From Streptomyces corynorhini (GTDB lineage: Bacteria; Actinomycetota; Actinomycetes; Streptomycetales; Streptomycetaceae), in the NCBI RefSeq assembly GCF_003346515.1, contig NZ_QQNA01000025.1, positions 1-40,713 on the forward strand: 40,713 nt of DNA. Reading direction: 5' to 3'. Both the position numbers and the translations under genes were made by a program. Shown one piece after another: positions 1-40,713 of this stretch (its first letter is position 1; the number at the start of each line of letters is the position of its first letter). The notes under the pieces are model-generated. The model saw only the letters and a program-made list of their open reading frames with translations, had not been told where the DNA came from and searched no databases.

Positions 1-62
1 GGCTCGTCACGGAGGGAGCGGGGGTGGGGGTGCGGACAGGCCCGCTCCCTCCGTGACGAGCC
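1..62. repeat. Perfect 22-bp inverted repeat at the window edge
   Basis: Positions 1-22 and 41-62 are exact reverse complements, separated by an 18-base G-rich spacer. The left arm begins at the first base of the window, so the repeat may be longer. It lies inside the reading frame of the truncated gene that ends at 202, where it would encode a Gly/Ser-rich stretch. A very stable mRNA hairpin would form here. It could be a natural linker-region hairpin, a transposon-like scar or an assembly artefact; the sequence alone does not decide. Confidence 0.85.
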
Positions 63-202
63 AGTTCAAACCGCGTGAGTTGAAGGAGGACCAGATGGCC
101 GAGCTGGTCAACCGGCTGATCGGGCCGATGACCCGGTTGCTCCGTACCGAGCTGCGGCTCGACCGGGAGCGGATCGGCAAGCTGCGCGACCCACGCCATT
201 GA
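2..202 (+). CDS. Truncated small protein of the CIS operon (3' end only)
   Basis: An open frame enters from the left edge and stops with TGA at 200-202, giving the last 66 residues. The first 20 are Gly/Ser/Ala/Pro-rich and are encoded by the inverted repeat. The remainder is a charged, probably helical tail containing KEDQMAELVNRL and ending in RIGKLRDPRH. I do not recognise the family. Its place just upstream of the tube gene suggests a minor structural or assembly protein of the contractile injection system, since small proteins are interspersed among eCIS structural genes. The start lies outside the window. A gap of 195 bases without a clear gene follows, containing short repeats of CCCGTAG and other GC-rich sequence. 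Confidence 0.55.
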   Translation, partial: ARHGGSGGGGADRPAPSVTSQFKPRELKEDQMAELVNRLIGPMTRLLRTELRLDRERIGKLRDPRH

Positions 203-397
203 CCGGGCCCGACGGCCCGCGGCCCGCGCCACGCCGCGCGATCCGGCCGTGAATCCGCGGGCCGCGAACTCACGGGCCGCGCACCCGCGGCCCGTTGACC
301 CGTAGCCCGTAGCCCGTAAGCCACGATCCGCGCGGGCCCCCGACCCGGCCGGACCCCCGAACCAACCGCACGTGGAACCGCAGGAAGGCCCCACCCG

Positions 398-835
398 ATG
401 CCCCAGGAACTCGACGCAGGCTCCACCATCTTCTTCAACCTCACCATCGACGGTGAGAGCCTGGGCAACTTCAACGGTTGTGAAGGGCTCTCCTCCCAGG
501 TCGAGATCGAGCAGCGGCAGGAGGGCGGCAACAACGGATTCGTCTGGCAACTGCCCTCCCGTGTCACCTTCTCCAACATCACACTGACCCGGCCCCTCAC
601 CGAGGACACCGCGAAGGTGGCGCAGTGGATCTCCTCCGTCACCACGGGGGTGACCCGGCCCACCGGGCAGATCGCCGCGCTGCGCGCCGACGGTTCGATG
701 GTCGCCCAGTGGGGGCTGATCGACGTACTCCCGGTGAGCTGGCGCGGTCCCTCCTTCGACCCGGCGAGCCCCGCCGTGGCCACCGAGGTCCTGGAGATCG
801 CCCATCACGGCTTCACGGACGCGGGGGAGGCGTAG
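398..835 (+). CDS. CIS inner tube protein (T4 gp19/Hcp-like)
   Basis: This 145-residue protein is predicted to form the inner tube of a phage-tail-like contractile injection system, stacking as hexameric rings inside the sheath. The size and pattern fit the T4 gp19/Afp1 tube family: an N-terminal FFNLTIDGESLGNFNGCEGL strand pair, a central segment rich in Gln and Glu, the SNITLTRPLT block, and a C-terminal VLEIAHHGF strand. A purine-rich GGAAGG lies upstream of the ATG at 398. The next gene starts 3 bases after the stop, so this is an operon. The sheath, ATPase and tape-measure genes expected for such a system would lie upstream of the window. Confidence 0.9.
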   Translation: MPQELDAGSTIFFNLTIDGESLGNFNGCEGLSSQVEIEQRQEGGNNGFVWQLPSRVTFSNITLTRPLTEDTAKVAQWISSVTTGVTRPTGQIAALRADGSMVAQWGLIDVLPVSWRGPSFDPASPAVATEVLEIAHHGFTDAGEA

Positions 836-838
836 CCG

Positions 839-1561
839 ATGAGCCTCTCCAGCTTCGGCATCGGCGACAGCCTGGTACGGGCGACGCTCGCCATCCACCA
901 GCCGCCGATCGGCAGCAGCACCAGCCCCGGCGCGCTCATGAAGACGTTCAACTTCGACTTCAACCCCTCCCAGCTGTCGCTGACCCGCAGGGCACAGTGG
1001 AAGACCACGCCCACCGCCGCGGTGCGCGACGGCGCGGTCCCGGAGTTCATGGGGCCCGAGCCCCGGGAGATGACGGTGGAGATCTTCCTCGACCGCTCCG
1101 ACGACCCGGACAGCAACGACGTGCGCAAGAAGGTGGAAGCCCTCTTCTCCTGCTGCGAGACGACCACGGCGAGCATCGCCGCGAACCAGCCGTCGACCCC
1201 GTGGGTGGTCTTCGAGTGGGGCGCCTTCTCCACGGCGCGCTTCAACGCCTACGTCAGCTCCGTGGAGGCGCAGTACACCCTGTTCAACACCAATGGGATG
1301 CCGATCCGCGCCGCCTGCCAGGTGAATCTGCACGAGATCCCGAGCAGCACGCTCGGCCAGAACCCCACCTCCGGCGCGCTCACCACCCGCCGGGTGCACC
1401 GGGTCGTGGCGGGCGACTCGCTGCAGCTGCTCGCCTGGCGGGAGTACGGGGACGCCACCGCGTGGCGCACGATCGCCGAGGCCAACGACATCGACGACCC
1501 CAAGGTGCTGACACCCGGCGTCGAACTGATGCTTCCCGCCGCTGAAGAGGTCGGCCCCTGA
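839..1561 (+). CDS. CIS baseplate/hub protein with C-terminal LysM domain
   Basis: A 240-residue protein of the Afp7/Pvc7 type, in which a tube-like baseplate adaptor is followed by a LysM domain. Residues about 30-175 form the beta-rich tube-like part, including FNFDFNPSQLSLTR near the start. Residues about 180-235 are the LysM: HRVVAGDSLQLLAWREYG followed by the TWR-like TAWRTIAEANDI and a C-terminal PGVELMLP. The LysM in these proteins helps join tube and spike and need not contact peptidoglycan. The ATG at 839 has a GGGGGAGG ribosome site in front of it. The stop codon shares one base with the start of the VgrG-like gene, so translation is coupled. Confidence 0.87.
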   Translation: MSLSSFGIGDSLVRATLAIHQPPIGSSTSPGALMKTFNFDFNPSQLSLTRRAQWKTTPTAAVRDGAVPEFMGPEPREMTVEIFLDRSDDPDSNDVRKKVEALFSCCETTTASIAANQPSTPWVVFEWGAFSTARFNAYVSSVEAQYTLFNTNGMPIRAACQVNLHEIPSSTLGQNPTSGALTTRRVHRVVAGDSLQLLAWREYGDATAWRTIAEANDIDDPKVLTPGVELMLPAAEEVGP

Positions 1562-3459
1562 TGTCCGATATCGGTTTCTCCAACATCCTGACGGTGCAGA
1601 TCGCCGGCCGGAAGCTCAAGTCCCCCGAGGACAAGAAACTGGTGGGCGGCCAGGTCGACTTCGGCGCGGGGGTGCCCGGCGCGTTCCAGCTCACCTTCCG
1701 TGACGAGAAGAAGGACATCCTCGTCAAGCTGGGCGTCGAGATCGGCGTGCCCGTCGTCATCGCGCCCCTGTCGGACGGCAAGGGCACACCGCTGATCACC
1801 GGTGAGGTCACCGCGCTGGAGACGGACTACGACCGCACCGGTACCTTCACCGTCATCCGCGGCTACGACAAGGGCCACCGCATGCTGCGGCAGCGCAGGG
1901 TGGCGGCGTACAAGAACAAGACGGCCACCGAGATCGCCGTCGAACTGGCGCGCAAGAACGGCATTCCGATGGGGAAGACCCAGCGGACCAAGGGGCAGTA
2001 CGAGTTCATCAGCCAGGCCAACGTCACCGACTGGGACTTCGTCCAGCGGCTCGCGGACGAGAACGAGATGGTGATGTCCATCAACTCGATGGGCAGATTC
2101 CAGTTCGTCAAGCGGCAGCACGCCGCCCTCGCACCCCCGGAGAGCCTGCCGAGCGACAAGAGCCCGCTCCTGCTGAAGGGCGGCGAGGAGATCATGCGCT
2201 GCCGCGCGGCGGTCACCTCGGCCGACCAGGTGAGCGCCGTCGAGGCGCGCGGCTGGAACGTCACCACCAAGCAGCCCCTCGTCTCCAAGGCGCCCGCGCT
2301 GGACAACTCGGGCTTCGCCATCGGTACGACGCCGTCCGAGGTGTCCAAGACCTTCGGCAAGGCGGAACTCGTCGAGACGGAGACGCCCTACGACAAGCTG
2401 GACGAGGTCAAGCACGCGGCCGACGCCCTCGCGGACGATGTGACGTCCTCCTTCGCCGAGGTGGAGATCACGGCGCGCGGCAACACCGAGCTGCGCCCCG
2501 GCGTCGCCGTGACCCTCAAGGACGTGGGCAAGCCGTTCCAGGGCAAGTACACGGTCACCGCCGCCCGTCACACCTTCGGCGACCAGGAGCACTACCAGAC
2601 GTTCCTGAACGTCAGCGGGCGGCAGTGGCGTTCGCTGTTCGGGCTCACCTCAGGCGGCGGCGGGGCGGGCCCGGCCAGGCTGCCGAGCGTCGCCAACGCC
2701 CTGGTCACCGACATCAAGGACCCGCTGCGGCAGGGCAGGGTCAAGCTGAAGTTCCCGTGGCTGGACGACATGTACGTCAGCGACTGGACCCGTACCGTCC
2801 AGCTCGGCGGGGTCAAGGGCGGCAGTATGATCTCCCCGGACGTCGACGACGAGGTGCTGGTCGCCTTCGACCGCGGCGCCCTGGACCACCCGTACGTCAT
2901 CGGCGGTCTCTACAACGGCGTCGACAAGCCGGACCCCGTCGACGTACCGGTGTACGATCCGACGCGCGGCAAGGTCACCCGGCGTACGCTGTCCGACCGC
3001 AGCAACAACCGGATCGACCTGCTCGACCAGAGTGTCGGCCTCAAGCGCGGGGTGCGGCTCTCCACCGGCGACAACCGGCTCACCATCAACCTGGACCGGA
3101 CGAAGACCGAGATCGTCGTGGACAGCAAGGGGAAGGTCTCCATCAGAGGCTCCGGTGCGGTGGCCATCAACGCGGGCGGCAATCTCTCGCTGAACGCGGT
3201 GGGTTCCCTGACGATCCGCAGCGGCGGGCCGATGAGCATCAACGCGGCGAGCGCCCTGTCCATCAAGACGGGCGGTGTCACCTCCGTGACCTCCGGCGGT
3301 GCGCTCAACATGACGACCGGCGCGGCCATGTCGCTGACCTCGGGTGTCTCCCTGCAGATCACCGCGGCCATCAACATCGGCCTCCAGGCGGCCACGATCA
3401 AGTCCACCGGCCTCCTCACGTCCAACATGAAGCCGGTACTGACGGTAGGAGGTCTCTGA
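1561..3459 (+). CDS. CIS spike protein, VgrG/Afp8-like (gpD-gp5 fusion)
   Basis: A 632-residue central spike for the contractile injection system. Residues 1 to about 365 resemble the phage late-control D/VgrG hub; this part includes FISQANVTDWDFVQRLADE, a typical hub segment. Residues about 378-453 are the gp5-like OB fold (LVTDIKDPLRQGRVKLKFPW to VIGGLYNG). Residues about 523-617 are a strongly repetitive run of short Gly/Ser/Ala/Thr strands with INAGGNLSL- and MSINAAS-type units, expected to form the trimeric beta-helix needle. The protein shares one base with its neighbour at each end (1561 and 3459). No separate effector domain is visible at its C terminus. Confidence 0.92.
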   Translation: MSDIGFSNILTVQIAGRKLKSPEDKKLVGGQVDFGAGVPGAFQLTFRDEKKDILVKLGVEIGVPVVIAPLSDGKGTPLITGEVTALETDYDRTGTFTVIRGYDKGHRMLRQRRVAAYKNKTATEIAVELARKNGIPMGKTQRTKGQYEFISQANVTDWDFVQRLADENEMVMSINSMGRFQFVKRQHAALAPPESLPSDKSPLLLKGGEEIMRCRAAVTSADQVSAVEARGWNVTTKQPLVSKAPALDNSGFAIGTTPSEVSKTFGKAELVETETPYDKLDEVKHAADALADDVTSSFAEVEITARGNTELRPGVAVTLKDVGKPFQGKYTVTAARHTFGDQEHYQTFLNVSGRQWRSLFGLTSGGGGAGPARLPSVANALVTDIKDPLRQGRVKLKFPWLDDMYVSDWTRTVQLGGVKGGSMISPDVDDEVLVAFDRGALDHPYVIGGLYNGVDKPDPVDVPVYDPTRGKVTRRTLSDRSNNRIDLLDQSVGLKRGVRLSTGDNRLTINLDRTKTEIVVDSKGKVSIRGSGAVAINAGGNLSLNAVGSLTIRSGGPMSINAASALSIKTGGVTSVTSGGALNMTTGAAMSLTSGVSLQITAAINIGLQAATIKSTGLLTSNMKPVLTVGGL

Positions 3460-3902
3460 TGGCGGAACAGTTCGTCGGCTCCGGCTGGGCGTTCCCGCTG
3501 CGTATCAGCCCCACCGGCGGTATCGCCATGGTCAGCGGGGAACGCGAGGTCGAGGAGGCCATCCGGCTCGTCCTGTCCACGGCGCCCGGTGAGCGGCCGA
3601 TGCGGCCCGAATTCGGCTGCGCCATCCACGACATGGTCTTCGCCCCCGTCAACGAGGCCACCGCGGGCCGGATCCAGCACGAGGTGCACTCCTGCCTGGA
3701 CCGCTGGGAACCGCGCATCGAGGTGGACGAGGTGACGGTGACCGCCGGCGCGGAACAGGGCGTGCTCTTCATCGACGTCCGCTACTCGATCACCGGCACC
3801 AACAACCCGCGCAGTCTGGTCTTCCCGTTCTACGTGATCCCCTCCCACGACGGGCCCGAGGGGTCCGGCATGTCCGACGAGCACCTTGGAAGCGACCGCT
3901 GA
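3459..3902 (+). CDS. CIS baseplate wedge protein, GPW/gp25 family
   Basis: A 147-residue gp25-like protein that forms part of the inner baseplate and nucleates sheath assembly. It shows the family hallmarks: GWAFPLRI at the N terminus, the VEEAIRLVLSTAPGERPMRP block with the following EFGC (the EPR-type core of gp25 proteins), and the FIDVRYSI strand. The C terminus is a short acidic tail. The ATG at 3459 overlaps the VgrG-like stop, and its own stop overlaps the start of the baseplate J gene. The order VgrG-gp25-J-I matches known eCIS loci, except that no PAAR-type tip gene sits between VgrG and gp25. Confidence 0.92.
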   Translation: MAEQFVGSGWAFPLRISPTGGIAMVSGEREVEEAIRLVLSTAPGERPMRPEFGCAIHDMVFAPVNEATAGRIQHEVHSCLDRWEPRIEVDEVTVTAGAEQGVLFIDVRYSITGTNNPRSLVFPFYVIPSHDGPEGSGMSDEHLGSDR

Positions 3903-5860
3903 TGGCCCTGCCCTCCCCCAACCTCGACGACCGGCGCTTTCAGCAGTTCGTCGACGACGCCAAGCGCTACATCCAGCAGCGCGCCCCCGAGTGGACCGAC
4001 CACAACGTCTCCGACCCGGGCGTGACCCTGGTCGAGACGGTCGCCCACATGGCCGACCAGATCGTGTACCGGCTCAACCGGGTGCCCGAGAAGAACCACC
4101 TCGCGTTCCTGGACCTCATCGGGATCACCCTCTTCCCGCCGTCCGCCGCGCGCGCCGACGTCACGTTCTGGCTGTCGGCGCCGCAACAGCAGCCCGTCGT
4201 GCTGGCGACGGGCACCGAGGTCGCCACGGTCCGCACCCAGACCGAGGACGCGGTGGTCTTCGCCACCGAGCGCGAACTCACCGTCATCCCCTGCGAGTTG
4301 TCGTACCTGGTGGTCCAGCGGGCCGACGAGGAAGCGGTCGACCGCACCTCGGACCTCGCCGAGTCCAAGGACGTGCACTGCTTCACGGAGGCCCCGCGCC
4401 CCGGCGACCGCATGCTGTTCGGACTCAGCGCCGCCGTACCGGAGTGCGTGGTCGTCCTGGAGCTGGACAGCCAGGTGGACGGTGTCGGTGTCGACCCCCG
4501 GCAGCCGCCGCTGACCTGGGAGGCGTGGACCGCCGACGGCTGGGTGGGCTGCGACGTCGAGCGCGACACCACCGGCGGGCTCAACCGCCCCGGCGAGGTC
4601 GTGCTGCACGTCCCCGGCGGCCACGCGCTCTCGCGCACCGGCCGCCGCGAGGCGGGCTGGCTGCGCTGCCGGGTCACCGAGCCGGAGCACGACCAGCCCT
4701 TCTACACCACCTCGCCCACCATCCGCTCCGCCGAGGCGTTCAGCATCGGCGGCACGACCGGCGTCGTGCACGCCGAGACGGTGCGGGACGAGGCGCTGGG
4801 GGAGTCCACCGGGCTGCCGGGACACCGGCTGCGGCTGGCGCACAGCCCCGTCGTCGGCGGCGCGGAGCCGCTGCTCCTCCAGGTCGCCGAGCGCGACGGC
4901 TGGATCGACTGGGAGACCGTCGGCCACTTCGCCGCCTCGGGCCCCACCGACCGGCACATCACCCTGGACGCGACCACCGGCGAGATCGCCTTCGGCCCTT
5001 CCGTACGCGAACCGGACGGCACACTGCGCCAGTACGGCGCCGTAGCGCCCAAGGGCGCGCCCATCCGGGCCCGCCGCTACCGTACGGGCGGCGGAAAGGC
5101 CGGCAACGTCGCCAGGGGCGCCATCCAGGTGCTGCGCGACTCCATACCGTACGTCTCCGACGTCATCAACCGTGAGGCCGCGCGCGGCGGTGTCGACGGC
5201 GAGACCGTCGAGGAGGCGAAGCTCAGGGCACCCATCGCGCTGAGCGCCCAGGACCGTGCCGTGACCCTGCGGGACTACGAGGAGCTGGCCCGGCGCGCGG
5301 CGCCCGAGACCGCCCGCATCACCTGCCTCGCGGCCGAGCCGGACGAGCACGGCGCGCACGCCGTGCGGGTGCTGGTCGTCCCGCAGGCGGTGTCCGACCC
5401 GGGCGGCCGACTGCGCTTCGAGCAACTCGTCCCGGGAGACGACCTGTTGGGCCGCATCACCCGGTACCTGGACGAACGGCGCCTGATCGGGACCCGGCTG
5501 GCCGTCGGGCCGCCGTTCTACCAGGGCGTGACCGTCGTCGCGACCGTGCACGCCTTCCGCGGCACCGACACCGACCGGGTCAGGCGGCAGGCGCACGACG
5601 CCCTGTACCGCCACCTCGACCCGCTGACCGGGGGAGCGCACGGCACGGGCTGGCCCTTCGGCCGCCCGGTGCAGGCGGGCGAGGTGTTCGCCGTGCTGCA
5701 ACGGGTGCCGGGCGTCGAGCTGGTGGACGAGGTGCTGCTGCACCCCGCCGACCCGCTCAGCGGCAAGCGCGGCGACCCCACGGAGCGCATCGATCTCGAA
5801 CCCCCCGCGCTGGTCTTCTCGTTCGACCACCGCGTCCGGGTGATAGGGGACGCGTCGTGA
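3902..5860 (+). CDS. CIS baseplate J-like protein (gp47/Afp11 type)
   Basis: This 652-residue protein should be the large baseplate wedge component (T4 gp6/gp47, Afp11). Its N terminus contains WTDHNVSDPGVTLVETVAHM, characteristic of baseplate J proteins of actinobacterial CIS. It is followed by beta-rich domains, then GEIAFGPSVREPDG and the segment GGGKAGNVARGAIQVL typical of the J-domain core. The helical DRAVTLRDYEELARRAAPE motif and a ferredoxin-like C-terminal part (VPQAVSDPGGRLRF onward) complete the family pattern. It overlaps the preceding gene by one base and the next by four (GTGA), indicating translational coupling. Confidence 0.93.
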   Translation: MALPSPNLDDRRFQQFVDDAKRYIQQRAPEWTDHNVSDPGVTLVETVAHMADQIVYRLNRVPEKNHLAFLDLIGITLFPPSAARADVTFWLSAPQQQPVVLATGTEVATVRTQTEDAVVFATERELTVIPCELSYLVVQRADEEAVDRTSDLAESKDVHCFTEAPRPGDRMLFGLSAAVPECVVVLELDSQVDGVGVDPRQPPLTWEAWTADGWVGCDVERDTTGGLNRPGEVVLHVPGGHALSRTGRREAGWLRCRVTEPEHDQPFYTTSPTIRSAEAFSIGGTTGVVHAETVRDEALGESTGLPGHRLRLAHSPVVGGAEPLLLQVAERDGWIDWETVGHFAASGPTDRHITLDATTGEIAFGPSVREPDGTLRQYGAVAPKGAPIRARRYRTGGGKAGNVARGAIQVLRDSIPYVSDVINREAARGGVDGETVEEAKLRAPIALSAQDRAVTLRDYEELARRAAPETARITCLAAEPDEHGAHAVRVLVVPQAVSDPGGRLRFEQLVPGDDLLGRITRYLDERRLIGTRLAVGPPFYQGVTVVATVHAFRGTDTDRVRRQAHDALYRHLDPLTGGAHGTGWPFGRPVQAGEVFAVLQRVPGVELVDEVLLHPADPLSGKRGDPTERIDLEPPALVFSFDHRVRVIGDAS

Positions 5861-6564
5861 GTACGAGCGACGGCGCGAGCGGGGGCGTGGGCGTGGGCGC
5901 GGGGGTGAGCGCGAGCAGGCGCGGCGCCGTCGACGGACTCGGCTCCTCGGCCCCGCTGGGCGTGATGCTGCCCGCGGTGTTCGCCGACGACGATCTCGCC
6001 CAGCGCTTCGTGGCGGGCATCGACGAGGCCCTCGCACCGCTCCACAACGTGCTCGACTGCCTGGACGCCTACTTCACGCCGTCACTCGCGCCCGCGGACT
6101 TCACCCGCTGGCTCGGCGGCTGGGTGGGCGCGGAGACCGAAGGGTCCGACGCGGCCGGGCGCACCGAGGGAACCGCCGACCGGGACCTCACCGAGGCCCC
6201 GCTCGCCGCACCGGCCACCGGCCACCCGCAGGACACCGAGGCGACGGCCGCGCTGCGCGCCGCGGTGACCGCCGCCGTACGGCTGCACCGCATCCGCGGC
6301 ACCCGGCGCGGACTGTCCGAGGCGGTACGGCTCGCCTTCGGCGTGGAGCCCGAGATCACCGAGAGCGGCGCGGCCACCTGGGACGCCAGGCCCCTGGGCC
6401 CGGTCCCCGGCGAGGGCCGCCCGCGCCTGCACGTCACCGTACGGCTGCCGGAGCCGGGCCCCGCCGCCGAGCACCGGCTGGAGCGCCTCGTAGCGGCAGC
6501 TCGCCCCGCCCATATGCCTTACACGGTCCAGGTGACCGCAGCCGAAAGGACTTCCGACAGGTGA
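5857..6564 (+). CDS. CIS baseplate wedge protein, phage tail protein I-like
   Basis: A 235-residue protein like phage tail protein I/Afp12, the partner of baseplate J in the wedge. After a Gly/Ser-rich leader of about 25 residues, the conserved helical core starts at LPAVFADDDLAQRFVAGIDE and continues with PLHNVLDCLDAYFTPSLAP and FTRWLGGWVG. The second conserved block is AAVRLHRIRGTRRGLSEAVR. An Ala/Thr-rich segment of about 25 residues separates the two. The GTG start at 5857 overlaps the previous stop by 4 bases, and the GTG of the next gene overlaps this stop in the same manner. Confidence 0.9.
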   Translation: MSTSDGASGGVGVGAGVSASRRGAVDGLGSSAPLGVMLPAVFADDDLAQRFVAGIDEALAPLHNVLDCLDAYFTPSLAPADFTRWLGGWVGAETEGSDAAGRTEGTADRDLTEAPLAAPATGHPQDTEATAALRAAVTAAVRLHRIRGTRRGLSEAVRLAFGVEPEITESGAATWDARPLGPVPGEGRPRLHVTVRLPEPGPAAEHRLERLVAAARPAHMPYTVQVTAAERTSDR

Positions 6565-7982
6565 CCAGTCAGCAGGCTTCCCCCTCCAAGCCACCTTCTT
6601 CCGAGGTCGGCGGCGACACGGGGAACAAGCCACGCCACTGTGCCGAGTGCGGCACGCGGCCGACTCCGGGGCAGTCCTTCTGCGACGGCTGCGGCGCGGT
6701 ACTGAGCTGGACCCCGGACACCCGGGAGCAGGGTGCGCGCACGTCGGGCGGGCCGCGCGACGCGTCTGCCGCGGGCCCGGATACGCCCGCCGACGCTGAC
6801 GCTGACGCAGCCGACGCAGCCGACTCCGGCAGCCCGTATCCGGTGCGCGCACCGGCCCAGGACCCGCTGCGCGAGCCGATTCCGGGGCCCTTCCACGAGC
6901 CGCTGCGCGAGCCGGCCCAGGGGCCCTTCCACGAGCACACACGCGCCGATTCGCCGATGCCGCCGGACGAGGACGACGACACGCTGCCCACGATCCCCGT
7001 GACCCGCGCCGCGCCGTCCGCTCCCCCGGCCGCCTTCCCGGCCGATGCTCCGGCTCCTCCGGCCGCCGCCACCCCGGACTCCGACGCGAGCGCGCGGGCC
7101 AGGGCGCTGCTCGTACCGGTCGCCGAACAGCGCGCCGCCGCACCGGCACCGGACGTCGCCCCGGTCCTCCCCGGCATGCCCGCCGCGGCCCGCCCCCGGG
7201 TCCAGTCCCCGGCGGGCGAACCGGCCGAGGAGACCGGCCCCCCGTGCCCCTGGTGCGAGGTCGGCAACCGCCCCGACCGGCACTTCTGCCGACGCTGCGG
7301 CATGTCCCTCGCGGAGCGCCCCGGCGTCCCCGAGGCGCGCGCGCCCTGGTGGCGCCGGATGTGGAACTTCGGCGACGGCCCCACGCCGTGGGCGGGCGAA
7401 CGCCCCAGGCTGCGCCGGGGGATCGGCCGGATCTTCAGCTGGATCGGGTACGGTCTCGCGCTCGGACTGGTGATCTACGCGGCATTCAACGTGGGTACGG
7501 CGTGGAACGCGGCACGCGACCACTTCTCGAAGCGGGCCCAGGTCACCCCGGACTCCTACGAGGCGTCCCGCTCCTTCGGCAAGCACCCGCCGAAGCTGCT
7601 CTTCGACAAGATCAGCAACAGCTGGTGGGGCCCCGGCATCTCGGGTGACGCCAACGGCGAGTGGGTCGAGGCGCGTTTCGCGGAACCCACCCGGCTGCTG
7701 GACATCCTCGTCACGTCCGGCATCTCCACCAAGGCGTCCGACCTCACCGAGGCCGCGCTGCCGCGCCGGATGGACGCGATCGTCACCACGTCCGACGGCA
7801 AGAAGGCCACGCGCCAGATCACGCTGGACCAGATCAGCGGCCCCCAGCAGCGGAAGTTCCGGGCGCAGAACGTGGTCAGCGTACGGTTCGTCCTGCGCTC
7901 GGCCTACAACGTGGGCTCCGACAAGCAGGTCTCGATGGCCGAGATCGAGTTCTTCACCCGCGCCACGACGAACGGCACGTAG
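6561..7982 (+). CDS. Zinc-ribbon membrane protein with glycan-binding-like C domain (CisA-like CIS anchor)
   Basis: A 473-residue single-pass membrane protein at the end of the CIS operon. Two four-cysteine zinc ribbons are visible (C27/C30/C41/C44 and C229/C232/C243/C246), separated by about 180 residues rich in Pro, Ala and acidic residues. One membrane helix follows near residues 290-313 (WIGYGLALGLVIYAAF). The C-terminal part (about 320-473) is beta-rich and resembles discoidin/NADase-type glycan-binding domains; it includes SNSWWGPG and VSVRFVLRSAYNVG. The order cytoplasmic Zn ribbons, helix, external domain matches my recollection of CisA, which tethers Streptomyces CIS particles to the membrane. 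The identity is inferred from architecture and position. The GTG start overlaps the previous stop by four bases. Confidence 0.78.
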   Translation: MTSQQASPSKPPSSEVGGDTGNKPRHCAECGTRPTPGQSFCDGCGAVLSWTPDTREQGARTSGGPRDASAAGPDTPADADADAADAADSGSPYPVRAPAQDPLREPIPGPFHEPLREPAQGPFHEHTRADSPMPPDEDDDTLPTIPVTRAAPSAPPAAFPADAPAPPAAATPDSDASARARALLVPVAEQRAAAPAPDVAPVLPGMPAAARPRVQSPAGEPAEETGPPCPWCEVGNRPDRHFCRRCGMSLAERPGVPEARAPWWRRMWNFGDGPTPWAGERPRLRRGIGRIFSWIGYGLALGLVIYAAFNVGTAWNAARDHFSKRAQVTPDSYEASRSFGKHPPKLLFDKISNSWWGPGISGDANGEWVEARFAEPTRLLDILVTSGISTKASDLTEAALPRRMDAIVTTSDGKKATRQITLDQISGPQQRKFRAQNVVSVRFVLRSAYNVGSDKQVSMAEIEFFTRATTNGT

Positions 7983-8006
7983 GACCCACCGCCGCTCCGA
8001 CCCCGT

Positions 8007-8051
8007 CCGCCTCCCCAACCGGCCTTTCCACAGGCCGTGTTGGGGAGGCGG
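8007..8051. terminator. Bidirectional hairpin terminator between CIS operon and M23 gene
   Basis: A 13-bp perfect stem (CCGCCTCCCCAAC at 8007-8019 with its complement at 8039-8051) encloses a second stem (CGGCCT/AGGCCG at 8020-8037). It sits between two convergent genes, 25 bases after the last CIS gene and 10 bases before the end of the M23 gene, so it probably terminates both. No long T tract follows, as is usual in Streptomyces. Confidence 0.85.
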
Positions 8052-8060
8052 CCGGGTTTC

Positions 8061-9422
8061 TCAGCTGATCAGACCCTTGTCCCGCAGATACGGGACGGGG
8101 GAGATGTCGGAACCGAACGCGGGCCCCGTGCGCATCTCGAAGTGCAGGTGCGGCCCCGTGACGTTGCCGGTCGCGCCGGACCAGCCGATGAGCGTGCCGC
8201 CCTGGACGCTCTGGCCGACGACGGCCTTCACCTCGGAGAGATGGGCGTACTGGCTGTACATGCCGTCCTCGTGGCGGATGACGACCTGATTGCCGTAGTC
8301 GCCGCCGGGACCCGCCGTGACGACCTCCCCCGGGCCGATGGCCGCGACCGGCGTTCCGGTGGGGACCACGAAGTCGACGCCGGTGTGCAGGCCGGTGGAC
8401 CAGGAGGAGCCCCGCTGGTGGTACGGGGTGCCGGCCGGTGCCTTGACGGGCAGGGTCCAGCCGCCGGACACACTGCCGCCCGCCGGGACGACCATCTGCG
8501 GGGAGGACTTCATGATGGCCTTGACGTACTCGTACGTCTCCCCGTCCGCCCCGCTCGCGCGCGGCACACCGCCGTACTTCTCCACCGTCTGCCAGCCCGT
8601 GTGGTGCCCGGCCAGGGCCAGTTCCAGCGGGGTGCCCCGGTAGCCGGGGTGCTCCTTCGCGGTCCGCAGGAGACCGCACATCCGCTTGCCCAGTGACGGT
8701 ATGGCGTCCGCCGGGTCCAGGATGTCCGCGACGCCGTCGTTGTTGCCGTCGATGCCCTCGGTCGCCCAGTCGGCGTCGGAGAACTGCGCGATGCCCCGGG
8801 TGACGGGCCGCTGGGTCCGTGTCCCGTCGGGCAGCTCCGCGCCCGACGGGCTGTCCTCGGAGGGGAGTTCGGAGGCGGGGCTCCCGCCGGAGGCGGTCTC
8901 TCCGCCGGTCTCTCCGCCCGTCTCTCCGCCCGTCTCTCCGCCCGTCTCTCCGCCCGATTCCCCGTCCGATTCCCCGTCCGGCTCTCCGCCCGGCTCGCCG
9001 TCCGTCGTGTTGTCCGCTGCCCGCTGGTCCTTGCTCCGCGGGTCCGTCAACGAGCCCTCGCCGTCCGCCGATCCGTCCGCCGCTCCGTCCGTCGATCCGT
9101 CGGCCGACCCGCCCGGCTCGTCCAGCGGAACCGACCGGGCCCTCGGATTGAAGTTGCTCGCCTGCTTCAACTGCGCCGCCAGCAGGGGCGCGGTGAGCAG
9201 CTTGTCCGTACAGTCGGCAGCGGCGTCGCGTATGAGCTTCGCGTATATGACAGGCACACCGACGTCGCCCGCCTTCAACTCGGTTCCCACCGGGGCGGGG
9301 ACGTTCCCGTCGGCCGCCTCGCTGTCGTCGAAGGTCCCGAGCAGGACGGCTCCCAGCCCGATCGACAGGGGCGTGATGACGGCTCCGGCGATGACCGGCA
9401 CCATCCAGCGAGGGATCTTCAC
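8061..9422 (-). CDS. Exported M23 endopeptidase with a degenerate, split lytic-transglycosylase-like half
   Basis: A 453-residue cell-wall protein. Residues about 7-30 are a signal anchor (VPVIAGAVITPLSIGLGAVL). Residues 70-97 and 210-250 look like the two halves of an SLT lysozyme-like domain (LLAAQLKQASNFNP, then GIAQFSDADWAT and DGNNDGVADILDPADAIPS). They are separated by about 110 residues of acidic Gly/Glu/Ser/Thr repeats. The position where active family members carry QESG reads QASN, so the catalytic Glu appears to be Ala88. The C-terminal M23 peptidase looks intact: H346 and D350 (HTGVDF), H394 (QYAHLS) and H427 (HLHF) are the zinc and catalytic set. The GTG start at 9422 has GGGGGAG upstream. 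It probably cleaves peptidoglycan cross-bridges or stems. Confidence 0.88.
   Translation of the reverse strand: MKIPRWMVPVIAGAVITPLSIGLGAVLLGTFDDSEAADGNVPAPVGTELKAGDVGVPVIYAKLIRDAAADCTDKLLTAPLLAAQLKQASNFNPRARSVPLDEPGGSADGSTDGAADGSADGEGSLTDPRSKDQRAADNTTDGEPGGEPDGESDGESGGETGGETGGETGGETGGETASGGSPASELPSEDSPSGAELPDGTRTQRPVTRGIAQFSDADWATEGIDGNNDGVADILDPADAIPSLGKRMCGLLRTAKEHPGYRGTPLELALAGHHTGWQTVEKYGGVPRASGADGETYEYVKAIMKSSPQMVVPAGGSVSGGWTLPVKAPAGTPYHQRGSSWSTGLHTGVDFVVPTGTPVAAIGPGEVVTAGPGGDYGNQVVIRHEDGMYSQYAHLSEVKAVVGQSVQGGTLIGWSGATGNVTGPHLHFEMRTGPAFGSDISPVPYLRDKGLIS
8896..8955. repeat. 12-bp tandem repeat inside the M23 gene
   Basis: Five head-to-tail 12-base units of the form GTCTCTCCGCCC occupy this stretch, with degenerate versions continuing to about 9000. 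On the coding strand they give Gly-Gly-Glu-Thr tetrapeptides, part of the linker that splits the SLT-like domain. Being a multiple of 3 bases, the array can change copy number without a frameshift. Confidence 0.9.
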
Positions 9423-9510
9423 AGGTCCGACACTCCCCCTACTCGACCATCGCGGTGAGGCTTACTATGTCATCCGCGCCGGGGAGGCCCGAGCACGCCC
9501 CGTGCACTCG

Positions 9511-10012
9511 TCACGAAGGCGCGCGCAGGGCGTCCACCGGTTCCATGCGGCTTGGACAGATCGGCGGGCGTCACGACCGTGAGCGAGTCCTGATGCCCGG
9601 GGGCCGGCGCGATCGGCGCCTGGCGGGCCACCTGCTGGGCCGCGCCGAGCGAGGTGTTGATCAGTACGTGGGTGACGTTCCGCAGCCCGAGGCGGTCACC
9701 TGCCGTCGTGGACGGCGGCAACTCGGCGGTGGACAGCCGCTGTTCGCGCCGCATGCCGCCGAGGACGCCGACGACCGTGTACGACTGGCCCTTGGAGAAG
9801 ACCGCCGGGGCGTCCTCCACCCGGCTGATGCCGAGCAGCCGCGCCGCCTGGTCGCCGACCACCGCCACCTGGTCGTGGCGGGCGACGTTGCCCGCTCGAA
9901 GAACCGCCCGGCGGTCATCCTCCCGCGTACGGCCGCCGGTACGTCCTCCGAGGCGGCGACACCGGCCAGGGTCTGGCCGGAGGTGTCGCCGGGCGCGTTG
10001 ATGTCGTTGGAC
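9511..10012 (-). pseudogene. Decayed MacB/FtsX-type ABC transporter permease
   Basis: Fragments of an ABC permease periplasmic core domain survive on the minus strand in more than one frame. From about 10010 downwards the frame reads INAPGDTSGQTLAGVAASED and then RMTAGRFFER. A one-base loss near 9900 shifts the frame, which resumes with VAVVGDQAARLLGIS, GQSYTVVGVLGGM and THVLINTSLGAAQQVARQ. After DLSK near 9560 the sequence jumps, and MEPVDALRAPS, a typical permease C terminus, appears at 9511-9546 in another frame. The N-terminal region and the last membrane segments are missing. So this is a remnant with a 5' truncation, a frameshift and an internal deletion. It abuts the SGNH hydrolase stop codon. 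Confidence 0.8.
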
Positions 10013-11215
10013 TTACCCGCACACTGCCGGTCGCGGGGGAGTTCCGAGGGGGCCGTCGGCGGCGAAGGCCCGCGCGGCGAAGCGCTCGCCGATGCGGCGG
10101 TGGGTGGCGGCGTCCGGGTGGAGCTGATCGGGGAGGGGGAGTTCGGCGGAGTCGGCCTGACCGTAGAGTTCCCGGCCGTCCAGGTGGTGGAGGTTCGGGT
10201 CCTCGGCCGCCCGCTCCCGCACGATGCGGGCCAGCTCGTCCCGGATGACGCCCAGGGTCAGCTTGCCGCTCGCGCGCTCCGCCGGGTCACCCGTTGCCCG
10301 GAAGCTCAGCCGTCCGGCGCTCAGAGCGGTGAGGTCCGGGGCGCTGGGTCCCGGTGTGTCCTCGTGGATGGGGCACAGGATGGGCGAGACGACCAGCAGC
10401 GGTGTGGTGGGGTGGCCCTCGCGGATGGTGTCGAGGAAGCCGTGCACGGCCGGGCCGAAGGCGCGCAGCCGCATCAGATCGGAGTTGATCAGATTGATGC
10501 CGATCTTGACGCTGATCAGGTCGGCGGGGGTGTCCCGCAGCGCGCGGGCGGTGAACGGGTCGAGGAGGGCGCTGCCGCCCAGCCCCAGGTTGATCAGCTC
10601 GACGCCGCCGAGCGCGGCGGCGAGCGCGGGCCAGGTGGTGGTGGGGGAAGCCGCGTCCGAGCCGTGGCTGATCGAACTGCCGTGGTGCAGCCAGACCTTG
10701 CGGCCCCGGTCCGGTACGGGCTCGACGGGGGCGTCGGTGCGCAGGGCGACGAGTTCGGTGGTCTCGTTGTGCGGCAGCCAGATCTCGACGTCCTTGACGC
10801 CTTCCGGCAGACCGGTGAAGCGCAGGGTGCCGACCGGTCCCGGCCTGCTCTCGGCGGTGCCGGCGGCCATGTCGATGGTCACGGTGTTGCCGCCGCGCAC
10901 ACGTGCCTGGTCCGTCAGCCGGCCGTCGACGAGCAGGTCGTACACCCCGTCCGGGCGGGGCGGGGCACCCGCGTAGACCCGCTTGGTGGGCAGCGTGTCG
11001 AGTTCGACGGCACCGGCCCGGGTCCGGAAGACCAGCCGTACGCCGGAGGGCTGTGACTCCGCCATGGCGAGCTGCGGGTCGGCGCACTGGGCGCGGGCGC
11101 GCGCGGGCAGCCGGTGCGGCAGGACACCGTGTGCGGTGTGTTCGAGGTCGAGGGCACCGCGCAGGAGGTCTTCTGTGAGGGGTGTGGTGATCCAGTCGGG
11201 CGGGGAGGAGTGCAT
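10013..11215 (-). CDS. SGNH/GDSL-family hydrolase
   Basis: A 400-residue protein with no obvious signal peptide. The N-terminal half (about 50-170) is a beta-rich domain that may bind carbohydrate. The C-terminal half is an SGNH esterase fold: the nucleophile block GSSISHG at 179-185, the LINLGLGGSA block with Gly and Asn of the oxyanion hole, IGINLINS, and DQLHPD supplying the Asp-His pair. It is likely an esterase or lipase; the substrate is unknown. Its last residues run into the remnant of the ABC permease, so the final PAVCG may be a junction-derived tail. The upstream region carries an 8-bp tandem repeat. TetR lies further upstream in the same orientation. Confidence 0.85.
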   Translation of the reverse strand: MHSSPPDWITTPLTEDLLRGALDLEHTAHGVLPHRLPARARAQCADPQLAMAESQPSGVRLVFRTRAGAVELDTLPTKRVYAGAPPRPDGVYDLLVDGRLTDQARVRGGNTVTIDMAAGTAESRPGPVGTLRFTGLPEGVKDVEIWLPHNETTELVALRTDAPVEPVPDRGRKVWLHHGSSISHGSDAASPTTTWPALAAALGGVELINLGLGGSALLDPFTARALRDTPADLISVKIGINLINSDLMRLRAFGPAVHGFLDTIREGHPTTPLLVVSPILCPIHEDTPGPSAPDLTALSAGRLSFRATGDPAERASGKLTLGVIRDELARIVRERAAEDPNLHHLDGRELYGQADSAELPLPDQLHPDAATHRRIGERFAARAFAADGPLGTPPRPAVCG

Positions 11216-11233
11216 GGTCCTGGCCTGTTCGTC

Positions 11234-11273
11234 GGTGTTCGGGTGTTCAGGTGTTCAGGTGTTCGATTGTTCG
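11234..11273. repeat. 8-bp tandem repeat in the leader of the SGNH gene
   Basis: Five adjacent 8-base units run GGTGTTCG, GGTGTTCA, GGTGTTCA, GGTGTTCG and ATTGTTCG, located 19-58 bases upstream of the hydrolase start. On the gene's own strand the unit reads TGAACACC. Its role is unknown: it may be a slippage microsatellite or clustered binding sites. Confidence 0.9.
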
Positions 11274-11312
11274 GACGGGCGCGAGAGGGGGCGGGGGCGG
11301 GCGGCACCTCGC

Positions 11313-11405
11313 TCAGGGGCCGGGCTCAGGGGCCGGGCTCGGGCTCCGGGCTCGGGCTCCGGGCTCGGGCTCCGGGCTCAGGCCCCGGCTCAGGCCCCGG
11401 GCTCG
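11313..11405. repeat. GC-rich degenerate repeat at the tetR 3' end
   Basis: A run built from GGGCTC, GGGCTCC and GGGGCC units, mostly with a 12-base period, covers the intergenic region between tetR and the SGNH gene. The tetR stop codon (11390-11392) lies inside it, so the last few codons of that gene (PEPGA) come from the repeat. It may form G-rich or hairpin structures, but no clean terminator stem stands out. Confidence 0.75.
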
Positions 11406-11971
11406 GGGTCGGGCCAGTTCCGCAGCAGGGCGTCGAGAGCGTCCAGGATCCTGGACCACGACACCTCCGAGTCCGGCGCGCTGTGGCTGAACCCTCCCTG
11501 CGCCTCCAGGCTGGCGTACCCGTGGAAGACGCTGCCCAGCAGCCGGACGGCGTGCGTCTGGTCGGGCTCCGCCAGGTCGTAACCGCGCAGGATCGCCCGC
11601 GTCATCTGCGAGTGCCTGCGACCGGCGCCGGCCGCCGCCGTCTGCGGATCGAGCCGGAGCTGAGCCGCGGCGTAGCGGCCCGGATGCTCGCGGGCGTAGT
11701 CGCGGTAGACGTTGGCGAAGGCGGTCAGGGCGTCCTTGGCGGCCCGCCCGGCCAGCGCGGCGGCGCCCCGGTCGGCGAGTTCCTCCAGGGCGAGCAGCGC
11801 GATCCTCGTCTTGAGGTCCTGGGAGTTCTTCAGATGTGAGTAGAGGCTCGCGACCTTCACATCGAAGCGTCTGGCCAGCTCCGAGACCGTCACCTGGTCG
11901 AAGCCGACCTCGTCGGCCAGCTCCGCCCCCGCCAGGGTCAGCCGTTCCGTGGTCAGTCCTGCATATGCCAT
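11390..11971 (-). CDS. TetR/AcrR-family transcriptional regulator
   Basis: A 193-residue repressor. Its N-terminal HTH is clear: LTLAGAELADEVGFDQVTVS followed by ELARRFDVKVASLYSHLKN, ending in the usual YSH-type contact helix. The C-terminal part (about 65-190) is the ligand/dimer domain and resembles the WHG-type fold (YRDYAREHPGRYAA, then LLGSVFHGYASLEAQGGFSH). I chose ATG 11971 over GTG 11980 because GAGGTGA is correctly spaced before 11971 and overlaps the GTG. It is divergent from the FBP-domain gene across one long palindrome spanning both promoters, so it probably represses both genes. The ligand is unknown. Confidence 0.9.
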   Translation of the reverse strand: MAYAGLTTERLTLAGAELADEVGFDQVTVSELARRFDVKVASLYSHLKNSQDLKTRIALLALEELADRGAAALAGRAAKDALTAFANVYRDYAREHPGRYAAAQLRLDPQTAAAGAGRRHSQMTRAILRGYDLAEPDQTHAVRLLGSVFHGYASLEAQGGFSHSAPDSEVSWSRILDALDALLRNWPDPEPGA

Positions 11972-11998
11972 AACCGTCACCTCTTTCGACAGAACCGA

Positions 11999-12027
11999 TT
12001 ATTAATTTGCCTAAGACCTTTAGGCAA
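11999..12027 (-). promoter_or_regulatory. Promoter of tetR (minus strand)
   Basis: On the minus strand, TTGCCT (complement of 12022-12027) is followed after 17 bases by TAATAA (complement of 11999-12004). The spacing and hexamers fit a HrdB-type promoter reading into tetR. The palindromic operator covers its -35 element and spacer. Confidence 0.65.
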
Positions 12028-12031
12028 ATTA
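12003..12031. promoter_or_regulatory. TetR operator palindrome
   Basis: The sequence TAATTTGCCTAA at 12003-12014 is repeated as its exact reverse complement at 12020-12031, with five bases between. This 12-bp-arm palindrome lies in the intergenic region between tetR and the FBP-domain gene and overlaps both predicted promoters. It is an AT-rich island in GC-rich DNA, as expected for a TetR binding site. Confidence 0.88.
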
Positions 12032-12035
12032 GCGT
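12007..12035 (+). promoter_or_regulatory. Promoter of the FBP-domain gene, probably leaderless
   Basis: TTGCCT (12007-12012) is followed after 17 bases by TAGCGT (12030-12035), which fits the TANNNT -10 form. The ATG at 12043 lies seven bases past the -10 element, so transcription should begin at or next to the start codon, giving a leaderless mRNA. No ribosome site is seen. The operator covers this promoter too. Confidence 0.6.
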
Positions 12036-12042
12036 GCCCTGT

Positions 12043-12531
12043 ATGAACCCGTTGAGTGAACGAGAGATTCGTGCCGCGTTCGTGAACTGCACGAAGGGCG
12101 CGGCCAAGCGGCTGGCCGTCCCGCGCGACCTGGCCGACCAGCCGTGGGACGACCTGGACTACCTGGGCTGGCGGGATCCGCAGTCCCCCGGCCGGGCCTA
12201 CCTCGTCGCCGTCCTGGACGGCAGGCCGCGCGGCCTCGCGCTGCGCGCGGGCTCCGCGGCCTCGGGGGCGCGGAGCGGCATGTGCTCGATGTGTCTGACC
12301 ACTCACCCCGGCGGCGTCTCCCTGATGGTCGCGCCGAAGGCGGGGAAGGCCGGGCAGCAGGGCAACTCGGTCGGCGCCTACATCTGCGGCGACCTGGCCT
12401 GTTCGCTGTACGTGCGCGGCAAGAAGGCCGCGGGCCCCGGCGCGCGGCTGCACGAGTCGCTCACCCTGGAGGAGAAGATCGCGCGGACGATGACGAACGT
12501 CGCCGCGTTCGTCGACAAGGTGACCGCGTGA
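12043..12531 (+). CDS. FBP-domain (EF-G-binding, FusB-like zinc-finger) protein
   Basis: A 162-residue protein matching the treble-clef FBP domain found in the C-terminal part of elongation factor G-binding proteins such as FusB. The core shows CSMCLTTHPGG and the second cysteine pair in YICGDLACSLYVRGK, suitable for one zinc ion. LSEREIRAAFVNCTKG and a helical LTLEEKIARTMTNVAAFVDKV flank it. In fusidate-resistance proteins this domain binds EF-G on the ribosome; in Streptomyces the role of stand-alone versions is uncertain. It is divergent from tetR under the shared operator, so it is likely inducible. Confidence 0.85.
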   Translation: MNPLSEREIRAAFVNCTKGAAKRLAVPRDLADQPWDDLDYLGWRDPQSPGRAYLVAVLDGRPRGLALRAGSAASGARSGMCSMCLTTHPGGVSLMVAPKAGKAGQQGNSVGAYICGDLACSLYVRGKKAAGPGARLHESLTLEEKIARTMTNVAAFVDKVTA

Positions 12532-12609
12532 CCCGCGTGACCCGCGTGATCTGAGCTGTCTCGCTCCAGAGCCCCGACCCCAGTCCCAGCCCCCGGCCCG
12601 GCCCCGGCC

Positions 12610-13425
12610 TCAGCCTCGGCCGATGTACGGCATCCCCGTGGCCATCACCGTCGCGAACTGAATGTTCGCCTCCAGCGGCAGCTCCGCCATGTGCAGTACG
12701 GTCCTGGCCACGTCCGCGACGTCCATGACCGGCTCCGCCATCCGCTCCCCGTTCGCCTGCGGCACCCCGCGCGCCATCTGCCCGGTCATGTCGGTGGAGG
12801 CGTTGCCGATGTCGATCTGACCGCAGGCGATGCGGTACGGGCGGCCGTCCAGGGAGAGGGATTTGGTGAGGCCGGTCATGCCGTGCTTGGTGGTGGTGTA
12901 GGCGACGGAGTCGGGGCGGGGGGCGTGCGCCGAGATGGAGCCGTTGTTGATGATGCGGCCGCCCTGCGGGTCCTGCTCCTTCATCAGCCGGAACGCGGCC
13001 TGGGCGCACAGGAAGCTGCCCGTCAGGTTGGTTTCCAGGACCTTGCGCCAGGCCGCGTACGGCAGTTCCTCCAGGGGGACGCCGCCGGGTCCGAAGGTGC
13101 CCGCGTTGTTGAAGAGCAGGTCGAGGCGGCCGTAGCGCTCGCGCACCGCCGCGAACAGGGCGTCCACCGCCTGCGGGTCGGACACGTCGGTCGGTACGGG
13201 CAGCGGCGCCGCCGCCGTACCGGGGGCGCCGTCCGCAGCCGCCCGTGCCGCCGTCTCGTCGAGCGTCCCCGGGCTCCGCCCGGCCAGGACCACCGTCCAG
13301 CCCGCGCCGGTCAGGGCCAGGGCGACGGCGCGGCCGATGCCCGAGCCCGCGCCGGTCACCAGCGCGACTCCCGGCGCGGGACGGCGTTCCTGGTCGGTGG
13401 AATCGATCTTCCGCATGGCGTTCAT
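12610..13425 (-). CDS. Short-chain dehydrogenase/reductase
   Basis: A 271-residue classical SDR. The Rossmann motif TGAGSGIG is near residue 25, NNAG follows the fourth strand, and the catalytic set is seen as Asn (LETNLTGS), Ser ([12 protein letters not shown]) and YTTTK. These features predict an NAD(P)-dependent oxidoreductase of unknown substrate. The ATG at 13425 gives a start with MNAMRK; a second ATG lies three codons later. The gene is convergent with the FBP-domain gene, with 78 bases between them, and a repetitive 104-base stretch separates it from the Gfo/Idh gene upstream in the same direction. Confidence 0.9.
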
Positions 13426-13440
13426 GGCCCCGCAGCGTAC

Positions 13441-13525
13441 GGGCAGCGACGGCCCGGCGCGACAGACGCGGCGCGACAGGCCCGGCGCGGCCGACGCCCG
13501 GCGCGACAGGCCCGGCGTGGCAGGC
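13441..13525. repeat. Degenerate GC-rich repeat between two oxidoreductase genes
   Basis: Units of the form GGCGCGACAGGCCCGGC recur about four times with small changes between the Gfo/Idh stop and the SDR start. There is no coding potential of note. Confidence 0.65.
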
Positions 13526-13529
13526 CCGG

Positions 13530-14549
13530 TCAGCCGTCCACCGGGTACCGCACCCCGACGCGCTCGCGCACCGCGTCGAGCGTCCGCATCACCGCGAGCG
13601 TCCCCTCCAGCGGCACGAGCGCGGACTCCGTCTCCCCGGCCCGCAGACAGCGCATCACCTCGGCCGCCTCGTACTGGAGCCCCCGCAGACCGCCGTCCGC
13701 CGTGTACTCCTCGGGCTCGGCGCCCTCCCGGCGCAGTACGAAGCGCTCCGTGCCGAAGAACCCCGACGGGACGTCGATCCGGCCCTTCGTGCCCGTCACG
13801 GTCGCCGTCACCGGGGTGCCCGCCGTCACCGAGCAGGTCAGCAGCGCGGTCGCGCCGGAGTCCCAGCCCAGCAGCATGCCGGTGTTCAGGTCGACGCCCT
13901 CCGGCGACAGCAGCGCCTCGGCCTGTACGCGGTCCGGCTCGCCCAGCAGCAGGTGGGCGAAGGAGACCGGATAGACGCCGAGGTCCAGTACGGCGCCGCC
14001 GCCCAGGGCCGGGTCGCGCAGCCGGTGCCCGGCGTCGAAGGGGCCCTGGAGGCCGAAGTCCGCCTGAACGGTACGGATCTCACCGATCGCCCCGTCCCGC
14101 ACCAGCTCCGCCAGCCGCAGCACGACCGGGTTGCAGTACATCCACATGGCCTCCATCAGGAACAGGTCCCGCTCCCGCGCCAGCGCCACCAGCTCCCCGG
14201 CCTCCCGCGCGTTGAGCGTGAACGCCTTCTCGCAGAGCACCGGCTTCCCGGCCGCGAGCGCCAGCCCGGCGGCGGCCCGGTGCGCGGAGTGCGGAGTCGC
14301 CACGTACACGACGTCCACCTCCTCGTCGGCCATGAGCCCGGCCCACTCCCCGTACGCGCGCGGGATCCCGAACCGTTCCGCGAACTCCTTCGCGGACGCC
14401 TCGCTCCGCGAGGCCACCGCCACGATCTCCGCGTCCGGCAGCTCCCGTACATCGGCCGTGAACCGCTCGGCTATTCCGCCCGTCGCCAGCACCCCCCAGC
14501 GCACGGGACCGTCTCCGGCCACTCGCCCCGCTGTCCGCTTCACCGTCAT
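13530..14549 (-). CDS. Gfo/Idh/MocA-family oxidoreductase
   Basis: A 339-residue NAD(P)-dependent dehydrogenase. The N-terminal Rossmann domain begins with [14 protein letters not shown] and contains [10 protein letters not shown] and the EKAF motif (EKP in most members, with the cofactor-facing Lys kept). The C-terminal domain has [15 protein letters not shown], the region that carries substrate-binding His/Asp residues in the family. A GGAGGAG-type ribosome site precedes ATG 14549. It probably acts on a sugar, inositol or dihydrodiol-type substrate; the sequence does not say which. It is divergent from the Bcr/CflA transporter with only 52 bases between the starts. Confidence 0.9.
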
Positions 14550-14601
14550 GGCTCCTCCATCGGAAATGGTCTGGACGTGTCCGGCTGAGCTGAGAGCATA
14601 G

Positions 14602-16098
14602 GTGCGGATTCAACGACTCATGGAGATATGGATGCCGGACGGCGGCCGAACCACCGAAGGACACGCACCACGCGGAGCACAGATAGAGACGGGGCGGAAG
14701 CCAGGACAGCGCCGTCCGGCGGACCCCCCGAATCCGAACCAGTCACCCGTACCGAACCAGCAGCAGGCCGGGCAGCAGACCGGCCCCTCGCCGTCCACAG
14801 CGGCCACCACCACCGCCCCGGCGGCCACCACCACCGCCGCGACCCCGGCCGCGACCGCCCCGGCCCCCACCGCCGCGCGCCGCGCCGGTCTGCTCGTCAC
14901 CCTCGTCCTGGGCGGGCTCACCGCACTGCCCCCGCTCTCGATGGACATGTACCTCCCGGCCCTGCCCGAGGTCACCCGCTCGCTGAACTCACCGGCCGCG
15001 ACCGTCCAGATCACCCTCACCGCCTGCCTCGCCGGCATGGCACTCGGCCAGATCGTCGTCGGGCCGATGAGCGACCGGTGGGGGCGGCGCAGGCCGCTGC
15101 TGTTCGGCATGTTCGTCTACATCTTCGCCACCGCCATCTGCGCGCTGGCCCCCACCGCGGAACTGCTCATCGCGTTCCGGCTCCTCCAGGGCCTCGCGGG
15201 CGCGGCCGGTATCGTCATCGCCCGCGCGGTGGTCCGTGATCTCTACGACGGCGTGGAGATGGCCCGCTTCTTCTCCACCCTGATGCTGATTTCCGGCGTC
15301 GCGCCGGTCATCGCGCCCGTGATCGGCGGACAGGTCCTGCGCGTCACCGACTGGCGCGGCATCTTCCTCGTCCTCACCGTCATCGGTATCGCGCTGACCT
15401 TCGTCGTCTGGAAGTGGCTGCACGAGACCCTGCCGCCGGAGCGGCGCCACAGCGGCGGCGTCGGCCATGCGCTGCGCACCATGCGCGGGCTGGTCGCCGA
15501 CCGGATCTTCACCGGATACATGCTGGCGGGCGGGCTCGCCTTCGCCGCGCTGTTCGCGTACATCTCGGCATCGCCGTTCGTCGTGCAGGAGATCTACGGA
15601 GCGTCGCCGCAGACCTTCAGCCTGCTCTTCGGCGTCAACTCCATCGGGCTGATCGCCGTCGGCCAGATCAACGGCAAGATCCTCGTCGGCCGGGTCGCCA
15701 TGGACCGCGTGCTGTTCTTCGGGCTGGCCGTCATCGCGCTCGCCGCGCTGGCGCTGCTGCTGATGACCAGCGGAGTCTTCGGCTCCGTCGGCCTCTTCCC
15801 GGTGGCCGCCGCGCTGTTCGTGCTGATGTCGGCGATGGGCCTGGCGATGCCCAACACCAACGCGTCGGCGCTGATGCGCACCCCGCACGCGGCGGGCTCG
15901 GCCTCGGCCCTCATCGGTACGGCGTCGTTCCTGATCGGGGCCATCGCCTCGCCGCTCGTCGGGATCGCGGGCGAGCACACCGCGGTGCCCATGGCCGTCG
16001 TCCAACTGGTGTCCGCGCTCGGCGCGCTGGGCTGCTTCCTCGGCCTCGTACGGCCGTGGCAGCCGCAGCGCCCGATGGAGCGGCGCCCGGTCGGCTGA
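14602..16098 (+). CDS. Bcr/CflA-family MFS drug exporter
   Basis: Up to 498 residues. The membrane part starts near residue 93 (GLLVTLVLGGLTALPPLSMD) and has the family signature MDMYLPALPEV just after it, then QIVVGPMSDRWGRRRPLL (MFS motif A) and a second half ending near residue 490. This predicts a 12-helix proton-driven exporter of the bicyclomycin/chloramphenicol type. The first 90 residues are Pro/Thr/Ala-rich and unusual for the family. Possible starts are GTG 14602, ATG 14620 and ATG 14632, and I cannot choose firmly. A terminator follows the stop. Confidence 0.9.
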   Translation: MRIQRLMEIWMPDGGRTTEGHAPRGAQIETGRKPGQRRPADPPNPNQSPVPNQQQAGQQTGPSPSTAATTTAPAATTTAATPAATAPAPTAARRAGLLVTLVLGGLTALPPLSMDMYLPALPEVTRSLNSPAATVQITLTACLAGMALGQIVVGPMSDRWGRRRPLLFGMFVYIFATAICALAPTAELLIAFRLLQGLAGAAGIVIARAVVRDLYDGVEMARFFSTLMLISGVAPVIAPVIGGQVLRVTDWRGIFLVLTVIGIALTFVVWKWLHETLPPERRHSGGVGHALRTMRGLVADRIFTGYMLAGGLAFAALFAYISASPFVVQEIYGASPQTFSLLFGVNSIGLIAVGQINGKILVGRVAMDRVLFFGLAVIALAALALLLMTSGVFGSVGLFPVAAALFVLMSAMGLAMPNTNASALMRTPHAAGSASALIGTASFLIGAIASPLVGIAGEHTAVPMAVVQLVSALGALGCFLGLVRPWQPQRPMERRPVG

Positions 16099-16121
16099 GC
16101 CACCCGGCACACCGCGCACCC

Positions 16122-16149
16122 GAGCCCCGTCACACAGGTGACGGGGCTC
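16122..16149. terminator. Hairpin terminator after the Bcr/CflA gene
   Basis: A perfect 12-bp stem, GAGCCCCGTCAC at 16122-16133 and its complement at 16138-16149, has a 4-base loop. It lies between the convergent Bcr/CflA and TIGR01777 genes and may serve both directions. Confidence 0.88.
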
Positions 16150-16236
16150 CGCCGTACGCGGCCGGAATCCGCACGTCCCGGCAGGAGACCTCCGCGATAC
16201 CCGCGGGCCGGTCAGACCCGGCCGACCGGACGGGGC

Positions 16237-17178
16237 TCAGGCGCCCCGCCGCCGTCGCGCCAGCTCGTGGGCCGCCTCCGGCCACCTCGGGTAGGCGAAG
16301 GTGAAGCCCTCTTCGAGCAACCGGCCGGGCACAACACGCCTGCTCTTCAGCAGCAGTTCGGTGTCCGAGCGCAGCGCGAAGGCGCCCACTTCCGTCATCC
16401 AGCGCATCGCGGGCAGGCCCACCGGCACACGCCACGCGGCCCGCAGCCCGCGCATGAACGCGCGGTGCGGCAGGGGCTCGGGGGCGGCCAGGTTCACCGG
16501 CCCGGCCACATCGTCCCGCTCGGAAAGAAACTCGACCGCGCGGACGAAGTCGTGGTCGTGGATCCACGACACGTACTGCGCGCCGCCCGCGACCGGGCCA
16601 CCGAGACCGAGGCGGGCCAACCACGACAGGACGTCGAAAACGCCGCCCCGGTCGGGGCTCATCACCATGGCGGCGCGCAGGGCCACCTTGCGGGTGCGCG
16701 GAGTCCCGGCCTGTTCCTGTTCCCGCTCCCATGCCTTCGCGATGTCCACGCTGGAGGACCAGTAGCGCGGAACGCCGCTCTCCGCTCCGCCCATCACCCC
16801 GGTGGCCTCGTCGTTGGGCGCGTCGAAGCGGTGTGCGTAGATGGTGGCGGTGCTCATCTGGAGCCAGACGCGCGGAGGATGTGCCGCGGCGTTGATCGCC
16901 TCGCCCACGACGCGGGTGGAGAGCACTCTCGACTCCATCATCGCCTGGAGATTGGCGGGGGTGTAGCGGCAGCTCACGCTGCGGCCGGCCAGGTTGATCA
17001 CGACATCGCTGCCGTCGATCGTCTCGGCCCACGGGCCCGAGGTCCTGCCGTCCCAGTGGACTTCACCGGGCCTCACGGGCCGTCTGGTCAGCACCACGAC
17101 CTCGTGCCCGGCCGCGGTCAGCGCACGTTTGAGGACCGAACCCACCTGCCCGGTTCCCCCAGGAATCACGATCTTCAC
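16237..17178 (-). CDS. TIGR01777-type NAD-dependent epimerase/SDR
   Basis: A 313-residue extended SDR similar to the YfcH/SulA-like group. It begins MKIVIPGGTGQVG, the nucleotide-binding Gly motif, with start GTG 17178 preceded by GGGAGGA. Upstream in-frame codons exist, but this start aligns with the family and has the better ribosome site. Further motifs are VINLAGRSVSCRYT and the C-terminal LPAMRWMTEVGAFALRSDTE with SRRVVPGRLLEEGF, both typical of TIGR01777 proteins. The catalytic activity of this family is not established. The gene is divergent from the small LuxR-type gene. Confidence 0.9.
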   Translation of the reverse strand: MKIVIPGGTGQVGSVLKRALTAAGHEVVVLTRRPVRPGEVHWDGRTSGPWAETIDGSDVVINLAGRSVSCRYTPANLQAMMESRVLSTRVVGEAINAAAHPPRVWLQMSTATIYAHRFDAPNDEATGVMGGAESGVPRYWSSSVDIAKAWEREQEQAGTPRTRKVALRAAMVMSPDRGGVFDVLSWLARLGLGGPVAGGAQYVSWIHDHDFVRAVEFLSERDDVAGPVNLAAPEPLPHRAFMRGLRAAWRVPVGLPAMRWMTEVGAFALRSDTELLLKSRRVVPGRLLEEGFTFAYPRWPEAAHELARRRRGA

Positions 17179-17402
17179 GCAGTCCTCCCGATTCGCCGCG
17201 ACGTACCGTATCCCAAAATTGAACGCGCTCAAATCCTGGGGTCGCCGGCCGGATCGACCGGAACGGCGTTTCGGGGCGCCAGCCTGAGGGTTCGCGGGAT
17301 TCTGGCGTGCTCCTGCCAGTGGCGGAGGCTAGATTGAGGCGCGATCGCCGCACCCGGGGCACGGGGCTCTGCTGGGAACAGCGGCATCAGAAGGGGACCA
17401 GG

Positions 17403-17750
17403 ATGTCTGAACGGTCCGATGTGACGGATACGGCCTGTGCCTACCGGCGAACGGGAATCGTCCCGGTGGGCGAGGCCGGAGGACTCAAGGCGCTGACGGA
17501 TCGGGAGAGAGAAGTGCTTCTCCTGCTGGGTACGGGGCTGGGCAACCGGCGGCTGGCGAGTGAGCTGGGCATCGCGGAACGGACGGTGAAGGCGCATATC
17601 GCCCGCATAGCGAACAAGCTGGGGCAGGAGACGCGGCTACAGGTCGCGGTGGTGTCCGTGCTCTCCCACGCTGTGCTCTGCGGTGATCCGTCCTGTCCGT
17701 GTCGGCACTCCGCGCTGTCGCCCGGCGCTCCGAGGATGTCGGTCGCGTGA
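17403..17750 (+). CDS. Small LuxR-type HTH regulator
   Basis: A 115-residue protein that is essentially a GerE/LuxR DNA-binding domain: LTDREREVLLLLGTGLGNRR, then ASELGIAERTVKAHIARI and a final helix. There is no receiver or PAS domain. A 30-residue leader precedes the HTH and a short Cys-containing tail follows (CGDPSCPC). It could be an orphan regulator or an accessory DNA-binding protein. The ATG at 17403 has AGGGGA upstream. A strong terminator hairpin begins 5 bases after the stop. Confidence 0.88.
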   Translation: MSERSDVTDTACAYRRTGIVPVGEAGGLKALTDREREVLLLLGTGLGNRRLASELGIAERTVKAHIARIANKLGQETRLQVAVVSVLSHAVLCGDPSCPCRHSALSPGAPRMSVA

Positions 17751-17754
17751 GTGA

Positions 17755-17797
17755 GGGCCGCGCCCGGTCTCGGTGAAACGGGGGCCGGGCGCGGCCC
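17755..17797. terminator. Hairpin terminator after the LuxR-type gene
   Basis: GGGCCGCGCCCGG at 17755-17767 pairs perfectly with 17785-17797 over a 17-base loop, starting right behind the TGA at 17748-17750. Confidence 0.85.
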
Positions 17798-17955
17798 GCC
17801 GGGTGGGCTCCCCGCTGGGGCGTGAGCTTGATCTCGTGGACGTCGCCCGTCGGAGCGCGGGTCCGGGGAGCGCGGCCGGAGGTGCCATGATGGAGCCGCA
17901 TGGATCTCATACCTGCGTGTCGGGGAGGCCGACGCGCCACAGTGAGGAGCACAGC

Positions 17956-18216
17956 ATGGCCGCCGGATCCGCAGACAGCCCCGCGACTCTCTACGGGCCC
18001 GCCTCGCTCACTTTCGGCGCGGTCGCCGTGATCGCCGCGGTGTTCGCGGGCTTCGTCGGGATGGCGATCCCGCTTCTGTTCGGCAGCCTCGCCGTCACCT
18101 TCGCGCTCCTCGGCCTGGCCCGCCGCCTCAACCGGGGTCAGTGCGTCACCGGCCTCGCCCTGGGGGCTCTGGGCGTGCTCTACCCCGTCTTCCTCGTCAC
18201 CGTTCTGGGCGTCTGA
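17956..18216 (+). CDS. Small DUF4190-like membrane protein
   Basis: An 86-residue protein with little besides membrane segments: about 15-35 (LTFGAVAVIAAVFAGFVGMA), 38-55 (PLLFGSLAVTFALLGLA) and 65-85 (GLALGALGVLYPVFLVTVLG). The layout and length resemble the short DUF4190-type proteins common in Streptomyces, whose function is unknown. ATG 17956 is preceded by GAGGAG. Longer in-frame extensions upstream lack membrane or domain character. Confidence 0.7.
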   Translation: MAAGSADSPATLYGPASLTFGAVAVIAAVFAGFVGMAIPLLFGSLAVTFALLGLARRLNRGQCVTGLALGALGVLYPVFLVTVLGV

Positions 18217-18953
18217 CGTACTCCGTCCGCCCCCACGGCCCCTCCTGCGACTGCTACCGAGACTGCGGCTGCGGCTGCGGCTGCTTCTGCTACCGAGACC
18301 GAGGCTGCGCCTGCGGCCGAGACTGCGGCTGCGGCAGCGACGGTGACTCGCGGGGCGGGGCTTCGGTCCCGACTCCGCGACGCGTCCGGCCTTCCCCGAC
18401 CCCGGGTACGCGTGGCGCGCCCCGCACTCTTCCGGCTCTCCGTGCCGTCCGCCGCCCGCCCCCTTGATTGTCATGCGCATGATGAAACTTGCCCTGAAGG
18501 GCAGTGTCCATCAGGGCGCTGCCCAAGGAGACACTTACCCGCAACCCGCCTCCTTCCTAAAGTCGTTGGCACATCCACTGCCGAAGGGGAAGAGCGGTCA
18601 TCGGTCTCTCCTGAGGGGTCTGACGGAGAAGGCGTGGCTCGCAGGGGCGCTCCGGCCGCTACCGGCCGACGCCGCGCGGACCGGCCAGCAGCGGCAGGTG
18701 CGGCCGTGACGGGTTTCCAGCCGGGGGGTCCGGCAGACCGACGGGCCCCGCGCGGAGCCCTTCCGCTCCGTGCTCCTCCAACTCGCCGCTCTCACCGGAC
18801 CGGACGCGACCGGCGCCGGTGCGGGGCGATCCGTGCACCGGCCTGCGGGCCGGGCCGGCGGCGACGTTGTCGGCAGATGTCCGGCAGAACGGAGCGGGTT
18901 GGCCCGCTCCCGCGGATCAGCAGTGACATCGAAGAAGACGAAAGGCCAGATCC
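18217..18953. other. 737-base stretch without a supported gene
   Basis: No frame here has both a convincing start and family-like sequence. About 18246-18345 is a degenerate repeat of GAGACTGCGGCTGCGGC units. In one frame this reads as a Cys/Gly-rich run and in the other as Arg/Ser-rich, which is what the repeat itself would give. A 12-bp palindrome lies at 18471-18482. An open frame of 81 codons (18464-18709) starts within it but shows no recognisable family and poor ribosome-site support. The right half (18720-18953) is probably the leader and promoter region of the secreted protein gene. Confidence 0.6.
18471..18482. promoter_or_regulatory. Palindrome TCATGCGCATGA
   Basis: A perfect 12-bp palindrome with no spacer, in a locally AT-richer patch (TTGATTG before it, TGAAAC after it). 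It lies 472 bases upstream of the secreted protein gene. It could be a regulator site; nothing in the sequence names the factor. Confidence 0.45.
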
Positions 18954-20123
18954 ATGCAGCTTTCACGTTCCGTCAGGGTCGCAGCGCTGTCCCTGGCCCC
19001 GCTCGCCCTTGCCGTGCCGGGTTTCCAGGCGTCCGCCGCCCCCGACACGACTCCGAGCCCGGCCGGTCCGTCGTTCTCCCTGTCCGCCCTGTCCTCCGGC
19101 CGGCTCGACGACGTGTCCGGCGTCGGCACGGACAGCGTCGAGGGCCGGATGCTGGCGGAGCAGGGGTTCGGCGTCATGCGGGCGGCTTCGGGAGAGAACG
19201 CTGTCGTCGACCGTTCCTCCGCCCGCGAGGGGATAACCGCCGCGGTCGGCAAGTCCTTCGTGGAACTGTCGTGGAAGGGGTACGCGAAGGACGCCCGCTA
19301 CGTCGTCACCCGCGACGGTGCCGAGGTGGCCCGGCTGGCGGCCGGGGTCACCTCCTTCCGCGACACGAACGTGGCACCGGGGGCCGACTACCACTACCAG
19401 GTCGCGCCGGTGCTGCCGGAGAAGGGCGCCCCGGGAACACGGCTGTGGGGCATGAAGGTGTCCGTCCCGGCCTCCGGGTCGCTGACGGCTCTGCGTGAGC
19501 AGGCGGTCTCCCGGGCAACCGCCGCAGGCGTCGCCAAGACGTCCACACTCTCCTGGGTGACCTTCATCCCGCAGAAGAAGGTCAACGCTCCCGCGGCGGG
19601 CTGTGACTACGGCAGCAAATTCCAGTTCGGCGGTGACGGACGCAGCAAGTTCGACTGGAAGTCGAGCAAGTACCGCACCGCCCTGCACGCCACGGTCACA
19701 TGGAAGGGCAAGAAGGTGGTGGGCAACAAGGATGTCCACTCCACCAGCGTCTACGTGAAGAAGACCGGCGAGAAGGTCGCCACCAAGACCGCCTCCAGCA
19801 AGAACATGGTGGCCAAGAAGCTCGGTTCCGGGGGAAGTTACGTGGACGTGCGGATGACCATGCACGCCACCAATCCCTTCTGCAAGGGGCTGGGCAGCGT
19901 CAAGGGGGCCATCGACGGGGCCTTCACCATCAACCTGACCACGAGCGGGAACTACACCATCCGGTCCGGTAAGCACCGGCTGATGCCCAACCACCACATC
20001 TACATCTACGACGGTGGCGATGTCACCAACGTCTACACCCGCAAGTACGCGAACGCCAGCTGCCTGGTCGGTTCGGTCGCCTGCCCCGAAGCCGATCTGA
20101 CCGCCCTCTACGGCAAGTTCTGA
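18954..20123 (+). CDS. Secreted protein with FnIII-like and DUF3238-like regions
   Basis: A 389-residue exported protein. Residues 1-28 are a signal peptide (basic QLSRSVRVA, hydrophobic LSLAPLALAVPGF, cleavage near ASAAP). Residues about 95-170 look like one fibronectin type III repeat (SFVELSWKGYAKDARYVVTR, then FRDTNVAPGADYHYQVAPV). Residues about 200-380 resemble DUF3238: TFIPQKKVNAPAAGCDYG, FQFGGDGRSKFD, YRTALHATVTW and NHHIYIYDGG. Three later cysteines may form disulfides with this domain. Function is unknown; surface binding or enzymatic activity cannot be told apart. The ATG at 18954 has GAAAGG upstream. A terminator hairpin follows the stop. The DUF3238 match is from memory and needs a search. 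Confidence 0.75.
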   Translation: MQLSRSVRVAALSLAPLALAVPGFQASAAPDTTPSPAGPSFSLSALSSGRLDDVSGVGTDSVEGRMLAEQGFGVMRAASGENAVVDRSSAREGITAAVGKSFVELSWKGYAKDARYVVTRDGAEVARLAAGVTSFRDTNVAPGADYHYQVAPVLPEKGAPGTRLWGMKVSVPASGSLTALREQAVSRATAAGVAKTSTLSWVTFIPQKKVNAPAAGCDYGSKFQFGGDGRSKFDWKSSKYRTALHATVTWKGKKVVGNKDVHSTSVYVKKTGEKVATKTASSKNMVAKKLGSGGSYVDVRMTMHATNPFCKGLGSVKGAIDGAFTINLTTSGNYTIRSGKHRLMPNHHIYIYDGGDVTNVYTRKYANASCLVGSVACPEADLTALYGKF

Positions 20124-20137
20124 CCGGGAAACCTCCC

Positions 20138-20168
20138 GACGGTCCGCCGACGGAGACGGCGGACCGTC
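20138..20168. terminator. Hairpin terminator after the secreted protein gene
   Basis: GACGGTCCGCCG at 20138-20149 pairs with 20157-20168 (12 bp, 7-base loop), 14 bases after the stop codon and between convergent genes. Confidence 0.87.
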
Positions 20169-20205
20169 TCGCGTTCCCGATGCGGCCGGGCCCGCCCCGC
20201 GCGCT

Positions 20206-20301
20206 CGGTCCGTCCGATGCGCCCTCGTGCGGCGGTCCGTCCGACGCGCCCCCGTGCGCTCGGTCCGTCCGACGCGCTCAGTCCCGGTCTGTCCGACGCG
20301 C
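20206..20301. repeat. Four spaced copies of a 17-bp repeat
   Basis: CGGTCCGTCCGAYGCGC occurs at 20206, 20233, 20261 and 20285 (the last with one change), at intervals of 24-28 bases. The last copy ends at the base before the stop codon of the convergent lipoprotein-like gene. Its role is unknown; the position suggests a 3'-end or intergenic repeat. Confidence 0.88.
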
Positions 20302-21633
20302 TCAGTCTTCGAGACGCGGGTATCCGATCAGGTGTGTCCTGAACGTGCCGTCCGTCCAGCGGAAGACGCCGACCCCCATGGTCTCGGAGCTGGGCAGCCG
20401 GACGTTGGCCGCCAGCGGCGCGGGCGCCGCGTTCTTCAGATCCACCCGGACCGGCCTGCCGCCGCCCGCCATCGCGTCCGCCGTACTGCGGGCGCTGATC
20501 GCGCCGTACGCCGTACCGTCGTCCGACACGGTCGTCAGGGTCAGCGGCTCGGTGCCGTCCGACTCCTCGAAGCAGTACCCCAGCTTCTCGTCCAGGTCGA
20601 AGGCGAGCCGCCCGGCGATCAGGAACTGGCCGCCGGGGGAGGTGACCAGACGCGGGTCGTCGACCGGCTTGATCGCCGGTTTGCGGCAGCGCACCTGGAT
20701 GACGGCCTTGCCCTTCGCCACATCGTGCAGCACCCACAGATCATGGGTCCCGGCCTCCTTGGAGCCCTTCTTCGGCTGCCACTTGGCCAGGAGGTAGCCG
20801 CCCGCCATCGAGGCCGGGATCCCGGACGCCGGGTCGGCCTCCTTCGGCGCGACCTTCCTGCTGTACCAGCCGCCGCGCACCCAGAACTCCCGGGCGCCGC
20901 TGATCAGCAACCCCTTGTCGGTCATGGCCCGCACCTGGGTCAGCTTGCGGCAGTCCCCGCACCCCTTGGGATAGCCGAGCGAGCCGGGCGGGACCTTGAC
21001 CACCTCGGCGGTCGCCGGGTCGACGACCGCGCTGGTCGCCTTGCCGTCGCTGATCACGATCCCGGGGCCGTCCGCCGTCACGACCGGCGCGTCCGTCCAG
21101 GGGACCTCGACCCGGGAGACCTGGCCGGAGGCCGCGTCGTACACGTCGAGGGAGACGATCGACTCGGCGGCCTTCAGCGCCTGCGGGCTGAGCTTCCCGT
21201 ACGACCACGTGACGAAGTAGTCCTGGCCGTCCTTGGAGACGGAGAGCAGCCGGGGGAAGCGGTCGCCGGTGAACAACGGCCGCCACGCCTCGCCCTCCCA
21301 GCCGTACTTCCCGGTCGCCGGGTTCAGCGTCCGCAGCCGGAACAGTTCGTTGCCGACCCGCTCCAGATACGCGATGCGGTTGGTGGCCTCGGCGATCGCG
21401 TACTCGGTGGAGCCGTCCGGGATGTCCCAGCCGTGCTTCGTGTCGAACGCGGCGGGAACGGTGAGCCGGGGCGCGCGGGCGGCGACATCGTTCGACATCG
21501 TCGTCCTGGGCACGTCCGTGCCCTTGGCTTTGGACTTGGTGGTTTGCTTGCCGCCACAGGTGGCGAGCAGGAGGAGCAGCGCCAGCACGATCACCCCGAC
21601 CACCAGGGTGATCCGTACGACCCTCTGTCTCAT
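20302..21633 (-). CDS. Membrane-anchored or lipoprotein of unknown function
   Basis: A 443-residue protein starting at ATG 21633 (GGGGGG-rich ribosome site). The N terminus, MRQRVVRITLVVGVIVLALL followed by LLLATCGGK, is either a lipoprotein signal with Cys26 (the residue before Cys is Thr, which is unusual) or an uncleaved anchor. The rest is beta-rich, with repeating strands reminiscent of a propeller (AIAEATNRIAYLERVGNEL, RLLSVSKDGQDYFVTWSYG, PRLVTSPGGQFLIAGRLAFD). Cysteines in GYPKGCGDCRKLT could form a disulfide or bind metal. I do not recognise a named family. The protein probably sits on the outside of the cytoplasmic membrane. Confidence 0.75.
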   Translation of the reverse strand: MRQRVVRITLVVGVIVLALLLLLATCGGKQTTKSKAKGTDVPRTTMSNDVAARAPRLTVPAAFDTKHGWDIPDGSTEYAIAEATNRIAYLERVGNELFRLRTLNPATGKYGWEGEAWRPLFTGDRFPRLLSVSKDGQDYFVTWSYGKLSPQALKAAESIVSLDVYDAASGQVSRVEVPWTDAPVVTADGPGIVISDGKATSAVVDPATAEVVKVPPGSLGYPKGCGDCRKLTQVRAMTDKGLLISGAREFWVRGGWYSRKVAPKEADPASGIPASMAGGYLLAKWQPKKGSKEAGTHDLWVLHDVAKGKAVIQVRCRKPAIKPVDDPRLVTSPGGQFLIAGRLAFDLDEKLGYCFEESDGTEPLTLTTVSDDGTAYGAISARSTADAMAGGGRPVRVDLKNAAPAPLAANVRLPSSETMGVGVFRWTDGTFRTHLIGYPRLED

Positions 21634-21799
21634 GGTCCCCCCGGGAGAGCGGCGGCTGGACAGCCGAGAGCCGTAGCGTAGCAACTGCTTTCAGGGCCTC
21701 CGCGGTTCCGTCCGCCCCCGCGGAACGGCCCTGTCCGTTTGTCTTCGCCCGCGGCCGTTTCCCGCCCACGTACCGGTTCGGAGCCACGGAATCCGCGTC

Positions 21800-21805
21800 T
21801 ACGAT
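21800..21805 (+). promoter_or_regulatory. Possible -10 element of a leaderless Rsm22-type gene
   Basis: TACGAT lies 6 bases before the GTG at 21812, and no ribosome site is present. A leaderless transcript would explain this. The -35 region (near 21777-21782) is weak. Confidence 0.35.
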
Positions 21806-21811
21806 TTGTCG

Positions 21812-22819
21812 GTGAACGCCACCCTCCCCACCTCGGAAGCCCTGCGGTCCGCGCTCGCGGGCCTGCTCGACGGGCTGCCGCCCAAGCAGGCCGCCCAGGC
21901 CGTCGAGCGGCTGATCGCCAACTACCGGGGCACCACCCCCACCGACGCGCCCGTCCTGCGGGACAGGTCCGACGTGGCCGCCTACGCCGCCTACCGGATG
22001 CCGGCCACCTACGAGGCCGTACGGGCCGCCCTGGCCGCCCTCGCGGGCGCCGCCCCCGACTGGGAGCCCGGAAGCCATCTCGACGTGGGCGGCGGCACCG
22101 GGGCGGCGGTATGGGCGGCGGACGCGGTCTGGGACCGGCCCGCCGCCCCCCGTACCACCACCGTGCTGGACTGGGCCGAACCCGCGCTCGCCCTCGGCCG
22201 CGAACTGGCCGCCGCCTCCGGGGTGCCCGCGCTGCGGGCCGCCGACTGGCAGCGGGCCAGGATCGGCGCGCAGCTGAAGCTGCCGGAGAGTGACCTCGTC
22301 ACCGTCTCGTACGTACTGAAGGAACTCACCGCCCCCGACCGCGCCGCGCTCGTCACCGAGGCCGCGCGGGCGGCGCGGGCCGTGGTGATCGTGGAGCCGG
22401 GCACCCCGGACGGCTATCTGCGGATCATCGAGGCCAGGGACCGCCTGATCGCGGCGGGCCTGCGCGTCGCCGCCCCCTGCCCGCACGACGGCGCCTGCCC
22501 GATCGAGCCCGGCACGGACTGGTGCCACTTCGCGGCCCGGGTCAGCCGCTCCTCCCTCCACCGGCAGGTCAAGGGCGGCTCACTGCCGTACGAGGACGAG
22601 AAGTTCAGCTACGTCGCGGCGGTACGGTTCGACGCGCGACCGGTGCCCGCGCGGGTGACCCGCAAGCCGCAGATCCGCAAGGGCCAGGTGCTGCTGGAGC
22701 TGTGCACGGTGGACGACGGGCTGCGCCGCGAGACGGTCACCAAGCGGCAAGGCGCGCTGTACCGGGAGGCCAGGGACGTGGCGTGGGGCGAGGCGTGGGG
22801 TGAGGGCCGGGCGACCTGA
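21812..22819 (+). CDS. Rsm22-family (small ribosomal subunit) methyltransferase-like protein
   Basis: A 335-residue protein of the Rsm22 family, related to mitochondrial ribosome assembly factors and putative rRNA methyltransferases. The N terminus is helical (LPPKQAAQAVERLIANYRG, then DVAAYAAYRMPATYEAVRAA). SAM motif I is LDVGGGTGAAVWAA. VSYVLKELTAPDRAALV and AVVIVEPGTPDGY follow. A cysteine-rich segment with CPHDGACP and DWCHFAARV recalls the Fe-S or Zn site of the family. The start is GTG 21812 or a TTG two codons upstream; neither has a ribosome site. The target RNA is not known. Confidence 0.87.
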   Translation: MNATLPTSEALRSALAGLLDGLPPKQAAQAVERLIANYRGTTPTDAPVLRDRSDVAAYAAYRMPATYEAVRAALAALAGAAPDWEPGSHLDVGGGTGAAVWAADAVWDRPAAPRTTTVLDWAEPALALGRELAAASGVPALRAADWQRARIGAQLKLPESDLVTVSYVLKELTAPDRAALVTEAARAARAVVIVEPGTPDGYLRIIEARDRLIAAGLRVAAPCPHDGACPIEPGTDWCHFAARVSRSSLHRQVKGGSLPYEDEKFSYVAAVRFDARPVPARVTRKPQIRKGQVLLELCTVDDGLRRETVTKRQGALYREARDVAWGEAWGEGRAT

Positions 22820-22882
22820 CGGGGGCGAACCGCTCCGGCGGAGCCGGGCCGCTCCGGCGGAAGCCGCCCGGCGGGCTCCAGT

Positions 22883-22911
22883 TTGACGCCTTGATGGGAT
22901 GATGGTGTCAT
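22883..22911 (+). promoter_or_regulatory. Promoter of the fic gene, probably leaderless
   Basis: TTGACG (22883-22888), a 17-base spacer and TGTCAT (22906-22911) make a good HrdB-type promoter. The ATG of the Fic gene begins 7 bases after the -10 element, so the transcript should start at the start codon. No ribosome site is visible before it. Confidence 0.6.
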
Positions 22912-22917
22912 TGCTTC

Positions 22918-24051
22918 ATGTTGTATGCGCTGCCTTCTCTGGATCGCCACGATCACCGCGTCCTCGACGAGATCGAAGTGATACGGGAGGCCCTGCGGAT
23001 TCACCTGCGTGCCCCGCGCCAGTGGGAGGGGCAACTGCGCCGGAACCTGACCGCGCGAGCGATCGCGGGCTCGAACACGATCGAGGGATACGCGGCCAGC
23101 GTCGCCGATGTCGAGGACATCATGCTCGGCGAGGCTCCGGTTGACGCTGGGCGCGCGGTATCCGCAGAGATCGAGGGCTACCGGCAGGCCATGACCTACA
23201 TCCAGCGTCTGGCTGACGCCGGGGAGGACTTCCGCTACAGCAAGGAGCTGCTCAACGCCCTGCATTTCATGATGCAGGGGCACCACCTCCTCAAGAGACC
23301 TGGCTGGTGGCGTACCGGCGCGGTGTACGTGACGTCGCCCGAGGATCCCGCCACCGCGGCCTATACCGCACCGGCCGCTACTGACGTGCCGTCTCTGACG
23401 GCGGAGCTGGTCGCGTGGCTGAACGACGGTGATCCGCAGGCCCCCGCGCTGGTGCGGGCCGCGATGGCGCATCTGAACCTTGTCGCCATCCACCCCTGGT
23501 CCGATGGCAACGGACGTATGTCCCGCGCCCTTCAGACCTTGATGCTGGCGCGGGAGGGCATCCTGGCGCCGGAGTTCTCCAGCATCGAGGAATGGCTCGG
23601 CCGCGCGCGTAACACCTACCGCTACTACGACGTCCTCGCTGACGTCGGCGGTCCCGTCTGGACTCCCGACCGTGACACCCACGCCTGGGTGCGGTTCTGC
23701 CTGCGCGCCCATCACCAACAGGCGCAGACCGTACGGCGTCAGGTCGAGACCACCGCGGCCGTCTGGACCGCGCTGGACGAGGCCGTCGCCGGTCGGGGCT
23801 GGCCCGATCGCATGCTGCACGCCCTCTATCCGGCCGTCATGGCCGGCCGCGTACGCCGCGCCACCTATGAGGTCGACGCCGAGCTGAGCGAACAGCAGGC
23901 CCAACGCGACCTGCGGGAACTGGTCAACGCCGAGTGGCTGACAGCCCGTGGGCAGGCCCAGGGCCGTTACTACACGGCGGGCAAGGGCCTTCCCGAGTCC
24001 GTCCGGCTGACGCGGTCACCCCAGCCGTTGCGGGACCCGTACGACGCCTGA
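22918..24051 (+). CDS. Fic-family protein (putative AMP transferase, class II)
   Basis: A 377-residue protein. The Fic motif HPWSDGNGRM at residues 192-201 has the catalytic His and the Gly/Asn/Arg residues for nucleotide phosphates. An inhibitory-helix motif, SNTIEG (52-57), fits [S/T]xxxE[G/N] at the N-terminal side, so it would be a self-inhibited class II Fic protein. Between them lies LLNALHFMMQGHH, the Fic/DOC N-terminal segment. The C-terminal 100 residues form a winged-helix-like domain (YEVDAELSEQQAQRDLREL). The usual reaction is transfer of AMP or a related nucleotide onto a protein hydroxyl. It is a single-gene unit, with a repeat-rich gap before the peptide gene. The target is unknown. 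Confidence 0.92.
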   Translation: MLYALPSLDRHDHRVLDEIEVIREALRIHLRAPRQWEGQLRRNLTARAIAGSNTIEGYAASVADVEDIMLGEAPVDAGRAVSAEIEGYRQAMTYIQRLADAGEDFRYSKELLNALHFMMQGHHLLKRPGWWRTGAVYVTSPEDPATAAYTAPAATDVPSLTAELVAWLNDGDPQAPALVRAAMAHLNLVAIHPWSDGNGRMSRALQTLMLAREGILAPEFSSIEEWLGRARNTYRYYDVLADVGGPVWTPDRDTHAWVRFCLRAHHQQAQTVRRQVETTAAVWTALDEAVAGRGWPDRMLHALYPAVMAGRVRRATYEVDAELSEQQAQRDLRELVNAEWLTARGQAQGRYYTAGKGLPESVRLTRSPQPLRDPYDA

Positions 24052-24058
24052 CCGGCGC

Positions 24059-24121
24059 GGGAGGTGTGGGAGGTGTGGGAGGTGCGGGAGGCGCGGGATT
24101 CCACGGGAGGTGCGGGAGGCG
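24059..24121. repeat. GGAGGTGYGG repeat after the fic gene
   Basis: Six or seven GGGAGGTGTG-like decamers, some as GGGAGGCGCG, follow the fic stop. Each resembles a ribosome site, but no start codon opens a sensible gene from them. Confidence 0.8.
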
Positions 24122-24265
24122 CTCACCCGGGCGCGCCGGGAGTCGGCGGGCCGGCGGGGGCTGTGCTGTCGCGGGCGTGACTTTTCGGCCCTCTTGACGC
24201 TGTCGACCTCGGGGAGTGATGATGCGGTGACATAAGGTAGCGGGCTGGATGGATGAGGTGAATCG

Positions 24266-24418
24266 ATGAGCGTTCGATTGATCGCCCACACCGCACAAGG
24301 TGGCGGGCACGGCAAGGACGAGGGCGAAGGAGACGGGCACCCCGGTCAGCCGTGGTCGCCGACCGACGAGCCCACCCCCGACGGTTCGACGCCGCCCGGC
24401 GAGGGGACGCACAAATAG
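24266..24418 (+). CDS. 50-residue candidate RiPP precursor, coupled to a PIMT-like enzyme
   Basis: A small gene with a strong ribosome site (GAGGTGA at 24255-24261) and ATG 24266. The peptide begins MSVRLIAHTAQGGGHG and becomes acidic and Pro/Gly-rich; it has no signal peptide, Cys or membrane segment. Two Asp-Gly pairs (D23-G24 and D39-G40) stand out, since Asp-Gly is the preferred site of aspartimide formation by PIMT-type O-methyltransferases. The TAG stop shares its last base with the GTG start of the methyltransferase gene, so both are translated together. I infer a precursor peptide of the imiditide kind (aspartimide made directly by the methyltransferase, without an ATP-grasp or lanthipeptide synthetase). 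The leader/core border is not visible. Alternatively it is only a coupling leader peptide. Confidence 0.65.
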   Translation: MSVRLIAHTAQGGGHGKDEGEGDGHPGQPWSPTDEPTPDGSTPPGEGTHK

Positions 24419-25608
24419 TGTCGAGTTCCACCGAGCACGCGGGGCGGCCCACTCATGAGGAGTTGGGCCGCCGCCTCCTGGACTCGGGTTCCATGGCGCC
24501 CGACTGGGCCGAAGCCTATGAGGCCGTGCCCCGCTCCCGCTTCCTGCCGGATCTGATGTGGCCGCATTCCATGGCCACCGGCCGAAATGTCGCGGTCGAC
24601 AAGAGGCGGGACCCGCAGGCGTGGCAGAGGTACGCCGACTCGGACGACCCCATCGTCACCCAGTGGGACGACGGCGCTCACGACGGCCAGGAGCCGGGCA
24701 CGTCGTTCAGTTCGTCGTCGTCCATGCCGAGCCTGGTCTTCTCGATGCTGGCCGACCTCGCGGTGCGGCCGGGGCAGCGTGTGTTGGAGATCGGCGCCGG
24801 CACGGGATGGAACGCCGGTCTTCTGGCCCACCGTCTCGGCGCCGCGAACGTCGTCACCACAGAAGTGGACGGCGCCGTCGCGTCAGCGGCACAGGAGGCG
24901 TTGGACCGTTGCGGGCTGCCGGTGGAGGTGGTGCACGGAGACGGCTTCCTCGGGTACGCGAAACGGGCCCCGTACGACCGGATCATCGCCACGTGCGGTC
25001 TGCGAAAGGTCCCTTTCGCATGGGTGGAGCAGTCCAGCCCCGGAGGCGTGATCCTCGTTCCCTGGGGGACCTATTACGGACCAGGCGAGGCCACAAGCCG
25101 GTTGGTGGTCGCCGACGACTGCCGGAGTGCGTCAGGGCCGTTCTCGCGTCCCGTGGCGTTTATGCGCATGCGCTCCCAGCGGTTCGCGTGGCCCCGGCAT
25201 GACGCGTACGTACCGGAGGGCGCGATGGACGCCGCCGCCACGTCGTTCACGTCGGTCACCGAGGCGGAACTGCGCGGCACGGGTAATTTCGACGTGATCG
25301 GATTCGCGCTGGGCCTGCGCGTGCCCGCCGTCACCCACATCGCCGACCGCAAGCGCGACGGAAAGCGTGCCGTGTGGTTCTACGGACTGTCGGACAGGTC
25401 GTGGGCGGTGGTGGTCTTCCGTGACGACCGCGCGGAATCCAAGGTGTACCAGTCGGGCCCCCGACGTCTCTGGGACGAAGTGGAAGCCGCGCACAAGTGG
25501 TGGGTGGAGCAGGGGAGCCCAGACTTCCCCCGCTTCGGCCTGACCGTGGACGCGGACGGCGAACGGGCGTGGCTGGACTCGCCGGACAACCCCGTGGCGG
25601 CGTGGTGA
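24418..25608 (+). CDS. PIMT-like O-methyltransferase with C-terminal extension (RiPP maturase candidate)
   Basis: A 396-residue protein. Its first 215 or so residues are a protein-L-isoaspartate methyltransferase fold: YEAVPRSRFLPD, the Ser-rich SSSSSMPSLVFSML block, SAM motif I VLEIGAGTGWNA at about 122-133, TTEVD, and PYDRIIATCGLRKVP. A further 180 residues (from about VVADDCRS) end in WWVEQGSPDFPRFGLTVD; repair-type PIMTs of about 210 residues lack this. Similar extended enzymes accompany graspetide, lanthipeptide, FxLD and imiditide systems, in which they methylate a precursor Asp that then cyclises to aspartimide. Here the only partner is the overlapping 50-residue gene. GTG 24418 was chosen because it couples to that stop; upstream in-frame codons overlap the peptide gene. 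Confidence 0.85.
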   Translation: MSSSTEHAGRPTHEELGRRLLDSGSMAPDWAEAYEAVPRSRFLPDLMWPHSMATGRNVAVDKRRDPQAWQRYADSDDPIVTQWDDGAHDGQEPGTSFSSSSSMPSLVFSMLADLAVRPGQRVLEIGAGTGWNAGLLAHRLGAANVVTTEVDGAVASAAQEALDRCGLPVEVVHGDGFLGYAKRAPYDRIIATCGLRKVPFAWVEQSSPGGVILVPWGTYYGPGEATSRLVVADDCRSASGPFSRPVAFMRMRSQRFAWPRHDAYVPEGAMDAAATSFTSVTEAELRGTGNFDVIGFALGLRVPAVTHIADRKRDGKRAVWFYGLSDRSWAVVVFRDDRAESKVYQSGPRRLWDEVEAAHKWWVEQGSPDFPRFGLTVDADGERAWLDSPDNPVAAW

Positions 25609-25634
25609 GCGGACAGGCCGCGTAGCCGTACTCG

Positions 25635-25674
25635 TGGCCCCGCCCGTGCGTGCGTGGACGCGTGGGCGGGGCCA
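25635..25674. terminator. Hairpin terminator between methyltransferase and DUF397 genes
   Basis: TGGCCCCGCCC at 25635-25645 pairs with 25664-25674 (11 bp). It lies between convergent genes, 26 bases after the methyltransferase stop and 21 bases before the end of the DUF397 gene. Confidence 0.85.
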
Positions 25675-25695
25675 TCCGTGCCGTTGTCCGTGCTG

Positions 25696-25899
25696 TTACC
25701 GGGCGGCGAAGGCGACGAAGTCGGTCCAGGCGGCGGGGGTGGGGGTGAGGACCGGGCCGGTGGGGGTTTTGCTGTCGCGGACGGGGACGATGCCGGAGGT
25801 GGCGGCGAGGTTACGGGCGAACTCGACGCACTGGCCTTCCTGGCCGTTGCTGTAGCTGGACTTCTCCCAGTGCGCGGCGGAGAGATCGGGTGTGTTCAT
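25696..25899 (-). CDS. DUF397 domain protein
   Basis: A 67-residue DUF397 protein: WEKSSYSNGQEGQCVEFAR, then VPVRDSKTPTGPVL and a final WTDFVAFA, all typical. ATG 25899 overlaps the stop of the XRE/DUF5753 gene by four bases (ATGA), which favours it over an ATG three codons upstream. DUF397 proteins pair with XRE-DUF5753 regulators in Streptomyces (the WhiJ-type arrangement) and in some cases modulate the partner's DNA binding. The pair probably acts as one regulatory unit. Confidence 0.93.
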   Translation of the reverse strand: MNTPDLSAAHWEKSSYSNGQEGQCVEFARNLAATSGIVPVRDSKTPTGPVLTPTPAAWTDFVAFAAR

Positions 25900-26735
25900 T
25901 GGGTCCATTCCTCCATCGCCTTGTGCATAAAGTCGAGCGACGCTTCCGGGGAAAGCGCGTCGGCACGTAGCCGATCGTAAAGCACGGTCGCATCCGCCAC
26001 GACAGTCCGGGAGTCGTTCACATGACCTGAGTTCGGGGTCTCCTGGTAGAGGATGTCCGGCTCATCGTCGTTGTCATCGAACCTCAGCAGTGTGAAGGAC
26101 AACGGCCAGGCGGGGGCCCCGGAATCGAACGGGAGCACCTGGATGGTGAAGCTGGGGGACTGTGCCTCCCTGATCAGATACGCCAACTGTGCGGCCATGA
26201 CTGCCGGCGTGCCGATCCGGCGGCGTAGACATGACTCGTCCACGACGACCCAAACAAGCGGCGGCTGCGCGCTCTTGAGGATCTGGCGGCGCTTCAATCG
26301 CCTCCCGACCTTCGCGGCGGTCTGTTCCACGGTGTCGCTCGGGCATACCTTCCTGAAGATCGCTTCGGCGTACGCCTCCGTCTGTAGCAGGCCCATGATC
26401 AAACCCGAGCTGTAATCCAGGACCGCCGAAGCCTTCTCCTCCAGCATCCGGTACGGCTCGAACCAGTCCGGATACCCACCCTTCTGCGCGCACCGGTCCC
26501 GTAGCCGCGCGAACATCTCCGGCGTACCGAAGACTTGGTCGCAGCCCGCCGCGAACTCCGGGCTCGCCATCCGCTCCCCGGCCTCGACCTTCGCCACGTA
26601 CTGCTGCCCGTACCGCGCGGGCGCCCCCACCTCTCGTTGGCTCAGACCCCGCTCAACTCGCCACTCCCGTACCTCATTACCGAAGTAGGCGGCTCCGCTG
26701 ACCGGTCCCACCGGCCTGTTCTGGTCGTGCGTCAT
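25896..26735 (-). CDS. XRE-family regulator with DUF5753 domain
   Basis: A 279-residue regulator. The HTH_31-like N terminus is FGNEVREWRVERGLSQREVG and then YGQQYVAKVEAGERMASPEF. The DUF5753 part starts near residue 100 (VLDYSSGLIMGLLQTEAYAE) and includes ESCLRRRIGTPAVMAAQLAYL and FTIQVLPFDSGAPAW. Such proteins form WhiJ-like regulatory cassettes with a DUF397 partner, here overlapping its 3' end. ATG 26735 has GGAGAGG in front. It diverges from a run of four tiny genes, whose promoter it may control from the 118-base gap. Confidence 0.92.
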   Translation of the reverse strand: MTHDQNRPVGPVSGAAYFGNEVREWRVERGLSQREVGAPARYGQQYVAKVEAGERMASPEFAAGCDQVFGTPEMFARLRDRCAQKGGYPDWFEPYRMLEEKASAVLDYSSGLIMGLLQTEAYAEAIFRKVCPSDTVEQTAAKVGRRLKRRQILKSAQPPLVWVVVDESCLRRRIGTPAVMAAQLAYLIREAQSPSFTIQVLPFDSGAPAWPLSFTLLRFDDNDDEPDILYQETPNSGHVNDSRTVVADATVLYDRLRADALSPEASLDFMHKAMEEWTQ

Positions 26736-26853
26736 GCGTGTACCTCTCCTTCACCCCGAGCCCGTTGACGTGTGTGCAGCCCTTTTCAGCCTAGGCGCAC
26801 ATGCCGATCCTTGAACACAGACCGTAATGACTCAACGACGGAGGGGCGCATCT

Positions 26854-27036
26854 GTGACGACCGGGGAAGCGGCGGTCATCGCCGCCGACGAGAGCGAGTT
26901 GGCCGATCCTTCGGCCTCCGACCTGTACCACCGGCTGGTTCCCGAGAGCGTGCCCCGGCACTTCGCGGAGCCGACGCCCGAGCTGACGGCGCGCGTCGCG
27001 CGTGGATTGCGGGGGCTGGTCGATGGAGGGCAGTGA
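26854..27036 (+). CDS. Small hypothetical protein (first of four coupled genes)
   Basis: A 60-residue protein of no recognised family, starting at GTG 26854 because GGAGGGG lies 6 bases upstream; an ATG 27 bases earlier has no such site. It includes EAAVIAADESELADPSASDL, YHRLVPESVPRHFAEPTPEL and a helical RVARGLRGLVD. The sequence is acidic at the start and has no membrane segment. It is translationally linked to the next gene, whose start is just beyond its stop. The position divergent from an XRE/DUF5753 regulator suggests regulation by it. Confidence 0.65.
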   Translation: MTTGEAAVIAADESELADPSASDLYHRLVPESVPRHFAEPTPELTARVARGLRGLVDGGQ

Positions 27037-27037
27037 G

Positions 27038-27259
27038 ATGCGGAGGCGGCTCTCGATGGTGATCGAGGCGTTCGGGGTGGACGGGACGCTCGTCGTGCCG
27101 AAGTACGGGCCGTGGCCCGAGGGCGGCGAGCCCCCGCCCGGGGACGCGCTGAAGTGGCCGCCGTGCCGCTGTGGCAGCAGGATCTGCCCGGACTTCGAAC
27201 CCGCCGACGTGGCCACGGAACCCGGGCCCGGGGGCGGCGGCAGTGGGGGCGCCACGTGA
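27038..27259 (+). CDS. Small hypothetical protein with a CRC...C motif
   Basis: A 73-residue protein starting at ATG 27038, one base after the previous stop and 7 bases behind GGAGGG (27025-27030). It reads MRRRLSMVIEAFGVDGTL, a Pro-rich middle, then WPPCRCGSRICPDFEP with three closely spaced cysteines that could bind a metal, and a Gly-rich tail. I do not recognise the family. The stop overlaps the GTG of the third gene. Confidence 0.6.
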   Translation: MRRRLSMVIEAFGVDGTLVVPKYGPWPEGGEPPPGDALKWPPCRCGSRICPDFEPADVATEPGPGGGGSGGAT

Positions 27260-27444
27260 CTGGCCGGTCAGCGGACCCGGACGCCGTACCGGCGGTGGAC
27301 TGCGGCGTCTGCGCCGCGCTCTGCCGCCAGCGCGAGGAAGCGCGGGCGGCCGGGAACGTACGGGTGGTACGGGACTGGAACGACGAACTCCGTAACCACC
27401 CGCACCGACGCTCGGGCGACTGGAAGGCGGCGGGACCGGCGTGA
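27256..27444 (+). CDS. Small hypothetical protein with a CxxC motif
   Basis: A 62-residue protein starting at GTG 27256, with a four-base GTGA overlap on the previous stop. It contains DCGVCAALCRQREEARAAGN and then a basic/polar WNDELRNHPHRR. Its cysteine pair and charged helix resemble small actinobacterial proteins found beside WhiJ-type cassettes, but no function can be given. Its stop overlaps the fourth gene in the same manner. Confidence 0.6.
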   Translation: MTGRSADPDAVPAVDCGVCAALCRQREEARAAGNVRVVRDWNDELRNHPHRRSGDWKAAGPA

Positions 27445-27701
27445 GTACCAGCCCCCGTGCGCCGCTCCGGGCGTCCCGCCCGGCTCCGGGTGAACTCCGC
27501 CTCGGGATGGTCGTGTTCGACCGGCAGTGCGACCTGGCCGCCGAGATCGTCGGCTTCGCCGGCCCGATGGTCCGCGTCGTACGCCCGACGGGGCTCCACT
27601 GGCAGACGCACCGGGTCTCGCTCCGCCCGGCGACTCCGTACGAGGAGCGTCAACTCGCCGCACTCGCGGCTCTCCACCGCACCCGTCTGAAAGGCCGCTG
27701 A
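27441..27701 (+). CDS. Small hypothetical protein (last of four coupled genes)
   Basis: An 86-residue protein from GTG 27441, again with a GTGA overlap. Core: GELRLGMVVFDRQCDLAAEI, GFAGPMVRVVRPTG, WQTHRVSLRPATPYEERQL. The strand-rich middle suggests a small beta barrel like those that read or regulate nucleic acids, but this is only a guess. It ends 21 bases before the stop of the convergent DUF4180 gene. Confidence 0.62.
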   Translation: MSTSPRAPLRASRPAPGELRLGMVVFDRQCDLAAEIVGFAGPMVRVVRPTGLHWQTHRVSLRPATPYEERQLAALAALHRTRLKGR

Positions 27702-27722
27702 TCGACCCCGCCCTGTTGGTCG

Positions 27723-28086
27723 CTACTCCGGCCGCTTGAAGCGGTCCGCGAGGGCGGCCAGATCGGGTACGAACCAGACCTGCCGTCCCCGGTTCGATTC
27801 GCGGACGAGGCCGGGGAGGGAGGAACTGGCCGCCAGATGGCGGGAGATGTCGCCGACGACCACCAGGCGGAGCCGGTAGTTCACCAGCTTCTGGAGTATC
27901 TCGCCCGCGACGCCGGTGCTGAGGTCGAAGAAGGTGTCGTCGAGCCGTTCCGCCGGGACCGCGACCACCTCCGCCTGGTCGAAGGCCGCGCCGACCAGAT
28001 GGTCGAGCGCGTCCTGCGCGGAGGCGATCGGCGGGCCGTCGGCGGCGCAGACGAGTACGGGGACGCCGTGGTGCTCCACCAGGAGG

Positions 28087-28094
<8 letters not shown>
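27723..28094 (-). CDS. DUF4180-domain protein
   Basis: A 123-residue protein matching DUF4180 (MPDLLVEHHGVPVLVCAADG, ERLDDTFFDLSTGVAGEILQ, LVVVGDIS and GRQVWFVPDLAALADRF). The ATG at 28094 overlaps the end of the HTH gene by 8 bases; a longer upstream reading would run through that gene's repetitive tail. DUF4180 has no proven activity. The overlap says that the two proteins act together, with the HTH partner as the likely regulator. Confidence 0.87.
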
Positions 28095-28620
<526 letters not shown>

Positions 28621-28628
28621 GACGCTGA

Positions 28629-28634
28629 ATATTA
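28629..28634 (-). promoter_or_regulatory. -10 element of the HTH/DUF4180 operon
   Basis: On the minus strand TAATAT lies 8 bases before ATG 28620. No clear -35 is visible at the right distance. A short or absent leader is expected. Confidence 0.5.
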
Positions 28635-28638
28635 CCTT

Positions 28639-28651
28639 AAAGAACTTCTTT
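28639..28651. promoter_or_regulatory. Operator palindrome AAAGAA-C-TTCTTT
   Basis: A perfect 6-bp inverted repeat with a single central base, lying just upstream of the -10 element of the HTH/DUF4180 operon. It is AT-rich against the local background and well placed for a repressor, most simply the HTH protein itself. Confidence 0.65.
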
Positions 28652-28727
28652 CAGGGGGCAGATAGGGAGTGATGAGGAGTGATACGGAGTGGTAGGGGGT
28701 CGGGTTCCGTGGTCCGGTCCCGTTCGA

Positions 28728-28743
28728 GACGATACGTACCGTC
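28728..28743. promoter_or_regulatory. Near-palindrome upstream of the second tetR
   Basis: GACGATACGTACCGTC matches its reverse complement at 14 of 16 positions and lies 25 bases upstream of the TetR start. It is a candidate autoregulatory operator. Confidence 0.5.
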
Positions 28744-28768
28744 CTGTCCGGTCGGTAGATTGGGCGCC

Positions 28769-29425
28769 ATGGCCGAACGTGCGCAGCGAAAGATCCCCGA
28801 CTCCTCCCGGCGCAGCGAGCGCTCGCGCCGCGCGATCCACGAAGCGGCCCTCGCGCTGATCGGGGAGGTGGGGTACGCGAAGACGACGATCGAGGGCATC
28901 GCGGCCCGTGCCGGGGTCGGCAAGCAGACCATCTACCGCTGGTGGCCCTCCAAGGCGGCCGTGCTGCTGGAGGCGTTCCTCGACCTCACCGGAGAGGCCG
29001 CAGGGGCCGGAGAGGTCGGAGGAGAAGGGGAGTCGGAGTCGGAGGCGTACGCGATCCCGGACACCGGCGATCTGGAGGCGGACCTCAAACTGGTCCTGCG
29101 GGCCACGGTCGACCAGATGAACGACCCACGGTTCGATGTGCCGTCCCGCGCGCTGGCCGCCGAGGGGATCGTCAACCTGGAGCTGGGGACGGAGTTCGTC
29201 CGGAAGTTGTTGGAGCCGCAGCTCCAGCTGTACGTACGGCGCCTCACCGCCGCCCAGGCAACGGAGGCGGGGGGCGTGCGGCGGGGCGTTGATCCGCGGA
29301 TCGCCTTGGAGCTGCTGGTGGGTCCCGTGACTCACCGCTGGATGCTGCGGACGGCGCCGCTGACACACGAGTACACCGACGCCGTCGTGGAGTACGCCCT
29401 GTACGGTCTGGCCCCGCGCCCCTGA
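28769..29425 (+). CDS. TetR/AcrR-family transcriptional regulator
   Basis: A 218-residue regulator with start ATG 28769. HTH: RRAIHEAALALIGEVGYAKT, then IEGIAARAGVGKQTIYRWWP. The C-terminal part (about 80-215) has VDQMNDPRFDVPSRALAAEG and LELLVGPVTHRWMLRTAPL, seen in TetR_C_11-like proteins. An acidic insert (GEVGGEGESESEAYA) lies between HTH and ligand domain. It stands alone and faces away from the HTH/DUF4180 operon, so its target genes are not evident; only its own promoter region carries a candidate operator. Confidence 0.9.
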   Translation: MAERAQRKIPDSSRRSERSRRAIHEAALALIGEVGYAKTTIEGIAARAGVGKQTIYRWWPSKAAVLLEAFLDLTGEAAGAGEVGGEGESESEAYAIPDTGDLEADLKLVLRATVDQMNDPRFDVPSRALAAEGIVNLELGTEFVRKLLEPQLQLYVRRLTAAQATEAGGVRRGVDPRIALELLVGPVTHRWMLRTAPLTHEYTDAVVEYALYGLAPRP

Positions 29426-29469
29426 CCGGGACGGGCTCAGGGCGGGACGCGTCGCCGCCCTGAGCGGGT

Positions 29470-29509
29470 CCCGCAGCCGTAACCTCGCGCGGGCCCCGCA
29501 GCCGTAACC
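29470..29509. repeat. Two copies of CCCGCAGCCGTAACC
   Basis: A 15-base direct repeat at 29470-29484 and 29495-29509, 25 bases apart, lies in the gap between the tetR gene and the leader ORF of the prim-pol gene. Apart from this and general GC-rich sequence I see nothing in 29426-29682. Confidence 0.85.
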
Positions 29510-29682
29510 CCGAGGGGGGCGCGCGGGGGCGCGTGGAGGCACATGGGGCGGGTGTGGTGAACGCCACCGGCTCCAGCGCCCCCGAACGGCGCCGTATATC
29601 GCCTCATAAGCCGCAATAGATTCCGGTGCGAGGGATGGGCCCTCCTACCCCGGTTGGGGCTCACGGCCACACGAGGAGCAGG

Positions 29683-29739
29683 ATGGTGCGACCATGGCAG
29701 AGTGCGGCAGCGGCACCGGCAGGAGATGTGAGGGGATAG
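29683..29739 (+). CDS. 18-codon leader ORF abutting the prim-pol gene
   Basis: ATG 29683 follows a good ribosome site (ACGAGGAG) and opens MVRPWQSAAAAPAGDVRG, ending at TAG 29737-29739. The next three bases are the ATG of the prim-pol gene. The exact junction implies coupled translation. It may be a leader peptide that controls expression or simply a re-initiation device. The peptide itself has no recognisable family. Confidence 0.45.
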   Translation: MVRPWQSAAAAPAGDVRG

Positions 29740-30495
29740 ATGGGCGACGATTTCGGCCGCTACCGCGGCACGGAGAGCAGGATTCCCCAGTGGCTGCGCA
29801 GGCGCCCCAAGAAGAACGCCGGTGATTCCGCGTTCGGCGAGGGAGACGCGGCGGGTCGTGAGGCGCTGCTGTTCGCTGTCGCCGACGCCGGTATGCCCAT
29901 CTCGCCCGCGGCCCACCCGGTCGGCTACCGATGTTCCTGCGACCGGATCGGCTGTCCCACCCCGGCCAGGCACCCCCTCTCCTTCGCGTGGCAGACCCAG
30001 TCGACCACCGACCGGCCGCAGATCGAGCGCTGGGCGCGCAACCAGCCCGAGGCCAACTTCATCACCGCGACCGGCATGGTCCATGACGTCCTGGACGTCC
30101 CGCTCGAAGCGGGCGGCAGCGCACTGGAACGCCTGCTGGAGCGCGGCATCGACGTCGGCCCGGTGGCCGACTCCGGCGGCGACCGGATGCTCTTCTTCAC
30201 CGCGACCCGGGGCACCCCGGAGGACGAGGACGAGTGGTGGCCGTGTGAGCTGGACTGCCACCCCGAGACGATGGACGAGCACCCGGGCCTGCGCTGGCAC
30301 TGCCGGGGCAGCTACGTGCTCGTACCGCCTGCTCGGCTGCCCGGCGAGCTGTCCGTACGGTGGCTGCGCGGCCCCGAGCATCCGCTGCCCGACCCGCTGA
30401 CGCTGCTGGAGACCCTGACCGACGCCTGCGCCCGGTACGCGGGGGAGAACGGCGAGCTGGATCCGCACGCCGTGGCCTGGCCGCTCGGCCGCTGA
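29740..30495 (+). CDS. Prim-pol (bifunctional DNA primase/polymerase N-terminal) domain protein
   Basis: A 251-residue protein. It reads FAVADAGMPISPAAHPVGYR, CSCDRIGCPTPARHPLSF with the conserved cysteine and HP positions of this small prim-pol group, then ERWARNQPEANFITATGMVH. The D-x-D/E type region is VLDVPLEAGG, where the usual second acidic residue may be lost (LDVP). GDRMLFFTA and WPCELDCHPE follow. Many short Streptomyces proteins carry this domain without helicase; their function is not settled. The ATG at 29740 also has GAGGGG upstream within the leader ORF. Spacing and order do not link it to a replication or plasmid module. Confidence 0.82.
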   Translation: MGDDFGRYRGTESRIPQWLRRRPKKNAGDSAFGEGDAAGREALLFAVADAGMPISPAAHPVGYRCSCDRIGCPTPARHPLSFAWQTQSTTDRPQIERWARNQPEANFITATGMVHDVLDVPLEAGGSALERLLERGIDVGPVADSGGDRMLFFTATRGTPEDEDEWWPCELDCHPETMDEHPGLRWHCRGSYVLVPPARLPGELSVRWLRGPEHPLPDPLTLLETLTDACARYAGENGELDPHAVAWPLGR

Positions 30496-30547
30496 TCCGA
30501 CGCCCGGCCCGGGGGTACGGACCCTCCGGGCCCGCGCGCGCCCTATC

Positions 30548-30655
30548 AGTCCCGCGCGCTCCGGAAATCCCGCGCGCCCCACAAGTCCCGCGCGCTCCGG
30601 AAATCCCGCCCGTGCCGGAGAACCCGCGCACCCCACAAGTCCCGTGCGCCCTACG
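30548..30655. repeat. 18-bp tandem repeat between convergent genes
   Basis: Alternating 18-base units, CCGCGCGCTCCGGAAATC and CCGCGCGCCCCACAAGTC, recur about five and a half times with increasing divergence to the right. The whole two-unit period (36 bases) is repeated exactly at 30548 and 30584. It fills most of the 164-base gap between prim-pol and lipoprotein genes. In one frame it would read as Pro-rich hexapeptides, but nothing supports translation. Confidence 0.88.
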
Positions 30656-30659
30656 ACCC

Positions 30660-31661
30660 CTACGACCCCTTCGCCCCGGTGACGCCCTGGAGCCGCCCCG
30701 CGACCTCCACCGTCGGGGTGTCCGCGTCGGCGCGCGGCACCAGCACCACCTGGCTGGAGACCCACTCCTTCGTCAGGGTGTTGGTCACCTCGCCCGTCAT
30801 CAGCGCCCTGACGTCCTCGCTCACCTTCGGACGCACCCCCTTCGCACCGGTCTGGCGCTCGAAGTAGCGCGTCGCGAAGAAGACCAGCGCGCCCCCGTCC
30901 GCCGTCCGCAGCCCCAGCGGGGCGAAGTCGCCGTCCGTGGCCGCCTGGTCGAGGTACTGGGTGGCTATCCCGGGCAGCCGCTCCTTCGTCTTGCGCGTCT
31001 CCCGCCACTGGCTGGTGTGCGGTCCGTCGGCGAAGTGCGCCGGCTTTCCGTCGCCCAGGTACGAGGCGTACTCCGCGCTCAGCTTCCCGGGCGCCACCGC
31101 CAGCGCCTCGCTGTCCGGCTCCACCGGCTCGGCGAAGCCGTCCGTGTCCTTCTTGAAGGCCGGGACGCCGTTTTCCGGGAGGATGGTCAGATACGGCACC
31201 TGCCACTCGGCGTCCGGCCCGCTCCGTACGAAGACCAGCACCCAGCGGGTGTCGTTCGGCCCGCCGTCGTCCTTGTCGCGGTTGCTGTCGGTGTCCGCGA
31301 CGAACCAGCGCGGCCAGCCCGCCTTCTTGGGGATCGTGAACTTGGCGTCGGACAGCTCCAGCGCCTGGTGCGCCGGATTGCCCCCCGGGCTCGTGATCGA
31401 CCGGGACTTCAGGCCCGCCTGGTTGATCGCGCCCAGCGGACCGGTCACCCGGTCCGCGTCGAGCGCCGGATCGTACGCCTTGTCGGCCGCGTTGTACGCG
31501 TCGGTGAAATCCTTCAGCGCCTGTCCGGCCTCACTCCGGTCCACCGCCGGAAGCACCGCCAACTCCCCGTGCACCGTCACGCATCCGCTCGCCGTCAGCG
31601 ACAGCACCGTCACCGTCGCGAGCCCCGCCGCTGCCCGAATCGGACTTCCCAGCCTGCTCAT
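30660..31661 (-). CDS. Lipoprotein of unknown function behind efeU
   Basis: A 333-residue lipoprotein: signal peptide with lipobox LTASGC (Cys27), then a mature part with LPAVDRSEAGQALKDFTDAY, AINQAGLKSRSITSPGG, WPRWFVADTDSN, RWVLVFVRSGPDAEWQVPYL and GALVFFATRYFERQTGAKG. I recall similar Streptomyces lipoproteins of unknown function but cannot name the family firmly. The ATG at 31661 has an AAGG-type site and lies inside efeU: the two genes overlap by 131 bases in different frames. It is therefore the fourth gene of the efeOBU operon and may work at the outer face of the membrane with the iron permease. Alternatively it is an unrelated passenger. Confidence 0.8.
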   Translation of the reverse strand: MSRLGSPIRAAAGLATVTVLSLTASGCVTVHGELAVLPAVDRSEAGQALKDFTDAYNAADKAYDPALDADRVTGPLGAINQAGLKSRSITSPGGNPAHQALELSDAKFTIPKKAGWPRWFVADTDSNRDKDDGGPNDTRWVLVFVRSGPDAEWQVPYLTILPENGVPAFKKDTDGFAEPVEPDSEALAVAPGKLSAEYASYLGDGKPAHFADGPHTSQWRETRKTKERLPGIATQYLDQAATDGDFAPLGLRTADGGALVFFATRYFERQTGAKGVRPKVSEDVRALMTGEVTNTLTKEWVSSQVVLVPRADADTPTVEVAGRLQGVTGAKGS

Positions 31662-32511
31662 CGGTCGCCTTCTGCTCCTTGACCCCTACGGGGACCCCCG
31701 CTGGACGTCCGAACCCTACCGGGGCGAGGAACAGCGCGAGCGCCGGGACCAGATACAGGAACCAGACGATGACCTGAACCACCGTCGGGTCCGGCTGGAA
31801 GTTGAACACGCCCTTGAGGAGCGTGCCGTACCAGCTGTCCGGCGGGATCGCCGAGCTGATGTCGAAAGCCGTGTGCGACAACCCGCCCACGAAGCCCGCC
31901 TCCTGGAGGTCGTGGACGCCGTACGCGAGCACGCCCGCCGCGACGACCACCAGCATCCCGCCGGTCCAGGTGAAGAACTTGGCCAGATTGATCCGCAGCG
32001 CGCCCCGGTAGAACAGCCAGCCCAGCACCACCGCGCTCGCCAGCCCCAGCAGCACCCCGATCAGCGGCGCGTGCGTGCCGTCCGAGGACGCCCGTACCGA
32101 GGCCCAGACGAACAGCGCCGTCTCCAGCCCCTCCCGGCCCACCGCCAGGAACGCCGTCGCGACCAGCGCCCCCGTACCCATCTGGAGCGCCGCGTCGAGC
32201 TTGGCGCCCAGCGCCGCCCGCAAGTGCCGTGCGGTACGGCGCATCCAGAAGACCATCCAGGTGACCAGGCCCACCGCGATGATCGACAGCGACCCGCCGA
32301 GCGCCTCCTGCGCCTCGAACGTCAGCTCCTGCGAGCCGTACTCCAGCCCGAAGCCGAACGCCAGCGCCAGCACGACCGCGACCCCGATACCGATCCAGAT
32401 GGGGCGCAGCGCGTCCCGCCGCTCCGTCTTCACCAGGTACGCGATCAGGATGCAGACGACGAGACTGGCCTCAAGGCCCTCGCGCAGGCCGATCAGATAG
32501 TTTCCGAACAC
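31531..32511 (-). CDS. efeU: Iron permease EfeU (FTR1 family)
   Basis: A 326-residue membrane protein. Both iron-binding motifs are present: REGLE at residues 10-14 (helix 1) and REGLE at 126-130 (helix 4). Seven hydrophobic helices can be counted, ending with VIVWFLYLVPALALFLAP. The last 50 residues form a hydrophilic tail (VKEQKATDEQAGKSDSGSGG onwards) that is read from the same DNA as the signal peptide of the downstream lipoprotein. In EfeUOB, EfeU moves the iron across the membrane with help from EfeO and EfeB. It starts 48 bases after efeB. Confidence 0.93.
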   Translation of the reverse strand: MFGNYLIGLREGLEASLVVCILIAYLVKTERRDALRPIWIGIGVAVVLALAFGFGLEYGSQELTFEAQEALGGSLSIIAVGLVTWMVFWMRRTARHLRAALGAKLDAALQMGTGALVATAFLAVGREGLETALFVWASVRASSDGTHAPLIGVLLGLASAVVLGWLFYRGALRINLAKFFTWTGGMLVVVAAGVLAYGVHDLQEAGFVGGLSHTAFDISSAIPPDSWYGTLLKGVFNFQPDPTVVQVIVWFLYLVPALALFLAPVGFGRPAGVPVGVKEQKATDEQAGKSDSGSGGARDGDGAVADGERMRDGARGVGGASGGGPE

Positions 32512-32558
32512 GTCCGGAACTCCTTACGAAACGTAGCTTGTGAAGCCTGTGAAGCGGG

Positions 32559-33935
32559 TCAGGAGAGCAGCGTCCGGCCCCACCAGTCGCCCTTGTCCCG
32601 GACGCCCGGCGGGATCGCGAAGACCGCTGAACCCACGTGCTGGATGTATTCGCCCAGCGCGTCCGAGCGCGCCAGGGACCGCTGTACGGGGATGAAGGCG
32701 TCCCGGATGTCGCGCTGGTACGCCAGGAAGAACAGCCCCGCGTCGAGCCGGCCGAGACCGTCCGTGCCGTCGGTGAACGAGTAGCCGCGGCGCAGCATCC
32801 GCACCCCGTGGTGAGCATCGGGATGGGCCAGGCGCACATGCGAAGTCGGCAGCATCGCCTTGAGGTTGGGCTTGTCGTGCTCGCGCGCCCTGCCGACCGC
32901 CGCGCCCTCGCCCTTGTCCCGGCCGAAGACGTCCTCCTGCTCCTGGAGCGAGGTGCGGTCCCAGCTCTCGATCCGCATGGAGATCCGGCGGGCGACCAGG
33001 TACGAGCCACCGGCCATCCACTCCGCGCCGTCCTTCGCCGCCGCCCAGACGTACCGGTCCAGCGCGTCGGACTCGGTACCGGCGATATTGCTGGTGCCGT
33101 CCTTGAAACCGAAGAGGTTACGGGGGGTCTGGGCGCCCGGGGTGGTCGAGGACGTCTTGCCGAAGCCGAGCTGCGACCAGCGCACCGCGACCTTCCCGAA
33201 GCCGATCCTGGCGAGGTTGCGGATCGCGTGCACGGCGACCTGTGGATCGTCCGCGCACGCCTGCACGCACAGATCGCCGCCGCCGCGGGCCGGATCGAGG
33301 CTGTCGCCGGGGAACTTCGGCAGGTCGGCCAGGGCCGCCGGGCGACGCGACGCCAGCCCGAACCGGTCCCCGCCGCTCCTGCCGCCGCTCGTACCGTCGC
33401 TCCTGCCGTCACTCCTGCCGCCGTTCGTACCGCCGTTCGTACCGCCGCTCTTGACGCCGTTCGTACCGCCGTTCTGGGTGAACAGCCCGGGACCGAACCC
33501 GACGGTCAGCGTCAGCCGGGACGGCGGCAGGCCCAGCGCCTCGCCCGTGTCGTCGGGCGGCGCCTCGGGCAGCCCGCCGTACGCGCCGTCGCCGACCGCG
33601 TGCCCGGCCGTCATCCGCTCGGCGGCCCGCGTCCAGTCCTTGAGGAGCTGGATCAACTCCGTACGGTCGTCCGTCGTCACGTCGAACGCGGCGAAGTGCA
33701 GCCGGTCCTGCACGGGCGTGGCGATCCCCGCCTGGTGGGCGCCGTGGAAGGCCACCGCCGCGCCGCTGTCCGAGGCCCGCGCCGTGGTGTCCCCGTCGCG
33801 CAGGGCCGCCGCCGCGCCGCCGGCCGCCGCAGCGCCGAGCGCGAGCCCCGCCCCGCCCCAGCCGAGCAGGGCGCGGCGGGAGGGCGCGGGGTTCTCGTCC
33901 GCCGCGCCCCGTTCCGTCGATTCGTCTTCGCGCAT
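32559..33935 (-). CDS. efeB: Deferrochelatase/DyP-type peroxidase EfeB
   Basis: A 458-residue Tat-exported heme peroxidase. SRRALLGWGG with two arginines at 20-21 and the following hydrophobic stretch make the Tat signal. The DyP hallmark GFKDG is present, and the proximal heme ligand is likely the His in the HPDAHHGVRMLRRGYSF region. Residues about 152-191 are an inserted run of Asn/Gly/Ser repeats (NGGTNG-, RSDG-type), absent from standard EfeB. EfeB oxidises ferrous iron or takes iron from heme and hands it to the permease. Start ATG 33935 is the one that gives the Tat signal; it is 20 bases after efeO. Confidence 0.93.
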   Translation of the reverse strand: MREDESTERGAADENPAPSRRALLGWGGAGLALGAAAAGGAAAALRDGDTTARASDSGAAVAFHGAHQAGIATPVQDRLHFAAFDVTTDDRTELIQLLKDWTRAAERMTAGHAVGDGAYGGLPEAPPDDTGEALGLPPSRLTLTVGFGPGLFTQNGGTNGVKSGGTNGGTNGGRSDGRSDGTSGGRSGGDRFGLASRRPAALADLPKFPGDSLDPARGGGDLCVQACADDPQVAVHAIRNLARIGFGKVAVRWSQLGFGKTSSTTPGAQTPRNLFGFKDGTSNIAGTESDALDRYVWAAAKDGAEWMAGGSYLVARRISMRIESWDRTSLQEQEDVFGRDKGEGAAVGRAREHDKPNLKAMLPTSHVRLAHPDAHHGVRMLRRGYSFTDGTDGLGRLDAGLFFLAYQRDIRDAFIPVQRSLARSDALGEYIQHVGSAVFAIPPGVRDKGDWWGRTLLS

Positions 33936-33955
33936 CGCTGCCTGACCCGCTCGTC

Positions 33956-35110
33956 CTACTTGACCACGGCGGCGGCGAGCTTGGACAGCGGCTCGGCCAG
34001 TGCGTTGACGCCGTCCGACAGCTCCTTGCGCTGCGCCTTGGTGACCTTCTCGTACGAGGTGAACTCGTAGGAGTCCGCGCCGTCGCGGTACTTGTCGAGC
34101 AGCTTGTTCAACGTGGCGAACTGCTTGTCCAGTTCGGTCACCAGCGCCGCGTCGTTCTTCTCCGCGACCGGCTTGAGCAGCTCGTACGACTTCTGCGCGC
34201 CCTCGACGTTGGCCTTGAAGTCGACCAGGTCGGTGTGGCTGTAGCGCTCCTCCTCGCCGGTGACCTTGCCCGAGGCGACCTCGTCGAGCAGCTCCTTGGC
34301 GCCGTTGGCCATCGAGGTCGGGGTGATCTCCGCCTTGCCGACCCGCTTCTGCCAGTCGAGGAGATCCTTGTCCAGCTCGTCGGCGAGGGACGTGGCGTCC
34401 GCGCCGAGCGTGCCGTCCTGCCACAGCTCCTTCTCCAGCCGGTGCCAGCCGGTCCACTTCTGGCCGTCCTCCAGGCCGTCCGCGCGGGTGTCGACCTTCG
34501 GGTCGATGTCGCCGAACGACTCGGCGACCGGCTCGGTGCGCTCCCAGCCGATGCGCGAGGGCGCGTACGCCTTCTTGGCCGCCGCCAGATCACCGGCGCG
34601 CACGGCGTCCGTGAAGACCTTCACCTTCGGCAGCGTCTCGTCCGCCTGCTCCTGGACGTAGGTGCGGTACGCGGCGACGGCGGCGTCCATCTCCGGGCTG
34701 CGCTTGGCCGCCGTACCGCCGGTGACGGTGACCTTCTGGCGGATGCCGCTGCCCTTCATGCCGGGCTTGCAGGCGATCTCGTAGCTGCCCGCCTTGACCT
34801 CGGCGGTCACCTTGGCCTTCGTACCCGGGCCGATGTTCTCGCGCTCGGTGACGATCCGGTCGTCGGGGAAGAGGAGATAGACCTCGGTGACCTTCGAGCC
34901 CTTGTTCTCGATGGCCAGCTCCACATGGCCCGCGGGGAACGCGTTCTTCGACACCTCGCAGGAGTCGTCCCCCGCCGTCACCTGGACGGCGCTGCCGCCG
35001 GCCTTGGAGTCGCTCTTCGCCGTGCAGCCGGTGACGGCTGTCAGCGCGGCCACCGTGACGGCGGCGGTGACGACGGAGAGACGGGCGGGTCCGGGACGGA
35101 CGGGTCGCAT
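33956..35110 (-). CDS. efeO: EfeO iron-binding lipoprotein
   Basis: A 384-residue lipoprotein. ATG 35110 was chosen because it opens the signal peptide directly; an upstream in-frame start adds 14 hydrophilic residues. The lipobox is near Cys29 (AVTGC). Residues about 42-130 are a cupredoxin-like domain with Cys51 and Cys114. The rest is the M75 (imelysin-like) helical domain with the HxxE metal motif at His223 and Glu226 (WHRLEKE). EfeO binds iron and passes it to EfeU. It is the first gene of the efe operon, preceded by an iron box. Confidence 0.93.
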   Translation of the reverse strand: MRPVRPGPARLSVVTAAVTVAALTAVTGCTAKSDSKAGGSAVQVTAGDDSCEVSKNAFPAGHVELAIENKGSKVTEVYLLFPDDRIVTERENIGPGTKAKVTAEVKAGSYEIACKPGMKGSGIRQKVTVTGGTAAKRSPEMDAAVAAYRTYVQEQADETLPKVKVFTDAVRAGDLAAAKKAYAPSRIGWERTEPVAESFGDIDPKVDTRADGLEDGQKWTGWHRLEKELWQDGTLGADATSLADELDKDLLDWQKRVGKAEITPTSMANGAKELLDEVASGKVTGEEERYSHTDLVDFKANVEGAQKSYELLKPVAEKNDAALVTELDKQFATLNKLLDKYRDGADSYEFTSYEKVTKAQRKELSDGVNALAEPLSKLAAAVVK

Positions 35111-35179
35111 ACGGGACTCCACGATGGAAGGAAACGGCGAGAAGACGGACATGGCGGGGAAGCGAACCGGCCCAACTTA

Positions 35180-35197
35180 ACTGAGGCTTACCTCAGT
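35180..35197. promoter_or_regulatory. IdeR/DmdR-like iron box upstream of efeO
   Basis: ACTGAGG at 35180-35186 and CCTCAGT at 35191-35197 are exact reverse complements with a CTTA centre. The position is 70-87 bases upstream of the efeO start. GAGGCTTACCTCA is close to the actinobacterial iron-box core (TTAGGTTAGGCTAACCTAA). An iron-dependent repressor (DmdR1/IdeR) is the likely ligand. Confidence 0.72.
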
Positions 35198-35255
35198 AAT
35201 ATCCGTCCGTCCAGTGATTCAGCTCTCAATTCGCCCTCCGGGCCGCCTCAGGACA

Positions 35256-35273
35256 CGGCCCGGACACGGGCCG
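35256..35273. terminator. Weak hairpin between hmuV and efeO
   Basis: CGGCCCG and CGGGCCG form a 7-bp stem over GACA, 46 bases after the hmuV stop (minus strand). It is a weak candidate end for the hmu transcript. Confidence 0.4.
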
Positions 35274-35318
35274 GTCACAGCACCTCCCGGACCGGGCCAC
35301 GACCAGGTAAGGCGCAGG

Positions 35319-36227
35319 TCAAGAGAGCCGTTTCGGCACCACCAGCGGAACACCCGTGCGGGGGTGCGGGAAGACCTCGACGGGCTGCCGGTAGACCCGG
35401 CTCAGCAACGCGTCGCGGAAGACTTCGGCGGGCGGCCCCTCGGCCGCGATCCGGCCGTCGTGCAGTACGGCCGTACGGTCCGCGTGGGCCGCCGCGAGCC
35501 CCAGATCGTGCAGCACGATCACGACCGCGTCGCCCGCCCGCGCCCGCTCCCGGCAGATCCGCAGCACCAACTCCTGGTGGCGCAGGTCCAGCGCGGCGGT
35601 CGGCTCGTCGAGCAGCAGCAGCGGGGCGCGCTGCGCCAGCACCCTGGCGAGCGCCACCCGGGCGCGCTCGCCGCCGGAGAGCGCGGAGAAGGGGCGCGGC
35701 GCGAACGCGGTGACCTCGGTGGCCGCCATCGCCTCGGCGACGGCCGCCCCGTCCTCGTCCTCCAGCGCCGTCCCGGCCCACGGCGCCCGTCCCATCCGTA
35801 CGACGTCCTCGACCGGGAACGGGAAGGACAGCGTCGCGGCCTGCGGCAGCACGGAGCGGCGCAGGGCGAGTTCGGGCGCCGACCACGCGTCGACGGGCCG
35901 CCCGCCGATCCGTACCTCGCCCTGGTCGGGCCGTAGATCGGCGGCGAGCGCGGCCAGCAGCGTCGACTTCCCGGCGCCGTTCGGGCCGACGAGCGCGAGC
36001 ACCTCACCGGCGCGCGCGGTCAGATCGATCCCGCCGAGCACCTCGCGCCCGCCGAGCCGCACACCGAGGCCGTGGGCCTCGGCGACGGGGCAGCCGGGGG
36101 AGACGGGAGGAGGGAGGGCGCGCGAGCGCGCGGCGAACAGACCTCTGAGGCTCGCGGCCCTGGTACGGCTCATGCCCATCCATCCTGGTCGCGGGTTCAT
36201 GCCCAACCACCCTGCTCGCCGGTTCAT
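35319..36227 (-). CDS. hmuV: Heme ABC transporter ATPase HmuV
   Basis: A 302-residue ABC ATPase: Walker A GPNGAGKST, Q-loop near VLPQAATLSF, signature LSGGERARVALARVL, Walker B LLLLDEPTAALD and the H-loop VLHDLGLAA. It matches the FecE/HmuV type used for heme and siderophores. Three 9-residue repeats beginning with Met (MNRRAGWLG, MNPRPGWMG, MSRTRAAS) precede the conserved domain. ATG 36227 overlaps the hmuU stop by four bases (ATGA), so I take it as the start, but ATGs at 36200 and 36173 are also in frame. Confidence 0.92.
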   Translation of the reverse strand: MNRRAGWLGMNPRPGWMGMSRTRAASLRGLFAARSRALPPPVSPGCPVAEAHGLGVRLGGREVLGGIDLTARAGEVLALVGPNGAGKSTLLAALAADLRPDQGEVRIGGRPVDAWSAPELALRRSVLPQAATLSFPFPVEDVVRMGRAPWAGTALEDEDGAAVAEAMAATEVTAFAPRPFSALSGGERARVALARVLAQRAPLLLLDEPTAALDLRHQELVLRICRERARAGDAVVIVLHDLGLAAAHADRTAVLHDGRIAAEGPPAEVFRDALLSRVYRQPVEVFPHPRTGVPLVVPKRLS

Positions 36228-36242
36228 GCCCAACCACCCTGC
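36171..36242. repeat. 27-bp tandem repeat at the hmuU-hmuV junction
   Basis: Three near-identical copies, each starting CATGCCCA on the plus strand, begin at 36171, 36198 and 36225. On the coding strand each supplies an in-frame ATG for hmuV. The right copy overlaps the hmuU stop codon. Confidence 0.9.
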
Positions 36243-37516
36243 CTACGCCGCGTCCTGCGCAGCAGCCAGAAGAAGAACGGACTCCCGAACAGGGCCGTCA
36301 GCACCCCGAGCGGCAGCTCCGCGGGGGCCGCCACCGTGCGGGCCGCCAGATCGCCCGCGAGCAGCACCACCGCGCCGCCCAGCGCGCTGCCCGGCACCAG
36401 GAAGCGGTGGCCGGGGCCGTTCGCCATCCGCAGCAGATGCGGTACCAGCAGCCCGACGAAGGAGATGATCCCCGCCACCGCGACCGCCGCCGCCGTGAGC
36501 AGCGCCACCACCAGGACGAGGACGATACGCAGCCGCTCCACGTCCACGCCCAGGTGCCTGGCGGGCCGTTCGCCGAGCGCCAGCAGGTCCAGTCTCCGGG
36601 CGTAGAAGGGGGCGGCGACCAGCCCCGCCACCGCACACGGCAGCACCGCGAGCACCTTCGGCCAGGTCGCCTGCGCGAGTGAACCGAGCTGCCAGAAGGT
36701 GATCTGGGTGATCTGCGCGTTGTCGGCGAAGAAGATGAAGAGGCCGATCAGGGCCCCCGCGAACGCGTTGACCGCGATGCCGGTCAGGATCAGCGTCACC
36801 ACTTCCGTACGCCCGCCCGACCGGGACAGCGCGTACACCAGCAGGACGGTCCCCAGCCCGGCGACGAACGCGAAGACCGTCACCGTCCAGTTGCCGAACA
36901 GGGTCAGCCCCAGCCCGATCGCGGCCACGGCACCGGCCGCCGCGCCCGCCGAGATCCCGATGACGCCCGGCTCGGCGAGCGGATTGCCGAACACGCCCTG
37001 CATGAGCGCGCCCGCGCAGCCCAGCGAGGCGCCGACGAGCAGGGCGAGGACGACGCGGGGCAGCCGTACGTTCCACAGCACGCTCTCGCCGACCCGGTCC
37101 AGCGCCGCCCCGCCGAGACCGGCGCGGTGCTGGACGGAGGACAGCACGTCGCCGAGGGGGATGTGGTAGGCGCCGATGCCCGCGGAGAGCAGGCAGAGCA
37201 CGGCCAGCGCGCTGATCAGCCCGGCGGTCAGCAGCACGGTCCGGCCGGGGAGGCGCCGGGGGGCGGTCTTGTCGGCTGTCGCGGACGCTGTGGCTGTTGC
37301 GGACGTTGTGGCTGTTGTGGCTGTTGTGGCTGTTGTGGCTGTTGCGGCTGTTGTGGCGGCCTCGGCCGTCTTTGCCGCGTCAGCCGTCTCGGCGTTCTCG
37401 GCCGTCTCCGTCGCGTCAGCCCCTGCCGCGTCGTCTGTCCCTGCCCCTGTGCCTGCCCCTGTGCCTGTGCCTGCCGCTTTGCCTGTCCCGGTTTTCGGGA
37501 CGGGAGTTGTCGTCAC
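36224..37516 (-). CDS. hmuU: Heme ABC transporter permease HmuU (FecCD family)
   Basis: Up to 430 residues from GTG 37516, one base after the hmuT stop. The FecCD permease proper starts near residue 90 (LLTAGLISALAVLCLLSAGI) and shows NVRLPRVVLALLVGASLGCA, QGVFGNPLAEPGVIGISAGA and VGLLVPHLLRMANGPGHRF, all standard. The first 85 residues are a low-complexity Ala/Thr-rich extension coded by simple repeats; they may be a cytoplasmic tail or the true start may be further in. The permease pairs with HmuT and HmuV for heme (or siderophore) import. The heme assignment rests on the neighbouring HtaA-like gene. Confidence 0.9.
   Translation of the reverse strand: MTTTPVPKTGTGKAAGTGTGAGTGAGTDDAAGADATETAENAETADAAKTAEAATTAATATTATTATTATTSATATASATADKTAPRRLPGRTVLLTAGLISALAVLCLLSAGIGAYHIPLGDVLSSVQHRAGLGGAALDRVGESVLWNVRLPRVVLALLVGASLGCAGALMQGVFGNPLAEPGVIGISAGAAAGAVAAIGLGLTLFGNWTVTVFAFVAGLGTVLLVYALSRSGGRTEVVTLILTGIAVNAFAGALIGLFIFFADNAQITQITFWQLGSLAQATWPKVLAVLPCAVAGLVAAPFYARRLDLLALGERPARHLGVDVERLRIVLVLVVALLTAAAVAVAGIISFVGLLVPHLLRMANGPGHRFLVPGSALGGAVVLLAGDLAARTVAAPAELPLGVLTALFGSPFFFWLLRRTRRRQGGWA
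37277..37363. repeat. 9-bp simple repeat in the hmuU 5' region
   Basis: The plus strand shows successive TGTTGTGGC-type nonamers with some CGGACG variants. On the coding strand they give Ala-Thr-Thr-type tripeptides (residues about 51-80 of HmuU). Confidence 0.85.
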
Positions 37517-37517
37517 G

Positions 37518-38588
37518 TCACTTCCCGTTCCCGTACAGCTGCTCGACGATCGAGCGGAGCACCTCGTCCGTGCGCGGGCCGTAGTTCAGCAGCACCCCGT
37601 CCGCGTACGAGACGACCTTCCGGTCCATTCCGGCCGGTGTCTCGGCGACCCCGGGGATCTTCACCAGGCCGTCGATCCCGCCCACCGACTCCAGCCCCTT
37701 GGTCATCACCAGAATCGCGTCGGGCGCCGCCTTGACCAGGGCCTCGCTGGTGATGGGGGTGAAGTCCTTGGAGAGCCCCGACTCCTTCCCCGCGTCGACT
37801 GCGCCCGCCGCCTCCAGCAGCGAACTCGCCCCGGACCGGGCGCCGCCCAGCAGGTAGACGGCGGCCGACCCGCGCAGGTAGAGGAAGGCGACCCGGGGCC
37901 TCTTGCCCGCCTCTGGCTCGGGAATGTCCTTCTGTACGGCGGCGATCCGGTCCTCCGTACGCCGCCGCAGCTCGTCGCCCGCCGCCTTGACGCCCAGCAT
38001 GGCGGCGACCGTGTCGATCCGCTTCCCGACGTCGGCGAGGCTCTTCGCCGGTTCCACCACGACGAGGGGGATGCCCGCGTCACGGATCTGGCCGATGGCC
38101 TCGGCCGGTCCCGTGGTGGTGTCCGCGATGACGAGCGTCGGCCTGAGCGAGAGCACGCCCTCGGCGGAGACGTCGTGGGCGCGGGTGATGACCGGCAACT
38201 TCTCGGCCTGCTCGAACGTGGCGGTGATGTCGCGCGCCACCACCTGCTTCCCGAGACCGAGCGTGAAGACGATCTCGCTCAGCGATCCGGTGAGCGGCAC
38301 GACGCGGTCGGCAGAGGTGACGGTGACCTTCCGGCCGTCCGCCGAGGCGACGGTGGCCGGCAACTCGGGCTTCGGGACGGCCGCCAGCGGCTCCACCCGG
38401 TCGGCGCCCGCGCCGCTGGCGGCTCCGGCCCGCTTGTCCTGATGCGTCCGTTCCGCGTCCGTGCCGCCTCCGCCGCTGCCCCCGCCCCCGTCCCCGCCTC
38501 CGCCTCCGCAGCCGGAGGCGGTCAGGGTGAGGGCGAGTACGGAGAGGAGCGCACCCGCCAGACGTGATCCGCGCACGGAGCGCACCAT
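37518..38588 (-). CDS. hmuT: Heme-binding lipoprotein HmuT (ABC substrate-binding)
   Basis: A 356-residue lipoprotein: lipobox LTASGC with Cys27, then a Gly-rich linker with about 15 glycines. The class III (FecB/TroA-like) binding domain follows: VVPLTGSLSEIVFTLGLGKQ, SLRPTLVIADTTTGPAEAI, FTPITSEALVKAAPDAILVM and KVVSYADGVLLNYG. In Corynebacterium HmuT binds heme through conserved His/Tyr residues; I cannot assign these here with certainty. It is the first gene of hmuTUV and is preceded by an iron box. Confidence 0.9.
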   Translation of the reverse strand: MVRSVRGSRLAGALLSVLALTLTASGCGGGGGDGGGGSGGGGTDAERTHQDKRAGAASGAGADRVEPLAAVPKPELPATVASADGRKVTVTSADRVVPLTGSLSEIVFTLGLGKQVVARDITATFEQAEKLPVITRAHDVSAEGVLSLRPTLVIADTTTGPAEAIGQIRDAGIPLVVVEPAKSLADVGKRIDTVAAMLGVKAAGDELRRRTEDRIAAVQKDIPEPEAGKRPRVAFLYLRGSAAVYLLGGARSGASSLLEAAGAVDAGKESGLSKDFTPITSEALVKAAPDAILVMTKGLESVGGIDGLVKIPGVAETPAGMDRKVVSYADGVLLNYGPRTDEVLRSIVEQLYGNGK

Positions 38589-38639
38589 CCTGTTCTGTTT
38601 CCAGTGCCGGAGGGGGTTCCAGCAGGGGACGGATGTAGC

Positions 38640-38658
38640 TTAGGTTAGCCTTACCTCG
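38640..38658. promoter_or_regulatory. IdeR/DmdR-like iron box between hmuT and htaA
   Basis: TTAGGTTAGCCTTACCTCG matches the 19-bp consensus TTAGGTTAGGCTAACCTAA at most positions. It lies 52 bases upstream of hmuT and 154 bases upstream of the divergent HtaA-like gene, so one repressor site may serve both directions. Confidence 0.82.
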
Positions 38659-38811
38659 CTTTCCAGGCCCGGGGGGTCTTTTCGGATTCCCGTTTTCCCT
38701 GCGTCGCTGTTTTGCCGCATCGCCGCATCGCCGCATCGCTGTTTCGCCGATACGTCGTTTCGTCGTTTCGGCCGGGCGCGTTCAGACGTACACACCGTGG
38801 GAGTGACTTTC

Positions 38812-40464
38812 ATGCTGTCGTTCAGACCCGTGCGCGCGTTCGTCGTCGCGCTTCTGCTGGCGCTGCCGGTGGCTCTGCTCCCCGCCACGGGCGCGCACGC
38901 GGCGGACCGTACGGTGCGGGGCGGCCGACTGGACTGGGGAATCAAATCCTCGTTCCAGAGCTATATCACCGGGCCTATCGCCCAAGGGAGTTGGACGCTC
39001 ACGGGCGGCGCCGCCACGGTCGGCGGCAGCCAATTCCGGTTCCACTCGGCGAGCGGGACCTACGACCCGGCGAGCGGCGCGTTCCGCTCCGGCTTCTCCG
39101 GCGGGGTCCATTTCACCGGCCACAAGAAGTCCGACGGTACGAGTGAACTCGACCTGACCATCTCCAACCCGACCGTGCGGATCTCCGGCGGCAGCGGCAC
39201 GCTCCACGCGGACATGGTCAGCAAGGCGCGGGGGACCGGCAAGGTCACCACGTCCACCCAGGTCGCGTTCGCCTCGCTCAATCTGTCCGGGATCGACATG
39301 CGGGGCGGCGGCAGCCCCATCGCCCTCAACAACGTACCGGCTACGCTCACTTCGCAGGGCGCCGCCGCCTTCGCCGGGTACTACACGGCGGGTACGGAGC
39401 TGGACCCGGTGAGTCTCTCCGTGGACGTCGAGGCGGCGAAGCAACCGCCGCGGTCGGCCGAGCCGAAGGCCACCGCCACGGCGCCGTCCGCGCCGTCGCC
39501 CTCGGTCTCGGCGACGGAGAAGGCGGCCTCCTTCCAGGCCGCGGCCGTCGACTGGGGGGTCCGCCGTACCTACCGCGAGTACGTCACCGGCTCCATCGCG
39601 CAGGGGGAGTGGACGCTGTCCGGCGGAGCCGAGGACGGCGGCGCGCTCTTCCGCTTCCCGAAGGGCAAGGGCGCGTACGACGCCAAGAAGGGCACGCTCG
39701 ACGCCGCGTTCGCGGGCCGGATCCGCTTCACGGGCACCGGGCTCGACCTGACGCTGAGCGAGGTCGCCGTCAAGGTGAAGGACGACAAGGGCACGCTGTA
39801 CGCGAAGGTGACCGACGCGAAGGCCGACGGCGCGGGGAAGGCCGACAGCGCGGGGAAGGCCGACGGCGCGGGGAAGGCCACCGACTCCGCGAAGGCCGAC
39901 GGCGCCGCGAAGGCCGACGGCGCGGGGAAGGCCGACGACTCCGCGAAGGCCGACGGCGCCGCGAAGGCCACCGCCTCCGGCGAGGCCGCCGTACCGCTGG
40001 TCACCTTCCCCGCCGAGGACTTCACGCCGAAGGACGGGCTGGCAGCCCTCACCGAGGCCCCGGCCACGCTGACCGCGCAGGGTGCCAAGGCGTTCGGTTC
40101 GCTCTACCCGGCCGGGACGGAGATGGACCCCGTCTCACTCGCCGTCACCACCGCCGAGAAGGCCCAGCTGCCCGCCCTTCCGGACCTCGGCAGCGACACG
40201 GCCGCTGCGGCCTCCGCGTCGCCCTCCGCCGCCCCGTCCGCCACCGCGACCGGACCGGCCGCCCCTGCCACCGAGGCCGCCGCCTCGTCGTCGTCCGTGG
40301 GCGCCGGCACGTACGGCGCGATCGGCGCGGGCGTGCTGGCAGCCGCCGGGGCCGCGTTCTTCCTGATCCGCAGGCGGCGCGGCGCCACAGGGCCGGGCGG
40401 CACGGGGCCTGGTGCCACGGGACCGGGTGCGGGGCCTGGCGCCACGGGGACCGACACCACCTGA
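38812..40464 (+). CDS. htaA: HtaA-domain heme-binding surface protein (two HtaA domains, C-terminal anchor)
   Basis: A 550-residue exported protein. ATG 38812 is preferred since GGGAG is 8 bases in front; GTGs at 38797 and 38803 are alternatives. Residues 1-31 are a signal peptide ending GAHAAD. Two HtaA domains are seen, the first opening LDWGIKSSFQSYITGPIAQG, the second VDWGVRRTYREYVTGSIAQG; each ends with an EMDPVSLAV- or ELDPVSLSV-type strand. The conserved Tyr in SYITG/EYVTG is the expected heme ligand. The second domain is interrupted by eight Ala-Asp-Gly-Ala-Gly-Lys-like hexapeptides (338-385). A membrane segment (IGAGVLAAAGAAFFLI) and basic RRRR anchor the C terminus. It should capture heme and pass it to HmuT. 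Confidence 0.9.
   Translation: MLSFRPVRAFVVALLLALPVALLPATGAHAADRTVRGGRLDWGIKSSFQSYITGPIAQGSWTLTGGAATVGGSQFRFHSASGTYDPASGAFRSGFSGGVHFTGHKKSDGTSELDLTISNPTVRISGGSGTLHADMVSKARGTGKVTTSTQVAFASLNLSGIDMRGGGSPIALNNVPATLTSQGAAAFAGYYTAGTELDPVSLSVDVEAAKQPPRSAEPKATATAPSAPSPSVSATEKAASFQAAAVDWGVRRTYREYVTGSIAQGEWTLSGGAEDGGALFRFPKGKGAYDAKKGTLDAAFAGRIRFTGTGLDLTLSEVAVKVKDDKGTLYAKVTDAKADGAGKADSAGKADGAGKATDSAKADGAAKADGAGKADDSAKADGAAKATASGEAAVPLVTFPAEDFTPKDGLAALTEAPATLTAQGAKAFGSLYPAGTEMDPVSLAVTTAEKAQLPALPDLGSDTAAAASASPSAAPSATATGPAAPATEAAASSSSVGAGTYGAIGAGVLAAAGAAFFLIRRRRGATGPGGTGPGATGPGAGPGATGTDTT
39823..39966 (+). repeat. 18-bp tandem repeat inside the HtaA-like gene
   Basis: Eight adjacent 18-base units such as GCCGACGGCGCGGGGAAG, all in frame, encode Lys/Ala/Asp-rich hexapeptides in the second HtaA domain. 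Copy-number change would keep the reading frame. Confidence 0.92.
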
Positions 40465-40582
40465 ACCGTACGACCCTTCCGTTCAGCCTCCCCCCACACG
40501 CATCGCACGTCACCGGCCATCCGTGGCCCACGACACGTGCATCCAGCCCTCTCGACATCCGCATACGAGGAGAACACCCACC

Positions 40583-40713
40583 ATGGCAGCCACTCGCCGC
40601 CCCATAACTCTCGCCGCCGCCATCGCCACGGCGGCCACCCTCGGCGCGACCGCGTTCGCCCTTCCCGCGCTCGCGGCGGGCACCCCCCGTGCCGCCGCGC
40701 CCGCGGGAAGGGC
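40583..40713 (+). CDS. Secreted protein, 5' end only
   Basis: The first 43 residues of an exported protein running off the right edge. ATG 40583 has GAGGAG upstream. MAATRRPITLAAAIATAATL and then GATAFALPALAAG form a signal peptide with cleavage near ALAAG. The location 118 bases after the HtaA-like gene and the same orientation suggest another HtaA-type or iron-linked surface protein (corynebacterial loci have further hta genes), but the domain itself is outside the window. Confidence 0.75.
   Translation, partial: MAATRRPITLAAAIATAATLGATAFALPALAAGTPRAAAPAGR

Follow-up and report, generated by a model that had tools for sequence, protein, structure and literature searches.

The peptide and methyltransferase genes

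The window analyzed here is a stretch of 40,713 nucleotides at the start of contig NZ_QQNA01000025.1 of Streptomyces corynorhini (assembly GCF_003346515.1). Its forward strand carries a short gene for a peptide of 50 amino acids plus a stop codon (24266..24418), followed by the gene for a PIMT-like O-methyltransferase of the PAMT kind (24418..25608, 396 amino acids). The ATG of the peptide gene lies 5 bases after GAGGTG (24255..24260, forward strand), judging by its sequence the likely ribosome-binding site, and the last base of the TAG stop codon (24416-24418) is shared with the GTG of the enzyme ORF. The ribosome site and the one-base overlap had both been pointed out in an earlier, sequence-only reading of this DNA and agree with the sequence, as does its description of the peptide as lacking Cys, with W30 as the only Trp, and containing two Asp-Gly pairs, D23-G24 and D39-G40. 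The peptide consists of 22% Gly, 14% Pro and 8% Asp, and is acidic, with a net charge of -5.

At E≤0.001, the peptide has eight further protein matches, which are 59-78% identical to it. In the alignment of the nine peptides, the N-terminal part is variable, and D23, G24, W30, D39 and G40 are invariant. Within a 30-codon conserved block of 12 distinct sequences, that of the window among them, most of the variation falls on third codon positions, and pN/pS is 0.31 in the peptide frame vs 2.2 and 1.6 in the alternative frames. Together with the homologs, this codon-level pattern indicates that the peptide gene is a real gene evolving under purifying selection in its own frame. Degenerate short repeats of the GGGAGGTGTGG kind are present at 24059-24119, between a Fic gene (22918-24051) and the peptide gene; the Fic gene itself is absent from the neighbor clusters present at 6 or more of the loci compared below.

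The Pfam PCMT match of the enzyme covers residues 97-217 (E = 1.4e-24), and the SAM-binding motif I, as named in PMC13001092, is VLEIGAGTGWN (24781..24813, forward strand). Among proteins of known structure, repair PIMTs match the methyltransferase domain; fold relatives beyond the PIMTs were also considered and set aside, the remaining rows of the fold search being generic SAM methyltransferases only. About 179 residues remain C-terminal of the PCMT match, in agreement with the extension of about 180 residues that had been described from the sequence. In our structural model, which aligns to 1dl5 up to residue 388, this C-terminal domain (residues 218-396; 25069..25605, forward strand) is predicted to form a strand (274-278), a helix (293-301), four strands (305-309, 316-323, 329-335 and 341-346) and a final helix (351-364), that is, the strand-helix-four strands-helix order in a domain of more than 100 residues that is typical of type I pamtide enzymes. 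Residues 362-368 (25501..25521, forward strand) read WVEQGSP, an instance of the WXXXGXP motif that is described near the enzyme C-terminus in PMC13001092; its exact form is present in 72 of 89 non-redundant relatives of the enzyme and absent from the other 17. An in-frame GTG further upstream (24352) would yield an enzyme of 418 amino acids; several close homologs start where the 396-residue form does. As modelled, the enzyme combines a PIMT fold with the motif and the C-terminal domain of RiPP-associated PIMTs, an extra domain of this kind being the mark of such homologs (PMC10787088).

Pfam scans covered 39 of the 40 genes called in the window, that is, all except a 49-residue ORF at 53-202, with slightly different starts for some. 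Among these 39 genes, we detected no ATP-grasp, lanthipeptide synthetase, YcaO or radical SAM family, and no primary modification enzyme of another known RiPP class. Nor was a dedicated protease, transporter or leader-cleavage site recognized for the peptide, with the adjacent genes covered by the Pfam scans: the nearest transporter-family gene found (31531-32511), for an iron permease of the FTR1 family, lies 5.9 kb downstream, and the nearest genes of peptidase-named families are at least 8 kb away (33956-35152 and 8061-9422). For the scanned genes, this bears out the earlier remark that ATP-grasp, lanthipeptide synthetase, radical SAM, protease and transporter genes are missing nearby. Elsewhere, the window contains genes of a contractile injection system (398-7982; tail tube, baseplate hub, gp25, baseplate J and P2 tail I families), a gene for a Prim-Pol (bifunctional primase/polymerase) domain protein about 4 kb downstream of the pair (29740-30495), and iron/haem uptake genes (31531-40464; FTR1 permease, DyP peroxidase, imelysin M75, ABC/FecCD transporter, binding protein and HtaA).

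Coupling of the small gene to the enzyme across genomes

The association of the two genes was followed from both sides. The peptide profile alone, searched against 295 genomes of the window's genus, identified 31 places in 26 genomes, the window's own included. Of the 30 places outside the window, 25 adjoin an enzyme gene (two of these being frame-shifted), two adjoin a truncated or gap-interrupted enzyme, and one adjoins an enzyme gene that is deleted but for its two ends, for a total of 28 peptide homologs beside the enzyme or its remains; the other two, with no enzyme at all, are weak matches (E = 1.5e-4 and 3.2e-4). From the enzyme side, P0077, an enzyme of S. sparsogenes and a candidate for SpaM, which is 60% identical to the enzyme of the window, was used as the query against 392 genomes (E≤1e-110). 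This search yielded 74 places, none of them identical to P0077 (the best match in the searched genomes is 76%), and sequence was taken from 72 of the 73 outside the window. An upstream precursor was called at 64 of these 72 loci, as well as at 17 of the 19 loci in an earlier, partly overlapping scan, leaving eight and two loci, respectively, without a call. Because the caller demands that an ORF close to the start of the enzyme be short, be rich in Gly/Pro and contain Asp, some of the uncalled loci may hold precursors of other make-up. In the non-redundant set (enzymes less than 90% identical, with scores of 340 bits or more; 77 loci including the window, 71 of them with a precursor), the precursor stop and the enzyme start are at most 10 bases apart in 67 of the 71 cases. 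The small gene is linked to the enzyme across many genomes, and the conserved upstream ORF that the sequence-only reading had proposed to look for in a homolog search is indeed recovered, starting from either partner.

These results bear on two alternative readings. As its methyltransferase domain suggests, the enzyme might be a PIMT that repairs proteins, with the small ORF being either an unrelated gene or a leader acting in translation. Purifying selection, however, acts on the peptide sequence itself, the peptide stays with this branch of enzymes, as the profile search demonstrates, and the enzyme possesses the C-terminal domain that distinguishes RiPP-associated homologs (PMC10787088), all of which makes such a reading very improbable. 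The second possibility is a graspetide system that has lost its ATP-grasp enzyme, with the precursor and a secondary methyltransferase left behind. It is suggested by the best NCBIfam model of the enzyme, TIGR04188 (ATP-grasp peptide maturase system methyltransferase), but the score of 299.7 bits is below the curated cut-off of 380, no ATP-grasp family was found among the 39 scanned genes of the window, the two-gene unit recurs across loci, and no ATP-grasp enzyme was recognized in the scanned part of the neighbor clusters of at least 6 loci. We consider this loss scenario extremely improbable.

Several individual loci are of separate interest. In Streptomyces sp. NPDC091212, a 95% identical enzyme (P0002) is fused, at about residue 16, to the first 16 residues of a window-type precursor, and because the start of the precursor is joined directly to the enzyme, the conserved part of the precursor is missing. 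Two loci are relics: in one (L182), the enzyme gene survives as its two ends only and, in this single case, Q-D-S replaces P-D-G with the D23 motif intact; in the other (L185), the enzyme lacks its middle and the precursor is intact. At L145 (genome G114), a single enzyme gene is preceded by two consecutive precursor-like ORFs, one of the TTPGEPWPG...PDGGPGVPNPP type and the other, which has P-D-S, of the HPGTPW type. The genome of the window's strain itself encodes five paralogous enzymes (L064, L065, L066, L067 and L069, on contigs C126, C53, C118, C430 and C445) with short upstream ORFs of other make-up, each containing S-D-G-H or S-D-G-Q and a basic C-terminus. Because these upstream ORFs are distinct, several kinds of pamtide-like locus may exist in this strain.

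Conserved aspartates in the precursor

The conserved part of the precursor extends from D23 to K50 (24332..24415, forward strand) and includes a D-x-x-P-G element, a P-D-G motif and a basic tail. At the position of D39 (D39-G40, 24380..24385, forward strand), the 71 non-redundant precursors have P-D-G in 64 cases, P-D-T or P-D-S in three, S/T-D-G in three, and P-N-G in one. The D-x-x-P-G element around D23 (D23-G24, 24332..24337, forward strand) was found in 61 of the 71. There, the Asp is mostly kept and the next residue is free: among the 61, it is Gly in 35, Lys in 15, Ser and Asn in three each, and Arg, Thr, Glu, Asp and Ala in one each. At six loci (L125, L126, L146 and L163-L165), D23 is absent and PDG is retained; the N-terminal half of the L146 precursor looks frame-shifted. 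A profile search detected 264 relatives among 4669 candidates, and among the 120 matches listed, the window included, PDG and D-x-x-P-G were each present in 119, the two Asp residues being equally conserved in this set, which is biased towards the profile. Among the closer relatives of the window peptide, D23 is kept nearly as often as D39; we chose D39 as the site because of its conservation in the wider family and the constant Gly that follows it.

Judging from this conservation, D39 is the likely target of the modification, and D23 is probably a recognition element or an optional second site. The sequence-only reading had treated the two Asp-Gly pairs alike, as favored sites of aspartimide formation, and had staked its case on these sites not varying freely. 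By conservation, that view is supported for D39, where the P-D-G site is largely constant, and does not carry over to D23, which is followed by variable residues and is itself missing in some subfamilies, so that the two pairs are unequal.

In the subfamily of the window, both residues could nevertheless be modified, yielding a doubly aspartimidylated or doubly isoaspartyl peptide. Both Asp-Gly pairs are invariant in the nine closest peptides, D23-G24 occurs together with P-D-G in 33 of the 71 non-redundant precursors, and NmaA, in which the modified Asp precedes His, shows that a following Gly is not required (PMC13001092). However, the freedom of the residue after D23, the loss of D23 with PDG kept at the six loci named above, and the description of the known class members named in PMC10787088 and PMC13001092 as having one modified Asp all speak against modification at two sites, which we therefore regard as unlikely.

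At one locus (L161, genome G255), Asn replaces the predicted target Asp, giving P-N-G in an otherwise normal precursor. The tails of the 71 precursors fall into a basic type (xHRK, HKK and similar; 39), GPGVPNPP (20), GPKxIG (7) and others (5).

Regulator genes in the neighborhood

Downstream of the pair, on the reverse strand, Pfam identifies a DUF397 protein of 70 amino acids (25696..25908), an associated neighbor that does not necessarily belong to the operon, and an XRE-type regulator of 279 amino acids with a DUF5753 domain (25896..26735). Homologs of the XRE-DUF5753 protein are encoded within about 6.5 kb at 46 of the 77 non-redundant loci vs 8 of 40 random windows, and those of the DUF397 protein at 33 of 77 vs 5 of 40. 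The Fisher p of 4e-5 for the XRE-DUF5753 difference overstates the association because common ancestry links the loci and these same neighbors supplied the profiles. The controls, each of 14.2 kb, were drawn from 20 of the genomes searched, and two of the eight XRE matches in them are below 30 bits; some of the pamtide regions fall short of the control length where a contig ends. Neither gene was found at 31 of the 77 loci. When gene calls were used instead, a regulator was located within 3.5 kb at 36 of the 77 loci, in several arrangements. The other recurring neighbors are DUF6879, a HATPase-domain protein, DUF6415, and a protein of about 415 amino acids with no Pfam match.

DUF397 and DUF5753 proteins are also reported next to graspetides of groups 11 and 13 (PMC13097080), and because of that precedent, the association observed here is an extension of a known pattern. 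A term search of the main text of PMC10787088 and of PMC13001092 revealed no such association for type I pamtides. We hypothesize that the XRE-DUF5753/DUF397 pair has a regulatory role for the locus.

Alternatively, the modified peptide could act inside the cell, without export, for example, as a slowly hydrolyzing switch on the nearby XRE-DUF5753/DUF397 regulators. The enrichment of these genes and the lack of an adjacent protease or transporter gene in our scans would be compatible with such a role. The association is only partial, however, as the 31 loci without either gene indicate, and is subject to the shared ancestry and to the origin of the regulator profile noted above. Moreover, such regulators are common (8-39 DUF5753 genes per genome in 13 genomes of the same genus), the pair may simply control the operon, and the same pair accompanies some graspetides (PMC13097080). 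On balance, we find a role of the peptide as an intracellular regulator doubtful. An even more specific and, in our assessment, quite improbable combination would be one in which a single enzyme makes aspartimides at both D23 and D39, producing a doubly kinked intracellular Pro/Gly peptide that serves as a decaying timer for the XRE-DUF5753/DUF397 regulators.

Class assignment and proposed chemistry

The locus is most likely a member of the already described class of type I pamtides (imiditides), an assignment that is well supported, and represents a new member rather than a new kind. It contains the two genes of this class, a short precursor and a PIMT homolog, and the precursor, at 50 amino acids, is close in length and composition to the published means for type I precursors (about 45 amino acids; Gly 17.3%, Pro 16.8%, Asp 10.2%; PMC10787088). 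The imiditide-type reading that had been proposed from the sequence gains support from the conserved coupled ORF, the C-terminal domain, the WXXXGXP motif, the Gly/Pro/Asp-rich make-up of the precursor, and the lack of another RiPP enzyme among the scanned genes. Its further suggestion that the peptide may be a new subfamily was not demonstrated, given that the peptide fits a class with 1414 type I members in print (PMC13001092).

One reported, not class-defining property differs: a strong positive charge is ascribed to these peptides in PMC13001092, and the window peptide is acidic. Across the 71 loci, the charge of the precursor is not correlated with the charge of either the C-terminal domain (Spearman -0.12, p 0.31) or the whole enzyme (Spearman 0.10, p 0.40), which speaks against a simple charge pairing as suggested for known imiditides. 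Recognition was also approached with an AlphaFold2 model of a precursor-enzyme fusion. At six group-B loci, precursor and enzyme share a reading frame. These loci were translated with the intervening TGA read as W (code 4), and the fusion translations were aligned with 28 enzymes; the precursor came out disordered, with pLDDT of about 30 over most of its length, so that the model does not place the P-D-G motif on the enzyme.

By homology with SpaA/SpaM and NmaA/NmaM (PMC10787088, PMC13001092), we predict, with considerable confidence, that the pair is a type I pamtide locus in which D39 is methylated and its ester converted to an aspartimide that is partly hydrolyzed to isoaspartate. Under this scheme, the small gene would give a linear precursor, whose Asp39, within P-D-G, would receive on its side chain a methyl group transferred from SAM by the overlapping methyltransferase; the methyl ester would then collapse to the aspartimide, and part of the latter would hydrolyze to isoaspartate. 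The C-terminal domain probably binds the precursor, perhaps via the basic tail, D23 with its D-x-x-P-G surroundings could aid recognition or provide an optional second site, and the gene overlap probably couples translation of the two genes.

Two imiditides (type I pamtides) have been heterologously expressed, and the biological function of the modification is still to be discovered (PMC13001092). The locus and its relatives provide a conservation map of the precursor, with the P-D-G target, the D-x-x-P-G element with a free next residue, and three main tail types, which narrows the questions of which Asp is modified and what is recognized to a few point mutants. The recurring regulator pair offers a first, still weak, handle on the function. 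The present analysis adds the prediction of the site, a grouping of the tails and the association with the regulators.

Comparison with known systems

The PIMT of Thermotoga maritima (1dl5), which is named as a repair enzyme, is 25% identical to the window enzyme over the aligned part, with an rmsd of 6.4. The DUF5753-type XRE and DUF397 genes downstream of the pair resemble the XRE-DUF397 pairs of Streptomyces (Scr1/Scr2 and the WhiJ/BldB paralogs), a likeness that concerns the neighbors and not the peptide-enzyme pair itself; term searches of PMC7159879, PMC10294661 and PMC10364602 revealed no link between these regulator pairs and pamtides.

Type II pamtides (cysimiditides; FcaA-FcaM) have the same two-gene layout of precursor and PAMT. 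Their precursor is a zinc ribbon with CxxCxGxG occurring twice, a feature that the window precursor does not share because it contains no Cys. The graspimiditides (graspetide group 13) employ a related methyltransferase of the TIGR04188 type and, along with group 11, have DUF397/DUF5753 neighbors, as at the window locus (PMC13097080); in contrast to these, no ATP-grasp gene was found in the window, and its enzyme scores below the TIGR04188 cut-off.

The closest parallels are SpaA-SpaM of Streptomyces sparsogenes and NmaA-NmaM of Nonomuraea maritima, which have the same two-gene layout with a short, Gly/Pro/Asp-rich precursor. Like the window enzyme, SpaM and NmaM are of the kind that combines a PIMT homolog with a C-terminal domain and WXXXGXP, with no other primary RiPP enzyme. 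Compared with SpaA and NmaA as they are described, rather than residue by residue, the window precursor differs in its acidic character, its two Asp-Gly pairs, the combination of P-D-G with D-x-x-P-G, and its tail of the HK/HRK type.
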